From the NCBI GenBank assembly GCA_947243845.1, contig CAMXIF010000002.1:1-64000 (forward strand): 64,000 bases of DNA, in the 5' to 3' direction. Of this stretch, positions 1 through 64,000 are shown one piece after another (within the stretch, counting starts at the first letter, position 1; each line of letters begins with the position of its first letter). The notes under the pieces are model-generated. The model searched no databases. It had not been told where the DNA came from and was given only the letters and a program-made list of their open reading frames with translations. The position numbers and the translations under genes are program-made. The stretch is from an uncultured bacterium. Its GTDB lineage: Bacteria > Bacillota > Clostridia > Lachnospirales > Lachnospiraceae.

Positions 1-148
1 GATAACTACTGCTTACTTAACCATTCAACATTTAGTTGATAATCTGGTATTATCCTTCGTTTATTATTATACTTCCTTTGTAGGTGGTTTTCAACGAATT
101 ATTTTTGTAAAATAAACTCATGCAAAAATAGTTTCCCATAATACTGCA

Positions 149-318
149 TTATTCCAAATACGCGTCACACAAAACTATAAAATTAAAACTAATCAGCAAA
201 ACAAACGTGGCAATCCCTGAAAACAGAGAAGCACCTATAACAAACCTGCAATTACTTTTCTCCTGTTTTTCTAATATCTCTACTTCCGCTCCGAAATTTC
301 TTTTAATCTTTCTTTATA
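149..318 (-). other. Possible displaced membrane-anchor reading frame after the STAND NTPase
   Basis: This open frame overlaps the last codons of the NTPase gene in another frame and runs on to a stop at 149-151. Its tail is strongly hydrophobic, about 20 residues beginning VIGASLFSGIATFVLLI, and looks like a single transmembrane helix. No ATG, GTG or TTG with a ribosome site lies in the frame. It is either chance or a C-terminal anchor separated from the NTPase by a frameshift. Nothing else is seen in the first 279 bases. Confidence 0.2.
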
Positions 319-2892
319 AGCAACCAGCAAGCTATCGATCTGTTCAATATTCTCCCTTTTCCTGCCAACCTTTTCTTCAATACTACGGCCTCTGCCTAAA
401 TACTTTATAGCTTCCTCCACATTTCCAATATCATAAAGTATCAGAGCATAATTATAATAGTCAGTTGCAACATCCGGATGATCATATCCTCTGTTTTTTT
501 CATCCATTTCTATCGCTTTTCTTTCCCACCTGACTGCCTCTTCAAAATTTCTATTTTGCCAATGAAATATACCAAGATTATTATAATTGATTGCCAGTTT
601 AGGATCCGCTTCATTTATCTTCTCTCTAATCGCCATTGCCTTCTCCTGATATTCTATTGCTTCTGGCAATCTTCCCAAATCCCTTAATACAAAGGAATAC
701 AAATTATAGACAACTGGAAAATCAGGATGATTCCTATCATCCGCATGTATTTTTTCAAGTCCCCTCAATACATATTCGTGATATTTAAGTGCCAATTCTA
801 AATCCCCTAATCTTCTATATATCATGGCCATGTTCCTATAACAATTTATTATTCTGATGTCATCTTTCTGCAGGTTCTCTCTTAACTCAAGTGCCTTCCT
901 TTCATTTTTTAACGCTTTCCTATTATATCCCATCTGTATATAAGCCCCTGCCAGATTGTGATAAGATGTACCTTTCTCCACGCTATCCGTATCTTCGCTG
1001 AAACGATCTGCATAAATAGCATACAGTGCCCATTTTCTACTTTCACAATCCCGATCTCTCATATCAAGACAGATTTCAGACATAACATTATAAACCATAT
1101 TAGTTAATTTTCCTGATCGATCAGATAAGGTGTCCAGACATTTACATGAATCTTCTCCCCATCTATATGCCTTATCATAATCCCCATTATGACGATTAAT
1201 TTCTGCTATTCGTATATAAAGCCAAAGTAATATCTCAATCTTCTCCCCTGCTAATAAGTTGCTCACAAAATATTCCCCTACTGCCTCTGCATAGGGCAAA
1301 TAATAAAAAGCATCTAAGTAATTATCCCCAGGCCTTACTGAAATGCACTCACTCAAGGCAGTTACCAGATTTACACACTCTCTTAACAACGGACTGGTCA
1401 TATATTTCACAGTAAAACTAATAACCGGATGCATAGTGTATTCCATCTCCGACAGTTGAAGCCAGCCAGCCTCTGCCAAATCATATGAAATGCCACTTTC
1501 TTCATCCAATAGCAGCCAATTGACAGCTTCCTGTCTTGTTATACCCAAATATGGAAGCAAAGAGAAGTTTTTTAAGATATACATGGCTTCTTCATTTTCT
1601 CGTAAAGTTGTCAGATCAAATACAATACTGAAATGCTTTGATAACTCTATATTGAGCTTTTCACCCATATTATCCCAATTGGATTGGACAATGGTACCGA
1701 TATCAAACCCCTTTTCTTCCAGCTTTAAATAATACTCCTCCAATGTCAGCCCAAGTTTTTGTCCTGTTTTAGCAACCAACTCAACCGCAAGCGAAAGATA
1801 TCCTGTCTTATGGATAATCTCGTTTATTATGATATTATTTTCAAGTGTATAAAAATGGCAAAATAGCTTTTTACATGCTGAAAAATCTAAAAACCCTAAT
1901 TTATAACCTGAAAAAGTATCCGGATTTTTACTTCTAGAAGTAACCACAACATGACATGGCAACGATTCTATATCATCAAGACAGCTGTCTGCCGTGTCAT
2001 AATTATCAATAAAAAGCAGTAGTTGATTTCCCAAGGAATTTATATATCGAAGTGCCCTGTCATACTCTTTATCCAAATCGTCAGACTTTTCCCAGACATT
2101 TAGGCAATTTACCAATGACTGTTTAAAACTTCCCTGATAATCTATCCAACCTATATATGTATATTCTTTATCTATCGTTGAACTTATTTTCCTGCATAAT
2201 TGTGTTTTCCCCAGACCTCCCATACCATATATCCATAAAAATGTTTTATCATGATCTAAGCGAGCACTCCTCATTATTTCGATAATATCTTGAATTTCCT
2301 TTTCTCTGCCCGCAAAATGCTTTACTTCCTTTTTATGATTTTTGGTTATAAAGAAACCAACGTTATTTACTACTTCACATTTTTCCTGTTTATCGTTTTC
2401 TAACAAATTAATCAAATCGGCATTTTGCTTTTTCAATAAGTCACGTGTTTTCTCACCATCTTTGATTATATATCTTTTTAAGGTATTATGTTCGGGATCC
2501 TTCAACTCATTAGTAAAAAGAAAAACAGCCTTTTCAATATGTTCTAAAGCCTTTTTTACATTGGCTTTATTGTATGCATTCATGACATCATACTGCATAA
2601 TATGTTCCAAAAAATCTTCATCCGTCATCTCATCAAAAAAATCTTTCTGTCTGCATCTTGCTATGAGCCTTTCAAAATTATTATCTTTTAACAATATATT
2701 GCACAGATTGTCGTAAAATGATTCGTCCCCATACTTACTTAATAAGCCCTCTTCCAACCCACTCTTAAACCTATTCAGTTTATAATTTTCTATCTTTCTC
2801 TCCACAAAACCATCAATTTTATTTTCTCCTGATACAATTAATTTCTCATATACTTTCTTTAATATTTTGTTTTCTATTATTTTTTTTATCAT
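280..2892 (-). CDS. STAND/NB-ARC-type NTPase with C-terminal TPR repeats
   Basis: The product has 870 residues. A helical N-terminal part (about 1-195) shows no domain I recognise. The NTPase core follows, with the P-loop GMGGLGKT at 223-230, a Walker B-like LLLFIDN at 291-297 and the sensor-like VVVTSRS just after. A winged-helix-like part comes next, then TPR-type repeats over roughly 640-860 (for example NNLGIFHWQNRNFEEAV). This is the architecture of signal-transduction ATPases with numerous domains, which bind a ligand through the repeats and oligomerise on ATP; bacterial members include antiphage Avs proteins and transcription regulators. No effector domain is obvious at the N-terminus. 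The start has AGGA six bases upstream. It lies at the left border of the glycan locus and appears to be a separate unit. A regulator role cannot be excluded. Confidence 0.75.
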   Translation of the reverse strand: MIKKIIENKILKKVYEKLIVSGENKIDGFVERKIENYKLNRFKSGLEEGLLSKYGDESFYDNLCNILLKDNNFERLIARCRQKDFFDEMTDEDFLEHIMQYDVMNAYNKANVKKALEHIEKAVFLFTNELKDPEHNTLKRYIIKDGEKTRDLLKKQNADLINLLENDKQEKCEVVNNVGFFITKNHKKEVKHFAGREKEIQDIIEIMRSARLDHDKTFLWIYGMGGLGKTQLCRKISSTIDKEYTYIGWIDYQGSFKQSLVNCLNVWEKSDDLDKEYDRALRYINSLGNQLLLFIDNYDTADSCLDDIESLPCHVVVTSRSKNPDTFSGYKLGFLDFSACKKLFCHFYTLENNIIINEIIHKTGYLSLAVELVAKTGQKLGLTLEEYYLKLEEKGFDIGTIVQSNWDNMGEKLNIELSKHFSIVFDLTTLRENEEAMYILKNFSLLPYLGITRQEAVNWLLLDEESGISYDLAEAGWLQLSEMEYTMHPVISFTVKYMTSPLLRECVNLVTALSECISVRPGDNYLDAFYYLPYAEAVGEYFVSNLLAGEKIEILLWLYIRIAEINRHNGDYDKAYRWGEDSCKCLDTLSDRSGKLTNMVYNVMSEICLDMRDRDCESRKWALYAIYADRFSEDTDSVEKGTSYHNLAGAYIQMGYNRKALKNERKALELRENLQKDDIRIINCYRNMAMIYRRLGDLELALKYHEYVLRGLEKIHADDRNHPDFPVVYNLYSFVLRDLGRLPEAIEYQEKAMAIREKINEADPKLAINYNNLGIFHWQNRNFEEAVRWERKAIEMDEKNRGYDHPDVATDYYNYALILYDIGNVEEAIKYLGRGRSIEEKVGRKRENIEQIDSLLVAYKERLKEISERK

Positions 2893-3274
2893 AAATTATC
2901 CTGTACTCTTGATACATCCTTTAGATTCATCTTCCCTTCATATTCCTTATTTTTTGTATCTACTTGCACATTTATTAACGCAAATCATACTACATACTAC
3001 AACAGGCATTTTCTTGCAAATAGTCTATACTTACAAAATACCCTTAGCAGTATTTTCCGACATTTATCCTTCTGTGGTACTATGCAAAAACAATACTAAC
3101 AGAAAAACTCTCTAAACTGCAGGGGATACTTATCTTAGTCTGTCTTCATAAAAATGACGTGGCCAAGGAAATAGAATTTTGTGAAAAACATTGAAAATAC
3201 AGCGCTAAATCCCAAGAGAAAAGCCTCCAGATATTGCAGAAATTTATAACGCGATAGCAAAGGTAAATTGGCGT
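2893..3274. other. Intergenic stretch between the NTPase gene and rfbG
   Basis: No convincing gene is seen in these 382 bases. They hold the NTPase ribosome site (AGGA before 2892). At 3191-3206 there is a 16-base sequence that matches, with one mismatch, the right arm of the large inverted repeat at 63530-63656. A short hydrophobic open frame ends near 3138 but has no good start. Confidence 0.4.
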
Positions 3275-4357
3275 TTACTTTTTCCGATCTGACATAAACT
3301 CCTCGATCTGCCTACACATCACCGGATAAACATCCGCGCTTTGTCTATAAGCAATCGTCCATTCCACAATTTTTTCCATGGCCTGTTCCACATTCCATAC
3401 CGGCTTCCAGTCAAAGACCGTTTTTAATTTAGAACAATCCAGCTTGAGAAAGTTCGCCTCATGCGGCCCGCCGTCCGATAGATTTTTCCAGCCAATCTTA
3501 TCCCCTGTAAAGTGATTCCATTTATCACAAAACAGCGTAACCAGTTCCCCTGTTGTATAACAGTCCGCATCATCCGGACCCACGTTATAATTCCCGGCAT
3601 ACGCCGCCTTTTCATACTGCCTCTGCGCAATCATCAGATAAACCGCCAAAGGCTCCAGCACATGCTGATAGGGCCTGGTCGAATAGGGATTACGCACAAT
3701 AATATCCTGGCCATTTAAGACCGCCCTCACACAGTCCGGAATGATCCTGTCCACCGCAAAATCACCACCGCCGATCACATTACCGGCTCTGGCTGTTGAA
3801 ACTGCTGTCTTACGACCGTCCTCTTCTCCAAAAAAGGAATTTCTATAACAACTGGTTACCAATTCCGAACAGGACTTGGAGTTCGAATAAGGATCATACC
3901 CGTTCAGTTCTTCATTCTCCCGATATCCCCAGGACCATTCCCTGTTCAGATACACTTTGTCTGTGGTCACATTCAAAAAGGACTTCACACTTTCACAAGT
4001 CCTGACGCACTCTAGCACATGCACAGTCCCCATCACGTTCGTCTCATAAGTGTAGACCGGATTCTTGTAAGATTCCCGCACAATAGGCTGCGCCGCCATA
4101 TGGATGACAATTTCCGGCCGCACCTCATCAAACACCTTTTTAAGATGCGTAAGATCCCTGACATCGCCAATGATGGAATGAATCCTCTTACCCATATCTG
4201 TCAAACTGTAAATAGATGGATTCGTAGGCGGCTCCAAGGCATACCCAGTCACATCGGCCCCTGCCTGTAAAAGCAGGGCACACAGCCAGGTTCCCTTAAA
4301 ACCAGTATGTCCGGTAATCAATACCTTTTTATCTTTATAAAACGTCAAATCCAACAT
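3275..4357 (-). CDS. rfbG: CDP-glucose 4,6-dehydratase
   Basis: A 360-residue extended short-chain dehydrogenase. The NAD-binding motif GHTGFKG (residues 16-22) is the form typical of CDP-glucose 4,6-dehydratases, and a YxxxK catalytic pair is present in YDPYSNSK. The enzyme converts CDP-glucose to CDP-4-keto-6-deoxyglucose in the cytoplasm, the entry step to CDP-3,6-dideoxyhexoses. It is the last gene of the rfbF-rfbH-rfbG group. The order and the pairing with RfbH make the assignment firm. Length matches the family (about 360). Confidence 0.93.
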   Translation of the reverse strand: MLDLTFYKDKKVLITGHTGFKGTWLCALLLQAGADVTGYALEPPTNPSIYSLTDMGKRIHSIIGDVRDLTHLKKVFDEVRPEIVIHMAAQPIVRESYKNPVYTYETNVMGTVHVLECVRTCESVKSFLNVTTDKVYLNREWSWGYRENEELNGYDPYSNSKSCSELVTSCYRNSFFGEEDGRKTAVSTARAGNVIGGGDFAVDRIIPDCVRAVLNGQDIIVRNPYSTRPYQHVLEPLAVYLMIAQRQYEKAAYAGNYNVGPDDADCYTTGELVTLFCDKWNHFTGDKIGWKNLSDGGPHEANFLKLDCSKLKTVFDWKPVWNVEQAMEKIVEWTIAYRQSADVYPVMCRQIEEFMSDRKK

Positions 4358-4541
4358 TTACGACCTCATATTTTCCCATATTTATATATTCATTCAATGT
4401 ATCATGTTCACCTCATCTGCTTCTATATTCTTTTCGCCTTACTTCAACGCAAATTGAGATGCATTCTACACTAAAAGCAATATTTTAATCCCAATAATCA
4501 TTTATTCATTTCTGCGCTTCCGCAATGTCATGTACTTAACA

Positions 4542-5918
4542 CTACGTAGCCACTGCCGTATTCACAGCCTCAACTAACATCCGCACCATATAATCAATCA
4601 TCTCATCTGTCATGCCCGGATAAACCCCAATCCAGAAGGTGTCCGCCATGATGCGATCCGTATTCTTCAATTCCCCTACAATACGATAGCCTTCACCGCT
4701 TGCCCGCATCTCATCAAAACAAGGATGCTTCGTCAGATTTCCGGCAAAGAGCATACGTGTCTGCACACCGTGTCCTTCCAGATACCGCACAATCTTTTCG
4801 CGACTTACACCTTCCCTGCAGGTAATCGGGAAGCCAAACCAGCTCGGCGCAGAATTCTCACATGCCTCCGGCAGGACCAACCTGTCCACAATACGACCAT
4901 TCCCATTCGCCGCCAACAAACCATCTTTCAATCTCTCAAAATTATATTTTCTCCGTTCCACAAAAGAAGGAAATTTCTCAAGCTGGGCGCAGCCGATAGC
5001 CGCCTGCATATCCGTTGCCTTCAGATTATATCCAAAATGCGAATACACATACTTATGATCATACCCCTTCGGCAATTCCCCATACTGCCCGTCAAACCGA
5101 TGGCCGCAAAGATTATCCCTGCCGGACGGGCACACACAGTCTCTGCCCCAGTCACGGAAAGACCGTACACACTTATGCAAAAGTGGATTATTGGTATAGA
5201 CCGCTCCCCCTTCGCCCATGGTCATATGATGCGGCGGATAAAAACTGGATGTGCCGATATCCCCGAATGTTCCTGTCAATCCTGTCTTTCCTTCCAGCGT
5301 ATACGTAGAACCAAGAGCATCGCAATTATCTTCCACCAGCCACAGATTATGCTTCTTGCAAAACGTACTCACAGCCTTTAAATCAAAAGGATTCCCCAGC
5401 GTATGGGCAATCATAACCGCTTTCGTCCTGTCTGAAAGCGCCTCCTCCAACATAGTAACATCGATATTATACTGCGGAATCGTCACATCCACAAACACCG
5501 GCACCGCTCCATATTGAATCATCGGCGCCACTGTGGTGGGAAATCCTGCCGCTACCGTAATCACCTCGTCTCCCCTGCGAATTGCACGTTCTTCCAGAAG
5601 CGGAGATGTCAATGCCATAAAAGCAAGCAGATTCGCCGAAGAACCGGAGTTAACCAACGAACAATATTTGACTCCCAGATAGTTTGCCAGGTCTCCCTCA
5701 AACTGGTCCGTATACCTGCCGGAAGTCAGCCAGAATTCCAACGCACTGTCCACCAGATTAACCATCTCTGCACTGTCATAAACACGGGACGCATAAGGGA
5801 TGCGGTCGCCCTCCTGATAATGTTTTTGATTGTGATAATTATCACAGTATTCTTTAACCCTTTGCAGGATTTCTTCCCTAGCCTGCTGTTCTGATTTTTG
5901 ATTCATACCAGCCTCCAT
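4542..5918 (-). CDS. rfbH: CDP-4-keto-6-deoxyglucose 3-dehydrase (E1, RfbH type)
   Basis: A 458-residue protein of the DegT aminotransferase fold, specialised as the PMP- and [2Fe-2S]-dependent E1 dehydrase that removes the 3-hydroxyl of CDP-4-keto-6-deoxyglucose. In the cofactor motif FYPPHHMTMGEGGAV the usual PLP lysine is replaced by histidine, the hallmark of E1. The cysteine-rich segment that follows (FRDWGRDCVC, then DNLCGHRF) supplies the cluster ligands. The start has GGGAGGAG seven bases upstream. The E1 reaction needs an E3-type ferredoxin reductase, and none is visible in this window, so it must be encoded elsewhere or replaced by a general reductase. Confidence 0.93.
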   Translation of the reverse strand: MEAGMNQKSEQQAREEILQRVKEYCDNYHNQKHYQEGDRIPYASRVYDSAEMVNLVDSALEFWLTSGRYTDQFEGDLANYLGVKYCSLVNSGSSANLLAFMALTSPLLEERAIRRGDEVITVAAGFPTTVAPMIQYGAVPVFVDVTIPQYNIDVTMLEEALSDRTKAVMIAHTLGNPFDLKAVSTFCKKHNLWLVEDNCDALGSTYTLEGKTGLTGTFGDIGTSSFYPPHHMTMGEGGAVYTNNPLLHKCVRSFRDWGRDCVCPSGRDNLCGHRFDGQYGELPKGYDHKYVYSHFGYNLKATDMQAAIGCAQLEKFPSFVERRKYNFERLKDGLLAANGNGRIVDRLVLPEACENSAPSWFGFPITCREGVSREKIVRYLEGHGVQTRMLFAGNLTKHPCFDEMRASGEGYRIVGELKNTDRIMADTFWIGVYPGMTDEMIDYMVRMLVEAVNTAVAT

Positions 5919-5994
5919 AACTTCTCCTCCCAGAAAACCTTTTCACCAATCACTTGACCCTATCAGCTCCTGAGCAAATCCCTTTTCTACAATC

Positions 5995-6765
5995 CTATCT
6001 CTTCCACGGCGCCTCACCACTTGCCCACAAATCTTCCAGATAATCCTTATCTCTCATGGTGTCCATAGGCGACCAGAATCCCTCGTGTTTGTAAGCCGCC
6101 ATCTGACCCTCTTTTGCCAGACGTTCAAAAGGTTCCCGCTCCAGCATCATACTGCCGTCTCCCAGATAATCAAACACCTTTGTGTTCAACACCATAAAAC
6201 CCGCATTCACCCATGCCTGATCTACGCGTGCCTTCTCATTAAAACTCTTTATCTGTTGCGTTTCAGAATCAATCTTAATGGCTCCAAAACGCCCAGCAGG
6301 CTGCGTGGCCGTAATGGTCGCGATCAGTCCTTTTTCATGATGGAAATCTAGCAGCGAATCAATATCCACATTAGATACACCATCTCCATAAGTAAGAAAG
6401 AACTCATCCCCGTCAATATAATCCCGCACCTTCAGGACGCGCCCCGCCGTTAAAGTATCAAGGCCCGTATTGGCAAGCGTCACCTTCCATGGTTCCACAT
6501 GACTCTCATGCACTATCGTCTGCTTGTCTTGTAACAAAAAAGTGCTGTCCGACTGCCGCACATAATAATGGGTAAAATATTCTTTGATCATCTGCCCCTT
6601 ATATCCACAGCATATAATAAACTCATGATAGCCATAATGGGAATAGGTCTTCATAATATGCCACAGAATCGGCCTGCCGCCAATCTCTATCATCGGTTTG
6701 GGCCTTAAAGAAGTCTCTTCACCAATCCGGGTTCCACGGCCACCCGCCAGGATCACTACCTTCAT
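5995..6765 (-). CDS. rfbF: Glucose-1-phosphate cytidylyltransferase
   Basis: A 256-residue sugar nucleotidyltransferase that makes CDP-glucose from CTP and glucose-1-phosphate. It begins with the signature GGRGTRIGEETSLRPKPM, including the catalytic GxGTR arginine and the PKPM lysine. The catalytic aspartate lies in LTYGDGVSNVD, and WSPMDTMRDK is the family's C-terminal sugar-binding stretch. GGAG lies nine bases before the start. It follows the divergent paralog by two bases, so the pair is co-translated, and it supplies the substrate for RfbG and RfbH downstream. Confidence 0.94.
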   Translation of the reverse strand: MKVVILAGGRGTRIGEETSLRPKPMIEIGGRPILWHIMKTYSHYGYHEFIICCGYKGQMIKEYFTHYYVRQSDSTFLLQDKQTIVHESHVEPWKVTLANTGLDTLTAGRVLKVRDYIDGDEFFLTYGDGVSNVDIDSLLDFHHEKGLIATITATQPAGRFGAIKIDSETQQIKSFNEKARVDQAWVNAGFMVLNTKVFDYLGDGSMMLEREPFERLAKEGQMAAYKHEGFWSPMDTMRDKDYLEDLWASGEAPWKR

Positions 6766-6767
6766 AA

Positions 6768-7619
6768 CTATACGCTCCTATCCCGCATCCATGGCGCTAT
6801 TCCGGCGTTCCATAGATTCTCCGCCTCCACAAAATCTCGCCTTGTCTCTATCGCGCTCCAATAGCCGTTGTGACGATATACGGCCAGTTGGTTTTTATCT
6901 GAAAGCGTTCTCAACAACTGTTTCTCAAGATCGTAATTTCCCTGTAAATATCGGAACACCTTCTTACTAAATACAAAACAGTCCGCATTAATCCATGCAG
7001 TGTCATTCTGCGTGATATCCTGTCCCGTATATTTGAAAACACCATCTGCATCTATTGGCAAAAGCTGGCTTCTCCCTCTCGGCTTTGCCATTGTCATCGT
7101 TGCCTCTTTATCTGTCTGGCAGTGCGTTTCCACAAGTGCCCTGAAGTCAATATCCGACAGGCAGTCACCGTAAGTGACTATGAACGTATCGTTCTCAATA
7201 TATTTCTCTATCATACTGACGCGCTGTCCTGTAGAGGAAAACAAACCGGTATCCACTATAGTAACCTTCCAGTCTTCCGTCTTGTTTTTGTGAACCTCAA
7301 TCGTATTCTTTGCAAGATCCACGGTAATATCCGACTCATAGATATAAAAATCCTGAAAATACTCCTTAATCATGTCTACATGATAGCCGCCGCACACGAT
7401 AAACTCTTTAAATCCATGTTTGGAAAACTGTTTCATGATATGCCAAAGAAGCGGTTTCCCGCCAAGATCAACCATAGGTTTGGGGATTCCCTCTGTGTCG
7501 TCATTTAAAGTACTTTGGGCTCCGCCTGCCAGGATTACGACTTTTAGTTTTGAAATATTATTAATGTCTGCCATTTGAATTTTCGCTTTCTGTGGTTTCC
7601 GTTTTATGGAATTTAGCAT
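6768..7619 (-). CDS. Divergent RfbF-like sugar nucleotidyltransferase paralog
   Basis: A 283-residue paralog of the neighbouring RfbF. The two align along their length (for example GGKPLLWHIMKQFSKHGF here and GGRPILWHIMKTYSHYGY in RfbF; VTYGDCLSDID and LTYGDGVSNVD). The catalytic signature is altered: AGGAQSTLNDDTEGIPKPM lacks the GxGTR arginine that positions the nucleotide phosphates. It may therefore use another nucleotide or sugar, act as a partner subunit, or be inactive. The start is uncertain: the promoter's -10 box lies only about 14 bases before the ATG at 7619, and neither this ATG nor the one at 7574 has a clear ribosome site. Confidence 0.75.
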   Translation of the reverse strand: MLNSIKRKPQKAKIQMADINNISKLKVVILAGGAQSTLNDDTEGIPKPMVDLGGKPLLWHIMKQFSKHGFKEFIVCGGYHVDMIKEYFQDFYIYESDITVDLAKNTIEVHKNKTEDWKVTIVDTGLFSSTGQRVSMIEKYIENDTFIVTYGDCLSDIDFRALVETHCQTDKEATMTMAKPRGRSQLLPIDADGVFKYTGQDITQNDTAWINADCFVFSKKVFRYLQGNYDLEKQLLRTLSDKNQLAVYRHNGYWSAIETRRDFVEAENLWNAGIAPWMRDRSV

Positions 7620-7631
7620 AATGACAGTTAA

Positions 7632-7660
7632 ATTTTATCAGGCGGGTAGCTTTAAGTCAA
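7632..7660 (-). promoter_or_regulatory. Promoter for the CDP-dideoxyhexose genes
   Basis: On the minus strand TTGACT (7655-7660) is followed after 17 bases by TAAAAT (7632-7637), a near-consensus sigma-70/SigA promoter. It lies downstream of the terminator at 7819-7864 and directly upstream of the RfbF-like gene, so it should start the rfbF, rfbH, rfbG transcript independently of the upstream three-gene unit. Confidence 0.6.
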
Positions 7661-7704
7661 TCCTTGGCGATAGTATCAAGATTTTTTCTTTTAAATATCC
7701 TGCG

Positions 7705-7755
7705 TTAATTAATCCATGATAGATATCCTCCACTAAAAACTACTAGTTTTTTCAT
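7705..7755 (-). other. 16-codon mini-ORF upstream of the RfbF-like gene
   Basis: A short frame MKKLVVFSGGYLSWIN starts seven bases after AAAGGA and ends before the promoter at 7632-7660. It resembles the first strand and loop of a nucleotide-binding protein and may be the stub of a deleted gene. With so few residues no function can be assigned. Confidence 0.2.
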
Positions 7756-7818
7756 GTCCTTTGGAGTGTCTCACAAACGTACTAACTATCCAAGTCGTAG
7801 GATTTGACCGTTACTAAA

Positions 7819-7864
7819 AAACCTCCAGACTGTGTAGTTTTATCTTACATCAGTCTGGAGGTTT
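7819..7864 (-). terminator. Rho-independent terminator after the three-gene unit
   Basis: Perfect 14-base arms (7819-7832 and 7851-7864, core CCTCCAGACTG) flank an 18-base loop. On the minus strand the stem is followed by a run of T. It lies about 60 bases after the stop of the gene at 7925-8779 and closes that transcription unit. The run of A on the other side means it could also act on plus-strand transcripts. Confidence 0.85.
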
Positions 7865-7924
7865 ACACAAACTTTGGGATGATCCCACAATCACTGCCGC
7901 TAATCTAGCCATTTAAAGACTCTA

Positions 7925-8779
7925 TCATTCGCAAATCTTTTCTATTTTATAATATACACTGGATCTTCTTCTCATTTCTTCAATATTTTTGTTATACGCC
8001 GCCTTCAACACTGCCTCGCTATGAAACCCCAATCTGTCATTTCCAAAAGTATCCTCAATCCATTCCCCAACATATATACCTGTCCATTTTTCAAACAAAA
8101 CTGAAAATCCTGCAGAAAAGCCATAATCTACATACGACTTCAGATTATCTATAAATCCTTTATAGGTATCCATATACTCTTTGATACACTTTTTGTTCTC
8201 CGTTGTACTTCTTTCACCTTTTACATATTCATAAACCAATTTCATAGTTCTATTGGGGAAAAAGAACATCACAAATATAAGTAATGCCAAGCACTCCCTT
8301 TCCTTGGGTTGTGTACGTATACCTACAATAAAATGTTCTAAAAAAACACATACCGGACGCACCTCTGTAATGCAAGCCTCCACATCGGATGGTTTCTTTT
8401 GGTCAATATCTACAAATTCCCCTTTTCGTCTTCGCGCTATGTACACCTTATCTTTCATAGATGCTTTTTCTTTACAGATTTTATAATAACATCGAGTCTC
8501 CTCATTATCATCACTGGCAAAAATTGGCGCAAACTCTCGTCCATAATATCTTGATAAAATGCATTTCACATCCTGCTGTATATCAAATCTATTTTCAATT
8601 TCCATCTTGTAGCAATTTTTAACAACATATCCCCAAAAGTTCACCGACATACTACTCAGACAATGACAAGGAAGCCCTTTCTTCGCGTTGCATGATTGGG
8701 TCTCATCTAACAATTGAGGATTTTGTTCATAGAAGATTTGTTCAATTCTCAGCATAAAATATTCAAGTTTTGAATCCAC
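7925..8779 (-). CDS. Unknown 284-residue protein, third gene of the PRTase-like unit
   Basis: I do not recognise the family. The protein has a cysteine cluster near the N-terminus (CNAKKGLPCHC, residues 30-40), a basic patch IARRRKG, a hydrophobic central segment LALLIFVMFFF that could be buried or membrane-associated, and a helical C-terminus. No signal peptide or catalytic motif is evident. The start is GTG, with AAAGGA ten bases upstream, 21 bases after the stop of the PRTase-like gene and in the same reading frame as it. It is the last gene before the terminator at 7819-7864, so it works with the two upstream genes. Confidence 0.7.
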   Translation of the reverse strand: MDSKLEYFMLRIEQIFYEQNPQLLDETQSCNAKKGLPCHCLSSMSVNFWGYVVKNCYKMEIENRFDIQQDVKCILSRYYGREFAPIFASDDNEETRCYYKICKEKASMKDKVYIARRRKGEFVDIDQKKPSDVEACITEVRPVCVFLEHFIVGIRTQPKERECLALLIFVMFFFPNRTMKLVYEYVKGERSTTENKKCIKEYMDTYKGFIDNLKSYVDYGFSAGFSVLFEKWTGIYVGEWIEDTFGNDRLGFHSEAVLKAAYNKNIEEMRRRSSVYYKIEKICE

Positions 8780-8800
8780 GGCATAATTATCCTTTGCAAT

Positions 8801-10390
8801 TTAACAATATACGCTCGGCAACTCCCATTCGCCCAAATAATTTCCATTCACCTTCAAAAAATGTTTTATCAATTCATATTGCAAACTATCTTCGGAATCG
8901 TTTTCCATATTTGCTTCTTCCAATTCCTTAATTTTATCTGCAATATAACGAAAACTTTGCTCTCCAGCTCTTGCGAATGGACATACCAATTCCTTATCAA
9001 ATACAACCATATCACATGCTGCTGTACCAGCATCCCAACTTTTCAATTGTAATCTACTCGATCTATGAATATCCTCACCCAATTTATCATAAAATGTTTT
9101 TATGGAAAGACCATTCTCTCTCTTTTCCCGCCTTCTAACATGTTCCTCATCCTGATAACGATCAAAATAGAAATATAAAGAAAGAATTTCATTCTCCCCA
9201 ACTTCCTTTATTGCCCTTTCTAGTCCACCAAGCAGCGTTTCATTTTCCAAGACTCTTTCATTATATGGCGTTTCATTAAATTGAAAGTCCAACAAATCAA
9301 TAATATCCTCAAATACGAGCCCTTCAATATCTTCTGCCACATCATTGCCAAAACACATAGATAACGTTGCCCACTCTCCCGTTGAAAAATCAAACACCCC
9401 TGGATACTTGTGATCAAGATATAATCCATAAACTCGATTCAATAAAGAATTCATCAAATATGCTTTATACTTCAATTGATGATCCTCTTCCTGTCCTGAT
9501 AATAGTTCTCCCGCCAAAGCACAGTATCTATCTTTCAATTGTTTTGCACACGCTTCACAGAAAGCCGCAATATCGCTAAAGGAAACATTTTTCATAAAAA
9601 CATATGGAACATATAAAGTCTGCGGTATTTTATCATTTCTATAATATCTGACACAAGCATCATACCCACCGGTCTTAATCAAAGCAGGAAGTTCTTCTTT
9701 CTCAAAAAAAACCAATGCATCCGTTCCAACATTTTTCTGATCGATATTGGTATTATCCTCTACTATAAATGCATTTTCCAATTTTCCTAAATCAACAGGC
9801 CCTGAGGCGATGTATGTTTCCACATAAGAAACATAAGACGTAACTGTTGCCTGTATCACATTGACCAACTGCGTTGACAGTTCTCTCCATTCCCAGTCAT
9901 AAACTTCGGAATCTGTTTTTATCTTTTTTCTTAAGCTGTCCGTTATCGCATCCGCATTTCTGTCCATTTTATGGACATATACTCTGATATTTTCCTTTTC
10001 AAAATTTTCGTCCAACTCTTCATATAATTTCTGAAGCCCTTGACCGTGGATAACAATATCATCCAATATTACAACCGATGATTTCATTAAATCATCTTTA
10101 TACTTTGGCACTGCATGACTTGAAATGAACATACCCCGTACTTGGATATCTGACTCATTTTTTAAAATAATAGGCAAAAATATCCGAAACAGTACCTGAC
10201 ATCTTCTGGCTCTGAGAATTTTATAATCCTCCTCACTATCAAGCACATTACAAAAATAATCATACAGCAAATCATAATTTCGATCCAAAATACTGCTTGT
10301 CACTCGCTCCAAATACTCAATCTGCTTCGGGAATTCTTGTGCATATTCTCTATATCTTGTTATTATAGTGGATGTCAATTTCATAATCAT
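8801..10390 (-). CDS. Phosphoribosyltransferase-like protein
   Basis: A 529-residue protein. Residues about 60-160 look like a phosphoribosyltransferase fold: the PRPP-loop motif normally written VVLVDDhhxTGxT appears as VVILDDIVIHGQGLQKL (106-122), with the acidic pair at 110-111 and the usual T replaced. A strand with a SSH motif (90-92) precedes it, as in this fold. The remaining 370 residues are unrecognised. PRTase-like domains taken over into conflict systems (PRTase-CE) are known, and this looks like that kind of protein rather than a purine or pyrimidine salvage enzyme, which would be about 180-200 residues. A second ATG at 10384 is possible. It lies between a membrane protein and an unknown protein in one transcription unit. 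Confidence 0.6.
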   Translation of the reverse strand: MIMKLTSTIITRYREYAQEFPKQIEYLERVTSSILDRNYDLLYDYFCNVLDSEEDYKILRARRCQVLFRIFLPIILKNESDIQVRGMFISSHAVPKYKDDLMKSSVVILDDIVIHGQGLQKLYEELDENFEKENIRVYVHKMDRNADAITDSLRKKIKTDSEVYDWEWRELSTQLVNVIQATVTSYVSYVETYIASGPVDLGKLENAFIVEDNTNIDQKNVGTDALVFFEKEELPALIKTGGYDACVRYYRNDKIPQTLYVPYVFMKNVSFSDIAAFCEACAKQLKDRYCALAGELLSGQEEDHQLKYKAYLMNSLLNRVYGLYLDHKYPGVFDFSTGEWATLSMCFGNDVAEDIEGLVFEDIIDLLDFQFNETPYNERVLENETLLGGLERAIKEVGENEILSLYFYFDRYQDEEHVRRREKRENGLSIKTFYDKLGEDIHRSSRLQLKSWDAGTAACDMVVFDKELVCPFARAGEQSFRYIADKIKELEEANMENDSEDSLQYELIKHFLKVNGNYLGEWELPSVYC

Positions 10391-10404
10391 TTACCCCAAT
10401 TTAA

Positions 10405-11304
10405 TTATTTACGTCCTATAATCTGAATATTATGAGATATCTCATAAAGATTAAGATATTTAGGAATCTTTATGTTTACTTCTTTCGTTTCCCCTATCTG
10501 CCTGTTCTCAACCAACAATTCAAATTCAGCATCATAGATATGCGGCTTTTGCCGCTTCATCCACGCTTTCTCTTGCATACACATAGACATCCGAATCCAC
10601 TGATGACGCATATATCTTTCCTGAAGCAACGGTTCATAATCTCGTATATGATAAAAGAAAGACACCCTCTTTCTCATATCTGTTTCGTCCGCATCTTTCT
10701 CCTCTACGAATTTAAACTCATTAAAATATATGTAAATCGTTGTACGAATGGCATTCTCTACATATATTCTACAATCGCTAAGTCCTCTTTCATCAATCAT
10801 CTCATACTGATCATTGCACTCTCCCCACAAAACTTCGCGCGCCTTAATATCATAATCAGAACTATTCCCTGATAACACTATTTTTAACAAAAACTGATAT
10901 CTTTTCGAATCACTATAGCGTAACTCTTTCGGGATAAAATCTTCATACATATCATACAAGCACACACTTAATACTTTAAAATTTCTTAGCCGAGCAACTA
11001 ACTCACGCTCTTCCACCTTATAGGAAAAACGTAAGGCCAAAAGCCCAAGTACAATAGTGGAAGCCGCGCCCAAATAGCCTACCAGAAGAGATAATCCACT
11101 TTCCGCATCCCATCTCAAATACAGATAGGAAAATGCATCATTAGGCCACATACACACCCCTTGATCTAACTCTGCTGCTACCCAGCAACCCAGCAATGCC
11201 AAAAGCAGCAGGAACAGTACTATACAGAAAAAATAAAGATAAGGGTGTAAAATTGTAAATTCTCTAGCTTTCTTTTTAATATTAATAGTCATAATCCTTT
11301 TCAT
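10405..11304 (-). CDS. Two-TM membrane protein, first gene of the PRTase-like unit
   Basis: A 299-residue protein with two predicted transmembrane helices: about 22-45 (FFCIVLFLLLLALLGCWVA) and 71-95 (LSLLVGYLGAASTIVLGLLA), joined by a short loop containing CMWPNDAFSY. The basic N-terminus and the large C-terminal part (about 96-299) should be cytoplasmic. The C-terminal part matches no family I recognise. Membrane-anchored proteins of this shape are often effectors or tethers in defence cassettes, but that is inference. The start codon follows AAGG closely, and a perfect hairpin lies just upstream. Confidence 0.65.
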   Translation of the reverse strand: MKRIMTINIKKKAREFTILHPYLYFFCIVLFLLLLALLGCWVAAELDQGVCMWPNDAFSYLYLRWDAESGLSLLVGYLGAASTIVLGLLALRFSYKVEERELVARLRNFKVLSVCLYDMYEDFIPKELRYSDSKRYQFLLKIVLSGNSSDYDIKAREVLWGECNDQYEMIDERGLSDCRIYVENAIRTTIYIYFNEFKFVEEKDADETDMRKRVSFFYHIRDYEPLLQERYMRHQWIRMSMCMQEKAWMKRQKPHIYDAEFELLVENRQIGETKEVNIKIPKYLNLYEISHNIQIIGRK

Positions 11305-11311
11305 CTGCCTT

Positions 11312-11338
11312 ATATCTTAAACAACCAGTTTAAGATAT
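11312..11338. promoter_or_regulatory. Perfect inverted repeat just before the membrane-protein gene
   Basis: Arms of 11 bases (11312-11322, 11328-11338; ATATCTTAAAC) flank a 5-base loop. It ends eight bases before the ATG at 11304 and lies about 90 bases inside the transcript from the promoter at 11427-11456. It is AT-rich and has no T run in the gene direction, so an operator or an RNA element controlling translation fits better than a terminator. Confidence 0.45.
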
Positions 11339-11426
11339 TCTCAGCAACCGTGACACTGCTTTTTATGTCCAGTCGATGTCTTCACATAAACCTCTATATT
11401 TGCAGTCCATTTACTTTATCTTCTCT

Positions 11427-11456
11427 ATTATATTACATCCATAAATGGTTTTGCAA
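11427..11456 (-). promoter_or_regulatory. Promoter of the PRTase-like three-gene unit
   Basis: TTGCAA (11451-11456), an 18-base spacer and a perfect TATAAT (minus strand; 11427-11432). It sits in the gap between the FkbM gene and the membrane-protein gene and gives a leader of about 115 bases holding the hairpin at 11312-11338. Confidence 0.6.
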
Positions 11457-11519
11457 TACCCTTTCAGCCAATCCATGACTCTTTTTCGTTTTAAAACAAA
11501 GCAAGCCCTACATAGCTGC

Positions 11520-12641
11520 CTAGCTTTCCTTCGCATAACACACCGTATCATCCATATTCCACCGATGATGTGCATAGAAAATATCATACTTTGGATTTAT
11601 TTCCTTAATCAGCAACGGGATCTCCCATAAATGCTCCAACTTATGATACGCAGAAATTGCCAAGACCGGACTCCACTTCTGAATACTCTTACGTGCTCCC
11701 TCTAATGCCTTTATCTCACTTCCCTCAATATCCATGGAAATAAAGTCTATTCTTTTGCCGTCAAGGATATGGTCTATCGCATCAACATCAATCTTAATCG
11801 CCTTTTTTCCAGCATCGCTATCTAACAATGTTCCTGATACAAAATCATCTCCTATCGCAAAAAATAATTCCTGCGCTTGATCCCACACCCCCATATTATA
11901 GCATTTCACATTTGTCAAACCTTTACTTTGACAATAGTTCTCTAGTATTTCAAAATTATCTCTGTCAGCCTCAAATGCATAATAATGATAATTCTGATTT
12001 ACCCCCACCCCTATCTGAATGAGGAATCTTTGCAAAGTATCTCCTTCACATGCCCCACAATCAACAAAATTACCCGACACATGTTGCACAATACGATTAC
12101 CAAAATATTGGTTCTCTTCGTATACTTTCCAAACTAGTTCCAAATCATGAACAGCTCTATGCAGTAAAATATTTCTAAACACCTGCTTCGATTCGGTATC
12201 TGATAAGATTGCATATACCTGCTCAATCTTATCTGCATTCGAATCAATCGTCTCCCTGACTTGTTCATTCGGCAGGCACTGAAAATATTCAGGATCTATA
12301 TACATATAATTATCTATCCCTGCCTTCTGTAACTGTTGGTGGATTTGATACTTGACATTGGCACAGATAATAACCAAACTATTCCTGGGTATTTCATCAA
12401 TACTTATCACTTTTATGTTCTTATACAGCGTTCCCCATTTTTTCTGGTCATTATCTGAAAAAAATGCTGGCATGTACCCCATAGCATATAAATCTTTATA
12501 TACCTGCTGAGCGGCCAATCCCGTTCCCCATATGCCGATAATTTCTGCATTTTCTATTTTATCCTGTATTTTACTCCAGTTATCCTTATATAATTCTATG
12601 TCCTTTTGTAATATTTCTATAAATCCCATCCTATTACCCAT
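11520..12641 (-). CDS. FkbM-family methyltransferase with N-terminal Rossmann-like module
   Basis: A 373-residue fusion. Residues about 30-115 form a small nucleotide-binding-like module (IIGIWGTGLAAQQVY, then AFFSDNDQKKWGT) of the type shared by several neighbours. The C-terminal half is an FkbM methyltransferase: the SAM-binding motif FVDCGACEGDT, then YAFEADRDNFE, and the family's FISMDIEGSEIKALEG. FkbM enzymes O-methylate sugars or natural products in the cytoplasm. Its neighbours upstream are the ParB-like pair, the epimerase and the pyruvyl-transferase-like gene, so the acceptor is probably a glycan residue. A second ATG at 12629 is possible. Confidence 0.8.
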   Translation of the reverse strand: MGNRMGFIEILQKDIELYKDNWSKIQDKIENAEIIGIWGTGLAAQQVYKDLYAMGYMPAFFSDNDQKKWGTLYKNIKVISIDEIPRNSLVIICANVKYQIHQQLQKAGIDNYMYIDPEYFQCLPNEQVRETIDSNADKIEQVYAILSDTESKQVFRNILLHRAVHDLELVWKVYEENQYFGNRIVQHVSGNFVDCGACEGDTLQRFLIQIGVGVNQNYHYYAFEADRDNFEILENYCQSKGLTNVKCYNMGVWDQAQELFFAIGDDFVSGTLLDSDAGKKAIKIDVDAIDHILDGKRIDFISMDIEGSEIKALEGARKSIQKWSPVLAISAYHKLEHLWEIPLLIKEINPKYDIFYAHHRWNMDDTVCYAKES

Positions 12642-12661
12642 TCCTATATTTTTTATGCTCT

Positions 12662-14125
12662 CTATCTTTCATCAGTTTCGCCATCTAATTTTACTAACAA
12701 ATAACTCCTATAGAGTCCCGTCCCTTTCCACATTGCATCTATCACTTTACCAATTTTCAAGGCACCCATTTCACAAACATGCTTCTGTACTGCCTCTGTC
12801 GCTGACCTCAGGATAACATATGCAGCCTCACATAAATCATTTTCTGAAAGTTCTAAAACAGTTTGTCCCTCTGCAATCAATACATCAACATTCTCTGCCA
12901 TCTGTGAAACATAATTAATCTCCGTATCAAACAACCTATTCAAGGCTGTTTCCATTTCATCAGGCTGCTTCCACCTCCATACCTGTGAACCGCATCTGTG
13001 CAGATATCTTGCTAAATGTCCTTCGTCATTAGTTCTATCTACCACACGGAATCTGGTAAAGTCGACCTTCCCTTTCTCATAAAACAATTTTTCTCCAAAA
13101 TAGCGAGAAAACCATAACATAAATGAGTGTTGCCCAAAATCTCTGTTATGAACTCCTCTATAAAAATAGGGATTGGGAACCACTACAGTCCCATCATATA
13201 AATCCACAATATTTTTAACGTAATTTACCTCTCCTGAATTTACAAACTCTTCATAATCTGCCTCACTAATACAAAGCGGAATATACTTGTTGCCTTTGGC
13301 CGCCAAAAATGTACACCTGTGCTTTCCACTGGTCAGATTAAAATATTTTCCTTTTCTGTTCCAAACTGCCGTTGCTGCATTTCTAACAAAAAAGAGCGGA
13401 TCTAACTGTAGTGCCTCACTCATTTGCTCAAAAATATGAGTTCTATTCGCAATCACATTGTCTCGCCAAGCATCTGTGATTTCTATTTTCCCTTCTATCT
13501 GTGCCGTAAATTCACAATATTCTTTTAAATATGGCATTACCGAACAATTCTGATCTCCATCTAAACTTCTAAAAAAGTTAATGTGTGTAAAAAAACAAGG
13601 GATAGGTACATTTCCCCATTTTTCCATTTCGTCATCCCGATAATCATTTGTAAAAATATATTCTACCGGGATATAAGCCGTCACCTGCCCATTTTCCTTA
13701 GAAATCAGCGCATAATCATGTAAACCTGCCTCACGTGTACAGTCCGGAATATCAAATTCAGGCCTTTTTAGGCATCCCTCGAACAAATCATCATATAACT
13801 GTGCCAAATCTTTTTCCTTATCTGACGCATTCCCTAACAGAACATTATAAGGTTTATAGATTAAATTCTGAAAGCCGGCCTTTGCGAGCTGACGTGCAAT
13901 TTTTTCATGCTCAAATACATTCTTAACTGATATATAGACTACAATTTCTTCATCATGCCCAAGCTCCAGCGCCTTATGAATACTCCATACAGGCCGCCCA
14001 TTATACTGATCCATTTCATGGGCCCTTTTGTCTATATATCCCACCACATTATAGCCACAGGATTCTAAGGTATCCTTGACAATCCCTCCGATTGATGCCG
14101 CTCCATAAAGTATAAATTTCCTCAT
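12662..14125 (-). CDS. Rossmann-like module fused to a ParB/sulfiredoxin-like domain (paralog 1)
   Basis: A 487-residue protein with two recognisable parts. Residues 1-95 form a Rossmann-like module (FILYGAASIGGIVKDTL, then VVGYIDKRAHE). Residues about 265-300 carry a ParB/sulfiredoxin-like motif, LTSGKHRCTFLAAKGNKYIP, in which the usual DGHHR box is GKHR. The rest is unassigned. It is a tandem paralog of the next gene upstream, which has DGHNR at the same place. ParB-like folds include nucleotidases, CTPases and kinases such as SbnI and Srx, so a nucleotide-dependent reaction on a sugar or amino acid is conceivable but unproven. GGAGG lies six bases before the start. Confidence 0.55.
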   Translation of the reverse strand: MRKFILYGAASIGGIVKDTLESCGYNVVGYIDKRAHEMDQYNGRPVWSIHKALELGHDEEIVVYISVKNVFEHEKIARQLAKAGFQNLIYKPYNVLLGNASDKEKDLAQLYDDLFEGCLKRPEFDIPDCTREAGLHDYALISKENGQVTAYIPVEYIFTNDYRDDEMEKWGNVPIPCFFTHINFFRSLDGDQNCSVMPYLKEYCEFTAQIEGKIEITDAWRDNVIANRTHIFEQMSEALQLDPLFFVRNAATAVWNRKGKYFNLTSGKHRCTFLAAKGNKYIPLCISEADYEEFVNSGEVNYVKNIVDLYDGTVVVPNPYFYRGVHNRDFGQHSFMLWFSRYFGEKLFYEKGKVDFTRFRVVDRTNDEGHLARYLHRCGSQVWRWKQPDEMETALNRLFDTEINYVSQMAENVDVLIAEGQTVLELSENDLCEAAYVILRSATEAVQKHVCEMGALKIGKVIDAMWKGTGLYRSYLLVKLDGETDER

Positions 14126-14151
14126 GTAAAGCCTCCGCCTTAAAACGCTTT

Positions 14152-15600
14152 CTACAATAATCTGCTATAAATTCCTACTTCCCTGACTTCCTTTTCTTCT
14201 ACTACCCTAAGCAAAAAATGATACTCCTCATAACCATAAGTATTCAATATCCTTTTACTTTCATCTATATTCCCATAAGTTTTATGAACTAGGAATCTGC
14301 AATTTTTCAGGGACTCATCTTTCAATATGTTTTCCAAATCCTTCCCCTGAATATCTTTCAAAATAAATGCAAGTTCTATCTCTTTCTCCACATGGCAAAC
14401 ATCTTTCCTAATCTGTATGTTGCCGATTTGAATCAGCCTTTGTATTTGATTAATCGTATTTATTGTCTCTTCTCTATCCTCAATCAGTGCCGCATACTTT
14501 GCTCCCATTCTTAGAAAATTAGCCGCAAAATACCCCTCATATTCACTAATTTCCAACATATTGTTTATTTTTGTACTCTCTTTTCCTAGATACCTAAGAA
14601 CCTCACATAAAATATCAACACATAAATCGTCTTTCGTAATCTTCTCATATTTAAACAAAGGATGAGGTAAATGGTAGGAGAACTGCTGCTCTCTCTCCTC
14701 CAACTTATCACAAATAACTTTGCAAACAGAATTATTTAACCATAGTGCATAATCCTCTCTGCTCATGCGAACCGGTATCCATCTGCATCCCTTATCAATA
14801 AGAAAGCATACCCTGTTATGTCCATCCAGCACATTGAAATATGCTCTTTCATTCCATTTCACCTCTACAGGCGCATACATAAAGTATTCATGATTTTCCT
14901 TCCATTCTTTTTCCAACATCAAATATGTGTTAAATCTTCTCTGCAAAAAATCTCCAACATTCTCTGACTGCCCATCTTCTGGCATATAGACCTGTATAAA
15001 ATTATCCGCATTATCAATCCGCCCCTGAAAAAATTCATATCCCTCCGCAAGGATTCGAAATGAAGCCACCGGAATATTAGCATTCCCATCCGGCCAATTT
15101 TCTTCTGTATATAGTAAATCTATTGGGCACCAACTTACTATATATTCACTGCTTTTGCGAATAATACAGTCTACAAAAGCTGATTTTACCAAGGTACTGT
15201 AATAGGGTATTTCTCTAATCCTATCTATATCATGCTCACAACAATACGTATAAATCTCTAACATCTGTACACGTGGACCAGTAAGATAACCATCTCCCAT
15301 AGGCAGAAAAATAATTTTATCGATTCCAAGGTCATATAGGTTCTGCGCAACTTCTTGATGCATAAAGGCATTATGAATGCATACCACTACAACTATATGT
15401 GTTCCCAGTTTATTTACCCCCTCCTGTGGTGTATAAACCGGAATATCTATGTCTTTTGTGGAGATGGAAGCGGCATTTTGATCAAAAAAAGCCGACACAT
15501 GATAATGTCTGCTAAAATAACGGTATCTTTCCTTCCCAAGCGCACCGCCCCCGTAAATCACCATATTGTCTTTTGCTGATATTGTATAATAACCACTCAT
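14152..15600 (-). CDS. Rossmann-like module fused to a ParB/sulfiredoxin-like domain (paralog 2)
   Basis: A 482-residue paralog of the downstream gene. The N-terminal module reads MVIYGGGALGKERYRYF and then SAFFDQNA; the ParB/sulfiredoxin-like box is FNVLDGHNRVCFLIDKG followed by IPVRMSREDY. Here DGHNR is close to the canonical phosphate-binding box, so this copy is the more likely active one and the GKHR copy the divergent one. No membrane segments are seen. The two genes are 26 bases apart, in a block with an epimerase, a nucleotidyltransferase-like protein and a radical SAM protein. Confidence 0.55.
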   Translation of the reverse strand: MSGYYTISAKDNMVIYGGGALGKERYRYFSRHYHVSAFFDQNAASISTKDIDIPVYTPQEGVNKLGTHIVVVVCIHNAFMHQEVAQNLYDLGIDKIIFLPMGDGYLTGPRVQMLEIYTYCCEHDIDRIREIPYYSTLVKSAFVDCIIRKSSEYIVSWCPIDLLYTEENWPDGNANIPVASFRILAEGYEFFQGRIDNADNFIQVYMPEDGQSENVGDFLQRRFNTYLMLEKEWKENHEYFMYAPVEVKWNERAYFNVLDGHNRVCFLIDKGCRWIPVRMSREDYALWLNNSVCKVICDKLEEREQQFSYHLPHPLFKYEKITKDDLCVDILCEVLRYLGKESTKINNMLEISEYEGYFAANFLRMGAKYAALIEDREETINTINQIQRLIQIGNIQIRKDVCHVEKEIELAFILKDIQGKDLENILKDESLKNCRFLVHKTYGNIDESKRILNTYGYEEYHFLLRVVEEKEVREVGIYSRLL

Positions 15601-15632
15601 GAGCCTGTCCCGTATCCCTGTATTTATCCAGA

Positions 15633-16520
15633 TTATATAAGCTTGTCTGCGTCTATTTGGTCAAGATTTTCTTTATAATATTCACATAATTTCTCAATGG
15701 TTAAATCCCATGGAGAAAAGCTGATTTCTCCCATTTCACCCTGGAGTCTTTGGTTACATCCTGTATACTCCGTTTTAAACCCGTCTTTTGCCACCAATAT
15801 ATCACAGTCTATATTCAATATCTGTCTTACCTTGCAGGCAAGTGTATACAAATCAATCCTTGTTCCCCGGCAGACATTATAGTGTTTGTAACGCGGCTCA
15901 TTTTCAATAAACCACTTCATAATCTCTACTAAATCCTCTATCCATAAATAATCAAAATATACATTTTGGGATAGTGTAATCGGCATGCCCTTCAAACCCC
16001 TGCAGATTGCATTAGAAATAAATCTTCTGGACCATTCTTCATACTTCCCGTACACACCAAAAAGACGAAGATCATAAAGATTCCCATCTTTCCGACATGT
16101 TTTTGACATAATATACTTAGAAAATCCATAAGGATCCCTGGGGACATGAGTTCCAAAATAATCTTCTGTCATATTAGGGATATAATGTGCTGAACTGTAC
16201 TCTGCCCCAGAACCGAAATAATACATCTTTCCATAATATTCACTGCATCTCTCCAGATTATAGAACATGCGAAGATTATCATCGAGAACATCATAATCAG
16301 TTGTGCCGACTTTCACCACATCATTTCTGTTCGCACAGTGGATAATAATATCAAAATCCATATTTTTCAGATATCTTTCCACCTTATTATCATCCAGAAG
16401 ATCTAATTCCCGATGATCAGGCGTATAAATCTCATACTTATCTTCTAATTGTTCTTTTAAATTTCTTCCAATAAATCCCGTGGATCCAGTGACTAATATT
16501 TTCATAATACTTTTACACAT
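15633..16520 (-). CDS. NAD-dependent sugar epimerase/dehydratase
   Basis: A 295-residue extended SDR with the dinucleotide motif TGSTGFIG directly after the start and a YGFSKY catalytic YxxxK. It probably works on a nucleotide sugar in the cytoplasm; the exact substrate (epimerisation, 4-keto reduction or dehydration) cannot be read from the sequence. Two starts are possible: the ATG at 16520 overlaps the upstream gene by eight bases with AGGAG three bases before it, while the ATG at 16505 gives the usual MKILVTG start. A short decayed copy of a related epimerase is found at 28589-28648. Confidence 0.8.
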   Translation of the reverse strand: MCKSIMKILVTGSTGFIGRNLKEQLEDKYEIYTPDHRELDLLDDNKVERYLKNMDFDIIIHCANRNDVVKVGTTDYDVLDDNLRMFYNLERCSEYYGKMYYFGSGAEYSSAHYIPNMTEDYFGTHVPRDPYGFSKYIMSKTCRKDGNLYDLRLFGVYGKYEEWSRRFISNAICRGLKGMPITLSQNVYFDYLWIEDLVEIMKWFIENEPRYKHYNVCRGTRIDLYTLACKVRQILNIDCDILVAKDGFKTEYTGCNQRLQGEMGEISFSPWDLTIEKLCEYYKENLDQIDADKLI

Positions 16521-17418
16521 TTACTCCTCTTACTTTTGTTTCATCCTGCACAGAATACCGGACTAACTCATATATAGCTTCTATGGCTGTATTGATACAA
16601 CCTTCATCGATTTGTCGAGGAATTATATTTTCTGCCTCTACACTCATTTCATTGACAAAAGCATCTATTTCCGCATCATGTGCGATATTCCCGACATAAT
16701 GGGATTCTTGCAGCTTTTCTGCACTCTCTTCCCCTTGATGCAAATATTCTGCTGAAAGCCTTTTTGATAAATCAATCATATCCAGTATCTTGCTTTTCAA
16801 GGCGAGAGGAGCAATCTCCATCACCAAGGATTTCATATACACCGGTGGAAAGGTCTCTCTTTCTATTGCCCACTTGATACTAAGAGCGGCGTAGATTGCA
16901 TATAAATAGTCTTTAATGATGACTTGACTGTCTGACGAAAAATATTCCTTTATCTGATCCACATGATAAGGAATGAATTTTTCTTTTCTAAACACAGAGT
17001 TCATAATGGGAATTATTTTCATCTGAATTCCGTAAGGATCCCATGTATAGGGAGACTGTAGTGTCCACCCGATTATATTATATAATCCACAGGATTCTTT
17101 ACCATCAAACGCCGGTGTGTGTAAAAACTGCATAAATGATGTAAACTCCCACAATGGAATAAACTCATAAGGTAAATTATCAAAATAAACCCTGTGTTTT
17201 AGATCTTTTTCCTTTTCATAGAAGGGTACATATATTTTCTCGGGATCATTTCGATTTACATACAAAAATCTTGTATCATAATCACTGTCTTCATACTGTA
17301 ACCCTTTAGAAATCCCTCCCACTAAGGCACCATAAAGCAGCATAAAGTTGTTCTCTTCTGCAAACTGTAATGCATCACTTAAAAAACTCTTTTGAAACCC
17401 TTCATTCCCAAATAACAT
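16513..17418 (-). CDS. RlaP-like predicted nucleotidyltransferase
   Basis: A 301-residue protein with a DNA polymerase beta-type nucleotidyltransferase signature: the hGG element and spaced aspartates in GGISKGLQYEDSDYDTRFLY (about residues 34-53). This arrangement, with RFLYV after the second aspartate, resembles the RlaP/COG3541 group rather than sugar-1-phosphate nucleotidyltransferases. It would transfer a nucleotide or a phosphate-linked group to a small molecule or protein. The serine of the usual GSR is shifted, so activity needs testing. It overlaps or abuts the epimerase gene, so the two are translationally coupled. Confidence 0.6.
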   Translation of the reverse strand: MLFGNEGFQKSFLSDALQFAEENNFMLLYGALVGGISKGLQYEDSDYDTRFLYVNRNDPEKIYVPFYEKEKDLKHRVYFDNLPYEFIPLWEFTSFMQFLHTPAFDGKESCGLYNIIGWTLQSPYTWDPYGIQMKIIPIMNSVFRKEKFIPYHVDQIKEYFSSDSQVIIKDYLYAIYAALSIKWAIERETFPPVYMKSLVMEIAPLALKSKILDMIDLSKRLSAEYLHQGEESAEKLQESHYVGNIAHDAEIDAFVNEMSVEAENIIPRQIDEGCINTAIEAIYELVRYSVQDETKVRGVNV

Positions 17419-17461
17419 ATTCTACCCTGCCTGTCTGGCCGTACACCATTCTTACTATTCC

Positions 17462-18736
17462 TTAGAAGGAAGCCGATATAAAATAGTCAAAATCTATCCC
17501 TTCCCGCTTTCCATCCTTACTCAATGCCTCTTTAGCCATTGCACGCCCTGGCTGCGTTGTAACCCATATAAAATCACATTCTTTAAAGATATCATGCCCC
17601 GGTTTCATAACCGGAACATCCATACAATGCCCTTTTACATAAGGGTCAATAAACGCTTTGATATTACTCAGTGGACAGATCTCTTTCATGAATTTATATA
17701 CTAGTTTACCATGTACGCCACATCCCCATATACCATACGTAAACTCACTTTGAGAAGCACGTTTTTCCTGTAATATTTCTACTTTCTTTCGCAGTTCCCG
17801 GTTCATCTTCTCTTTTGGACGGTTCTCAAGATACGTACTTAATTCACATGTATCCGTGTATATTTTGCTCAGTCTCTCCAAACCGCTTTGGAACGATCTA
17901 ATAAACTTTTCCTGAAATTCAGATACATCCACTACCTGAGGATTCCAGTCAATTCTTTCAAAATCATTCGGATAATATAAGGGAATAAATTTATCTAACC
18001 AACTAAATCGGTAATCAAAGTTCTGCGATACCGCTATTACCGGTATACCCATCGCCATACAAGGTACTATAGCATGCAGTCTTGAAGACACTACCAATGC
18101 ACCTTCTTCACAATATTCCCTATACTGCTCTATTGCAATAGTATTAATACGTTTTACCTCCTCATCATCTACAGGTAATTTTTCATAATTATACGCGTGA
18201 GTCTTCCTGACAACACGATCTTTCAATTCCTCTGGTATATATTCTTCCAAAGTTTGTGGTACATCCACCAGATAAATCTTTGTCTGCTTCGTACTCTCTT
18301 TTCGCCTGGGCAATGTTAACGTGACGCATCCGGATAAATACGCCTGTACTCCTTTTGCTCTAAGCAGTTCCATTGTTTCTTCATCACGACAACCAATCGG
18401 TTGATACATTCTCAACTCAGGTAAAATGTCTTCACACTCTGGCTCGTTCATCGCAGTGCTGATATAATATGGAATGACTTTTCTACTTATAGGGAAAATA
18501 TCAAATCTTTTATAATTCGTTATGGCCTGTGCCATGGGTACTATTACATATTCTCCATCATAATTTTTTAATCCCGTATAATTTAAATCGATGATATCTT
18601 CCTTAGGTATTCCCAGTTTCTTATATAAATGATCAATCGCATATGACTGCGCATTATCACCTATATTTGCCACAACATTACTATGCTTATCTAATGAAAT
18701 GTCATCATACCACGACACAAATCTTCCATACTTCAT
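17462..18736 (-). CDS. Polysaccharide pyruvyl transferase-like protein with C-terminal Rossmann-like module
   Basis: A 424-residue protein. The first 300 residues match the polysaccharide pyruvyl transferase family: NIGDNAQSYAI near the N-terminus, RDEETMELLRAKG in the middle and the family box SSRLHAIVPCMAMGIPVI. Such enzymes transfer pyruvate from PEP to sugars, forming acidic ketals, or act as related GT-B transferases. Residues about 328-424 are an extra module, YGIWGCGVHGKLVYKFM followed by AFIDPYVKGHCMDVPV, which ordinary family members lack and which recurs in neighbours. GGAGG lies before the start with good spacing. Confidence 0.75.
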   Translation of the reverse strand: MKYGRFVSWYDDISLDKHSNVVANIGDNAQSYAIDHLYKKLGIPKEDIIDLNYTGLKNYDGEYVIVPMAQAITNYKRFDIFPISRKVIPYYISTAMNEPECEDILPELRMYQPIGCRDEETMELLRAKGVQAYLSGCVTLTLPRRKESTKQTKIYLVDVPQTLEEYIPEELKDRVVRKTHAYNYEKLPVDDEEVKRINTIAIEQYREYCEEGALVVSSRLHAIVPCMAMGIPVIAVSQNFDYRFSWLDKFIPLYYPNDFERIDWNPQVVDVSEFQEKFIRSFQSGLERLSKIYTDTCELSTYLENRPKEKMNRELRKKVEILQEKRASQSEFTYGIWGCGVHGKLVYKFMKEICPLSNIKAFIDPYVKGHCMDVPVMKPGHDIFKECDFIWVTTQPGRAMAKEALSKDGKREGIDFDYFISASF

Positions 18737-18757
18737 ATAAATTTCCTCCTACTGCCT

Positions 18758-19954
18758 TCATGATTCAAATGAATTTACCTGCTCACCTGCCCTACAGTAC
18801 CGATGATTCTCCGTATACCAATCACAGTGATCACACGCATCGCACCAGTCCCTCTTAAAAAATTCTTCAATCTCTTCCCTACAATTTGACTTAATCTCTA
18901 ATAAATCCTGTTTCTTATCAATATATCCTAAATCATATAATCCTATAGACCTAATACAGGCATACATATAACCTTTATATATGGTCTTACACCACCACGG
19001 TGCATGACATTTATCATACTGCCTCTTTAATTCCTCCATACCACGATTTCTCTTTTCGCAGCCCCCTGCTGAAAACCATTCTTGTTCGTATAATACATTT
19101 ACGCAAATTTCCTGCTCTCTTAATTTATCTACAAAAATTCTAGGTTTATCACTAATGCCATAATCGCTCACAATAACCGATAACTTCTCATGCTTTAACA
19201 TAGAAATCATATCTTCGGATAATGTTACCGTCCCGTTTGTAACGATTGCAACATTACGAATCTTATCCTCCTTAACCACATACTCAAGCACCGCATCTAA
19301 GTCCTTATATAGAAACGGCTCTCCTCCAATTAGTTCCAGGAAAACACATTCATCAATGTTACTCACCAGATTATCAATATCCTGAAAGACCTCTTCTTTT
19401 GCGACATCTTCATGTTTTTTTAAATACGGAATCATTTCAATACATTCCTTGCATCTGTAAGTACATCTGGTCGTTAAAACCATTGTCATTCTTGGCAAAA
19501 CAAATTTTTTGTTATTAAACAACTCGTTATATTTTTCCTTTAAATCTGCAACTGACAGGTTTCTCCTATTCTCATTCTCCAGATGATATGCCCACATCGC
19601 ATACAATGCCAGATTGTTTCTACACGGAAGAAGCTCCGATGGATATACGAATGTATTTACCCCCCCCCTCTCACTCTTTTGCAATTCTTCTATGATTTCT
19701 CCCGGCTGTCCAACCGTAATGACCCAAAGGAACTCATCCACCGCTATATCGTTTAATATGTCCGGAGAACATACCTCCTTCTTTTCACATCCAAGTATAT
19801 AACGAAAGCCTGCATCCTGCTTTTCTTTTTTCCTGTCCACGAGAAATGCAACTCTTTCTTCCGGAATATTATAATCCATCATGAAACGATGCGCACGATT
19901 ATCTGCTCCCCAAATAATAATTTTTTTATCGTATTCCATAATATTTTTATTCAT
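18758..19954 (-). CDS. Radical SAM protein with N-terminal Rossmann-like module and SPASM-like tail
   Basis: A 398-residue protein. The start at 19954 has AAGGAG six bases upstream; a longer frame reaches 20008. Residues about 8-100 form the small module IIIWGADNRAHRFMM, then AFLVDRKK. The radical SAM core has the 4Fe-4S motif CTYRCKEC (CxxxCxxC) and GGEPFLY. The tail has many cysteines (CDACDHC and others), as in SPASM or twitch domains that hold further clusters. It probably modifies a sugar, peptide or lipid carrier by radical chemistry. The gene contains a run of nine G (19660-19668) that keeps it in frame at this length. Confidence 0.75.
   Translation of the reverse strand: MNKNIMEYDKKIIIWGADNRAHRFMMDYNIPEERVAFLVDRKKEKQDAGFRYILGCEKKEVCSPDILNDIAVDEFLWVITVGQPGEIIEELQKSERGGVNTFVYPSELLPCRNNLALYAMWAYHLENENRRNLSVADLKEKYNELFNNKKFVLPRMTMVLTTRCTYRCKECIEMIPYLKKHEDVAKEEVFQDIDNLVSNIDECVFLELIGGEPFLYKDLDAVLEYVVKEDKIRNVAIVTNGTVTLSEDMISMLKHEKLSVIVSDYGISDKPRIFVDKLREQEICVNVLYEQEWFSAGGCEKRNRGMEELKRQYDKCHAPWWCKTIYKGYMYACIRSIGLYDLGYIDKKQDLLEIKSNCREEIEEFFKRDWCDACDHCDWYTENHRYCRAGEQVNSFES
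19660..19668 (-). repeat. Nine-G homopolymer inside the radical SAM gene
   Basis: Nine consecutive C on the plus strand, that is nine G in the coding strand, encode part of ERGGVN. The gene is in frame at nine. Gain or loss of one G would truncate it after about 100 residues. Runs this long are rare in AT-rich genes and are typical slipped-strand contingency sites. Confidence 0.6.
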
Positions 19955-20030
19955 TTCGCGCTCCTTAGTATTCTTTAAACCATGAGATATGAAATTTCTA
20001 ATACCCATTCAGCAAAAATGGTATCGTCTA

Positions 20031-20864
20031 CTACCAACAAGTCCGTCCACCATCTACAATTACTGTTGCACCCGTCATATATGAACTAGCATCCGACAAA
20101 AGGTACAAAATCGTCCCTTTATATTCGTCACTGTCAGCCATTCTTCCCATAGGAATCAGATTGGATAGCTTTTCCAAAAAGTCGCCATTCTGGTTGTTGA
20201 AAACACCTGCAGGACATAAACTATTTGCCCGGACACCCTTTTGCGCCCAATAGGTGGCAATATATTTAGTCAATCCCAAAATTCCGTGCTTTATGACGGA
20301 ATAAGTAACCGGTTTCACCATCTGGTCTTCTTCCTTCAATCCGTCCTTTTGATATATTCGCTGATCTGGTGCAATAATTCCCAAATCCGATGATATATTT
20401 AAAATTACTCCTTTATTCTGCTTCGCCATAACGCTGCCAAATACCTGTGAACAAACCAACGCCCCTGTTAGTCCTACAGAAATATCATCCATCCACATTT
20501 CAATGGGGAAATCCTCAAACCGAATGTTTTTCATGTTTTTTGCATCTCCCTCAACCTTTGGATTATTCGCGGCATTATTGATCAATCCATCTATATGCGA
20601 ATATTTCCCGCATATTTCTACCGCAAGTTGTTCCATTGCATGCCGGTCTTTTATATCTGCCTTATAAATCTCTATTACACTCTCCGGGTATTCTTTTAGA
20701 AGTTCTTCTTTTACCCTATCGAGACTTTCATTTGAAATATCAATAAGTACTGGAATACCGCCTCCATCAAGAATTGCCTCTGCATGCTTTTTCCCAAGAA
20801 ATCCTGCTCCTCCAGTTATAATGATTACCCTGTTTTTTATCTCAAATTTATCAATAGTGTTCAT
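20031..20864 (-). CDS. SDR-family oxidoreductase
   Basis: A 277-residue classical short-chain dehydrogenase with GGAGFLG as cofactor motif, the NNAA box, and a catalytic serine with YSVIKHG (YxxxK). The C-terminal ATVIVDGGRTCW is usual for the family. The start at 20864 has GAGGAG at the right distance, inside the end of the upstream SDR gene; the genes are separated by a single base, so they are co-translated. It likely reduces or oxidises a sugar or keto intermediate of the pathway encoded from 20 to 28.6 kb. Confidence 0.8.
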   Translation of the reverse strand: MNTIDKFEIKNRVIIITGGAGFLGKKHAEAILDGGGIPVLIDISNESLDRVKEELLKEYPESVIEIYKADIKDRHAMEQLAVEICGKYSHIDGLINNAANNPKVEGDAKNMKNIRFEDFPIEMWMDDISVGLTGALVCSQVFGSVMAKQNKGVILNISSDLGIIAPDQRIYQKDGLKEEDQMVKPVTYSVIKHGILGLTKYIATYWAQKGVRANSLCPAGVFNNQNGDFLEKLSNLIPMGRMADSDEYKGTILYLLSDASSYMTGATVIVDGGRTCW

Positions 20865-20865
20865 G

Positions 20866-21639
20866 TCAACTCCTCTTTTGCCCGCCATCAATTACAAGTT
20901 CTGCACCTGTTATAAATCTTGCACGCTCAGAAGCCAGAAATACAATTGCATCTGCAATCTCTTCCGGCCTTCCAAATCTCTTTAGCGGAACCTCTCTATT
21001 AATATAAGTTTCTGTTCCCTCTTTATCTTTATTATACAATTCTTCCCAGCGTCCCCCCTCGAACATAATATTCCCTGGAACTACACAGTTAACCCGAATA
21101 GACTTTTCCGCCAAATCTCCCGCTAAATAATTGCTCAATGTCCTGATTGCATTTTTAGCAGCAGCATACGCATAGGGCGCCCGCATCCTCTCATAAGCAA
21201 CAATTGATGAAATAAGAATAATATTCCCATTATCACTAAAGGACAATATTCCGGAAAACTCTCGTATAATCTTTACAGCCGTTAAAAGATTCACATTAAT
21301 AAGCGTTTCCCATTCTTTTATATCCAATTTGTCTTCACAAATTGGTATCCCTGAGCCAAGATTGGGCACTAAAACATCCAATTTCCCCCACGTATCCTCA
21401 ATATAGCGGCGGCACTGCGATATGGTATCTTCCTTTGATATATCACCAGTAAAATAGGAAACCCGCTCACTCCCATACTTATTGCTCAATATTTCATAAC
21501 TGCGCTTAAGTTTTTCCTCATTTCGCCCATTTAAAAGCACGTTCGCATCTTCTTTTAAAAAACTCTCCGCCGTAGAAAATCCTATTCCCTGCGAAGATGC
21601 CGTTATCATTACATTTTTATCTCTTAATCCTAAATCCAT
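20866..21639 (-). CDS. SDR-family oxidoreductase (FabG-like)
   Basis: A 257-residue classical SDR. The cofactor motif ASSQGIGFSTA follows the first strand, the catalytic tyrosine lies in YAYAAAKNA, and the C-terminus ends in ELVIDGGQ. It has GAGG five bases before ATG. The substrate is unknown. It is not close in sequence to the SDR that follows, so the two may act on different positions of the same sugar. The 199 bases upstream of it hold no supported gene. Confidence 0.8.
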   Translation of the reverse strand: MDLGLRDKNVMITASSQGIGFSTAESFLKEDANVLLNGRNEEKLKRSYEILSNKYGSERVSYFTGDISKEDTISQCRRYIEDTWGKLDVLVPNLGSGIPICEDKLDIKEWETLINVNLLTAVKIIREFSGILSFSDNGNIILISSIVAYERMRAPYAYAAAKNAIRTLSNYLAGDLAEKSIRVNCVVPGNIMFEGGRWEELYNKDKEGTETYINREVPLKRFGRPEEIADAIVFLASERARFITGAELVIDGGQKRS

Positions 21640-21838
21640 AAAAGCCTCGTATCATCACAATTTTTACATAGTTTCCCACAAATTTATTTCGTCCATGCAC
21701 ACAGCGTCATTTCCATGCAATTTCTATAGTGCCGAACTGCAAACGACTTCTTTAACTTAAAGCGCAAAAACTGATTTCATCCGGTTCAAATCCAATAATT
21801 CACTTACATACTCCAAATTTTTTACAGAGAATTCTCTG

Positions 21839-22684
21839 CTACTCTAAATATTTACTCACATACTCCTTTACAAATCTTGTTTGTTTCTCTATATTCTCAG
21901 ATTCTTTTCCCTCCTCTCCTCTTGCCGCTTGCAAAATGAAAGCCCCTTTATAATCAATTTCTTTCAGCCCCTTAAATAATCCGTCAAAATCAGCATTACC
22001 TGTCCCCAATTCCACAGTAGTTCCCTTATATACTCTGTCTTTAATATGGATATTAAAAATCCTATTTTCAAGTGTAGCCACTTCTTCATACATATCATAT
22101 CCAAGACCGGAACTATTCCCACTATCATAATTGGCTCCAATTCGATCAGAATTTATGTCTTTTAAAAAAGATAAAAATTCCTTAGGGGGCAAATCCGTTT
22201 CCAAACCAAATCTAATCCTCTCATCTGCCTGAGATACCATCTCTAAAATGAATTCTTTAAATTCTTCCTTTTCTCTTTCATTTTTTAAAGAGGAATCATC
22301 CACCAACGGTATCTCAATCAGACTTATTGCAAGTTCTTGCATTGCGTCAAGAACTTGCCGTAAAATCTGTGCATTTTCTATACGCAGCTTATTCTTTATA
22401 TCCCCATCTTTTTTAAAAAAAGCTCTACGCATAAAATAATCAAAGCAGACAGAATGAACCACTACTCCGGTTTCCTGCATTATTTTTTTTAATGTTTCTT
22501 TCCCACTTTGGGTCCATAACGGATTCTCTTCATATCTGTCAAAATCAAAAATAAATTCAATCTCATCTAAACCCAAATCTTTTGCTAATCTAAATTCCCT
22601 CTCCCAATTATCAAATGGGAAAAATTGAATTCCTCTTCCCTTTGTAGGAGTCAGGCGCCCCTGCATAATTCCATAATTTCTCAT
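21839..22684 (-). CDS. Sugar phosphate isomerase/epimerase (xylose isomerase-like TIM barrel)
   Basis: A 281-residue TIM-barrel protein of the xylose isomerase-like/AP endonuclease 2 superfamily. It starts YGIMQGRLTP and shows the metal-binding residues of the family in EIEFIFD, IGANYDSGN (Asp/Asn near mid-barrel), FNIHIKDRV and the terminal FILQAARG. Members isomerise or epimerise sugars or keto-inositols with a divalent metal. It abuts the aminotransferase gene by two bases, so it probably prepares or rearranges the keto-sugar used by that enzyme. Confidence 0.75.
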   Translation of the reverse strand: MRNYGIMQGRLTPTKGRGIQFFPFDNWEREFRLAKDLGLDEIEFIFDFDRYEENPLWTQSGKETLKKIMQETGVVVHSVCFDYFMRRAFFKKDGDIKNKLRIENAQILRQVLDAMQELAISLIEIPLVDDSSLKNEREKEEFKEFILEMVSQADERIRFGLETDLPPKEFLSFLKDINSDRIGANYDSGNSSGLGYDMYEEVATLENRIFNIHIKDRVYKGTTVELGTGNADFDGLFKGLKEIDYKGAFILQAARGEEGKESENIEKQTRFVKEYVSKYLE

Positions 22685-22686
22685 TT

Positions 22687-23664
22687 CTATTTCCTCTTAA
22701 ATGCATAGGGTGTTGGTGCACCGCTATCCTTTCCTGTACTGCCGCTTCCCCATCCTTTTATCTGTCCAATAATATCAACACCGACATTATCACTCCATGT
22801 TTTCAACAATTTGGTAGTGATCTCTCCCATCTTCCCTGTCCCAATCTTATCTCCCGCAAGACTGGTTACCGGTAAAATGCAAAACGGTGTTCCTGTCATA
22901 AATGCCTCATCCGCATTTACCACATCATAGACATCGATATTCTTCTCCCTGTACTCCATACCCAGCTGACCGCATAGCTCAAAAACATACTCCCTACTAA
23001 TTCCCCTAAGTATATTACGAGGTTCGGGCGTAATTACCACACCATCTTTTACAATAAAGAAATTATCACCTGTACCTTCTGCCACGAAATTATCTGTATC
23101 CAGCAATAATGCCCAATTATTATCCCCTTCATATCCTGAAACCTGAATATTAGCCATCAGATAATGTATCCTGCTTCTGTTCTTTACTTTTGGATCAATT
23201 AAAGATGCCGGTATCGCTCTCTGGGAAGGTATAATCGCATTAATTCCTTTATCGAACAGCATCCCCATTGATGCAACTGTCCATCGTAAAGGGAAATCTG
23301 CAATAATGATATTGAGTCCCTTCCTTGTTCCCACAACATCTTCATATAAACCCAATAAACCTCTTGTCACATCTATCATGATACGATGCTCGTCATCAGC
23401 CTCAAAAAAAGGCGCATTAATCTCTATGGTCTTGTTGACCGCCTCTATCATCTCCTCCTTGGACATTTGCTCTTCCAAACCTATCTGAAGATATTTCGCA
23501 GAAGCATACAACCTGTCAATATGTTCCCGCAATTTAAACTGCTCCTTATTAAATGAGCGGGTCATCTCAAAAATCATATCACCAAACATCAATGCCGAAT
23601 CATAAATACTAATTTTTGCATCTGCCTCATCAACAAATTCGCCGTTAAAATAAACTTTTCTCAT
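22687..23664 (-). CDS. Class IV PLP aminotransferase
   Basis: A 325-residue fold-type IV aminotransferase, the family of branched-chain and D-amino acid aminotransferases and ADC lyase. It has IYDSALMFGD near the N-terminus, the PLP lysine region KVKNRSRIHY, EGTGDNFF and the phosphate-binding LRGISREYV. In the middle of a sugar operon it more probably transaminates a keto acid or keto-sugar made by the thiamine-dependent enzyme upstream than makes valine or leucine. Its C-terminal tail beyond residue 300 (GWGSGSTGKDSG) is glycine/serine-rich. AGGAGG lies before the start. Confidence 0.8.
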   Translation of the reverse strand: MRKVYFNGEFVDEADAKISIYDSALMFGDMIFEMTRSFNKEQFKLREHIDRLYASAKYLQIGLEEQMSKEEMIEAVNKTIEINAPFFEADDEHRIMIDVTRGLLGLYEDVVGTRKGLNIIIADFPLRWTVASMGMLFDKGINAIIPSQRAIPASLIDPKVKNRSRIHYLMANIQVSGYEGDNNWALLLDTDNFVAEGTGDNFFIVKDGVVITPEPRNILRGISREYVFELCGQLGMEYREKNIDVYDVVNADEAFMTGTPFCILPVTSLAGDKIGTGKMGEITTKLLKTWSDNVGVDIIGQIKGWGSGSTGKDSGAPTPYAFKRK

Positions 23665-23673
23665 AACTTCCTC

Positions 23674-25455
23674 CTACCATAACATCAGTTTGTTCAATTC
23701 TTCTTTATCAATAAATGGTGCCATATCATGTAACGCAGGCGTTGCAAACGTATTATCCTCCAATAAACGAGATTGCAGCTTTGGCTCAAATACATCATTA
23801 AAATCCTGTATAACCTCAAGAAATGCATGTCTCTCTGACTGGAACAGCCAGTCTATGCATGCCGCCGCATCCTCATTAGTTGCACATCTTCTATAATGAT
23901 AGCCAAATGCAAGTGCTACCTTCTCAAAGTCCGGCATTCCAACGCCTGATTCAGGATCACACCCAACTTTAGTTCCATCGAAAAAGTTCTTACAGGTATT
24001 TCGTATTGTTCCATATCCCTGATTAGAGAAAAGAACAATCTTTACTGGAACATCATAATGTTTTATCGTCTGCAGTTCCTGTAGATTCATCATGATGGAT
24101 CCATCCCCGGTAGCACAGATTACTTCCTTACCGGATGCAACAGCTGCTCCGAACGCCTCCGGTAAATCATTTCCCATCGTTCCCACCCAAAAATTTGCAA
24201 TCAATCTTTGCTTGGGCTTAAGTATACCCTTTTGCACAACACCTGCTACGCCCATACTATTTCCAAAAGCTATAATACAATCGTCAGGTTCCTTTTTCTC
24301 AAAAACACTCCAAAAATAATTCTGCCTTACCGGCCCCTGCATATTAACATCTTTCGGGACTTCAATGATCGGAAATCTTTCTCTTAATGCATCACAATAT
24401 AAAATCCAATCTTCCCGTGCACTGATTTCTTTTATATTTTCTTCCGCCATGTCAAAAAATATCTTCAAATCGGAATGAATCAGTCTGTAAATATTTAATC
24501 CTGGTTTCATTGCCTCATTCTGGTCTATGTCCACCATAACAATCTTGGCATGAGGTGCAAATTCCTTCTGATTAAATCCTGTCTGAGTCAAATGCAGACT
24601 ATTCCCTATCACGAGTATCGCATCCGCATTCTGCAGTATAAAATTACCCACACGCGGCCCTATTGTACCAGACATACCATAATACAGAGGATATTCCATG
24701 GAATGTGCATCAGCCACATGTATTCCGGATACAACCGGAATCTTCACTTTATTGCAAAACTCCCTGAATTCCTCTATAACATTGCTGACCCGTACCCCTG
24801 ATCCCACCAAAATGCAGGGCCTCTCAGCTTCCGTCAAAAACTGATTGATGAAATCCATATCTGATTTACGGGCAGCCGGAAGCGTTACTACATGCTCCAG
24901 TGCCGGCAATAAATCTTCTTCTTCAACCATCGCCCCCTGCACATCTAAAGGAATATCCAACCAAACCGGGCCTCTTCTGCCACTGGTCGCAATATCTATA
25001 GCCTTCTGTAATTCTCTTCTGATACTCAATGGATTTATGACCTTTTTTACATATTTTGTCATATGCTTCACAGCAGGCACAATTTCAAATTCCTGTTCCC
25101 CTCTTTGTCTGAGAGGCAACCCTGAATTCTCCACAGAAATTTCATATCTCACCTGCCCCGCCAGTATCAGCATTGGCAGACTATCCTGCCATGCACACAA
25201 TACACCAGTCAAAGTATTGGTTCCGCCCGGACCACTTGTCACACAAACTACAGGCAGCTTTCCACTCGTCCTGACATATGCTTCAGCAGACATGGCACAT
25301 GCTTGTTCATGATGATTATAATACTTGCCAATCTTTTCACATCTGGCAAATGCATTATTTAAATGCATTGCCCCTCCCCCAACAACACTGAAACAGTCTG
25401 TAATGCCGTTCTCACATAAAATGTCCATGATAATATCCGCTACTCGTCTTTTCAT
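23674..25455 (-). CDS. Thiamine-diphosphate-dependent enzyme (acetolactate synthase-like)
   Basis: A 593-residue enzyme with the three-domain layout of the acetolactate synthase/pyruvate decarboxylase family. The catalytic glutamate is in YNHHEQACAMSAEAY, and the thiamine-diphosphate motif runs from GDGSIMMN to FSNQGYGT. The start at 25455 has AAGGAG at ideal spacing, ten bases after the HAD-SIS gene. The neighbours are sugar genes, and no small regulatory subunit (IlvH) is present. A role in carboligation or decarboxylation of a sugar-derived keto acid is therefore more likely than branched-chain amino acid synthesis. Confidence 0.8.
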   Translation of the reverse strand: MKRRVADIIMDILCENGITDCFSVVGGGAMHLNNAFARCEKIGKYYNHHEQACAMSAEAYVRTSGKLPVVCVTSGPGGTNTLTGVLCAWQDSLPMLILAGQVRYEISVENSGLPLRQRGEQEFEIVPAVKHMTKYVKKVINPLSIRRELQKAIDIATSGRRGPVWLDIPLDVQGAMVEEEDLLPALEHVVTLPAARKSDMDFINQFLTEAERPCILVGSGVRVSNVIEEFREFCNKVKIPVVSGIHVADAHSMEYPLYYGMSGTIGPRVGNFILQNADAILVIGNSLHLTQTGFNQKEFAPHAKIVMVDIDQNEAMKPGLNIYRLIHSDLKIFFDMAEENIKEISAREDWILYCDALRERFPIIEVPKDVNMQGPVRQNYFWSVFEKKEPDDCIIAFGNSMGVAGVVQKGILKPKQRLIANFWVGTMGNDLPEAFGAAVASGKEVICATGDGSIMMNLQELQTIKHYDVPVKIVLFSNQGYGTIRNTCKNFFDGTKVGCDPESGVGMPDFEKVALAFGYHYRRCATNEDAAACIDWLFQSERHAFLEVIQDFNDVFEPKLQSRLLEDNTFATPALHDMAPFIDKEELNKLMLW

Positions 25456-25465
25456 CTCCAACTCC

Positions 25466-26518
25466 TTATTTCTGAAACAACCTATGTTCCACATATTCTG
25501 CCCATAAATGGCCTAAAAAGATATGTGCCTCCTGAATTCTCGGTGTAATCTGGGATGGCACTTTAATCACATAATCTGTTGCTTCTTCCAACTCAAAATT
25601 ATAAAAATCTCCCATAAGCATAACCGAAAGAATTCCATTCTTTTTAGCATATCTTAATGCTTCTAACACACTTTTGGACTTTCCACTGGTGCTGATTCCT
25701 ACCAGAATATCACCTAGCTGTCCCTTTGCTTCAATCTGTCTCACGAATATCTTCTCATAACTATAATCATTGCTAATTGCAGTTAATGTGGATGTATTTA
25801 CAGTCAACGCTTCAGCATTCATAGCTGCACGTTCTTTATAGAAACGGCTGATAAACTCCGTTGCTATATGCTGTGCATCTGCAGCACTCCCTCCATTTCC
25901 ACATAACAACAGTTTTCCTCCGTTTTGAAAAGACTTGATAATTTCGTCACCTATCATCATTGTCATCTCAATGAGTGCTGTATTAGACGCCATAGATTTA
26001 AAAATGTTAGTATGTTCCTCTAATCTGCGATAAAAGTAGTTCTGTGCTGTTTCGCCTGCATTGTATTCTTCAAGGATTCCGACTAATTCCCATACACAGC
26101 CATGGCCACCCCGATTCTGCAGTATGATATCAGAGACCCTCCTTGCCTCATCAATGGAATCCGGCGGACAAATTCCCAGTCCGGCATACTCCAATGCCTC
26201 CACATCATACTTGCCCTCACCAATAAAGCAAATCTCTTCTGTCTTATACCCTGATTCCTTCTGTATATCTCGAATAGTATCTTTCTTACGCTTATTGGCC
26301 GAGTAGAAATAATCCCAAGGAAATCTTTTCTTAAAATATTCTACCAGAGCATTGCCTTCACCCGTTATGGCCGCCAATTTATACCCTCTGCGATGTAATT
26401 CAAAGACAGCATCCACATCCTTAAAGTTCATACGCTTTTGTTCCTGTCCCGTGCCGTCAATAATCACAGTATCATCTGTAAGAATGCCGTCTATATCAAA
26501 TATAATTAGTTTAATCAT
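25466..26518 (-). CDS. Fusion of KdsC-like HAD phosphatase and GmhA-like SIS isomerase
   Basis: A 350-residue fusion. Residues 1-165 are a KdsC-like haloacid dehalogenase phosphatase: DIDGILTDD near the start, then AITGE, and RGGHGCVWEL at the end. Residues about 170-350 are a SIS domain of the sedoheptulose-7-phosphate isomerase (GmhA) type, with LLCGNGGSAADAQHIATEF and GISTSGKSKSV. The SIS part could isomerise a ketose phosphate to a heptose phosphate, with the HAD part removing a phosphate, pointing to a heptose-like or octulosonate-like sugar. It is first of the run preceded by the promoter at 26598-26626; AGAGG precedes the ATG. Confidence 0.8.
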   Translation of the reverse strand: MIKLIIFDIDGILTDDTVIIDGTGQEQKRMNFKDVDAVFELHRRGYKLAAITGEGNALVEYFKKRFPWDYFYSANKRKKDTIRDIQKESGYKTEEICFIGEGKYDVEALEYAGLGICPPDSIDEARRVSDIILQNRGGHGCVWELVGILEEYNAGETAQNYFYRRLEEHTNIFKSMASNTALIEMTMMIGDEIIKSFQNGGKLLLCGNGGSAADAQHIATEFISRFYKERAAMNAEALTVNTSTLTAISNDYSYEKIFVRQIEAKGQLGDILVGISTSGKSKSVLEALRYAKKNGILSVMLMGDFYNFELEEATDYVIKVPSQITPRIQEAHIFLGHLWAEYVEHRLFQK

Positions 26519-26597
26519 TATTTATCCTCTTATTTCTTATAATTTCGATCCATCGTTATATAAGATTCCTATCTCTAAATACAAAATCACATTTTTT

Positions 26598-26626
26598 AGT
26601 ATATTATAATAGTTCGGGTATTGCAA
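26598..26626 (-). promoter_or_regulatory. Promoter upstream of the HAD-SIS gene
   Basis: TTGCAA (26621-26626), 17 bases, then TATACT (26598-26603) on the minus strand, about 80 bases before the HAD-SIS start. It can serve the HAD-SIS, thiamine-enzyme, aminotransferase and isomerase genes, which are separated by 2-10 bases. Confidence 0.5.
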
Positions 26627-26679
26627 GAAAACATCTCATCCCAACATGTTCTTGTTAGTAGCCCCATTAAATATAAAAA

Positions 26680-27711
26680 TCATAATATTTCCTCCATTTC
26701 CTCATATCTCCCATTTTTTATAAATAACGAAGCTAAATTTCCCCCACCTCTGGTTCTTATCAAATATTGACATCTTGTCAGCAAAATGACTTCCTTTACA
26801 TACTCTATGTTTCTTCTGAGAATACCTAACTCTGCCTCTTCATATTTGATATCTTCTGCCGCACTTGGATTTCCCTGATCATCGAAAAAGCTAGCACGTG
26901 AACGATTAAGGCATAAACATTTATCACCAAATTCCTTTTGAATTGTATTGACAAAATATCTATCTTCACAAGACAGGAAAAAATAATCGCAACTGTATTT
27001 CTCCAAATATAATTTAATATTTTCTATACATCGCTCTACAGATACCCCTTTAGGATGTCGATCCCAGTTCTTATGTCCTGTAATTGTTCCCCAGTATGCT
27101 CCTGCTCTAATGCCCACCCCCAATACGCAACCTTCTCTCGGAAATAATTTCTGATATTCTGACTCTACCTGCTCTAAAAGATAACTTTGCATTCTTATAT
27201 ACTTTGCTGCTAACTTAAAATAGACCTGATACTCCGGAATGTACACGTCCGTAACAGCGCCCCATGAAATACTCCCATAAGGTTGTCCTCTTAACGGACC
27301 TAAAATCACATTTCTACTCTGATACACTTCCTCTAAGGGGAACTCCGGAACCAAATCTTCAAAATAATAATTCCATGCATTTTCTTTGCCCCGCTCCTCT
27401 TTATTCTGTAATCCTACCAAAAAATAATTCTTATAATCCACTACAGGAATCCAACCATGCTCAACCGCATATTTTACATTTGATAACACAAACAAATACG
27501 TGGAAAATACTCCCCATCCCTGCGTATTGTCCGTACGAATCACATAAAAAGTCTTATCCTTATTTAAATCACCAAATGTTCTTCTCTCCAGCTCCGCCAA
27601 AGTTTTCCTGTTCATTTCCCGTTCATACATCATCTCAGAACATTTTCTTCTGATGCTTTCCGGTATTATGTGTCTATAGAGAAGTGTAAACCAGCCTTCC
27701 TGTCTATCCAT
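26680..27711 (-). CDS. Putative fucosyltransferase-fold glycosyltransferase
   Basis: A 343-residue cytoplasmic protein. It has FYVIRTDNTQGWGVFSTY near the N-terminus, a GVGIRAGAYWG motif in mid-protein where GT-B fucosyltransferases have HxRxxD, and a C-terminal RTRGGGNLASLF. This pattern resembles the NodZ/POFUT/GT23-type donor-binding region, but the acidic residue of the motif is not in place, so the assignment is tentative. The start is taken at ATG 27711, with GGAG eight bases upstream, rather than the TTG at 27726. Confidence 0.5.
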   Translation of the reverse strand: MDRQEGWFTLLYRHIIPESIRRKCSEMMYEREMNRKTLAELERRTFGDLNKDKTFYVIRTDNTQGWGVFSTYLFVLSNVKYAVEHGWIPVVDYKNYFLVGLQNKEERGKENAWNYYFEDLVPEFPLEEVYQSRNVILGPLRGQPYGSISWGAVTDVYIPEYQVYFKLAAKYIRMQSYLLEQVESEYQKLFPREGCVLGVGIRAGAYWGTITGHKNWDRHPKGVSVERCIENIKLYLEKYSCDYFFLSCEDRYFVNTIQKEFGDKCLCLNRSRASFFDDQGNPSAAEDIKYEEAELGILRRNIEYVKEVILLTRCQYLIRTRGGGNLASLFIKNGRYEEMEEIL

Positions 27712-27732
27712 ATTTCCTGCTCCCAAATACGT

Positions 27733-28557
27733 TTACCCTCTGAGTTTCTTCTTTACCTCTTTCTCAGCCGCCGTTAAAACTTTTTTCCCGTTGCCCATAA
27801 TCTTTTCCGTATCACGAATGTCTTTCACCAACTGACATAGTTCATAGGGTTCGATAGATGCCTTCTGATCTGACCCATACATATCTCGATTAAGCGTGAT
27901 ATGACGTTCTATAGATGTGGCGCCAGCGGCTACAGCACATGTGCTCACTAATGTCCCGGCCTCATGTCCACTGTATCCTGCCTTGCAATCATATCTTTCT
28001 GCCAATACATGAATCAAATTAAGATTTGCATCCTCCATAGGCATAGGATATGTGGAATTACAGTGCATCAACTCAAACGGGCAGTTATACCGCCTAAAAA
28101 TTTCCACGGCATGATCGATTTCCTCATAATTACTCATACCAGTCGCAATAAAAGTATATTTTCCCTCTTTGGCAATCTCCTCTAACAGATCCTCCTTTGT
28201 CAGCATTGCAGAAGCTACCTTATTATAGTGGCAATCATAATGCTGCAAGAATTTCAGAGAAGCTATATCCCAAGCTGATGCATACCACTCAATGTCTTTT
28301 TCCCTACAATATCTGTCAATCTCATCATATTCTGCCTTACCGAATTCAAGCCCTTCTTTTTGAGCCCGCTGCGTCTCTCCCCATGGACTTTGTCTGGGGC
28401 TATCAAGATACTCTTTGGTATATACCTTATCCACAGTACGCTTCTGAAATTTTACTGCATCACATCCTGCAACAACCGCAGCATCAATCAGTTTCTTGGC
28501 AATGGCCATATCTCCATTATGATTGATTCCTATCTCCGCAACAATAAATACACTCAT
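27733..28557 (-). CDS. NeuB-like PEP-dependent sugar acid synthase without SAF domain
   Basis: A 274-residue protein that matches the catalytic TIM barrel of N-acetylneuraminate synthase: AEIGINHNGD at the start, DAVKFQKR, MHCNSTYPMP, GYSGHE and ERHITL. These are the PEP-, metal- and sugar-binding elements. The C-terminal SAF/antifreeze-like domain of classical NeuB (normal length about 340-350) is missing; the protein ends soon after the barrel. In NeuB that domain completes the active site of the partner subunit, so the acceptor may be different. GGAGGAG lies six bases before the ATG at 28557. Confidence 0.8.
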   Translation of the reverse strand: MSVFIVAEIGINHNGDMAIAKKLIDAAVVAGCDAVKFQKRTVDKVYTKEYLDSPRQSPWGETQRAQKEGLEFGKAEYDEIDRYCREKDIEWYASAWDIASLKFLQHYDCHYNKVASAMLTKEDLLEEIAKEGKYTFIATGMSNYEEIDHAVEIFRRYNCPFELMHCNSTYPMPMEDANLNLIHVLAERYDCKAGYSGHEAGTLVSTCAVAAGATSIERHITLNRDMYGSDQKASIEPYELCQLVKDIRDTEKIMGNGKKVLTAAEKEVKKKLRG

Positions 28558-28588
28558 TCTTTTCTCCTCCATGTAATATCTCATTACT

Positions 28589-28648
28589 TAACATAACTTC
28601 ATCTATCCATAAATAATTAAAATAGCACTTTCTCTGCAAAGACAATGG
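28589..28648 (-). pseudogene. Remnant of a sugar epimerase gene
   Basis: Translated in one minus-strand frame, these 60 bases give LPLSLQRKCYFNYLWIDEVM. That matches the internal stretch MPITLSQNVYFDYLWIEDLV of the intact epimerase at 15633-16520 at most positions. No intact gene surrounds it, so it appears to be the scar of a deleted or decayed paralog. Confidence 0.5.
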
Positions 28649-28822
28649 CAATTCCTCACATATCCCTTAACATAAGCATACCATCTTAAAAAAACACACC
28701 AAATTCCTGTTGCGAAAATAGCATGTATATCAGCCGATGGCCAGTTATAATTATGTTCCCATGGATTTTCAATTCCGAATTTGTTGTTTGAAATAATTGC
28801 ATTTTTACAGGTCCTAAATCAA
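28649..28822. other. Non-coding or decayed stretch between the epimerase remnant and the truncated ORF
   Basis: Some stop-free minus-strand segments are present (for example one reading ISNNKFGIENPWEHNYNW) but none has a start, and they are offset in frame from the short ORF upstream. The area looks like decayed coding sequence. Confidence 0.3.
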
Positions 28823-28978
28823 TCATGGAAATTCAGCCTTTCCAATTGCGAAATCTATATAAGGCAAAACAATTACCATAACCATACTGTATAACCCGCA
28901 CGCATTACCCGTCAACCTAGATGTGATCTGAGAAAATTTAACGTTCCTCTTCAGCATTTCCTTTATCTTATTCAGCAT
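28823..28978 (-). CDS. Truncated 51-residue ORF, probably the N-terminus of a decayed gene
   Basis: The ATG at 28978 has GAGG seven bases upstream and a promoter at 29045-29073 above it, so it should be expressed. The product starts MLNKIKEMLKR, has a hydrophobic stretch YSMVMVIVLPYIDF and then stops. The sequence after the stop continues as frame-broken, stop-free segments, followed by the epimerase remnant. I read it as the stub of an inactivated gene of unknown family. A real small membrane protein remains possible. Confidence 0.35.
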   Translation of the reverse strand: MLNKIKEMLKRNVKFSQITSRLTGNACGLYSMVMVIVLPYIDFAIGKAEFP

Positions 28979-29044
28979 GACCCTGCCTCGTTTTAACGAA
29001 AGTATCAACCACTATTCAACTAAATTTTTGAAAACATTGTCTTA

Positions 29045-29073
29045 AGTATATCACGGATTGTTAAAGTCAACAA
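29045..29073 (-). promoter_or_regulatory. Promoter upstream of the truncated ORF and NeuB-like gene
   Basis: TTGTTG (29068-29073), 17 bases and TATACT (29045-29050) on the minus strand. It could drive the truncated ORF and, through the decayed stretch, the NeuB-like gene and the transferase after it. A stronger -35, TTGACT, overlaps it but is spaced only 14 bases from the -10. Confidence 0.4.
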
Positions 29074-29121
29074 CTATAATAAGCCTCTACTTTCCCAGAT
29101 GGCGCATCGAGGAATATTTTT

Positions 29122-30078
29122 TCACGACTCTACCTCTAATACTTTCTTGATAATAGCTACAATATCCTTCATATCTTCTGCTGAATAACGCTGATCACAC
29201 GGAACAGGCAATATATTCTGCGCATAATAAGCTTCCAGTTGATAAATACTGCTCTCAGTCACATTAGGCCACAGACAGGGAATATACAACTTATTCTCTT
29301 GCAATTTTTTACGGATTCTTCCGCCATTACTAAGTAACAAAGGATACATGTATGGACCAGTTCCCATCTGTATTTTCAATTCATTCAAGCTGGATAATTC
29401 TCTCTCCAAAATCTGATAATTTTCTTCCCTAACCTGTTTTATTTTATCGTAATCCACTGCACATAGAATATTGTTCGTCATTCGGGATATCTGTCCAATT
29501 TCCTGCCGTCCCAGATATTCCTCATTCTGTAAAAAACCCTCGTAAAATTCCGAGGCCGTTTTTTCATACCTCCCCGCCAAGAACTCCAGGCGATTATAAC
29601 TATATTGCCTATGCAAATTGTCTTTTCCCTCGATGCTTGTATATAAATAAGCTCCATCGGGCACTCCAAAAAATTTTCTGCAGGTATAAATAGTATCTAC
29701 ACCGCTTATAGGTTGTTGGAAAAAAGCTTGCGCATTGTCGATAATGATTTTCGGATATTTTTTGCACAACTCCTTGAGAAATCTATTATCGAGCTGACCA
29801 TAGTAATTTACTATATACACATACTCTTCTTCCATATCCTTCAAAAGTATCGGTCGAAAAATTTCACTAATTGGGTAATATATTATTTCGACCTCCTCTT
29901 CCCGACATACGTCCGTCACAGAATCACATATATAATAAGGAACCACCAGCCGTTTTATCTTTCTTTTTCTTATTATATAGCGCAGGCAATTTCTTCCAGT
30001 ATTCAAGGCGAGGCAGTCTGAATGATACCCCTTCCCGTCAAACTTTTCAAATTCCAGATATCCCCCATACTCTTTCAT
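29122..30078 (-). CDS. DegT-fold PLP aminotransferase-like protein
   Basis: A 318-residue protein with the fold of PLP-dependent aspartate aminotransferases. The likely cofactor aspartate is in IIIDNAQAFFQ and the lysine in CRKFFGVPDGAYLY. It is shorter than classical DegT enzymes (about 370-400). Its RKFFGVPDG box is of the type found in capsule-cluster aminotransferases annotated only by fold. It probably adds an amino group to a keto-sugar, or acts on a carrier. AGGAG precedes the ATG. It follows the wbqC gene by nine bases. Confidence 0.65.
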   Translation of the reverse strand: MKEYGGYLEFEKFDGKGYHSDCLALNTGRNCLRYIIRKRKIKRLVVPYYICDSVTDVCREEEVEIIYYPISEIFRPILLKDMEEEYVYIVNYYGQLDNRFLKELCKKYPKIIIDNAQAFFQQPISGVDTIYTCRKFFGVPDGAYLYTSIEGKDNLHRQYSYNRLEFLAGRYEKTASEFYEGFLQNEEYLGRQEIGQISRMTNNILCAVDYDKIKQVREENYQILERELSSLNELKIQMGTGPYMYPLLLSNGGRIRKKLQENKLYIPCLWPNVTESSIYQLEAYYAQNILPVPCDQRYSAEDMKDIVAIIKKVLEVES

Positions 30079-30087
30079 GCATCACTC

Positions 30088-30792
30088 CTATTCATCGATG
30101 AGCATATATGACTCTAAATACTCTTTCACCTTATTCTTAGGATTAAACATCATCACATCTATAATTGACAGATTCGGTTGAAATTCATTTTCAAACTGTT
30201 TATACGAGATATTCTGTGTTTTGACAAAATGCAACTGTATGCCATGCCCTTTAAATACCTCATAAGAATAGAGTTCCTGCCCTCCTATGGCATTATAATA
30301 TTCTGTGGCATGAAGCTGCCGGCAAATGTCCAAAACCTTGTCCTGCCCCTTCAATGTATTATCCTTGTCCAAATCAGAAGACATTAGAAGTTCTGTCTGT
30401 ATCTCCAAATATTCACTTATCACGCGAAAAGAATGTTCAAGATACTTTGCAATATTCTCCTCTTCACACCAAAGAATATCTTCCAGCATTGGATACACAA
30501 CTTCATAATAAGGCGCCTTCCTATATGCGCCCTCTATGCTTCTTAGGTTTTTACGGATGATGGCTTCATTGTGATCTACCTTAACCTCATTGATCAAAAT
30601 ATTTGGCGAAGAACCTATCATTGGCACATTAAAATATTTGGGCTCACCATTTACCAGGATTCTATTTCTGTTGATCCAGCCTCCTTTAATAAAGTTTACA
30701 TCATCATATATAACATACCTGTCCACAAGATTCATTAACTGCCAATATCCTATATAAGGAACAAAATATGGCTGCATAATACCAATTTTCAC
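30088..30792 (-). CDS. wbqC: WbqC-family protein
   Basis: A 234-residue protein with the family's N-terminal pattern IMQPYFVPYIGYWQL, then YDDVNFIKGGWINRNRI. WbqC-like proteins are common in O-antigen and capsule clusters next to DegT aminotransferases and are thought to help amide-bond formation on amino sugars; the mechanism is not settled. It starts with GTG, with GAGG six bases upstream. It lies between two aminotransferase genes, the usual context. Confidence 0.85.
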   Translation of the reverse strand: MKIGIMQPYFVPYIGYWQLMNLVDRYVIYDDVNFIKGGWINRNRILVNGEPKYFNVPMIGSSPNILINEVKVDHNEAIIRKNLRSIEGAYRKAPYYEVVYPMLEDILWCEEENIAKYLEHSFRVISEYLEIQTELLMSSDLDKDNTLKGQDKVLDICRQLHATEYYNAIGGQELYSYEVFKGHGIQLHFVKTQNISYKQFENEFQPNLSIIDVMMFNPKNKVKEYLESYMLIDE

Positions 30793-30804
30793 ATAACACC
30801 TCTT

Positions 30805-31914
30805 CTATCGTCCACATTGTATCACTGCCTCACAAATCCGATCCACGTCATTAAAATCAAGATCTGCATATAATGGCAATGTCAGCACTCTTTGACTGAT
30901 TTTCTTTGCTGTTGGCGTATCATCCACGTTATATTTCCCATGAAAACATTCAAAAGTATTGGTGAGAGGATAAAAATATTTCCGCACCCCTATATTTTGA
31001 CGTGCAAGAGCATCTTTCACTTCGTTCCGATCAGCGCCAAACTTTGTCTCATCTATGATAACAGGAAAATAAGCATAGTTAGAATACACATCTTTTCTAC
31101 TGCCATTAAACTGTAATCCATTCACACATTCCAACCGCTCCCGATAACGTTCAACTACTTTTCGTCTTTTTTCACGATTCTCATTAACATGCCTCAAATT
31201 ACAAAGCCCCATCGCCGCACAAAACTCATTCATCTTCGCATTGGCGCCTACACCCTCTACCGTATCCTCATCACAGATTCCAAAGTTCTTCAGCTGATAT
31301 AATGTCCTTCCCAAAGCAGGATCTGAATAACAACATGCCCCGCCCTCTATCGTATGAAAAACTTTGGTCGCATGAAAACTAAAACAGGAAGCATCCCCAA
31401 ATTGTCCCACCGCCTTATCCTTGTATCGAACGCCAAAGGCATGTGCTGCGTCATAAAGCACCTTTAAATGATATTGACTTGCAATCCTCTCTATTGCTTC
31501 TACATCACATACATTTCCATAGACATGTACCGGTAAGATAGCGCAAGTCCTATCCGTAATTAATTTCTCTATTTTAGAAACATCAATCGTATAATCTTCT
31601 GCATTAATATCACAAAATACTGGTTCCAGACCATTTCTGATAATAGCATGTGTTGTAGACGCAAAAGTAAAAGGAGTCGTGATAACCTCCCCCTGCAGAT
31701 CCATTGCCTGCAGCGTGAGTTCCAATGCCATATGTCCATTGGTAAATAATTCTACCGAAGTAACTTCCAGATACTCCTGCAGCTTCTGTTGCAGTTGTAC
31801 ATGCTTAGTTCCCATATTTGTCAGCCAGCGCGTCTGCCATAGATCCTTAATCTCTTCCACATATTCATCCAGCTGCGGCATTGACGACCTTGTTACGTTA
31901 ATCCTATCCGACAT
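30805..31914 (-). CDS. DegT/DnrJ/EryC1-family sugar aminotransferase
   Basis: A 369-residue PLP enzyme. It has RWLTNMGTKHVQLQQ near the N-terminus, the cofactor aspartate in YDAAHAFGV and the Schiff-base lysine in SFHATKVFHTIEGG, as in FdtB/QdtB-like and RffA-like aminotransferases. It transfers an amino group from glutamate to a nucleotide-linked keto-sugar. I take ATG 31914 (AAGG seven bases upstream) because relatives begin close to INVTRSS; a GTG at 31935 overlaps the ABC transporter stop and is possible. WbqC follows 12 bases later. Confidence 0.85.
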   Translation of the reverse strand: MSDRINVTRSSMPQLDEYVEEIKDLWQTRWLTNMGTKHVQLQQKLQEYLEVTSVELFTNGHMALELTLQAMDLQGEVITTPFTFASTTHAIIRNGLEPVFCDINAEDYTIDVSKIEKLITDRTCAILPVHVYGNVCDVEAIERIASQYHLKVLYDAAHAFGVRYKDKAVGQFGDASCFSFHATKVFHTIEGGACCYSDPALGRTLYQLKNFGICDEDTVEGVGANAKMNEFCAAMGLCNLRHVNENREKRRKVVERYRERLECVNGLQFNGSRKDVYSNYAYFPVIIDETKFGADRNEVKDALARQNIGVRKYFYPLTNTFECFHGKYNVDDTPTAKKISQRVLTLPLYADLDFNDVDRICEAVIQCGR

Positions 31915-31931
31915 ATCTCTGCCTTGCCCTT

Positions 31932-33719
31932 TCACTTATCTCCAAATATCTCCTCTTTACTTCTGGCTGATATTTTCTTATCTTTCACTTCATAAATGGT
32001 ATCACACTTCTTTACCGTTGTAAGCCTGTGCGCCACAATAATCAATGTTTTGTAACCTTGCAGTGCCTCAATTGCCTTCATAACCTCGGATTCTGTCTCG
32101 TTGTCTAGGGCCGCCGTGGCCTCATCAAGTACCAAAATGTCCGGACTGCGATACATGGCTCTGGCAATTGCCAGTCTCTGTCTCTGTCCACCTGAGAACC
32201 TCACCCCTCGTTCTCCCACTCTGGTATCCAACCCTTTGGGAAGATTTCTCACAAAATCATCCAATTGGGCAATTTTGAGCGACTGCCATACCAACTCATC
32301 ATCAATGGCCTTTCTGTCCTCTCCAAACGCAATATTATAGCGAATCGTATCATCAATAATAAAGGTAGCCTGTGGCACATATCCGATGATCCTGTTCCAT
32401 TGACTGCCCAAATCCTCTATGTCAATACCATCCATCAGAACATGACCTTCTGTAGGTTTTAGGAGCGCTAAGATAACATCGGAGACAGTCGTTTTACCGG
32501 CACCAGAAGGACCAATAAAGGCAATGGATTCTCCCTTCCTAATTGTAAGATTCACTTTCTCCAGAACCGGCTCTTCCGTCTCCGGATACTGAAAACTTAT
32601 ATCCTGCAATGTTATGTCTCTCTGGAACTGCACATCGCGATATCTACTCTTACGTTCCGTTTTTTTCTCGTCTTCCCGTTCTAGCTGTTTTACCTGCTGT
32701 ATCGTTTCATAACAGGCTCCTAACTGTGATGTACTCATAGTAATCGTATTGATACCACTAGTAATCGCTCCCAATGCCGGCAGAATACGAAAGGCCCCCG
32801 CCGCAATCGCCGACAACTGCGTAATCAATTGATCCACATTATTGGTACTTCCCATCTGTATCGCAAGAGTTACCATGACTCCCACAATACAGATCATTTC
32901 AATCAGGTAAGCCGGCACTGTGGTGCCCATGTCCACCTTGACCGATACCCTGCTGTATTTTGCCTTCACATCCCCATAAGCCTTCACAAAATGCTCTTGC
33001 TTGTTCATAACCAGTACTTCTTTATGGCCCTGAATCGCCTCCATGGCGACCCGGTTCATATCAACCATCAAATCTCTTCTTTTGATTCCGTTCCTGCTCA
33101 TGGACTTCCGATACAGAAGCTGAATTAGAACCAGACAAAAAAGCGCTAACATCATTAAAAGGATTGCCATCTGCACCGACTGTATCATAATATAAGCGCC
33201 GATGCATACAATCGTCAGCAATTTCATGACACTGGTAAAAATAGTCTTTAAGATACCATATATACTGGCCGCGTCCCCCGATATTCCATTGGTCAGACGT
33301 GCCGTATTATTTTGTACGAAGAACATATAACCCTGTTTCATGTAGGCTGCGAGTACCCTGACCGCCAATTCCCGCTGCACCATATAAGAATATTTGGCAG
33401 ACACCCAGCTATAAAAAACAAAGTACAGTGTTTTTACAAAATAGATGCCTATTACACCCATGCATACAAACCAGATGATTTTTAAATCCGTATCCAGATG
33501 AAACATCTCGACAAACGGAGCCATATACCATCTGCTTCGCACGCCTCGAATATCAAGCATCATATCTAATACAGGCATAATAACAGCAACACCCAATGTC
33601 TCCAACAAGGCTGCCACAAGGCTCATAACAAGAACAAGCGCCGCATACCTTTTCTGCTTGCCGCTCAGAATAAACAAAAGTTTTCTTATAACATCCTTTG
33701 CTTTTCTCAATTCGTTCAT
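31932..33719 (-). CDS. PglK-like ABC flippase (first copy)
   Basis: A 595-residue half-transporter. Residues about 1-340 hold six membrane helices; the ATPase follows with Walker A GPSGAGKTT, signature FSGGQRQRL (F for the usual L), Walker B ILVLDEATAALD and AHRLTTV. It forms a homodimer. Similar proteins such as PglK flip lipid-linked oligosaccharides across the membrane, and the position in a glycan cluster supports that. A second, closely related transporter is encoded at 57730-59511. Base composition is richer in GC than the genes downstream. Confidence 0.85.
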   Translation of the reverse strand: MNELRKAKDVIRKLLFILSGKQKRYAALVLVMSLVAALLETLGVAVIMPVLDMMLDIRGVRSRWYMAPFVEMFHLDTDLKIIWFVCMGVIGIYFVKTLYFVFYSWVSAKYSYMVQRELAVRVLAAYMKQGYMFFVQNNTARLTNGISGDAASIYGILKTIFTSVMKLLTIVCIGAYIMIQSVQMAILLMMLALFCLVLIQLLYRKSMSRNGIKRRDLMVDMNRVAMEAIQGHKEVLVMNKQEHFVKAYGDVKAKYSRVSVKVDMGTTVPAYLIEMICIVGVMVTLAIQMGSTNNVDQLITQLSAIAAGAFRILPALGAITSGINTITMSTSQLGACYETIQQVKQLEREDEKKTERKSRYRDVQFQRDITLQDISFQYPETEEPVLEKVNLTIRKGESIAFIGPSGAGKTTVSDVILALLKPTEGHVLMDGIDIEDLGSQWNRIIGYVPQATFIIDDTIRYNIAFGEDRKAIDDELVWQSLKIAQLDDFVRNLPKGLDTRVGERGVRFSGGQRQRLAIARAMYRSPDILVLDEATAALDNETESEVMKAIEALQGYKTLIIVAHRLTTVKKCDTIYEVKDKKISARSKEEIFGDK

Positions 33720-33749
33720 ACAAATCGTTCCTCTTCACATTTCCACTGA

Positions 33750-34655
33750 CTATACATCCATCAATATCCATTCTTTCATATAAATACCCACACTCATATC
33801 CTTCGTGAGACACCATTTTTTAGGAGCAATCACCACTTTGTCTTCAGCCTCTCCCAAAAACTGTGCCCACCAGCTGTAGGTACTGTTCGACATAATGAAA
33901 TGTCTACAGTTCTTCATCAAATATAAATCTTCATAATCTTCATGACGATCCTTAATATACACCACTGGGCAAGGAAATTGCATGCTATTTTCAATCTCAC
34001 CTACCGCATCTGAAAATATATAGAAAACGGGATTCGATAGTTTCTCCTGCATATATTTCATTGCATTATAGTAATAGGAATCCCCACACACATCAAAAAT
34101 CGGGTTGTTGACATAGTCTCCTCTACGTATATGGACACAGACCGCATTTGAAGAAAGAATCTGTTGACAGACAAAAGTATCCGCAATGCCCATTGGTTTC
34201 CACTTGAAATCTTCCAGTAACAACTCTCGAATCGGCCGTAACATTTCAGCCTCCTGAAACCATCCGTTCATATAGATATTTTTATGGAATCTCAGCCAAA
34301 ATTTCTCTTTAACCAGACTGTGGTCCCTCTGTATAACTCCAAAGAACGCAAAGAACGCCGCCCAAAAGTCCTCCCGCTTACCGGCTATTCCTTCCTGCCG
34401 CCCTGCGATAAAATAAGAAACCAGTTTTTGGGCCAGTATTTCCTGCATTTTAGTAATCTTACCCTTATTTTCCACCAGTTCAACTTTATCAAAACACTCA
34501 AAATGATGCAAACCAAAATTACGTAACGTATCCATATTGATAACGGACAAGTCCAATCCTATTTTATCAATTCCGTATGCAATCTGGAATTTTCTTGCCA
34601 TTGCGTATTCAAACATCTGATTGCCAAGTCCGCCTTTTATTCTAACAATTATCAT
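33750..34655 (-). CDS. Alpha-1,2-fucosyltransferase-like GT11 glycosyltransferase
   Basis: A 301-residue enzyme of family GT11. It begins IVRIKGGLGNQMFEYAMA, the GT11 hallmark, has the donor-binding motif HIRRGDYV, and ends with the NSTYSWWAQFLG box. It adds L-fucose or a similar deoxysugar from a GDP donor in alpha-1,2 linkage on the cytoplasmic face. No GDP-fucose synthesis genes are in the window, so the donor must come from elsewhere. GAGG precedes the ATG. Confidence 0.9.
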   Translation of the reverse strand: MIIVRIKGGLGNQMFEYAMARKFQIAYGIDKIGLDLSVINMDTLRNFGLHHFECFDKVELVENKGKITKMQEILAQKLVSYFIAGRQEGIAGKREDFWAAFFAFFGVIQRDHSLVKEKFWLRFHKNIYMNGWFQEAEMLRPIRELLLEDFKWKPMGIADTFVCQQILSSNAVCVHIRRGDYVNNPIFDVCGDSYYYNAMKYMQEKLSNPVFYIFSDAVGEIENSMQFPCPVVYIKDRHEDYEDLYLMKNCRHFIMSNSTYSWWAQFLGEAEDKVVIAPKKWCLTKDMSVGIYMKEWILMDV

Positions 34656-34701
34656 CTTGTAAGCACCTCAACAGGCGCGGGTCGTCAGTTCCCGCAGTCT
34701 A

Positions 34702-35430
34702 TTATTTCGATACAAAAATAAATCCTTCCGGCTGATAGAGGCAGGTGTTAAATGCCAGCCTTTTGCCATCGAAGGTCTTAATCGTATAATACCCAAGGTC
34801 TTTATGCTTAGGTCTGCTAATATCCATATCTATCTCAAATGGTGCATATTGCAAATTGTCATATCCATAACTGCTAAATAATTCTGCAAGCTTAGGAACG
34901 GAATATATGTTATAATATACTTGTGAAAAATCAGACTCTTTAGTTGGTTTTTCATAATTTTCAAGACTAATTGTATAATTGATGGCACCTTCATAAAATA
35001 GAGACGAAAACGCAATCCATTTCGGATTCAATTTGCACATCTGCTCAATCGGCGTCCTATACTCTGGCAGCCAAGAAAGTGTTTGTAAGCTGATAATACC
35101 ATCAAACTTATCTTTCAGCCCCTCATCCAGTTTGAAAATGTCTCCATATTGAAACCGAATATTATTACTTGTCCCTTGGTATAAATCAAACAAATTAGTA
35201 TTGATATCTATACCAGTAAATCTGCTGCTCAAATGCTTCTTTGCCAGATAGGATGTCCCTGCTCCTGGTCCGCATCCAATATCTAAAATATCTTTATTAT
35301 CAAGATTGGTATGTGATGCTAAAAAAGCTTCAAAGGCAACTGTAATCCTATATGGTTCTTTAAATTGTCTTGTATACCATTCCAAATTGTTTTCTTCCGT
35401 CCAATAATCAATATTTTCCTTCTTCTGCAT
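34702..35430 (-). CDS. Class I SAM-dependent methyltransferase
   Basis: A 242-residue methyltransferase with motif I DILDIGCGPGAGTSYLA, an acidic residue after the second strand (FTGIDINTN) and ISLQTLSWLP near the active site. It probably methylates a sugar hydroxyl or an amino group before assembly. Its target cannot be told from the sequence. The gene is AT-rich like its neighbours up to about 36.5 kb. Confidence 0.8.
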   Translation of the reverse strand: MQKKENIDYWTEENNLEWYTRQFKEPYRITVAFEAFLASHTNLDNKDILDIGCGPGAGTSYLAKKHLSSRFTGIDINTNLFDLYQGTSNNIRFQYGDIFKLDEGLKDKFDGIISLQTLSWLPEYRTPIEQMCKLNPKWIAFSSLFYEGAINYTISLENYEKPTKESDFSQVYYNIYSVPKLAELFSSYGYDNLQYAPFEIDMDISRPKHKDLGYYTIKTFDGKRLAFNTCLYQPEGFIFVSK

Positions 35431-35505
35431 TATAATCTTTATTCTCCTATTTTATCCACCATATGATCCGTCTCACTTTTATAGATTACTCCACATAATC
35501 AATAA

Positions 35506-36489
35506 TTATCTCCTATGGGTGAGCTTTAAAAATCTTTCCCGTCCCAACATTCTATATATGATATAGAGTAACGGGTCATTATACCATTTTGCACGTTCTC
35601 TGTTCCACTCATAATTATCATCCAAAAGCCTGTCATTAAAAAGATTCTGCTCTACTTGACTAAGTCTATATTCAAAATCTATATCCATATCCAATTGCAA
35701 ACTGCTATGCTTCCTATAATCCTCTAGATTACCTACGATATTTTGACCACTTCCATCCCAACCCCAATTTCTTACTTTTGTCTTAACTGGATTAATTGTA
35801 CATAACCCATTAATTGCTAGAAAAATACCTCTATTAACATCTGTATTTAATAACGTACACTGATCTGGACTACTTATGATTTCTCCCATCATTCTAGAAA
35901 AAAGCCGTGGTCTTGCATGATAAATACTACTCATCAAACGAGTATTCTGTGCCGCACAAATCCAGTTTTGTATTGTCATTTGCTCCTGAATTAACTGTTC
36001 CTTCTTTCTCCAAATCCCCATTCCCCAAGCGCAAAAATTGGTCAGTGGAATAACATTATCTTCTCCACTTACAAATCCATAATCATCCGCATAGCCGCAT
36101 ACTCCATAAATCTTGGGATGATTTTCGTATAGTTCCAAACCTTTATTCATATATATTAAAAAATTAGCAGAAAACTCATTATCATCCTCCGTAAAAATCA
36201 GCCTGTCATACTCCTTAAAAATCAGCTTTTCCAAATAATCATAATTTTTTTCCGCCCCTAAGTTAACCTCTTGAAAAAAAATATGTGTTTTTAGAAACCC
36301 TTCCAATGGACTATTCAACATCTTACATACTTTTTCCCATCCCTCAATGTATTTCTCACTAGGTGGGTAATCTACACTGATATATACTTCTGTCTGATCT
36401 GCGTATACATTTTTTCGTAAAGATTCAATACATCTTTTTAAATGTTCATATCTGTTACATGTTGTTATCATCACCGGAGCATATATCAT
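35506..36489 (-). CDS. GT2-like glycosyltransferase
   Basis: A 327-residue GT-A-fold glycosyltransferase. It begins APVMITTCNRYEHLKRCIESL and has the acidic metal/nucleotide motif FTEDDNEFS, followed by an acceptor part with CAWGMGIWRK. No membrane helices are obvious. The ATG at 36489 lies 25 bases after the upstream stop; a longer frame to 36561 overlaps the phosphatase gene. The ribosome site is weak (AAAGGA, 12 bases upstream). Confidence 0.75.
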   Translation of the reverse strand: MIYAPVMITTCNRYEHLKRCIESLRKNVYADQTEVYISVDYPPSEKYIEGWEKVCKMLNSPLEGFLKTHIFFQEVNLGAEKNYDYLEKLIFKEYDRLIFTEDDNEFSANFLIYMNKGLELYENHPKIYGVCGYADDYGFVSGEDNVIPLTNFCAWGMGIWRKKEQLIQEQMTIQNWICAAQNTRLMSSIYHARPRLFSRMMGEIISSPDQCTLLNTDVNRGIFLAINGLCTINPVKTKVRNWGWDGSGQNIVGNLEDYRKHSSLQLDMDIDFEYRLSQVEQNLFNDRLLDDNYEWNRERAKWYNDPLLYIIYRMLGRERFLKLTHRR

Positions 36490-36514
36490 CAACGCCTGCC
36501 ATCCTTTCTGTTTC

Positions 36515-37045
36515 TTATATTCCAGCCCCATAAAGATCCGCAATAATCTGTGCCCACTCACCGCTTACTTTAAACATGGCACAAATCACATCCCGGACGG
36601 CTCCATATCCACCCTTAACCTCCGAAATATAGTCCGCCAGTGCCTTTACTTCCTCACAGGCATCCTCCGGACATCCCACAAAGCCGCACAGCTTCATAGG
36701 CGCAAGGTCGTTTACATCATCTCCGATATAGCCGATTTCCTGCTTTGTGATACCGTTGGATTCCATAAAGTCTCTCAAATATGTAACTTTATCCTTGCAG
36801 TTTTGCACAATATAATCAAACTTCATCTCTTGAAGCCTGCGCAAAGTCGCCTGGCACTCACGGCCAGTCAATGCCATAAGCTTTATTCCCCTTTTATGTG
36901 CTGCAAAATATCCTGCTGCGTCTTTCGTACAAAATTTTTTCAATTCATTACCGTTTTCATCATAATAGATCCCGGCATCCGTCATCGTCCCATCCACATC
37001 TATTATCAGATACCGAATCGCCTGTACACTCTCCCTATCAAACAT
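36515..37045 (-). CDS. KdsC-like HAD phosphatase
   Basis: A 176-residue single-domain haloacid dehalogenase phosphatase of the KdsC type (Kdo-8-phosphate or ulosonate-9-phosphate phosphatase). It has DVDGTMTDAGIYYDENG, then MALTGRE, the lysine in NCKDKV and GDDVNDLAPM, and ends with GGYGAVRDV. Length fits tetrameric KdsC. It follows the aldolase by 15 bases and lies near the CMP-sugar synthetase, so it likely dephosphorylates a keto-sugar acid before CMP activation. Confidence 0.85.
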   Translation of the reverse strand: MFDRESVQAIRYLIIDVDGTMTDAGIYYDENGNELKKFCTKDAAGYFAAHKRGIKLMALTGRECQATLRRLQEMKFDYIVQNCKDKVTYLRDFMESNGITKQEIGYIGDDVNDLAPMKLCGFVGCPEDACEEVKALADYISEVKGGYGAVRDVICAMFKVSGEWAQIIADLYGAGI

Positions 37046-37060
37046 AATTTTACCCCATCC

Positions 37061-38632
37061 TTACCTGTTATAAAGTGAATCTGTCAAAAATACAAGTTTT
37101 ATCTGTTTGCGGATGTCTTCCAGATACATACGGTTTCTGATATTCTCTTCCTCACCCTTCGTATACTGGCTGGCCATATAAGATGTAACATAATTATCAT
37201 CCTTCTCCTGATAGCCGTCAAATCCAGCAATGTAAACCTGTTCTTTTTCCAGTTTGATCATAAGTTTTAATAACATAATAACACAATTGTCGCAGTTTCC
37301 CTTTTCATCAAAACTGAGTTCTGAATAATTAAGGACATTAGCTTCCTCACAGATATCCATCAGATTTGATGTGATCAGGATAATACTGTCCTGCTTCTTC
37401 TCTTCCAGTGCATCATATCTCATTGCATTGGAACAGAAAACATAATCCTGCTGATAGTCTGCCGGGATGAAATTGGCTGCAATAATCAGGGGATCCTGTT
37501 CTTGAATAAACTGTTCTATTTGCTCTTTTTGTTTTAATATATTAAAGCCCGGCGCCAGAACCAGAATCTCTCTGTCCTGAAAGCGATTCTGAAGCTGCAA
37601 AAGCAGCGCGGAATCATCTACTTTGTGATTCTGGAATTTCTGGTATAATTTTTCAATATACGCTTCATCATAGGCGGTTTTTTTGTCATCTTCTATACTG
37701 GCCAGGATCTGGTTGATCTGCTTCGCCCGCAGACGTCCCTTCCCCAGAAGAAATTCTGCATAATTGCGATGCAGATTATATTTGGCCGAGAGGGCATAAG
37801 GCATACTGTATCCCCAGGGTTCTATCTGTTTCAGTTCTGCAATATGATCGTCAATCCCATCCAGAATAGGATTGATATCATAATTTCCTCCCTGCATCTT
37901 ATTCATATAATCCATGATCAATTCCATGCAGAGGTTGCCCGGCGTTCTGCCCATACCAAGCATGGAAGCGTCTATGATACTCTTACGTCCGCTCGCCTTG
38001 ATCCCCACAAATTCCTGGGCCAGGGAATAAGATAAAGCCAGATTCTCGTGCAGATGGAGTCCCAGCACAATCTCATTATTAAGGTTGTGTTCCACCATGG
38101 AGTAAATTCTGATTAAGTCCGAGCGCATCATAGAACCAAAGGTATCCACAATAGAAAAGGCATACGGATGAATCTCGTTCACCTTCTTTAAGAGCCGAAG
38201 AAGGTCTTCATCCGAGTATCCCATGATATTAATGGGATTGCAGAATACCTTATAGCCCTTCTCTTTCACTTTCTTAACAAAGGCAAGTCCCTCGTCAATA
38301 TCGTAATCATGAAATGTCACCCGGACTGCATCGATGGTCTTCCCATCGTAGGGTTCCAGTTTATCTACCGTATATTTGTTATGAAGAGCCATAGCGGTAA
38401 AAATGGTGTTTCCCTTCTTCTGTGGCAGTACCGGCTGTATCTGTGCGCAATTATTATACAGGGTCTTATTTCTGTCATATTCACAGTCCCGTAAAAATCC
38501 CACCTCTACATAATCGACCTGGGAATCCACTAGCTTCTTAATGATGCTCTTAATGGTATGGTGCCCGAAATTCCAGTCGTTAATATATCCGCCGTCACGC
38601 AATGTACAGTCTAATAACTTGATAAGCGACAT
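37061..38632 (-). CDS. DRE-TIM (HMG-CoA lyase-like) aldolase with C-terminal extension
   Basis: A 523-residue protein. The first 290 residues are a DRE-TIM metallolyase barrel: LLDCTLRDGGYINDW (the DRE position is R-D-G), then VEVGFLR, and the metal-binding LHLHENLALS. The region 330-523 is an extra domain of unknown fold with ILVLAPGFNI and repeated cysteines near the end. Homologous domains cleave or join pyruvate-type keto acids (4-hydroxy-2-oxovalerate aldolase) or act as Claisen enzymes. With the phosphatase and CMP synthetase beside it, a condensing role in ulosonic acid synthesis is a reasonable inference. Confidence 0.75.
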   Translation of the reverse strand: MSLIKLLDCTLRDGGYINDWNFGHHTIKSIIKKLVDSQVDYVEVGFLRDCEYDRNKTLYNNCAQIQPVLPQKKGNTIFTAMALHNKYTVDKLEPYDGKTIDAVRVTFHDYDIDEGLAFVKKVKEKGYKVFCNPINIMGYSDEDLLRLLKKVNEIHPYAFSIVDTFGSMMRSDLIRIYSMVEHNLNNEIVLGLHLHENLALSYSLAQEFVGIKASGRKSIIDASMLGMGRTPGNLCMELIMDYMNKMQGGNYDINPILDGIDDHIAELKQIEPWGYSMPYALSAKYNLHRNYAEFLLGKGRLRAKQINQILASIEDDKKTAYDEAYIEKLYQKFQNHKVDDSALLLQLQNRFQDREILVLAPGFNILKQKEQIEQFIQEQDPLIIAANFIPADYQQDYVFCSNAMRYDALEEKKQDSIILITSNLMDICEEANVLNYSELSFDEKGNCDNCVIMLLKLMIKLEKEQVYIAGFDGYQEKDDNYVTSYMASQYTKGEEENIRNRMYLEDIRKQIKLVFLTDSLYNR

Positions 38633-38736
38633 TTATACTCACTCCAATCTCCCAAAATCGGAAACCTTCACTGGATTTCCGTATATCATCAAATCTGACA
38701 TATAGGCAAGTTCCCATCTTTACCAACAGTCTGATT

Positions 38737-39733
38737 TTATTTTCTACATATAATCAACTCTATATCTCCATACAATGCAGAAAATTTGGAAAACACACTT
38801 CGATAAGATCCTAATATATAATCACATCTCGACAAACACAAGCAGTCAATAATAGCCGACTCCATCCCCGACTTGCTGTTTCTTCCCCACGTTTTATTAC
38901 AATACGTAAAGACACGGCCCGGAAACACTCTGTTAAGATCTTCCTCTACATCATGGTCGTCTGTCGCAAGGAAAAAACGAACCCCTTCATAATCTGCTAT
39001 TGCATCATTCATTTTATTGATAAAACTACCCAGAGTACTTTCTTCTATACTAGCCTTATGATCCGTGCGTCTGACATGTATGCCAATCCATGTACCCCCC
39101 CCCCTTAGGTACAAGAACATTCGCAATTTTGTTAAATTTATCCCGAAAGATAATCTCCGATGTATCCAAGCACTCCTCTTCCCCTTTAATCAACCCACAA
39201 TATATCCCCGCACAAAAATTGACTTTCCCCTCCAGATAACCTTTCACCCTGTTCCAGCAGTTCATCAGCCAGTCCTCATATACCTTGCCGCTCCAGCCAA
39301 TCTCCGTTTCCGGATCATATCTCACATAGGTTTCCTTCTCTCTAAAATAATTCATAAGGCCCTCTGCCCTGCAGTTATAAATCTTTCTTGCAAAATATAG
39401 CACCCATTGTCCCAGACAGTAGAATACTTTTCCTATCTGCCCTTTCCGCACATACTCTTTGACACCTTCTCCCCAATCCGATGGAAAAAACTTATAATTC
39501 ATGACCGTAAGATTGATATCCTTAAATTGATTTTTATCAAAAACGTCATTGTATTTTATATTGCACCATTTCTCAAGTTGCCAAATGACTACTAAATTAG
39601 GGATATCATATTGTTTTGCCAAGGAATATGCCTGCGCCAAAGAAATACAACGGCTTGTAATTCCACTGTATACATGAACGCATATGCATTTGTCCTTTTT
39701 CCATGCGGCCCCGGTAAATGATTTTTTAATCAT
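38737..39733 (-). pseudogene. NodZ/GT23-like glycosyltransferase split by a frameshift at a G tract (probably phase-variable, OFF)
   Basis: Two overlapping frames make one gene. The upstream part (39733 to 39056) has CVHVYSGITSRCISLAQAYS and ends after VLVPKGGG; the downstream part (to 38737) carries GIHVRRTDH, FFLATDD and GSYRSVFSKF, the donor-binding motifs of NodZ/FUT8-type fucosyltransferases. They meet at a run of ten G (39095-39104). With nine or twelve G the gene would read through to give about 331 residues. GAGGAG precedes the ATG, so the gene is otherwise intact. As read here it encodes a truncated, inactive protein. Confidence 0.75.
39095..39104 (-). repeat. Ten-G homopolymer causing the frameshift in the NodZ-like gene
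   Basis: Ten C on the plus strand, ten G in the coding strand. Removing one G restores one continuous frame across the join of the two gene parts. This is the form of a slipped-strand contingency switch; a sequencing error in the tract is the other explanation. Confidence 0.75.
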
Positions 39734-39748
39734 AGTTTCTCCTCTTTC

Positions 39749-40429
39749 CTACACAGTCGGATTCGGATCCTTCATGGCATAAAGCGCCTTCGCCATCTCA
39801 TAATCATACAGATCATCGATATCCGCCGCCTCACGTTTATTGATCACAAGCTGATAATATTTGGGGCCGTAGTTATAATGCCACTCCCGCACCTTCTCCG
39901 TAGGCGCCAGATCAATACCATTTGTAAAATGATACATCATCGGCAGCTGTTCTGAGTTCTTGTGCTCCAGTCCCATCTTAAAGTTCAGGGGCCCGTTGTC
40001 ATCCATCAGATAGGTCTGATAAGGAGATACCGTGATCAGGGAATCATAGCCTTCCTGCAGTTTTTCAAAATATACTTTGATAGCCTTCTCATACAGATAG
40101 GGTTCCACACAGGGTGATGTCGCACAGGCATAGAGAAGGTGCGCCCCCTCAATGGTATCGCACAGATACTCCAAGAACATGCCGAAGGGCACGGACTCAT
40201 CCGCATATTTTGTAGGCCGTTTGATTGCCTTGACGCCGCATTTTTCACCGATGGCAAGCATTTCATCTGAATCGGAAGAAACGATGATCTCGTGAAGTCC
40301 CTTCACCTGTTTCAATTGCTCGATCTTGTGCTGTAATAAATTAGAATCACCGAACGGCAGAATGTTCTTGTTCGGCAGTCTTGTGCTGTTTCCTTTCACC
40401 GGTATCACTGCTGTGATTGTCTTGTCCAT
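39749..40429 (-). CDS. CMP-sugar (acylneuraminate-type) cytidylyltransferase
   Basis: A 226-residue nucleotidyltransferase of the NeuA/KdsB type. It begins AVIPVKGNSTRLPNKNIL, the CTP-binding signature, followed by IIVSSDSDEML and ATSPCVEPYLYE, and ends with the metal-binding AADIDDLYDYEMA. It activates an ulosonic acid with CTP to a CMP-sugar. It follows the GT-B transferase gene by 13 bases and precedes the NodZ-like gene, aldolase and phosphatase, with which it probably forms a pathway. AAGGAGGAG precedes the ATG. Confidence 0.85.
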   Translation of the reverse strand: MDKTITAVIPVKGNSTRLPNKNILPFGDSNLLQHKIEQLKQVKGLHEIIVSSDSDEMLAIGEKCGVKAIKRPTKYADESVPFGMFLEYLCDTIEGAHLLYACATSPCVEPYLYEKAIKVYFEKLQEGYDSLITVSPYQTYLMDDNGPLNFKMGLEHKNSEQLPMMYHFTNGIDLAPTEKVREWHYNYGPKYYQLVINKREAADIDDLYDYEMAKALYAMKDPNPTV

Positions 40430-40442
40430 TTTCTTCTCCTCC

Positions 40443-41816
40443 TTATTTTTCTAACTCACGGGCAATCTTTTTAATGATTCCCGCAATTTCTTCCTCGCTG
40501 GTCTTTTCAAACTCATGTGCGACCTGTTCCAGCTCTTTTCTGGCCCGGCGCTTGTCCTCCAACCATCTCCATTTGGGGCTGTCGCCTTCTAACATCGTCA
40601 AATACACATTATATAACGGCGTGATTTTTGTCAATGCTCTGGTAATCTTTTCCGCAGATCCCATCTTATGATAATATGTCCGAAGCTGCTCTTTGGTCAG
40701 ATTATAATAGGGATTCTGCAGCACTTCCTCCGCCATATCCGCAAACTTCACATAGCTTGGTTTCTCCCAGTCGATGGTGTATACTTCATCAATCAACTTC
40801 TCGCTGACAGGGAAAGGCCTGTCATCCTCATGGGTTGTCTTCTCAAAATCCTCATATTCTGTTATCTTATCCGCATCCTTTAAGAAAGCCAGTTCGTAAT
40901 CCGAAGGTACTGGTACGGGAAAAAGCAGATAGCACATCTTCTTTCCAAAAAATGCCTCCACAAAGGTGGAACTGTTCCCCGTATAAATCTTATCGCTGAT
41001 CATGATCCACTGTTTGACGGACAGGTCCCCGATTACCTTAAAGTTAGGATATTTCTCTGTCATCTCTTCCGCCTGGGCGCTCTCTTCCCCGGGATGGGGC
41101 CTGTAGATAAATACCACGTCCGGCCTCTTCTCACAGATGCGGCCCATCCAGTCCAAGATAATCTTCTTGGAAGGGAGCATGCAGTCCTGATAGTAGTACC
41201 GCCAGCCTTCCCCGAAACGCCTGCACATTTCCACCAGGTATTCCTCGGTATGATGGTCGGAAAAATAGGGTGACACAAAGAGGAATATCTTTTTATCCGG
41301 ACTGATACCGTAGTCTTTCAGTACATCCTCTTTGGAACGATAGTATCCCCGCAATTCTTCCCGCAGGAAGTCCATGCCCACATGACCCACCAGTTTCACT
41401 TTCTTGGGATCCATCTTTGCCACATCAAGCATCCGTCTCCGGTTCATCTCTCCCCAAGAAATGCGCACCACTTCTTTGGCTACACCGGAGTAATTCTTAT
41501 AAGCCTTGGTATCCTTCTCATCCATGGGGAACACTATGTTTTCCCACTGCATATCAATCAGCTTGTCGAACTTGACAAAGTTTTTGGTGTGCCACTCGAT
41601 AGAACTGTTCTGGTAACAGGCCATGGTGACCACCACTTTGGTATGGTAAATGGGGCGCATAGCCTTGAGCGCTTCCGCATCCTCTATGTGTATGATCTTA
41701 GTCCGATATCCTCTGCGGTCAAGTTCATATTTCAGCAGACAGAGGTTTTCCAGTTCCCTGACCTTATGTTCGTAGATAAACATGAAATCCAGTTCTTCTA
41801 TTTTGTACTTTACCAT
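40443..41816 (-). CDS. GT-B-fold surface carbohydrate transferase
   Basis: A 457-residue protein with the C-terminal donor-binding signature IYRPHPGEES and the later TGNSSTFVEAFF. These occur in capsule enzymes of the glycerophosphotransferase, polysialyltransferase and Kdo-transferase types, which use CDP- or CMP-linked donors. The gene is next to the CMP-sugar synthetase, so transfer of the CMP-linked ulosonic acid is the natural guess. Residues about 420-457 are a charged helical tail. No membrane helix is seen. Confidence 0.65.
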   Translation of the reverse strand: MVKYKIEELDFMFIYEHKVRELENLCLLKYELDRRGYRTKIIHIEDAEALKAMRPIYHTKVVVTMACYQNSSIEWHTKNFVKFDKLIDMQWENIVFPMDEKDTKAYKNYSGVAKEVVRISWGEMNRRRMLDVAKMDPKKVKLVGHVGMDFLREELRGYYRSKEDVLKDYGISPDKKIFLFVSPYFSDHHTEEYLVEMCRRFGEGWRYYYQDCMLPSKKIILDWMGRICEKRPDVVFIYRPHPGEESAQAEEMTEKYPNFKVIGDLSVKQWIMISDKIYTGNSSTFVEAFFGKKMCYLLFPVPVPSDYELAFLKDADKITEYEDFEKTTHEDDRPFPVSEKLIDEVYTIDWEKPSYVKFADMAEEVLQNPYYNLTKEQLRTYYHKMGSAEKITRALTKITPLYNVYLTMLEGDSPKWRWLEDKRRARKELEQVAHEFEKTSEEEIAGIIKKIARELEK

Positions 41817-41847
41817 CTGTAAATTTGCTTCCTTTCTTATGACGTTC

Positions 41848-43215
41848 CTATCTTATCGCATTCACGCCCACCTGATTCCAGCAGCAGGTATCGTCCACCC
41901 GCGCCAACTCGTCTGCGAACGCAGTAAAGTTACGCTGTTCATCAAATCTTTCGCGGAAGATTTCCAATGACCGCCCGCACATGCGGAAATACGTTTCCGT
42001 ACCATAACATGCTGCCATCCGCTCGATAGCCTGTGTAACTTCCTCCCCGGTTGGCTTCTCCGACAACAGGATACCGTTGCCATCTACCATCTGTACAAGT
42101 TCCCCCACCGCCGTGGCTATCACCGGCACACCGAAAGACAGCGCCTCCTGCACTGATACCGGCGAACCGCCCTCCGTCTCAGTGGTTGTGACAAAACAGC
42201 CTACATAGTGGTTTTGATAATAAGCCATCACTTCTTCATGGGACAGTGTTCCGGTAAACTCATACCGGATGTTAGGTTTATTTTGCAGTTTCTCCTCGGC
42301 CAGCCCGCGCAGCGCGTCCAGTTCTTCCCCGCCGCCGATATGCACCCAATGGACTTTAGCATGCAGCACAGCCGACAGCCCCTCTATTATCCTGTCGATC
42401 CGTTTGATCCTGCCCGTGCCCGAACAGCTTACCAGAAGCAGTTCTTCTCCGCTTCGGGCCTTCCTCCGCTCTTCCACCGTTACTTTCCTGTCCGGTACGC
42501 CGAGGCGGTACAACGGATATTTGCCGCTGTCCGCAAGCTGATATCTGGTCAGGTAATAGTCCTTCGCATACTGCGCCGCAAAAACAAGTCTGTCCAATTG
42601 CGCATCCATCTGCGGCTTGAAGAATTGTCTGCCATAAAGTTCCCGCTCATCAAACAGTTCATATCCATGTGTGCGCGCAACAATCCTAATCTGCGGGAAT
42701 TTGTGCCTGTGCATGGTCAGACCAAAGCATTTATAATCAAACCAGTAAAAATAGAAAACTGCCTGTGTATCCTTTGTCAGGGAAATCTTTCGCTGCAGTC
42801 TGCGGTAAAATGTCTCTGCCGCCGCACCGAACATCAGCGCCCTGTAAATCCTCTGGGGAATCTTCCGGCGGCTTTTTATAATAGCGGCAATCTCCGTGTA
42901 GCAATCCTTCTCGCATAGAAAGCGCATGAGGGAAAGTAATTTCTCTCCCGTACTCTGCTTTTGGGAAATCATGCAGGCTTTGATTTCTTGTTGGTCAGTC
43001 TCATATCTCGCCGCAGAATTCACTGGCGTTGATTGCTTCTCACCAGAATCCTCCGCTGCCAATTCCTCCGGTATAGACAGCTCTGCGGCAATTATGGACA
43101 CATGAAACCGCTCGCACAAATACGGGTATTCCGGTTTCACGAAAGAATCCTCAATCGGCCCGTAGGGAAAATCCTGCGTAATCAAATATAAATCTGGTTT
43201 CCTGCTCTGTTCCAT
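41848..43215 (-). CDS. GT4-family glycosyltransferase
   Basis: A 455-residue GT-B glycosyltransferase. It has YLITQDFPYG at the N-terminus, the acceptor-side RTHGYELFDEREL, and the donor-binding GGSPVSVQEALSFGVPVIAT with the EX7E-type acidic pair. The central region 95-130 is rich in basic residues and may contact the membrane. It transfers a sugar from a nucleotide donor on the cytoplasmic face. Confidence 0.85.
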   Translation of the reverse strand: MEQSRKPDLYLITQDFPYGPIEDSFVKPEYPYLCERFHVSIIAAELSIPEELAAEDSGEKQSTPVNSAARYETDQQEIKACMISQKQSTGEKLLSLMRFLCEKDCYTEIAAIIKSRRKIPQRIYRALMFGAAAETFYRRLQRKISLTKDTQAVFYFYWFDYKCFGLTMHRHKFPQIRIVARTHGYELFDERELYGRQFFKPQMDAQLDRLVFAAQYAKDYYLTRYQLADSGKYPLYRLGVPDRKVTVEERRKARSGEELLLVSCSGTGRIKRIDRIIEGLSAVLHAKVHWVHIGGGEELDALRGLAEEKLQNKPNIRYEFTGTLSHEEVMAYYQNHYVGCFVTTTETEGGSPVSVQEALSFGVPVIATAVGELVQMVDGNGILLSEKPTGEEVTQAIERMAACYGTETYFRMCGRSLEIFRERFDEQRNFTAFADELARVDDTCCWNQVGVNAIR

Positions 43216-43240
43216 ACCCTTGTTGCCCTCATTTATATCC

Positions 43241-44923
43241 TCAGCTGAAATATTTCTTTACCATGGCCAGCACCGTTATTGCCAGACTCTTCTCCTCCAC
43301 GCTGCCTTCCTGGAACAGGCGCCGGATATCCTCTCTGAGTTCCTTACCCAGCACAGGATTTCCTATGGAAGCTTCCATGTATTCCTGCATATACTTCCGA
43401 ATATCCGGATTCTTATCATACCAGTAATCGAAGGGATTCATGTTGTCCTTATTATCAATATGCACCGCTTTGCAGATTGCCTGCCACAGAAGCCGCTGCG
43501 TGGTTTTCATTTTCCGGAAGAAGATATGACTCTCCTTCGGCTTAATGCCGCCCCATTTCTCCCAGCCAAACTCCGCCGCCTGCGGATATTTCTCATTCAT
43601 CCACCGCAGATAGATATGGTGGTGATTGCGCATATCAAAAGAAAGGGAATACACCACATCCAGCAAATCCACATCCGTAAAAGGAGATGCAGTCTCAAGG
43701 TACTGCTGCCTAATCAGATAGGAGGAGCACGCACCCAACATCCCTCTCGTATAAATACCAAACATATCCTGACAGGAATATTCCTGCAATAATCTTTCAT
43801 CAAAAGAATACTGTAGTCTGTCGGAATGGGCGCTCTGTCCCAGCACCGGTTTTCCGCAGCTGAGTTCTTTATCCGGATAGAGCGTGGACATAGTCACATC
43901 CCCGATCATTCCCGTATGCTCAATTCCAAACGGTTCCCTGTTGATCATCTCCAACAACCGCCTGCCGCCTGTCATTCCCATATAGAGCGCCGCCCCGTTA
44001 TTCTGGGAGGTCATCTCATCGATATCATACATCCACTTTACATCGTCCAGCGGCTTAAAAAGATATTCATGGCCAAGCCGCAGGGCAATCTCTTTGGAAA
44101 TGGTCTCGTCCCGATATCCGGCCCTGCAGTAAGTGACATTGACCTGATCGGTATAGCCCAGATCATGTGCCACCCAAGACACCATACGGCTGTCCAGGCC
44201 GCCGCTCAAATCCACCAGATGCCGATAACCGTATTCCCTGTCCTTCTCAAACTCCCGTCTGACCGCTTCCCGGAAAGCTGCGTCAATCTTCTCCACAGCT
44301 TCCTCTTCCGTAATGGATACCGGCACAGCCTGTATCAGATGATATCTGGTAACCACAGCCTGTCCATCCCGGACACGCAGATATTTGCCCGGCAGAAGCC
44401 GTCTGATCTGCCTGATAAAAGTAGTATCGTCTATCATATAACCATAGGTAAGCATATACTGTGCCGCCAGAGGCTGGAACTCCACGTCCAGATGATTATA
44501 TTTCAGCACTTCCACCATATAGTCCAGATGGTCGGAGACCATCCACTGATCGCCATTGCTATAATAATACACAGGTTTCACTGCCACCTGATCTGTATAG
44601 ACCAGAAGTTCCCTGGTATTTTTGTCAAAAAGATAACCACAGAAGCCGCCTCTGAGTTTCTTGAGAGTACCTTCCGCATCCCTTGAAAGGGCACGGGTAA
44701 ATGCTTCCGCCCAATCGGCATCCTCTGCCTGGATATAATCCGCCTTATTGTAGACGTATCCGTTCAGGAAACTGACCGACTGCTCATCTTCCCTACAGAT
44801 CTGATCCCCGGGGAATTTATTTAACAGATGGTTATAATGGCAGCACTCCCCCATCATCTGCACCTCACCCAGGCACTCAATATTCAGATTTCCCGCCGCC
44901 AAAAAACCATATAATGTTTTCAT
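43241..44923 (-). CDS. Asparagine synthase-like amidotransferase lacking the N-terminal cysteine
   Basis: A 560-residue protein. The first 190 residues resemble the glutaminase (Ntn) half of asparagine synthetase but start MKTLYGF, so the nucleophile Cys2 is missing. The synthetase half is intact, with the PP-loop DLSGGLDSRMVSW. It therefore should adenylate a carboxylate using free ammonia or a partner glutaminase. Similar enzymes amidate uronic acids in O-antigens, which suits its place after the diamino-uronic acid genes; HisH upstream could supply the ammonia, which is speculation. AGGGGG precedes the ATG. Confidence 0.8.
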   Translation of the reverse strand: MKTLYGFLAAGNLNIECLGEVQMMGECCHYNHLLNKFPGDQICREDEQSVSFLNGYVYNKADYIQAEDADWAEAFTRALSRDAEGTLKKLRGGFCGYLFDKNTRELLVYTDQVAVKPVYYYSNGDQWMVSDHLDYMVEVLKYNHLDVEFQPLAAQYMLTYGYMIDDTTFIRQIRRLLPGKYLRVRDGQAVVTRYHLIQAVPVSITEEEAVEKIDAAFREAVRREFEKDREYGYRHLVDLSGGLDSRMVSWVAHDLGYTDQVNVTYCRAGYRDETISKEIALRLGHEYLFKPLDDVKWMYDIDEMTSQNNGAALYMGMTGGRRLLEMINREPFGIEHTGMIGDVTMSTLYPDKELSCGKPVLGQSAHSDRLQYSFDERLLQEYSCQDMFGIYTRGMLGACSSYLIRQQYLETASPFTDVDLLDVVYSLSFDMRNHHHIYLRWMNEKYPQAAEFGWEKWGGIKPKESHIFFRKMKTTQRLLWQAICKAVHIDNKDNMNPFDYWYDKNPDIRKYMQEYMEASIGNPVLGKELREDIRRLFQEGSVEEKSLAITVLAMVKKYFS

Positions 44924-44931
44924 CTTTCCCC

Positions 44932-45693
44932 CTAATCTACAAACAGTTCCGCCGTCTGCGCACTGTCCGGATAATTGATCAGCACCGCCTTATTGACGCC
45001 CCAGAAGACAAATATGCTTCCCGCTGCCGCCGCGCTTGCACCGCTGTCTATTGCTTTCCGGCAATCCTGTAAGCTGCCGGCTCCTCCGCAGGCAATCACG
45101 GGCACCTGCACGCTCCGCGCCACTTCCCCGATCAGTTCATAGTCATAACCGTCCATCATACCGTCCTGGGTGATGGAATTGAGAAAAATCTCGCCGGCCC
45201 CGGCGTCTTCCAGTCTCTTTGCATATTCCGCTGGATTGTACTTCGTGCCGTGAGTCCCGTTTTCCGTCTTCACCACAGCCTTGCCAAACAGGTTCTTCCC
45301 CACATCCATAGCGCCTACAATGCTCTGGCTGCCGTAGACTCCGGCCGCCTCTTTGATCAGTTCCGGATGGTCTAAAGCCGCCGCATTGATGGATACCTTT
45401 TCAAAACCGATCCGAAACAGCATACCGATATCTTCCAGCGAAGTGATCCCGCCCCCATAGCATAGCGGCATAAAACACTGTTCGGTTATCTTTTTTAAAT
45501 ATTCAAAATCAGGCCTCCTGTGCATGCGTGTGGCATTGATATCGAGGAATACCAGTTCATCCACTTCCCTGTCATTATAAATCTTGACAGCATTGATCGG
45601 ATCACCCACATACACCGGCTTACGAAACTGCACTGTCTTTACCAATTTCCCATTGTCCAGTAAAAGGCACGGGATCAGTCTGTTATGATACAT
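44932..45693 (-). CDS. hisF: HisF-like synthase subunit of the sugar amidotransferase
   Basis: A 253-residue TIM barrel with RLIPCLLLDNGKLVK at the start, VFLDINAT, CYGGGI and CGGAGS, matching imidazole glycerol phosphate synthase subunit HisF. The start at 45693 has GGAGG six bases upstream, which removes 14 residues of a longer frame. With HisH and the WbpG-type protein beside it and no other his genes, it belongs to the LPS/capsule variant, where HisH and HisF deliver ammonia to WbpG to turn an N-acetyl group into an acetamidino group. Confidence 0.85.
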   Translation of the reverse strand: MYHNRLIPCLLLDNGKLVKTVQFRKPVYVGDPINAVKIYNDREVDELVFLDINATRMHRRPDFEYLKKITEQCFMPLCYGGGITSLEDIGMLFRIGFEKVSINAAALDHPELIKEAAGVYGSQSIVGAMDVGKNLFGKAVVKTENGTHGTKYNPAEYAKRLEDAGAGEIFLNSITQDGMMDGYDYELIGEVARSVQVPVIACGGAGSLQDCRKAIDSGASAAAAGSIFVFWGVNKAVLINYPDSAQTAELFVD

Positions 45694-45721
45694 AAGAATC
45701 CTCCATGTCAGAGCAGCTTCC

Positions 45722-46333
45722 TCACATTTTCGCAAAGTTCCTTAAAATGCCCATTCCAAATTTATGGCTCTTTTCGGGATGGAACTGTGTTCCCATGATA
45801 TTGCCTCTCTCGACCACGGAATCAAACTGAAACCCATACTCCGTGGTGGCGGCCGCATCTTCCCGGTCTGTACACCGTACATAGTAAGAATGTACAAAGT
45901 AATATCTCTCCCCGCCGACAGAATCGGCAAACAACGGGGAATCCTTACACTTCTCAATATAATCCCAGCCCATATGCGGAATCTTAAGCTGCGGCTGATC
46001 CGGGAATTCAAATTTCTTCACCTGACCTGGAATCCACCCAAGGCCATCACAATCGCCCTCCTCGCTGTATTCCAGCAGAAGCTGCATGCCAAGGCAGATA
46101 CCGAGGATCGGTGTTTTCTCTTCCAGAACCTTATGGTTCAGGATATCCAGGAAATCTGATTTTCTGATGACATCCATCGCCATCCCGAAATGCCCCACCC
46201 CTGGAAGAATCAGCTTATCCGCCTGACGAATCAGTTCCGGATCTCCGGTGACAGTACTGTCATATCCCAAATATTTCAGCATATTTTTTACGGAATGCAG
46301 ATTGCCCATCCCGTAATCGACTATTGTGATCAT
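45722..46333 (-). CDS. hisH: HisH-like glutaminase subunit
   Basis: A 203-residue class I glutamine amidotransferase with the oxyanion and nucleophile motif GICLGMQ (Cys80) and the terminal GTQFHPEKS supplying the His and Glu of the triad. It releases ammonia from glutamine for the HisF partner, which follows 28 bases later. GGAGG lies before the ATG. It is the standard partner in WbpG-HisH-HisF sugar amidation. Confidence 0.9.
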   Translation of the reverse strand: MITIVDYGMGNLHSVKNMLKYLGYDSTVTGDPELIRQADKLILPGVGHFGMAMDVIRKSDFLDILNHKVLEEKTPILGICLGMQLLLEYSEEGDCDGLGWIPGQVKKFEFPDQPQLKIPHMGWDYIEKCKDSPLFADSVGGERYYFVHSYYVRCTDREDAAATTEYGFQFDSVVERGNIMGTQFHPEKSHKFGMGILRNFAKM

Positions 46334-46367
46334 TTCCCGGCCTCCATAATCTCACCATAACCGCCAT

Positions 46368-46445
46368 GTCACAGCCCCTGCTGTGACTCAAAATCCAAAG
46401 ACAAGCAAGCTTGTCTTTGAGAATGCCCGCTTTTAGGGCATTCTC
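46368..46445. promoter_or_regulatory. Three adjacent perfect hairpins upstream of hisH
   Basis: Three inverted repeats follow each other: 46368-46387 (8-base arms, GTCACAGC), 46397-46418 (10-base arms, AAAGACAAGC) and 46419-46445 (10-base arms, GAGAATGCCC). They lie between the small ORF and hisH. None has a clear T run on the minus strand. They may slow RNA decay, pause polymerase or be part of a mobile repeat. Confidence 0.55.
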
Positions 46446-46448
46446 ACA

Positions 46449-46550
46449 CTATTTCCGCCACTGTTTATGAATATGGAAATGCCATAGATGCACGATATCT
46501 TCCATCAGATAGATACAGCCGAACACAATCTTTTTGATCACTTTCTTCAT
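46449..46550 (-). CDS. Possible 33-residue small protein between wbpG and hisH
   Basis: The ATG at 46550 is preceded by GAGG at five bases. The product begins MKKVIKKIVFGCIYLMEDI and ends in a histidine- and tryptophan-rich basic tail (HLWHFHIHKQWRK). It could be an amphipathic membrane peptide. Hairpins flank it on both sides. A longer frame to 46688 exists but overlaps the hairpins and the wbpG stop. Function unknown. Confidence 0.4.
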   Translation of the reverse strand: MKKVIKKIVFGCIYLMEDIVHLWHFHIHKQWRK

Positions 46551-46563
46551 TTTTTCCTCTATT

Positions 46564-46689
46564 CCGAAGCATACAATGCTGAGGAACGCGAACCAAATCT
46601 CAAATTTGGTTCTGCGATCAAGGGAATTTGTGATGCTTCGGCACAAACTCCCGGTTGAATTAATTGCTCTTTCAGAGAATTTATTCAAC
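46564..46689. promoter_or_regulatory. Nested inverted repeats after wbpG
   Basis: A 9-base stem (46564-46572 with 46633-46641, CCGAAGCAT) encloses a stronger hairpin (46590-46598 with 46604-46612, GAACCAAAT, extended by three further pairs). A third stem (46654-46660 with 46683-46689) overlaps the wbpG stop. Together they suggest a folded RNA of about 125 bases. Confidence 0.45.
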
Positions 46690-47797
46690 TATCTGCTCCG
46701 CCAAACATCTTCGATAGTTTCTTTATCAGTTTTCCCGTCAGGTCGTTCTCATTATTGGGATAATCCCAGTAACTCAAACATTCCGCCTGCATGATCTTGT
46801 CAAATTCTTCTCTGGAAATCTGCATTTTCTCAATAAAATACTCGATATCCCTCTCAATGGTCTGCTCATCATAGGGCTTATCCTTTAACATCTCAAGGGC
46901 TTCCTGCCTGCTAAGCTGTCCTGCCACGATCAGGCTTGACAGATGCATCCTGCGTTTATCATATCCGAATTTTACAGGCAGTATATAAGTCTGATAAAAT
47001 TTCGTATAAAAGGACTCATAGTGTTTCCCGCCATAATCCCGCCAGCTGTAATTGTCCTTCAGGAATTTCTTGGCCTCCTCTTTATTGTAATCTATATAAT
47101 CCAGAAGATTAAACCAGACAAACTTTCTTGTAAAATAATCATAATCCGGTCGGTTGAAATAGGGAAATGTCTTGAGTTTGCCCGAACCGCCGCCATGTAT
47201 CTTGTAGACAGACTTGATATAACGCCAGTCAAAATGTCCATAAGACCACTTTCTGGGAAGGATACCTTCCGAGGAACTGTTATGTCCCATAATAATATAT
47301 TTACAGCCATATTTATGGGCCAGCATCCCCATGACCGGGAAAATCATATGATCTGTGGGAATCTCACAGTCGGGCGTGGAAGCCCTGAAAAATGCCAGCT
47401 GCAGCGCCCGGAATTCCTGCCAGTCTACCACGTAAGTATACAAATCCACTCCCAGTTTCTCCAGCAGGTTCTTGATATTTTCCACTGCCAGTTCGGAATC
47501 CCAGCCGTTGTCGATATGCACTGCCAGAGGACGAAGCCCCATCTGCTTGGCTAAATACATGACATAACAGCTGTCCACACCGCCGCTGATGCCTACGATG
47601 CAGTCATATTTTTTCCCTTTCCCCTCAGACTTTATCTTCTCCTGAAAGGCCTTCAGGTCAAAGCTTTTCTTCTTCTCTTCCACTGCCTGCAGTTTCTTCT
47701 TCGCATCTTTACAATGATTGCAGACTCCCTGCTCGTCAAAGACAATCTCCGGATCGGATGTGTCCATGACACAATAGCTGCACACTTGATATTTCAT
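46685..47797 (-). CDS. wbpG: N-acetyl sugar amidotransferase (WbpG type)
   Basis: A 370-residue PP-loop ATPase. The N-terminus holds four cysteines as two CxxC pairs (Cys6/9 and Cys26/29), probably a zinc site. The ATP-binding PP-loop is VGISGGVDSCYV, and CEIPTDHMIFPVM is a typical family stretch. WbpG activates the N-acetyl carbonyl of a UDP-diamino-uronic acid and adds ammonia from HisH/HisF to form an acetamidino group. Both partners are downstream in the same operon. GGAGG precedes the ATG. Confidence 0.88.
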   Translation of the reverse strand: MKYQVCSYCVMDTSDPEIVFDEQGVCNHCKDAKKKLQAVEEKKKSFDLKAFQEKIKSEGKGKKYDCIVGISGGVDSCYVMYLAKQMGLRPLAVHIDNGWDSELAVENIKNLLEKLGVDLYTYVVDWQEFRALQLAFFRASTPDCEIPTDHMIFPVMGMLAHKYGCKYIIMGHNSSSEGILPRKWSYGHFDWRYIKSVYKIHGGGSGKLKTFPYFNRPDYDYFTRKFVWFNLLDYIDYNKEEAKKFLKDNYSWRDYGGKHYESFYTKFYQTYILPVKFGYDKRRMHLSSLIVAGQLSRQEALEMLKDKPYDEQTIERDIEYFIEKMQISREEFDKIMQAECLSYWDYPNNENDLTGKLIKKLSKMFGGADS

Positions 47798-47856
47798 CCT
47801 GTTCCTCCAATGTCAGGGCATCCTGTCTCTTTGCCCTGCTGCTTCTTTGCCTATGT

Positions 47857-48978
47857 TTATCGAGTCCTGATAATCCGCTCACACACCATCTCTATCTGTT
47901 CCTCTTCCAGATAAGGATGCATGGGCAGGGAAAGGCATCTCTCGCAGATATTCTCTGTCTGCGTGCAGGGTACCGCCTCTATCAGATTTCTGGCAAAGGC
48001 CTGCTGTAAATGCATGGGTTTCTTATAGTAGACTGCCGTAGGGATTCCTTCTTCCTTTAAGGCCGCTATCAGGCGCTCCCGCTCCTCTTTATTCTCTATC
48101 AGAACAGTGTACTGTGCCCAGGCAGACCACATCCCCGGAAGAATCTCTGGCGTCCTGACCACATCTGCAAGCCGTTTGGTATACGCTGCCGCTATCTGAT
48201 CGCAGCGCTTCAGTTCCTCTTCCAGAAAGTCCATCTTCTCAAGCAGGACAGCCGCCTGCAGAGTATCCAGTCTGGAGTTTAAACCGATGCGGACATTGTC
48301 GTACTTGTCTCCGCCTTTACCATGCACATGCAATGACCGCAGGATATCCGCCCACTCGTCATTGTCCGTAAAGACCGCGCCGCCGTCCCCGTAACATCCA
48401 AGAGGCTTTGACGGGAAAAAGGATGTAGTGGAAATATCGCCAAAACTACACGTCCTGCGCTCTCCTATCCGGCCGCCAAAAGACTGGGCCGCATCCTCCA
48501 AAACAAGCAGATGATACTTTTCTGCTATCTCACGAATCTTCTCATGCTCAGCCGGCTGTCCGAACAGATCCACTGCCACCACCACACGGGGTTTTAAATC
48601 GGTATGCTGCTGCACATATTCTATTGCTTCTTCCAGACTCTCCGGGCTGATATTATAAGTATCCTCCCTGACATCCACAAACACAGGCACCGCCCCCACC
48701 AGAGGCACTACCTCACCGCTGGAAAAGAAGGTGAAATCCGGCACAAACACCGCATCCCCTGCGCCGATATCCCAGGCCATCAGCGCCAACTGCAAAGCAT
48801 CCGTTCCGTTTGCACAGGCAACACAATGTTTAACACCCGCATACGCCGCCAGCTTCTCTTCCAGCTGTGCAACCTGTGGGCCGCTGATAAAACGAGTCTC
48901 ATCTATTACGGCCTTCATAGCGGCGTCTATTGCCCTCTGATGCGCTTGGTATTGTTTTTTCAGATCTCGGAATTCCAT
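47857..48978 (-). CDS. wbpE: UDP-3-keto-GlcNAcA 3-aminotransferase (WbpE type)
   Basis: A 373-residue DegT-family aminotransferase. It starts MEFRDLKKQYQAHQ, has the PLP aspartate in EDAAQSFGG and the lysine in TSFFPSKPLGCYGDGG. In the Wbp pathway it adds the 3-amino group to UDP-3-keto-N-acetylglucosaminuronate made by WbpB. AGAGG precedes the ATG at 48978; a longer frame to 49170 would overlap the WbpD gene and lacks homology. Confidence 0.88.
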   Translation of the reverse strand: MEFRDLKKQYQAHQRAIDAAMKAVIDETRFISGPQVAQLEEKLAAYAGVKHCVACANGTDALQLALMAWDIGAGDAVFVPDFTFFSSGEVVPLVGAVPVFVDVREDTYNISPESLEEAIEYVQQHTDLKPRVVVAVDLFGQPAEHEKIREIAEKYHLLVLEDAAQSFGGRIGERRTCSFGDISTTSFFPSKPLGCYGDGGAVFTDNDEWADILRSLHVHGKGGDKYDNVRIGLNSRLDTLQAAVLLEKMDFLEEELKRCDQIAAAYTKRLADVVRTPEILPGMWSAWAQYTVLIENKEERERLIAALKEEGIPTAVYYKKPMHLQQAFARNLIEAVPCTQTENICERCLSLPMHPYLEEEQIEMVCERIIRTR

Positions 48979-49078
48979 TATCTTCTTCCTCTCCCGGTAT
49001 TCACTTAATATTTCTCGCACAATTTCCCGTAACTTTTCACACCCACTCCAATATGTCAGCCTGCGCAGCTCAGTGAAC

Positions 49079-49582
49079 TTAACTTCTGTCCGGTAGCACC
49101 TGTCCTTGCTCGTCCACTCTGCCGCATACCCTGGCCGGCACGCCCCTGCACAACGCATAATCCGGTACATCGCTGGTCACTACTGCTCCTGCCGCCACCA
49201 TCGCATATTTCCCAATCCGGTGGCCGCACACGATCGTAGCATTGGCGCCTATGCTGGCTCCCTCCTCCACCACCGTATGCAGATACCCTGCCCGCCCTTT
49301 GGGATAGCGCGCCCGCGGGGTCAGATCATTGGTGAAAACACAGGATGGCCCTAAAAATACGCCGTCATGAATCTCCACACCTTCGTAGACAGAAACATTG
49401 TTCTGAATCTTGACTTCATTGCCGATTGTAACGTTATTGGATATATTCACATTCTGTCCCAGAGAGCAGTTCTCTCCGATCACCGCACCGGACTGAATAT
49501 GACAGAAGTGCCATATTTTGGTACCCTCGCCAATGCTGACATTCTCATCAATATAGCTGCTCTCATGTACATAATAACCCAT
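49079..49582 (-). CDS. wbpD: UDP-3-amino-uronic acid N-acetyltransferase (WbpD type)
   Basis: A 167-residue left-handed beta-helix acetyltransferase built of hexapeptide repeats (IGEGTKIWHFCHI, LGQNVNISNNVTIG and so on), followed by FTNDLTPRARYPKG, typical of WbpD/WlbB. It acetylates the 3-amino group using acetyl-CoA. It shares a TGATG overlap with the WbpB gene, so the two are coupled. A 100-base gap separates it from wbpE. Confidence 0.9.
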   Translation of the reverse strand: MGYYVHESSYIDENVSIGEGTKIWHFCHIQSGAVIGENCSLGQNVNISNNVTIGNEVKIQNNVSVYEGVEIHDGVFLGPSCVFTNDLTPRARYPKGRAGYLHTVVEEGASIGANATIVCGHRIGKYAMVAAGAVVTSDVPDYALCRGVPARVCGRVDEQGQVLPDRS

Positions 49583-50658
49583 CAGTCAAATCTCCCCTTA
49601 AAATCAATGGTTGCACACTGTTCCATCGGGAATCTCACAATCTCCCCGGTTGCCGCAGACTGATAAATGGCAAGTACCAGTTCCAGCGCCCTTTTACCCG
49701 CCTTTGCATCCACATAAGGAGCTCTGTCATGGGTAATGGCGTCAATCACATCCTCATATAAGGGGGTATGCCCATAACCGTATACATTGGGCGGATTCTC
49801 ATGGAACTGAGCCTTCACTTCCTCCGCGTTGTCCAACGCGTCCGAAAAACGCCATTCCTCTATGATATTGACGGAACTCCCGCCCGCCTTGACTGTGCCT
49901 TTCTCCCCGAACAGATACAGGGTCTCCTCCAGATTGGAAGGATAGACATTGGTGGTTCCCTCAATAATACCGTAGGCGCCATTTTTAAAACGAATCAGTG
50001 CTATCCCCAAATCTTCCGCCTCAATATAATCATGTTTCAGCTTGTCTGTCATACCCACAACGCTCTCTATCTCATCGCCCATCATCCAGCGCAGAAGATC
50101 GATATTGTGAATACATTGGTTCATCAATGCGCCGCCATCCTGTTCCCAGGTACCGCGCCATTTCGCCCTGGAATAGTATTCATAATCCCTGGCCCAGCGA
50201 ATATGGGCTGTGCCATGGAACATCCTGCCAAAGCGGTCCATCTCCACTGCCTCACGAATTTTCCGAATGGATTTATTAAAACGATTCTGATGGCAGGCGC
50301 AGACTTTCACGCCCTCTCTCTTGGCCGTCTCAATAATTCTGTCCGCATCGGCAAGTGACAGGGCAATGGGTTTTTCTATAATCAGGTTGGTATGTCCCAG
50401 AGTCATACAATCCACGGCTATCTGGGCATGCTTACCGCTCTCTGTGGCAATCGCTACCAGCTGCGGTTTCTCTTTCTCAATCATTTCCTTATAGTCCGTA
50501 TAGCAATTTACCGTGTCCGGCAATTTAAATTTGATAATCTTATCCCGCATATTGTGATGTTCCAGATCACAGATTGCCACAATCTCCAGACCGTTCTTCT
50601 GAGCCGCCACAATATGGTTCGGTGAAATCCTGCCACATCCAATCAATGCATATTTCAT
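49582..50658 (-). CDS. wbpB: UDP-GlcNAcA 3-dehydrogenase (WbpB type)
   Basis: A 358-residue Gfo/Idh/MocA oxidoreductase. It has ALIGCGRISPNHI for NAD binding, the catalytic lysine in IIEKPIALS, and HNIDLLRWMMG in the C-terminal domain. It oxidises the C3 hydroxyl of UDP-N-acetylglucosaminuronate, using NAD regenerated in tandem with WbpE. AGGAGG precedes the ATG, and its start overlaps the stop of the epimerase gene by four bases (ATGA). Confidence 0.9.
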   Translation of the reverse strand: MKYALIGCGRISPNHIVAAQKNGLEIVAICDLEHHNMRDKIIKFKLPDTVNCYTDYKEMIEKEKPQLVAIATESGKHAQIAVDCMTLGHTNLIIEKPIALSLADADRIIETAKREGVKVCACHQNRFNKSIRKIREAVEMDRFGRMFHGTAHIRWARDYEYYSRAKWRGTWEQDGGALMNQCIHNIDLLRWMMGDEIESVVGMTDKLKHDYIEAEDLGIALIRFKNGAYGIIEGTTNVYPSNLEETLYLFGEKGTVKAGGSSVNIIEEWRFSDALDNAEEVKAQFHENPPNVYGYGHTPLYEDVIDAITHDRAPYVDAKAGKRALELVLAIYQSAATGEIVRFPMEQCATIDFKGRFD

Positions 50659-51725
50659 AATAAATGTCCCTCCTGCAAAGCCTTTACCATCTTATCCGCA
50701 GCATGTCCGTCACCATAGAATCTTGGCCTCCTATCCTGTGGAATGTGCTCTGCCTCTTTCGCAAATGCAAGCGCCTCCTCCAGGCTCTCTCTATTTTGTG
50801 GATTCACCTTGTGGATCCAGTCAATCTTCACCAGATCTCCCCAAATATCTGCATCCATCATAAACAGACATTTTGCACCTGCAAAGGAAGATTCTTTGGA
50901 TACTCCGCCGGAATCTGTGAGGATCAGCTTCGCCCTCTGCATGAGCGCCACCATCTCCACATACCCCACCGGTTCTATGATCTCCAGATTGTCTATCGCA
51001 CCGGCCTGTTCCCACAACCCGTATTCTGTAAGACATTTTCTGGTTCTGGGATGCAGGGGACAAATCACCTTTTCTCCCAGCGCTTCCACCAGATGCAGGA
51101 TACTCTCCATCCGCTCTTTGGAAGAAGTATTCTCCTGTCTGTGCCAGGTCATCACGATTACTTCCTCTTCCTGTGCCGCCTGCTCCATCTTATCGGTAAT
51201 CTCCAGATAGGTATCATACATGATATCTCCCGTCAGATGAGCTTTCTCGTGAAGGCCCTCCAACTGCAGGTTTTTCACGGACTGCTCGTCCGGGCAGAAG
51301 AGAATATCCGACAGATGATCTGTCACAACCCTGTTACATTCTTCCGGGTTTTCCTTGCTGTGTATCCTCGGCCCCGCCTCCACATGGGCGATGGGAATAC
51401 ACAGCTTCGCCGCCACCAGGGCACCTGCCATAGTGGTATTGGTATCTCCATAGAGAACCACCAGATTCGGCTTCTTCTCCATAAGCTCCCGCTCTATGCC
51501 TACCATCGCCTTCGCCGTCATCTGCGCATGGCTTCCCCCGCCCGCCTGCAGATTCACATAGGGCGCCGGTATGCCCAACTCCTCAAAAAACACATCCGAC
51601 ATATTCTCATCATAGTGCTGTCCGCTGTGAATGATATTTTGCTCATAACCAGCCTTCTCAAGCGCGTGGTACAAAGGCGCCAGCTTGACAAACTGTGGTC
51701 TGTTTCCAACAATGTGTGTGATCAT
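50655..51725 (-). CDS. wbpI: UDP-N-acetylhexosamine 2-epimerase (WecB/WbpI type)
   Basis: A 356-residue non-hydrolysing 2-epimerase. It begins MITHIVGNRPQFVKLAPL, has the active-site HVEAGPRIHSKENPEE and the UDP-binding TDSGGVSKES. In this context it converts the GlcNAc3NAc-type uronic acid to the manno form (WbpI) rather than making UDP-ManNAc (WecB); the two roles cannot be separated by sequence alone. The ATG at 51725 has GAGG six bases upstream. Confidence 0.88.
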   Translation of the reverse strand: MITHIVGNRPQFVKLAPLYHALEKAGYEQNIIHSGQHYDENMSDVFFEELGIPAPYVNLQAGGGSHAQMTAKAMVGIERELMEKKPNLVVLYGDTNTTMAGALVAAKLCIPIAHVEAGPRIHSKENPEECNRVVTDHLSDILFCPDEQSVKNLQLEGLHEKAHLTGDIMYDTYLEITDKMEQAAQEEEVIVMTWHRQENTSSKERMESILHLVEALGEKVICPLHPRTRKCLTEYGLWEQAGAIDNLEIIEPVGYVEMVALMQRAKLILTDSGGVSKESSFAGAKCLFMMDADIWGDLVKIDWIHKVNPQNRESLEEALAFAKEAEHIPQDRRPRFYGDGHAADKMVKALQEGHLL

Positions 51726-51780
51726 GCTATTCCTCATTTCTGTGTATGATTTTAGGATAATTGCCTGGCGTAGACTTATT

Positions 51781-52890
51781 TCAATCTTCTATAAATGCAG
51801 CTACAGGCCGCATCACCGCCTCCATGCTCACATGTTCCTGGGCAAACTGCCTGATCTGATCGGACATCCTGCCTTTATCACCGGCAATCTTCTTAATCTG
51901 CTCAAAAAATCTGATAACCTCTGCGATATCCACGGTGCTGTCATCGTTGGGAAAAGTCTTCGCATAAGGATACTCATCATCCAGCACATCAATAGCGCAG
52001 CCGGCGAGAAGCGGCATGCCTTTCGCCAGATATTCTCTGGATTTTAACGCCATCATCTTACCAAAATATCCCAGCTTGTACATACCGAAGGACACCAGTC
52101 CCAGGTCGCTGACATCATACAGGTCATCCAAGTCCTTCCCGGTAAGCGTGGGATAGAAATGTACCTGTTCTTCCAGATGGTATTTTCGGACCAGTTCCTG
52201 ATACAGGGGCTTTTCCGGTCCGTCTCCCACCAGATTCAGTTCCACCTGATAGTCTCCGGCCGCATCCGTATCATAATATTGGTGCATTCCTTCTATGATA
52301 CGCTCATACCCATGATGCCTCTGCATAAAAGCAACCCCTATCAATCGAAGTTTCTTCTCTGCAAACTGCCCCGCCACCTGTCTGACACTCTCCACATGGA
52401 TGCCATTGGTGGTACACAGTGTGGGAATCCCGAATATTTCCCGATCCTCCGTGTAAGTCACGAATCGATCCACATAATGTTTCAACCGCGGCCTGTACAT
52501 AAGCTCCTTGAGATAAAACGGCCAGGCGTTCCATTTACCGAAATCATCCTTATCATAAGGATAGGAAAAAATTTCTATGATAATCTTACAGTGCGGATAT
52601 TTCTCCTTAATCTTCTTCCAAAAATACAGATAGGCCCTGTCCGCAACCGACCTCCTGACATACAAAAAGTCAGGCTGCTCCAACTGCTCCAAAGCCTGTT
52701 CATAATTTCTTCTGATAGACATGGTGGGAAAGAGTCCCAGAATCCTCTCCGGCAGGGATCTGTCCGGCGTTGCGACCTCCAGTTCCCGCATGTCATAATA
52801 TTTTTTAAGTTCCTCCATCTGCATGTCAATTTTCTTGCTGACACCGATGGATTCACGCCCTCCAAAATGGATATAATAACCTTTTTTCAT
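51781..52890 (-). CDS. GT4-like glycosyltransferase
   Basis: A 369-residue GT-B glycosyltransferase. It starts KKGYYIHFGGRESIGVSKKI, has TTNGIHVES and VGDGPEKPLYQEL in the donor domain, and a degenerate C-terminal box KSREYLAKGMPLLAG in place of EX7E. No ribosome site is obvious. The product likely adds one residue to the repeating unit. Confidence 0.8.
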   Translation of the reverse strand: MKKGYYIHFGGRESIGVSKKIDMQMEELKKYYDMRELEVATPDRSLPERILGLFPTMSIRRNYEQALEQLEQPDFLYVRRSVADRAYLYFWKKIKEKYPHCKIIIEIFSYPYDKDDFGKWNAWPFYLKELMYRPRLKHYVDRFVTYTEDREIFGIPTLCTTNGIHVESVRQVAGQFAEKKLRLIGVAFMQRHHGYERIIEGMHQYYDTDAAGDYQVELNLVGDGPEKPLYQELVRKYHLEEQVHFYPTLTGKDLDDLYDVSDLGLVSFGMYKLGYFGKMMALKSREYLAKGMPLLAGCAIDVLDDEYPYAKTFPNDDSTVDIAEVIRFFEQIKKIAGDKGRMSDQIRQFAQEHVSMEAVMRPVAAFIED

Positions 52891-52919
52891 AATATCACAA
52901 TCATATCACACTTGCCATA

Positions 52920-53801
52920 TCAATGCAAACGCCCCTGCGCGCTCCCATCCTGCATCTCTCTTCTGCAATCCCGGTAAATCTTCGCAGCCTCCACGATATT
53001 GCGCATCCGGAACTTTATCTTATTCCTGTTGTCCTCATCCACCGTCTCGGTGGCCCGCCCCTCCATGTGCAGAACCTGCAGGGCCGGACGGTAAAACACT
53101 GTCTTTTGATGCCGTCTGCACCAGAGAAGCATGATATTTTCCTCATAATAAAATCTGGTCTCCGGTGCAAAGACCCTGTCTCTTTCCCAAAAATAATCTT
53201 TTGAAAAAATAAGACAGGCGCCCATAACGCAGACATCGTTCCAGTCCCTGTCATGAGGCAGCCCCGCCTTCACTTCCAGATTCCGAAAATAGTGTTTCAT
53301 CAGCGGATAAAATAAGGGAAAAGCCGCCAGCACCATGCGGTTTAAAAATATCGTCCTGCCAATCCCTCTTGCGTCAGGCAGCGCATCTGAAATGGGGCTT
53401 TGATGAATCTTCCTGTCAGGATCATAGATATCCGGTCCCAGAACAGCATAAGGTTCTCTCTCATAGGTTTCCCGAATCAGACCGGTAAATTCCCGCTGGG
53501 CAAAAATCACATCATTATTGGCCACTACCAGAAAGTCCGGATCCCATTTTGCTATAGCTATGGCACATCCGGCATTATTGCCTCTGGAAAATCCATCGTT
53601 TTCCTTCTTAAGTATAACATCTGTTATTTCATCTTCCGCATAGCGCTCATATAGCTGCTGTCCGGTACCGTTAGGAGAGGCGTTATCCACAATCACAATC
53701 CGGATGTCCTGCTGCCCGTCAAGCTGCTTTATGGACTGTATGCACTTTTCCGTGTCGTCTATTCCATTGTAATGCAATATCACAAAACAGATGCATCCCA
53801 T
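52920..53801 (-). CDS. GT2-family glycosyltransferase
   Basis: A 293-residue GT-A enzyme with VILHYNGIDDTEKCIQSI at the start, the nucleotide aspartate in VIVDNASPNGTG, and SRGNNAGC and ANNDVIFA in the family order. RfbN/WbbL-type rhamnosyltransferases look like this. GGAGAGG precedes the overlapping GTG/ATG starts; I take the ATG. Confidence 0.85.
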   Translation of the reverse strand: MGCICFVILHYNGIDDTEKCIQSIKQLDGQQDIRIVIVDNASPNGTGQQLYERYAEDEITDVILKKENDGFSRGNNAGCAIAIAKWDPDFLVVANNDVIFAQREFTGLIRETYEREPYAVLGPDIYDPDRKIHQSPISDALPDARGIGRTIFLNRMVLAAFPLFYPLMKHYFRNLEVKAGLPHDRDWNDVCVMGACLIFSKDYFWERDRVFAPETRFYYEENIMLLWCRRHQKTVFYRPALQVLHMEGRATETVDEDNRNKIKFRMRNIVEAAKIYRDCRREMQDGSAQGRLH

Positions 53802-53818
53802 CACGTGCCTCTCCTATT

Positions 53819-54934
53819 TTATAAAAATATCTTCCTCAACAACTCATAATACTTCCGCGTCAACACCATCTGGTCATAGGCGCCAAAATCCACCTCATCC
53901 ACCCTGTTCACCGGATTCTGCATCACCCGAATCCACTCATCCACATCATAAGGATCTTTCACATAATTGGCCTTGCCCTGGGTCACCTCCGGAATACAGG
54001 TTCTGTCTGCGGCAATCACCACGGTCCCAAAGAGCATGGCTTCCACAGGCGGCATCCCGAACCCCTCAAAGACACTGGGAAACAGAAAAGCCCTGCTGTG
54101 TTTATACAGCGCATTTCTCTCATCGTTTTCCACAAACCCGGTTAGGATCACCTCGTTCTGCAGCCCTCTCTCTGCTATCTGTGCCTGCAGCTTCTCCTGA
54201 TTCTTCCCGCCCACACCGGAGATCAGCAGTTTCTTCGGTAAATCTACTGCCCTCTTTTTAATCTGCGCCATCACATCAATGATGGTATCCAGGTTTTTGT
54301 GGGGAATCAGCTGCGCTATGGTGTAATAATACTCGTTTTCTTCAATATGATAGCGACTGGCGAGGATAGCAAAAGGCGCTGTCTCCTCCGCTTTCACGGT
54401 GATGGGATTATAGATGGTGGTAATCTTCTCCGGCCTGACCTGATACCGCTTGATGATATCCTCCCGCACCCAATCGGATATGGCCACTAACTGTCTGGAA
54501 AAATGGGTGTCCAACCACCAACAGAGTTTAGAATAAGCAATCTCGTGAAAGGGATGATATTCCGGATAATGGGCCGCCTGCAGGTCATGAATTACATTGA
54601 TATAGGTGACGCCGCCGTTAAACAAAGGTCTGCAATACACCGGCACAAAGCACCTGCGGATACCTTTGCGCCGTAAGAACCGGTTCTGACAGAAAAACTG
54701 CCACAGGATCCTGCCTGCAATATTGGCAGACACCACATTGGTCTGGAGTATCTCGATACGCTCATCCCTGGCATAGTGAATGAGGGATTCCCTGTTATCC
54801 TTGGATACCAGCAAAAAAAGGCGAAAAGGCTCCTTCAGTTGCAAGAAGCCGTCCAAAAGATTCCTGATATAAAATTCTGTCCCTCCGACCTTCCTGGGAC
54901 GAAGCCACAATAAATCCACTGCTATCTCAAGCAT
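53819..54934 (-). CDS. GT4-family glycosyltransferase (mannosyl/rhamnosyltransferase-like)
   Basis: A 371-residue GT-B enzyme. It has LRPRKVGGTEFYIRNLLDG near the N-terminus, INVIHDLQAAHYPEYH, then YTIAQLIPHKNLDTII and PSVFEGFGMPPVEAMLFGT with the EX7E acidic pair. It is a retaining glycosyltransferase. It begins three bases after the DUF2304 gene. Confidence 0.88.
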   Translation of the reverse strand: MLEIAVDLLWLRPRKVGGTEFYIRNLLDGFLQLKEPFRLFLLVSKDNRESLIHYARDERIEILQTNVVSANIAGRILWQFFCQNRFLRRKGIRRCFVPVYCRPLFNGGVTYINVIHDLQAAHYPEYHPFHEIAYSKLCWWLDTHFSRQLVAISDWVREDIIKRYQVRPEKITTIYNPITVKAEETAPFAILASRYHIEENEYYYTIAQLIPHKNLDTIIDVMAQIKKRAVDLPKKLLISGVGGKNQEKLQAQIAERGLQNEVILTGFVENDERNALYKHSRAFLFPSVFEGFGMPPVEAMLFGTVVIAADRTCIPEVTQGKANYVKDPYDVDEWIRVMQNPVNRVDEVDFGAYDQMVLTRKYYELLRKIFL

Positions 54935-54937
54935 ATA

Positions 54938-55321
54938 TCACACCCCTGCCCGCTCTTCCTGCTTTCCACTGCTTCGTTCCAGTTCCCGTACCCTTTTGTC
55001 GAGAATGGCAAGTTCCTGCGTCAGTGTCCGCAGTTTACGGTTCTGTCTGGAAGCAATGGATGTCAATGACAACAAGATCAATATGATAAAGCCAATGGAA
55101 AAAATAAACAGACCGTTCATATTGTCCTGGATGCCAAATATCCGGATGATCATGGTCAGAAGTTCCGGCACCACCACCAATATGCCCATGACAAAACCAG
55201 CCACCAGCCACAGCAGCGTATACTTGAGGTTTAACGCCTTTTGTTTCAGGAAATACAGTATCACTATAAAATAACTGATCACCAGAACGATCAGCACCAC
55301 TCGCAGATTACTGGGTATCAT
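54938..55321 (-). CDS. DUF2304 membrane protein
   Basis: A 127-residue protein with three or so membrane helices (about 7-25, 33-55 and 70-92) and a charged coiled-coil-like tail ending LDKRVRELERSS. It matches the DUF2304 family, found next to polyprenyl-phosphate GT2 glycosyltransferases, exactly the arrangement here. The pair is thought to attach or move a sugar on undecaprenyl phosphate. AAGGA precedes the ATG. Confidence 0.85.
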   Translation of the reverse strand: MIPSNLRVVLIVLVISYFIVILYFLKQKALNLKYTLLWLVAGFVMGILVVVPELLTMIIRIFGIQDNMNGLFIFSIGFIILILLSLTSIASRQNRKLRTLTQELAILDKRVRELERSSGKQEERAGV

Positions 55322-55337
55322 CGTCTACTTTCCTTTC

Positions 55338-56075
55338 TTACTCCTGTGTTCTCTTCCCTCTTCTCAAACCATAGCTGAGCCTGCAGACCAGGATTGCCAG
55401 AGTTACCTTGATCATATAATAAACAGATTTCTTGAAGGTGATAGAACTGATTCCGCCCTCCCTGGCCCGCATCTGTACCGGCACTTCTTTGACGATGCCC
55501 AGATGCATGATCGCCTCCACAATAGCTTCCGGCTCCGGATAGTCTGCCGGATAATCCTTACTGTAAATCTCAATAAACATACGGTTCACCGCCCGGTAAC
55601 CGCTGGTCACATCCATAATCTTCTTCCCGGTGGTCAAACGAATCAACAGACTCAGAATATTGATGCCCATCCGGCGGCTGGCCGAGGACTGGAAACCCTC
55701 TTTTTCCAAAAACCGGGAACCAATGACCACATCCGCCTCGTTATGAAAAAGCGGCTGCAAAAGCCTGTCCAGATAAGCAATATCATGCTGGCCGTCCCCA
55801 TCCATCTGTACCGCAATATCATAATCATTCTTGTATGCATAAATATAACCGGCCTGCACGGCGCCGCCTATGCCCATATTGATAGGCAGATCCAGGTATT
55901 GAAAATTTTCCCGTCTGCAAAGCTGCAGCGTATTATCCGCAGAACCGTCATTGACTACCAGATAATCATACTGAGGCGCCATCTCCATCATATGGTTTAC
56001 CACATGCACAATATTTTCCGCCTCGTTATAGGCCGGTATGATCACCAGGATCCTTTTCATATTATTTTCCATCAT
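55338..56075 (-). CDS. Polyprenyl-phosphate GT2 glycosyltransferase
   Basis: A 245-residue DPM1/GtrB-like enzyme. It has VIIPAYNEAENIVHVV at the start, VVNDGSADNT, the MDGDGQHD aspartates and a C-terminal amphipathic or membrane-associated segment. It makes a polyprenyl-phosphate sugar for transfer on the outer face. It overlaps the upstream membrane protein gene by one base (TAATG) and is followed by the DUF2304 gene, so the three probably act together. Confidence 0.88.
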   Translation of the reverse strand: MMENNMKRILVIIPAYNEAENIVHVVNHMMEMAPQYDYLVVNDGSADNTLQLCRRENFQYLDLPINMGIGGAVQAGYIYAYKNDYDIAVQMDGDGQHDIAYLDRLLQPLFHNEADVVIGSRFLEKEGFQSSASRRMGINILSLLIRLTTGKKIMDVTSGYRAVNRMFIEIYSKDYPADYPEPEAIVEAIMHLGIVKEVPVQMRAREGGISSITFKKSVYYMIKVTLAILVCRLSYGLRRGKRTQE

Positions 56076-57691
56076 TACACTTCCTCATTCCGCTTCAGGA
56101 ATTTCTGTTTGATAAATTCCCTTACACGCACTCTCCACAGCTGTCTTAAGAGAAGGTAACAGGCCATATAAAAAGGCCCGAACGCGTACACCAGATACCG
56201 CTGCTGTCCAAAGAATACCAGAGAAATAATGAGCACTGTGACCACATTGATTCCCAAGATCAACGCCATCATCTCGGCTCCTTCTTTTCGTGCCCTCTGG
56301 TCTGCATAGCCCCATATCATCAAGGCAAACGCTAATAGATATAAGAAGGCTGTCACCAGATGACAAAACAGATACAGCGGTGCATACTGAAAGAATACAG
56401 TACTGACAAAAGCCTGCGGCAAAAGCATCAGCGTATGGTATAATACTCTTCCCGGATGTGCCATGATCAGCGTCAGCGCTATGGTCTGTAAATGTCCCGC
56501 CCTAATTTCACTGAACTGTTCCGATTCTATGATATCAATCGCATGTTCCACATAATATTTGGAAGGTGTATAAAAGCAGATGCCGCCTATCTTACCAAGT
56601 CCGCCTACAATATCCTTCCACATCCATAAGCCTTCCCGGGCATAAGCATAGCGTTCCTGCTCCACATCCACTGCCTCATACAAATCCAGATACAGGCCCT
56701 TTAATAACGGATCATCAAAAAGTTCCGCATCCTCATAGTCCGCCTCATACATACCCCTGGAAAAGATCAGCGTCAGATACTGGCTGGTTTGGAAATTCTT
56801 TTGGGCAAGCATCTCCTTGTCTGTCTGCTCTGTCTGTTCCTCTGTGGACGGACACTCCTGTGCTTCTGCACTTTCCTCTGCCCCTGCCTTTGTCTGCGCT
56901 TCCTGCCCTATCTCTTCCAAAAAAGTCTCATACCTTTCAGGATGCTGTATTTTGAGGCCGATCATATATAGACGGTAATCTGTCTTTAACACAGTGTGAT
57001 ACCCCCTGCTCATTCCCATGACCAGGAGAATCCCCGTCAGGCTGATCACGATGCAGCCTGTAAGGCCCGCTGCCAACCGGATCAGTTTCCTAATATTTCC
57101 CTTTTTCCTCCTGCGCATACACACCAGATAAAGAAACACAATCCCACATACGCCAAAGAGTATCTGCAGCTGGGAACGGACACCTGAAAGGAACAGTGTC
57201 ATACCAAAAGCGCCCATAAGTCTGACATAACTTTTCTTCCAGACTGCCTGCAGCAATATGACCAGATAAATATAAAAAAGAGAATAGGCAACCCCTTCCG
57301 TTAATATGGCCTGTGTCATCACTGCTCCCGGCATTTCGATCGTATAAGGGTATAGCGCGAGAACACAAAACAGAACGCCCTCCACAGGATGAAGATCAAA
57401 CTGCTTCCTAAGCGTTTCCTCCAGAAGCACCACCGAAAAAGCCGCCAGGACAGCCTGTTCTATCATAACCACCCACAAATAGACAGCATCCCCAAACAAG
57501 GCCTGATTCCCCAACAAAAACAGCGGATAAACCGGCATAACCCCTTCGTGCCAGCTCATCTCAATATAGCTGCCGCTGTCGTCAAACAATACCGGCCCGC
57601 CATGGCCGGCTAACAGGAAAAAGGCCAAAACCCCTGCAAAGAGAAGCAGGCGAAGTCCATATTTAGTTAGGAACCGTTTCCCATTTTTCAT
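56075..57691 (-). CDS. Polytopic membrane protein, GT-C-like
   Basis: A 538-residue integral membrane protein with about ten or more helices. The first loop has FDDSGSYIEMSWHEG, with acidic residues where GT-C glycosyltransferases have their catalytic aspartates. Residues about 250-400 form a large loop rich in Glu/Gln with EESAEAQECPSTEE. It may transfer sugar from the polyprenyl-phosphate donor made by the next gene to the glycan outside the cell. The assignment rests on topology and neighbours. The start is ATG 57691 after GGAG. Confidence 0.6.
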   Translation of the reverse strand: MKNGKRFLTKYGLRLLLFAGVLAFFLLAGHGGPVLFDDSGSYIEMSWHEGVMPVYPLFLLGNQALFGDAVYLWVVMIEQAVLAAFSVVLLEETLRKQFDLHPVEGVLFCVLALYPYTIEMPGAVMTQAILTEGVAYSLFYIYLVILLQAVWKKSYVRLMGAFGMTLFLSGVRSQLQILFGVCGIVFLYLVCMRRRKKGNIRKLIRLAAGLTGCIVISLTGILLVMGMSRGYHTVLKTDYRLYMIGLKIQHPERYETFLEEIGQEAQTKAGAEESAEAQECPSTEEQTEQTDKEMLAQKNFQTSQYLTLIFSRGMYEADYEDAELFDDPLLKGLYLDLYEAVDVEQERYAYAREGLWMWKDIVGGLGKIGGICFYTPSKYYVEHAIDIIESEQFSEIRAGHLQTIALTLIMAHPGRVLYHTLMLLPQAFVSTVFFQYAPLYLFCHLVTAFLYLLAFALMIWGYADQRARKEGAEMMALILGINVVTVLIISLVFFGQQRYLVYAFGPFYMACYLLLRQLWRVRVREFIKQKFLKRNEEV

Positions 57692-57729
57692 CAATCTGTT
57701 TCTCCGAGTTTCCCAGTCTGCATTTCCCT

Positions 57730-59511
57730 CTACAGATCCGCAAACACTTCTTCCTTGCTGCGCTCCACAATCTTGCCGTTCTCCACCTCGTAGATGGCAT
57801 CTACATTACGGATGGTAGTCAGTCTGTGGGCGATAATAATCATAGTCTTCATCCCCTGCAGATGTTCTATGGCCTCCATAACCGCTGATTCCGTCTCATT
57901 ATCCAGCGCAGATGTAGCCTCATCAAGCACTAATATCTCCGGATCATGGTAGAGCGCCCTGGCAATCCCAATTCGCTGTCTTTGTCCGCCGGATAACCTG
58001 ACACCTCTGTCACCTACAATCGTATCAAGCCCCAGGGGCAGACTGTCTATGAAATCCGCCAGTTGGGCTTTCTTTATCGCAGCAAGTACTGCATCCTCAT
58101 CAATCTCCATCTCTCTTACACCGAAAGCAATATTATTGCGGATCGTATCGTCTGATAAATAAATGACCTGGGGAATATAACCCACCTGGGCGTGGAAAGT
58201 CTTCGGTTTTTCATGGACATTAATCAGATCCGCCATGACCACACCCTTCTGCGGCACAAGGAGTCCCAGAATAATATCCACCATGGTAGTCTTGCCGGAA
58301 CCGGTTGCCCCTATAAAGGCTGCTGTGGTTCCCTTCTTAATCTTCAAATTCGCCCCATCGATTACCGGTTCCTCGGTATCCGGATAGTAGTAAGTAACAT
58401 CCTTTACTTCTATGGCATCCTGCAGGTTCCAGTCTTCCCTGACCTCGAGATCCTTTCTGTCCGCATACTCCTCAATGCTCACCAGATCATGATAAATCAG
58501 TTCTACGGAAGGAAAGGCATACAGCATATTGGTGGCATGTTCGTTAATCCTGCCCACACTGGGCATCAGCCGCATGGCTGCCACCGCAAAGGCTGCCAGC
58601 TGGGAAACAAAATAGAACATATCTGCCTCACCAAAAAGCAGTTTCACAATAATCGCCACCAAGAGACCTGTCATAGCTACCGCTTCTACCATGTATTTGG
58701 GCATGATAGAAATCGTTCTCGCAATCTGCAGGCCTTTGGCATATTTCATAAAATAGCCCTGATACTGATCCGTAAAATAGGCTTCCCGTTCCAAAATCTT
58801 AATTTCTTTGATTCCTCCCAGTGCCTGATTCATCCACTGAAAAATCTTTCCCTGATAACCCTGATTCTCCAACCCCAGCCTCCGGCTGTATTTTTTGGTA
58901 GTCATAAGGAAAAATCCCACGAATAAAGTCAGAAAAGCCAGTACAATAATCGTAATGGATTTACTTAAGATTAGCAGATATATCACTAACACCGTGCAGA
59001 CCACCAGTTCTGCCACCAATTCCAACGTATACATGACCACCTGCATAAAACGGGATGTATCCTCATGCAGGCTGCGCTGCAGTGTGGCAATATTATGATT
59101 CAGATGAAAGGTATAAGGCTCCTTCATATAGGCGCCCAGCAGCCTTGTGGACAGCTTCATCTGCGTATTATAAGAAAATCTGAAAATATATTTTTTCTCC
59201 AGAATCAGATATATATTTTTGACCGCATAGATAAAGATGATCACCAGCGTGAACGCTATCATAAAATTTTTCTGTGATTCGAAATGAAGTCCTTCATAAA
59301 ATATCCGCAAATACCATTTCTTTACAATATTTCCATTGTCTGTCAGAACGTCAATATACGGCATGAAGACCACCACCGCCGCCAGTTCCAGAAAACTTCC
59401 CACCACGATTGCCGCCATGAGGAACGCTATCTTAATCTTGTCCCTTTTGTCAAATATATAGCCGAGTTTGGAAATCACTGACTTTCTCTTCTCTTTATTC
59501 TCTCTGTTCAT
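57730..59511 (-). CDS. PglK-like ABC flippase (second copy)
   Basis: A 593-residue half-transporter, closely similar to the product at 31932-33719 over its ATPase (LDEATSALDNETES, AHRLTTIRNVD, RSKEEVFADL). It has six membrane helices in the first 330 residues, Walker A GATGSGKT and signature LSGGQRQRI. Likely flips a lipid-linked oligosaccharide. The start at 59511 (MNRENKEKRK) is chosen because a longer frame overlaps the acetyltransferase gene and has no helix or homology. Confidence 0.86.
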   Translation of the reverse strand: MNRENKEKRKSVISKLGYIFDKRDKIKIAFLMAAIVVGSFLELAAVVVFMPYIDVLTDNGNIVKKWYLRIFYEGLHFESQKNFMIAFTLVIIFIYAVKNIYLILEKKYIFRFSYNTQMKLSTRLLGAYMKEPYTFHLNHNIATLQRSLHEDTSRFMQVVMYTLELVAELVVCTVLVIYLLILSKSITIIVLAFLTLFVGFFLMTTKKYSRRLGLENQGYQGKIFQWMNQALGGIKEIKILEREAYFTDQYQGYFMKYAKGLQIARTISIMPKYMVEAVAMTGLLVAIIVKLLFGEADMFYFVSQLAAFAVAAMRLMPSVGRINEHATNMLYAFPSVELIYHDLVSIEEYADRKDLEVREDWNLQDAIEVKDVTYYYPDTEEPVIDGANLKIKKGTTAAFIGATGSGKTTMVDIILGLLVPQKGVVMADLINVHEKPKTFHAQVGYIPQVIYLSDDTIRNNIAFGVREMEIDEDAVLAAIKKAQLADFIDSLPLGLDTIVGDRGVRLSGGQRQRIGIARALYHDPEILVLDEATSALDNETESAVMEAIEHLQGMKTMIIIAHRLTTIRNVDAIYEVENGKIVERSKEEVFADL

Positions 59512-59534
59512 ATACGGAGTTACCCCTTTTATCC

Positions 59535-60113
59535 TTATTCTCCAAAAAGACTCTGGCAAAGACTGCTGTGAGAATCCTTGTCGCTGATCTTCCTTGCCGG
59601 AGCCCCCGCCCAAGTAGTTCCCGCCTCCAGGATATCCCGTGTCACCACTGCGTTTGCTCCCACTGCCACATCATCCGCAATTCTGATTGCGCCAATCACC
59701 TTGGCTCCGCTCCCGAAATAACAGTTGTTACCGATTGTCGCCGCCTCATGGCTTCCGCTTGTCGCACCAATCGTCACACCCTCCTGCAGCCGGCAGTTCC
59801 TGCCAATCTTAGCATTGGCGTGCACCACGATCGTACCATAATGGGGAATAGCAAGCCCCGGTCCAAAAACGTTGACCGGTAGAGTCATTCCCAATCGCAC
59901 ACTCAGGCAGTGGAACCGATAACCATGATATTTACGCAATAGGACTCCAATCGGCCCTCTCATACAGTTCTTTTCATACTCCACCCTGCGAAGAAGCCTT
60001 TCCAGTTTCCAAATCTCATCTCCAAAAAGACGAGGCGCCCTGTCATTGCGTCTTCCCAACGCAAGCTGATCCTGTCTCAGATATTCATAGTATTCCTTTT
60101 TACTGCTGATCAT
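59535..60113 (-). CDS. Serine acetyltransferase-like hexapeptide O-acetyltransferase
   Basis: A 192-residue protein. The N-terminal helical part (1-80) is followed by left-handed helix repeats: NVFGPGLAIPHYGTIVVH, IGRNCRLQEGVTIG, IGNNCYFGSGAKVIG, VGANAVVTRDI. The helix-lid sequence WAGAPARKI closes it. CysE-like enzymes in capsule clusters O-acetylate sugars rather than serine. The ribosome site is weak (AAGG). Confidence 0.8.
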   Translation of the reverse strand: MISSKKEYYEYLRQDQLALGRRNDRAPRLFGDEIWKLERLLRRVEYEKNCMRGPIGVLLRKYHGYRFHCLSVRLGMTLPVNVFGPGLAIPHYGTIVVHANAKIGRNCRLQEGVTIGATSGSHEAATIGNNCYFGSGAKVIGAIRIADDVAVGANAVVTRDILEAGTTWAGAPARKISDKDSHSSLCQSLFGE

Positions 60114-60181
60114 AATGTAATACCTTTTATTTTCAAATCATGCCTATAGGCTGCTTCTGACTCTCCTGTGAAAAGCAGCAT

Positions 60182-61048
60182 CTACAGCCACACCTTCACC
60201 TGGGAAAGATATTCCGTATACCCGGCCTGCCTGTTGGCCGCCTCCCCCTCAATCTCATGCTTTTCCAGTTTACACTTGCCCGGCGTCTGTCTCACATACC
60301 ACTCATATTCCAGATCCATATGGCCGATGTCCAGCACGCGGTAGCCCTTCTGAAACAATGCCAGCGCCAAGAATTTGGCCGCCACTCCCACCGACAGTAA
60401 GAACAGCCTGTCCTTATCATAGGTTTCGCAGGCCTCCAGAATCTGCGGGATCGCCGCATAGGCATCCTTAGGCGGACAAATGATCCTCTCCACGCTTGCC
60501 GCCGTATCCAGCAGATCCGTGCCAACGCCGTTGTGGGTTCTAGTACCTTCCACCACCACAATATCTCTATTTTCCCATATCTTCCTGATTTTGGCAAACC
60601 ATCTGTCGCAATTGCTGCGGTCTGACGCATAATAATAGCAGCGTGAGACAAAAGTGGTATAGTAAACCCTGCTGGGATTACAGTAAGTCTGATAAGTTTT
60701 CCTGCAAAACAGCAGATGATCCTTCCAGAACTGTCTGCTGGCTTTATGGTGATCGGAAAGTGTTTCAAATATCCCCGGTATTGTCACTATCAGGTCATCG
60801 TAAGGATAGGCCAGAATCTCGGCCAGCCCTTTCGCAATCTCCGGGGAAGCTTTCTGTAACATAAGATCACCGCCCTTGATCATCAGAATCTCACCGTCCC
60901 CAAACCGCACCATACTCTTATTGGTATGGAGCAGTTCATCGATGGTCTCATCAATTGTATGCACCTTTATGCTGTTGTGCAGGATGCCCTTTTCATATAG
61001 AAAATAGGTGATCGCCGCCAGTATGTCCTTTACTTTTCTTTTCATCAT
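60182..61048 (-). CDS. GT-D-fold glycosyltransferase (SP_1767/DUF1792 type)
   Basis: A 288-residue protein with SMVRFGDGEILMIKGGD near residue 46, the RFGDGE motif in which the acidic residues bind metal and nucleotide in GT-D enzymes, followed by VEGTRTHNGVGTDLL. The GT-D domain was described from streptococcal Fap1 glycosylation (dGT1). It probably transfers glucose or galactose in the repeating unit. Two adjacent ATG codons serve as start. Confidence 0.85.
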   Translation of the reverse strand: MMKRKVKDILAAITYFLYEKGILHNSIKVHTIDETIDELLHTNKSMVRFGDGEILMIKGGDLMLQKASPEIAKGLAEILAYPYDDLIVTIPGIFETLSDHHKASRQFWKDHLLFCRKTYQTYCNPSRVYYTTFVSRCYYYASDRSNCDRWFAKIRKIWENRDIVVVEGTRTHNGVGTDLLDTAASVERIICPPKDAYAAIPQILEACETYDKDRLFLLSVGVAAKFLALALFQKGYRVLDIGHMDLEYEWYVRQTPGKCKLEKHEIEGEAANRQAGYTEYLSQVKVWL

Positions 61049-61160
61049 GATACCTGTTTACTCTTACCTTCCATACCTTTCCAATCGGTTCCCTTCTAAT
61101 TCTCTTCCCGTTCCCTCTGATTTACACCGTTTGCTTCTCTCTTCTTCATTTAGCAGCTTA

Positions 61161-62309
61161 TCAGTACAGACGTTCCCGGACAATCCGCTCTCTCATCTCC
61201 ATGACGGTATCATAATAAGTTTCGAAATTATATTTCTCCACCACAGCGCGGTATCCTGCCTCCCCCATCTTAATCATACGTACCTGGTCACACAGCATAG
61301 CGTCCAGCTTCTCAAACAAATCCTCCTCATCACAGTCCCGAAACCAAAATCCGGTAACATCATCCTCCACATAACAGGCCGTGCCGTTAGTGCTGCTGAC
61401 AATCACCGGCAGGGAATAACTCATAGCTTCAAGCTGGGAAACGGATGCCATCTCCAGCGTACTGGGAATCACATACAGATCCGCCGCCAGATACTCCTTC
61501 TCCATCTCACATCTGGGAACATTGGTCTTCACCACCACCATGTCTTCCATATGATGTTTCCTGACGAACTGCCTCACCTGCTCACAATATTCCTTCTGGA
61601 AGTGGTTGGTAGCCTCCCCCACCAGCGTCAGATGGAGATTATATTTATCTTTAAGCCGCTTCACCACACGAAGCAGCATCAAATGATGCTTTCTGATCTC
61701 ATACTTACCAATACAGAGAATATGTATCCTGTCATCCACAAAATACTTTCTCTGATCCGGCGCACACTGCGGTCTTGTCACAAAAGGAACAAAATAGTCT
61801 TCCGGCCTGATAGACGTTCCCGGCTTCTTAATCCCAATAACCGGCGTCATACGTATCTTCGGTGAGAACCTGTCCACCAGACGATGAAGCAGATCCGTCT
61901 TCGCAGGCTGTGCCCAAAGCGGGTTCTGATTATAAAGGATACAGGGATATCCCTTTTTCTTACAGATATGATAAGCCGCCATAGAATACAAAGACCGCTC
62001 CCGCAGAATCACCACATCCGGCACAAACTCACAGATCAGTCTGCGCAGCCTGCCCATTGGCGGAAATCCATGCTGTATTTTAAAGACAATCGCTGTCGGG
62101 TCTTTTCTGCGTATCACCTTCACATACAGAAAATCTAAAATCTGATAGAGCCGTGAATACCCCAAAACGATTGGCGTCACATAGGAATAGTCCTCAATAA
62201 TCGCTGCATAGTGGCTGATAAAGCGCACTTCATCACCACGCTCCACAAGCCCCTTCATAATATCCATTTGATTTGTATGATAACGCGGCGCCACATACAG
62301 AAATCGCAT
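61161..62309 (-). CDS. GT4-family glycosyltransferase
   Basis: A 382-residue GT-B enzyme. It begins RFLYVAPRYHTNQM, has YNQNPLWAQPAKTDLLHR in the middle, CIGKYEIRKHHLMLL, and the donor site PSTLEMASVSQLEAMSYSLPV with the EX7E pattern. It is a retaining transferase on the cytoplasmic face. GGGAGGAG precedes the ATG. Confidence 0.87.
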   Translation of the reverse strand: MRFLYVAPRYHTNQMDIMKGLVERGDEVRFISHYAAIIEDYSYVTPIVLGYSRLYQILDFLYVKVIRRKDPTAIVFKIQHGFPPMGRLRRLICEFVPDVVILRERSLYSMAAYHICKKKGYPCILYNQNPLWAQPAKTDLLHRLVDRFSPKIRMTPVIGIKKPGTSIRPEDYFVPFVTRPQCAPDQRKYFVDDRIHILCIGKYEIRKHHLMLLRVVKRLKDKYNLHLTLVGEATNHFQKEYCEQVRQFVRKHHMEDMVVVKTNVPRCEMEKEYLAADLYVIPSTLEMASVSQLEAMSYSLPVIVSSTNGTACYVEDDVTGFWFRDCDEEDLFEKLDAMLCDQVRMIKMGEAGYRAVVEKYNFETYYDTVMEMRERIVRERLY

Positions 62310-62344
62310 AATCTCCTCCCTATCAGAGCAGCCTGCTGTCCGGC

Positions 62345-63352
62345 TTACTTCCCGTCAATATACTTATTCTCCTGTAGGCTGTACTTCCCGCCTTTCAGGA
62401 ATTTATGCCTGATCACCCACCAACCGGGCACCCAGATATACTTATGCATGGCCGGGGACGCACTGCCGATCATCCAGCAGTTCCTGTCACAGTTTCTCGT
62501 ACATCTGCGCACTTCTTCCGCCTGGGGTGAATTCCATAGTTCCTCCCAGCTCTGCCTGCGAAGATTGCCCATGACGGCTTTCTTCTCCATGCCGTTACAG
62601 GGAATCACATCGCAGAAGGGATCGATAAAGAAAGCGTTCCTGGACATATCGCAGGGCAGAAGCCTCTTATTGCCATAGATATAATTGATCAGTCCATGAT
62701 TAAAATAGGCCCGGAACCACTTTTTGGGTGACTTGCTCTTTAACAGTTCATTGATCAGTTTTTCAAAATTCTGAGCTACCTTATACTTATCGTCAATCTT
62801 ATTGTCCGTCTTGCGGAAATAAAAAGAATTATGCAGGGTAGCCGTGGCAAATTCCATGTTCATTTCATTGGCAATATTGTAGAGAGGCACCAGATCCTCA
62901 CAATTCATATCCTGTACCGTCATCCCAAAACCCACATCCGGATGCTTCATCTCCACCAATGTCTTTAACGTCTGATATCCCCTGTTGAAACCGTCCGGTA
63001 TGCCCCTGATCTTATCATTGGTCTCCTGCAGACCCTCAATACTAATCCGGATTCCCACTTTAGGAAACTCTTTACAAAGCGCAATGATACGATCCGTAAA
63101 ATACCCGTTGGTAGAAATGACAATCCTGTCAGATTTCTTATACAGTTCCCGCACAATCTCCGGAATATCCTGCCTGATAAAAGGCTCCCCGCCGGTTATA
63201 TTCGTAAACGCCATCTCCGGCAGCTTCCTAATATCATCCAGCGTAATCTCCTCCTCCGGCCTCGTAGGATCCCGGAAACAATCGCACATATTACATCTCG
63301 CGTTACACCTATATGTCACAATGACAGTCCCATACAAAGTTCTTTTAGCCAT
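62345..63352 (-). CDS. Radical SAM/SPASM-type protein
   Basis: A 335-residue radical SAM enzyme. The start ATG 63352 has AGGAG four bases upstream. The cluster motif is CNARCNMC, followed by ITGGEPFI, and the C-terminus has cysteines (CNG, CTRNCDRNC) typical of a SPASM domain. It differs from the one at 18758-19954 in lacking the extra Rossmann-like module. It may modify a sugar or a carrier lipid, or a peptide. The last 40 residues are basic. Confidence 0.8.
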   Translation of the reverse strand: MAKRTLYGTVIVTYRCNARCNMCDCFRDPTRPEEEITLDDIRKLPEMAFTNITGGEPFIRQDIPEIVRELYKKSDRIVISTNGYFTDRIIALCKEFPKVGIRISIEGLQETNDKIRGIPDGFNRGYQTLKTLVEMKHPDVGFGMTVQDMNCEDLVPLYNIANEMNMEFATATLHNSFYFRKTDNKIDDKYKVAQNFEKLINELLKSKSPKKWFRAYFNHGLINYIYGNKRLLPCDMSRNAFFIDPFCDVIPCNGMEKKAVMGNLRRQSWEELWNSPQAEEVRRCTRNCDRNCWMIGSASPAMHKYIWVPGWWVIRHKFLKGGKYSLQENKYIDGK

Positions 63353-63529
63353 TTTACTCCTCACTTCCATGCACGGTTTCACACAGCAGCCTTGTTCCAA
63401 TTAAACCCAAACACCCAAATCCCGCACATAAAACCTGTTATTGACCCTAGTATTCCCTGCCCGCTAAAATACTAACAATCCAATAAAATAATTCACTATA
63501 AAATACAAGTTAAGATACGTATACCACCA

Positions 63530-63656
63530 AAAGCGTTGTATTTTCAATAAGCAGACACTCTGAAGCCTCCGGTACTTAGCGAGGTATTTTCGAGCTTAGT
63601 ACCGCTGCGAGCTGAAAGTAGCGCGAGCGTGCCTGTGTTTGAAAATACAACGCTTT
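63530..63656. repeat. Long inverted repeat with 18-base perfect arms
   Basis: The arms 63530-63547 and 63639-63656 (AAAGCGTTGTATTTTCAA and its complement) enclose 91 bases that contain a shorter imperfect stem (CGGTACT with AGTACCG). The whole can fold as one long hairpin of 127 bases, as expected for a small palindromic mobile or REP-like element. A 15/16 match to one arm lies at 3191-3206. Confidence 0.6.
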
Positions 63657-63660
63657 CTAT

Positions 63661-63705
63661 CCAATACCTATCTAATACCTCTCCAATACCTCTCCCAATA
63701 CCAAC
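63661..63705. repeat. Short tandem repeats
   Basis: Four imperfect units of 11-12 bases: CCAATACCTAT, CTAATACCTCT, CCAATACCTCTC, CCAATACCAAC. They directly follow the long inverted repeat. Confidence 0.5.
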
Positions 63706-63844
63706 CCACTATCTATTCCCATCCACTACCTGCATATCACCTCACCATACATATACACTATCCAACATTCGCAATCCGCAATCCACACTTCTTGCTCATG
63801 TAGAATATTCGTCAAGTATCTACACAAATTCATGCGAGCATAAT

Positions 63845-64000
63845 CTATGCATATACATTCCTCACTATTTTATCACAATACTCTCCCACTGTGTCAAAAT
63901 TTATCTCCCTGCAGTTCTCACTATACTTCCGGCACACTTCCGGATGTTCCCACAAATCCCTGATATGCTCCGTCAGTTCCTCGACATCGCCCCCTCGGAA
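63845..64000 (-). CDS. C-terminal end of a glycosyltransferase (partial)
   Basis: A 51-codon open frame runs off the right edge and ends at TAG 63845-63847. It begins FRGGDVEELTEHIRDLWEHP and ends FDTVGEYCDKIVRN, the pattern of the last helix of GT4 glycosyltransferases (a small loop, then a helical segment that closes over the donor domain). The start and the donor motif lie outside the window. Confidence 0.65.
   Translation of the reverse strand, partial: FRGGDVEELTEHIRDLWEHPEVCRKYSENCREINFDTVGEYCDKIVRNVYA

Follow-up and report, generated by a model that had tools for sequence, protein, structure and literature searches.

In retrons, DprA pairs and RqlHI, phosphoribosyltransferase (PRTase)-type proteins recur as toxins or effectors, and the sources drawn on here describe the way they act as unknown or unclear. 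According to these sources, PRTases are the typical effectors of type III retrons (PMC12548924), a pair of DprA and a PRTase protects E. coli against T7 and lambda (PMC9122126), and the PRTase domain of RqlH is toxic and requires a predicted Asp of the PRPP pocket (PMC4670107). RADAR is a two-gene system in which RdrA and RdrB protect E. coli (PMC9994260); the descriptions of RADAR consulted here present two genes and name no PRTase.

A three-gene unit with a PRTase-like protein is described here from a 64,000-nt stretch of DNA of an uncultured Lachnospiraceae bacterium (the window). With moderate confidence, the unit is considered a patchy, probably horizontally moving and probably anti-phage cassette built around a PRTase-fold core. 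None of the three genes reaches the curated Pfam or NCBIfam cut-offs, and PADLOC gives no match to them; the SLATT profile is likewise unmatched, the only hit being SLATT_fungal with E 0.22 and 11.4 bits, where the cut-off is 35. The Pfam scans contain no row for PRTase-CE, a model that the library may not include.

The three-gene unit and its signals

Three co-directional genes from the ORF list occupy 7925-11304 of the minus strand, with gaps of 14 and 21 bases between them (Table 1). The original prediction described a self-contained unit of a two-TM protein, a 529-residue protein and a 284-residue protein, ending in a strong terminator; the genes and the hairpin are present, and the self-contained character is supported by the three-gene order, which is kept in seven full loci including the window. 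For the terminator region the folding energy is -27.3 kcal/mol (z -5.3), a value equalled by 0 of 200 shuffles; the hairpin is missing from the output of a simple terminator scan. The 11-base hairpin claimed before the first start is also real and is possibly an operator or an mRNA hairpin; the five other loci examined (L002-L006, with L039, L042 and L043 left out) show no similar repeat shortly before gene 1. The claim that the unit has its own promoter stands only in so far as the string exists: 27 such promoter-like strings were found in the scanned region against 24.8 +/- 5.5 expected, and because they are no commoner there than chance, the string alone is not evidence.

Table 1. Features of the three-gene unit, in positions of the 64,000-nt window
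Feature	Coordinates	Strand	Basis
Rho-independent terminator-type hairpin, then T run	7819..7864	-	folding
Gene 3: Cys-motif protein, 284 aa, GTG start	7925..8779	-	ORF
Gene 2: PRTase-like protein, 529 aa	8801..10390	-	AF2 model, PDB fold matches
C-terminal motif of gene 2, D453-x-G455 ... E477	8960..9034	-	all three invariant, 12/12 loci
PRPP-loop motif of gene 2, VVILDDIVIHGQG, residues 106-118	10037..10075	-	alignment of 12 loci
Gene 1: two-TM protein, 299 aa	10405..11304	-	ORF and hydropathy
27-base inverted repeat, just 5' of gene 1	11312..11338	-	11-bp arms, 5-base loop
Sigma-70-like promoter string TTGCAA-18-TATAAT	11427..11456	-	string match, 10/12

The gene 1 protein has hydrophobic (TM) segments at residues 25-43 and 73-91 by hydropathy and a soluble C-terminal part; a two-TM gene holds the same position in six further full loci. 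The model of the gene 3 protein is of middling quality and predicts a largely helical structure; within its Cys motif, C30, C38 and C102 are invariant in 10/10 aligned rows, and C40 is conserved in at least 90%.

Fold and conserved residues of the PRTase-like protein

The AF2 model of gene 2 has a pLDDT of 91.8 and a pTM of 0.92, and the PDB matches listed for it are PRTases, with an identity of at most 19% in the listed structural alignments; no PRTase was found when the PDB was searched with gene 2 sequence profiles. The model supports a PRTase core with an HGPRT-like fold at about residues 33-182, in agreement with the PRTase-like character originally predicted from the PRPP loop, and the protein also has a large conserved C-terminal region with invariant residues of its own.

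The consensus PRPP loop of type I PRTases is DDxxxTGxT. Across 12 loci spanning both gene contexts described below, 11 PRTase residues are invariant; in the PRPP loop, D110, D111, H115 and G116 are invariant in 12/12, so that the DD pair of the catalytic consensus is kept and its TG is replaced by HG at every locus. Because the loop has HG where the consensus has TG, the gene 2 protein may have lost or changed its catalysis; the strict retention of the DD pair, together with the distal R, D, G and E, looks more like an active site than a simple binding site.

Distribution and genomic context

The three genes are also found together in other genomes, contrary to the refuting case of a unit confined to this strain. 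Within the genus, both partners accompany the three-gene-type PRTase in 5/5 genomes, and two further genomes have a strong match to one partner, which sits at a contig end. The distribution of the unit is patchy, and the partners diverge faster than the PRTase. Phage and plasmid records gave no match to the window PRTase, and no relative of it was found in viral contigs. L005 is the only locus on the three-gene side that adjoins a catalogued defence system (Gabija GajA/GajB, together with a PDC-S20 KAP ATPase); its PRTase relative has a weak ShosT match (E 0.0034), and its genes 1 and 3 are without demonstrated homology. A possible divergent relative of 1088 aa is seen in G370, in what reads as a glycan locus.

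A second gene context is seen in L006, L040 and L041, where PRTase relatives have RdrA- and RdrB-like genes closely downstream in an operon-like arrangement (gaps of 15-40 and 26-76 bases). An RdrB match is present at each of the three loci and an RdrA match at L040 and at L041; by BLASTP, the NTPase of L006 is homologous to the RdrA-like proteins of both these loci. The L041 neighbourhood also holds a dCTPase-type defence gene, and L006 has a retron-type reverse transcriptase (RT) about 6 kb upstream of the PRTase, for which the best PADLOC model is RT_I-B, not type III. The PRTase tree divides the three-gene context from the RADAR-like one (100/97). A search of the host genome gave no RdrB, and among 11 genus genomes with RdrB only two showed a relative of the window PRTase.

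The original prediction placed the unit between glycan genes; the FkbM gene (11520-12641) is the only such flank scanned by the family library, and the other flanks in the window are recognised by reading and from orthologous genes at glycan loci that are related. Glycan or nucleotide-sugar genes also flank the unit at L003, L039 and L042/L066, and large genes for proteins that read as surface-type lie downstream at L039 and L042. Upstream of ct1 (6768-7619), the window carries the three-gene unit, G1119 and G1101 carry a RADAR-type cassette, and G1130 carries neither; the RADAR-type cassettes of sister species take the place of the window unit upstream of CDP-sugar genes. At a second site, three-gene and RADAR-type cassettes both abut homologous surface-protein genes, the distance to homologous DNA being about 85 bases for the three-gene unit of G1157 and about 59 for the RADAR-type genes of G1140. 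Because RADAR-type cassettes share these sites, the glycan neighbourhood looks like a variable site, and because its site is common to RADAR relatives, the unit may represent a bacterial immune cassette of a new kind; in these bacteria, defence cassettes are likely to be exchanged at variable loci for glycans and surface proteins.

Proposed function and alternatives

Anti-phage activity, catalysis, substrate, trigger and the direction of gating are put forward here as a working model. The PRTase-fold core, with its acidic PRPP-loop pair (DDxxxHG), would be the effector; upon infection it would probably act on a purine-type base, a nucleotide or PRPP, and the resulting upset of the nucleotide pool would stop either the production of phage or the growth of the host cell. 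The two-TM and Cys-motif proteins would anchor the PRTase at the membrane and hold it inactive in the absence of a trigger. Because of the RADAR-associated relatives, an enzyme or signalling role is at least as likely as the pure sensing first proposed, in which the membrane protein was the possible effector.

It is doubtful, yet worth weighing, that the PRTase serves as a sensor or produces a signal and is not itself the killer, binding or making a nucleotide once phage alters the pool, with a lineage-specific output (the membrane protein or RdrA/RdrB). The joining of one PRTase family to two unrelated outputs on separate sides of the tree fits such a role, as do the retention of the two-TM gene in 7/7 full three-gene loci and the deviation of the PRPP loop from the catalytic consensus; the description of RADAR as a two-gene system in which RdrA and RdrB protect E. 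coli (PMC9994260) argues against it, as do the conserved DD pair and distal residues, which look like an active site. A bolder and slightly more doubtful proposal is that one PRTase-fold family is the shared core of two immune systems, a three-gene membrane system and a RADAR variant of PRTase, RdrA-like and RdrB-like proteins, making or reading a phosphoribosyl nucleotide signal that would set off either an effector in the membrane or a complex that deaminates nucleotides. Relatives of RADAR-like enzymes convert ATP to ITP.

The original prediction of a defence cassette rather than a glycan function gains from the site sharing with RADAR-type cassettes and is weakened by the several relatives that also lie beside glycan genes. 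An improbable reading is a surface-glycan or envelope module, in which the PRTase and its partners modify or regulate a glycan, a lipid-linked ribose or surface proteins; the flanking glycan, nucleotide-sugar and surface-type genes and the G370 protein would suit it, but, read by eye, no glycan gene adjoins L002, L005 or L043 and the one at L004 lies 6 kb away, the glycan partners vary among loci, L037 is a related glycan locus without the unit, and both the occupation of the same sites by RADAR-type cassettes and the operonic union with RdrA/RdrB-like genes point elsewhere. Very improbable is a toxin-antitoxin-like or general stress cassette with no specific anti-phage role: patchiness and faster-diverging partners fit selfish or stress modules, and RqlHI offers a precedent for a partner that checks a toxic PRTase domain (PMC4670107), but the shared sites point to defence.

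This PRTase family comes with a three-gene unit that is compact and conserved and a confident model with defined invariant residues, and its union with RADAR-like enzymes is a natural experiment; the effect of defence PRTases on the nucleotide pool would thereby become directly testable.

Comparison with known systems

Like ShosTA, the DprA-PRTase pair of the E. coli P2-like hotspot for which abortive infection is proposed, the window unit joins a PRTase-type protein to a partner; however, it is not assigned to ShosTA, as Pfam shows nothing DprA-like among the three genes and PADLOC gives no ShosT match for the window protein, which is larger and has an extra C-terminal region. With type III retrons it shares a PRTase-type protein as putative effector, but the assignment is rejected, since none of the three genes matches an RT and Rfam gives no match at gathering score across positions 1-20000 of the window. 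RqlHI resembles the proposed arrangement in that a toxic PRTase domain is held back by a partner (PMC4670107); RqlH is a helicase fusion, whereas the window unit has no helicase. HGPRT and PRTases of the same fold share the fold of the core and the acidic PRPP-loop pair, and differ from gene 2 in having TG rather than HG in the loop and in lacking its large extra region. The window unit contains neither an NTPase (RdrA ATPase) nor a deaminase (RdrB) gene, so that it is not RADAR, and it is not the PRTase-then-RdrA/RdrB arrangement of L006, L040 and L041; the likeness to RADAR lies in the operonic association of its PRTase relatives with RdrA- and RdrB-like genes and in the cassette sites common to both.

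Composition of the three-gene unit

The unit consists of three closely packed genes separated by 14 and 21 bases. A strong terminator had been predicted after them, and 7819-7864, 3' of the third gene, does form a strong hairpin followed by a T run (−27.3 kcal/mol, z −5.3, 0/200 shuffles); the hairpin expected ahead of the first start is likewise present as a 27-base inverted repeat upstream of the membrane-protein gene. The string proposed as the unit's own promoter exists, but such strings are no commoner here than chance. GC3 is 0.31-0.37 in the AT-rich unit, resembling the upstream genes, versus 0.47-0.53 in the downstream CDP-sugar genes.

Genes of the window unit
Feature	Position	Strand	Description
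Membrane protein (gene 1)	10405-11304	-	299 aa, two hydrophobic segments
PRTase-like protein (gene 2)	8801-10390	-	529 aa ORF
Third protein (gene 3)	7925-8779	-	284 aa, GTG start

The curated thresholds of Pfam and NCBIfam were not reached by any of the three proteins. PADLOC, searched to E 1, matched none of them, and PHROGs gave a single match among the three (E 0.3). Against PF00156 the window PRTase scores E 0.031; within a 45-row PRTase alignment 14 members match that family at E ≤0.05, the best at 2.4e-5 and 24.1 bits (cut-off 26.3).

About 5 kb from the unit, the minus strand at 280-2892 encodes an 870-aa NB-ARC/TPR protein of STAND type, the N-terminal ~190 residues of which have no Pfam match. 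Its codon usage is similar to that of the unit (correlation 0.84-0.91); it is possibly another immune gene.

Conservation and distribution

The PRTase is rare and patchy, all genome counts including the window's own genome. Query A1 found it in 1/397 family genomes and 2/392 order genomes; the second order genome has a distant relative of 686 aa, encoded on a short contig. Query A3 found 2/391 class genomes, the second through a match spanning 50 residues, and 7/77 genus genomes. The broader query A9 found 2/397 family genomes, the second through a protein of 1088 aa whose membership is uncertain; in a large protein database there were 45 protein clusters, counting that of the window. The 1088-aa protein (genome G370, locus L064, 6826-10092) carries a more classical PRPP-type motif, DDVVVKGTS, and its gene sits in a locus reading like glycan export; it is possibly a distant, larger relative.

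The three genes co-occur beyond this strain, as the original reading requires, in seven full loci (the window, L002, L003, L004, L039, L042 and L043) with intergenic gaps of -29 to 28 bases. A scan of genome contigs returned five loci, of which L002, L003 and L004 have the three genes in the same order; L005 is counted for its PRTase alone. BLASTP against the window gives, for membrane and third protein respectively, 2e-80 and 3e-62 (L002), 5e-18 and 1e-26 (L003), and 0.003 and 1e-6 (L004). The seven genus genomes are the window's own, the L002 record, those with three-gene loci L039, L042 and L043, and those with RADAR-like loci L040 and L041. The first and third proteins of L039, L042 and L043 were assigned through size, position and TM/Cys pattern, not strong BLASTP: the L039 membrane protein matches L003 at 2.6e-5 and the window at 0.008, and L042 and L043 match each other (5e-93 membrane, 3e-136 third), with no BLASTP match of either protein to the window.

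Among the 77 genus genomes, the membrane-protein profile matched 13, six strongly (E 6e-52 or better) and seven weakly (1e-5 range, frames of 187-227 aa); the third-protein profile matched eight, six strongly (E 3e-20 or better) and two weakly (3e-4 and 6e-4). Matches to L039, L042 and L043 are not independent, because their rows were in the later profiles. Both partners are present in 5/5 genus genomes with a three-gene-type PRTase. After the sixth strong membrane match (G1138) comes a PRTase of which the contig end leaves the first 68 residues, and the third gene of the sixth strong third-protein match (G1108) starts at a contig end. In L043, IS66-like transposase ORFs (by reading) lie on either side of the unit (1983-2345 and 7852-8214).

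PRTase relatives beside defence genes

The genes that come next after the PRTase relative in L006, L040 and L041 encode first a large P-loop NTPase (gap 15-40 bases) and then a deaminase-like protein (gap 26-76 bases), the latter identified by PADLOC as RdrB (E 1e-34, 2e-29 and 2e-30). The NTPases of L040 and L041 are RdrA by PADLOC (1e-13 and 8e-7); that of L006 has no RdrA match there and is homologous to both (2e-53 and 8e-55). In L006 the PRTase and NTPase sit between two different RdrB-like genes (3540-6275 and 12619-15333), one of them lying farther upstream, as does a retron-type RT (1e-85). Upstream of the L041 genes, within 183-3458, is a PADLOC dCTPase-type gene (7e-80); the same stretch has a 354-aa ORF reading like dCTP deaminase, with 0 PADLOC matches. 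Together with the PRTase-RdrA-RdrB-like genes this stretch is possibly a nucleotide-aimed defence cluster. The L005 PRTase relative is flanked by GajA (5e-229), GajB (7e-193) and a PDC-S20 KAP ATPase (2e-52). In a 19-row tree with long branches flagged, three RADAR-type PRTases split from eight three-gene-type rows with support 100/97, the latter side taking in L005.

Shared sites and the glycan neighbourhood

RdrB occurs in 11/70 genus genomes searched, the window's own genome having no match; two of the 11 (G1103, G1117) also have a PRTase match. At one site, the orthologue of the CDP-sugar cytidylyltransferase gene ct1 (6768-7619 in the window) has upstream of it, in G1119 and G1101, genes for a small protein that reads as hydrophobic, an RdrB-like protein and a large NTPase, in the place held in the window by the three-gene unit; in G1101 extra ORFs intervene. 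The ct1, ct2 and aminotransferase genes of these genomes are 57-84% identical to those of the window. PADLOC confirms the G1119 RdrB (5e-37) and gives its NTPase no RdrA match, hence the careful name RADAR-type.

Matches to ct1 were found in 52/60 genomes, 22 of them strong besides the window's own (E 2e-99 or better), and the upstream region was inspected in all 22. Two (G1119, G1101) have a RADAR-type cassette there, one (G1134) integrase-like genes by reading, one (G1124) a protein of 723 aa with mad2/methyltransferase matches, all weak (best 1.7e-10), and one (G1130) an immediately adjacent sugar-epimerase relative; four contigs end ~2 kb or less upstream, and the remaining 13 have mostly flippase-, lyase- and glycan-type genes or unassigned ORFs, by eye. 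G1156, reached via RdrB and outside this count, has RdrA- and RdrB-like genes (6e-9, 2e-31) between ct1 and ct2; with unassigned large genes they form ~12 kb (L083, 1581-13517) splitting a pair of CDP-sugar cytidylyltransferase genes adjacent in the window. At a second site, ~4.7 kb of homologous DNA (72-84% identity) encoding giant proteins lies next to both kinds of cassette: in G1157 (L039) the three-gene unit stops ~85 bases from it, and in G1140 (L082) the RADAR-type genes (RdrA 4e-7, RdrB 2e-26) stop ~59 bases from it. At a third (L043, L079), the common gene is one kinase-like gene only, ~2 kb away.

A glycan role for the unit would draw on its flanks: FkbM and other glycan/nucleotide-sugar genes in the window, GT2 and GT11 in L003, Epimerase_2, NeuB and a cytidylyltransferase in L039, and a ManC-like nucleotidyl transferase with cupin in L042/L066; in L004 a GT1 gene lies ~6 kb off. 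Several relatives thus lie in such settings; by eye no glycan/nucleotide-sugar flanks were seen in L002, L005 or L043. Because the glycan partners change from locus to locus and RADAR-type cassettes occupy the same places, the neighbourhood is better explained as a variable site, and a glycan role is considered quite improbable.

Proposed mechanism and precedents

The most likely mechanism is that the PRTase would be an enzyme working on the nucleotide/PRPP pool, gated by the membrane and Cys-motif partners; that it is instead a sensor or signal maker is considered rather doubtful. Between L002 and the window the PRTase is 58% identical, the membrane protein 43% and the third protein 36%; this faster divergence of the partners, judged from sequence, may fit proteins facing a changing trigger. 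According to passages in the published accounts, DprA paired with a PRTase gives protection from T7 and lambda (PMC9122126), and PRTase/WH effectors are typical of type III retrons (PMC12548924). Part of a further account describes the RqlH PRTase domain as toxic and restrained by RqlI, with D663A, in the predicted PRPP pocket, removing most of that toxicity (PMC4670107); RADAR is described, in part of its own report, as converting ATP and dATP to ITP and dITP (PMC9994260). These PRTase and RADAR systems offer a precedent, rather than proof, for the mechanism proposed for the unit.
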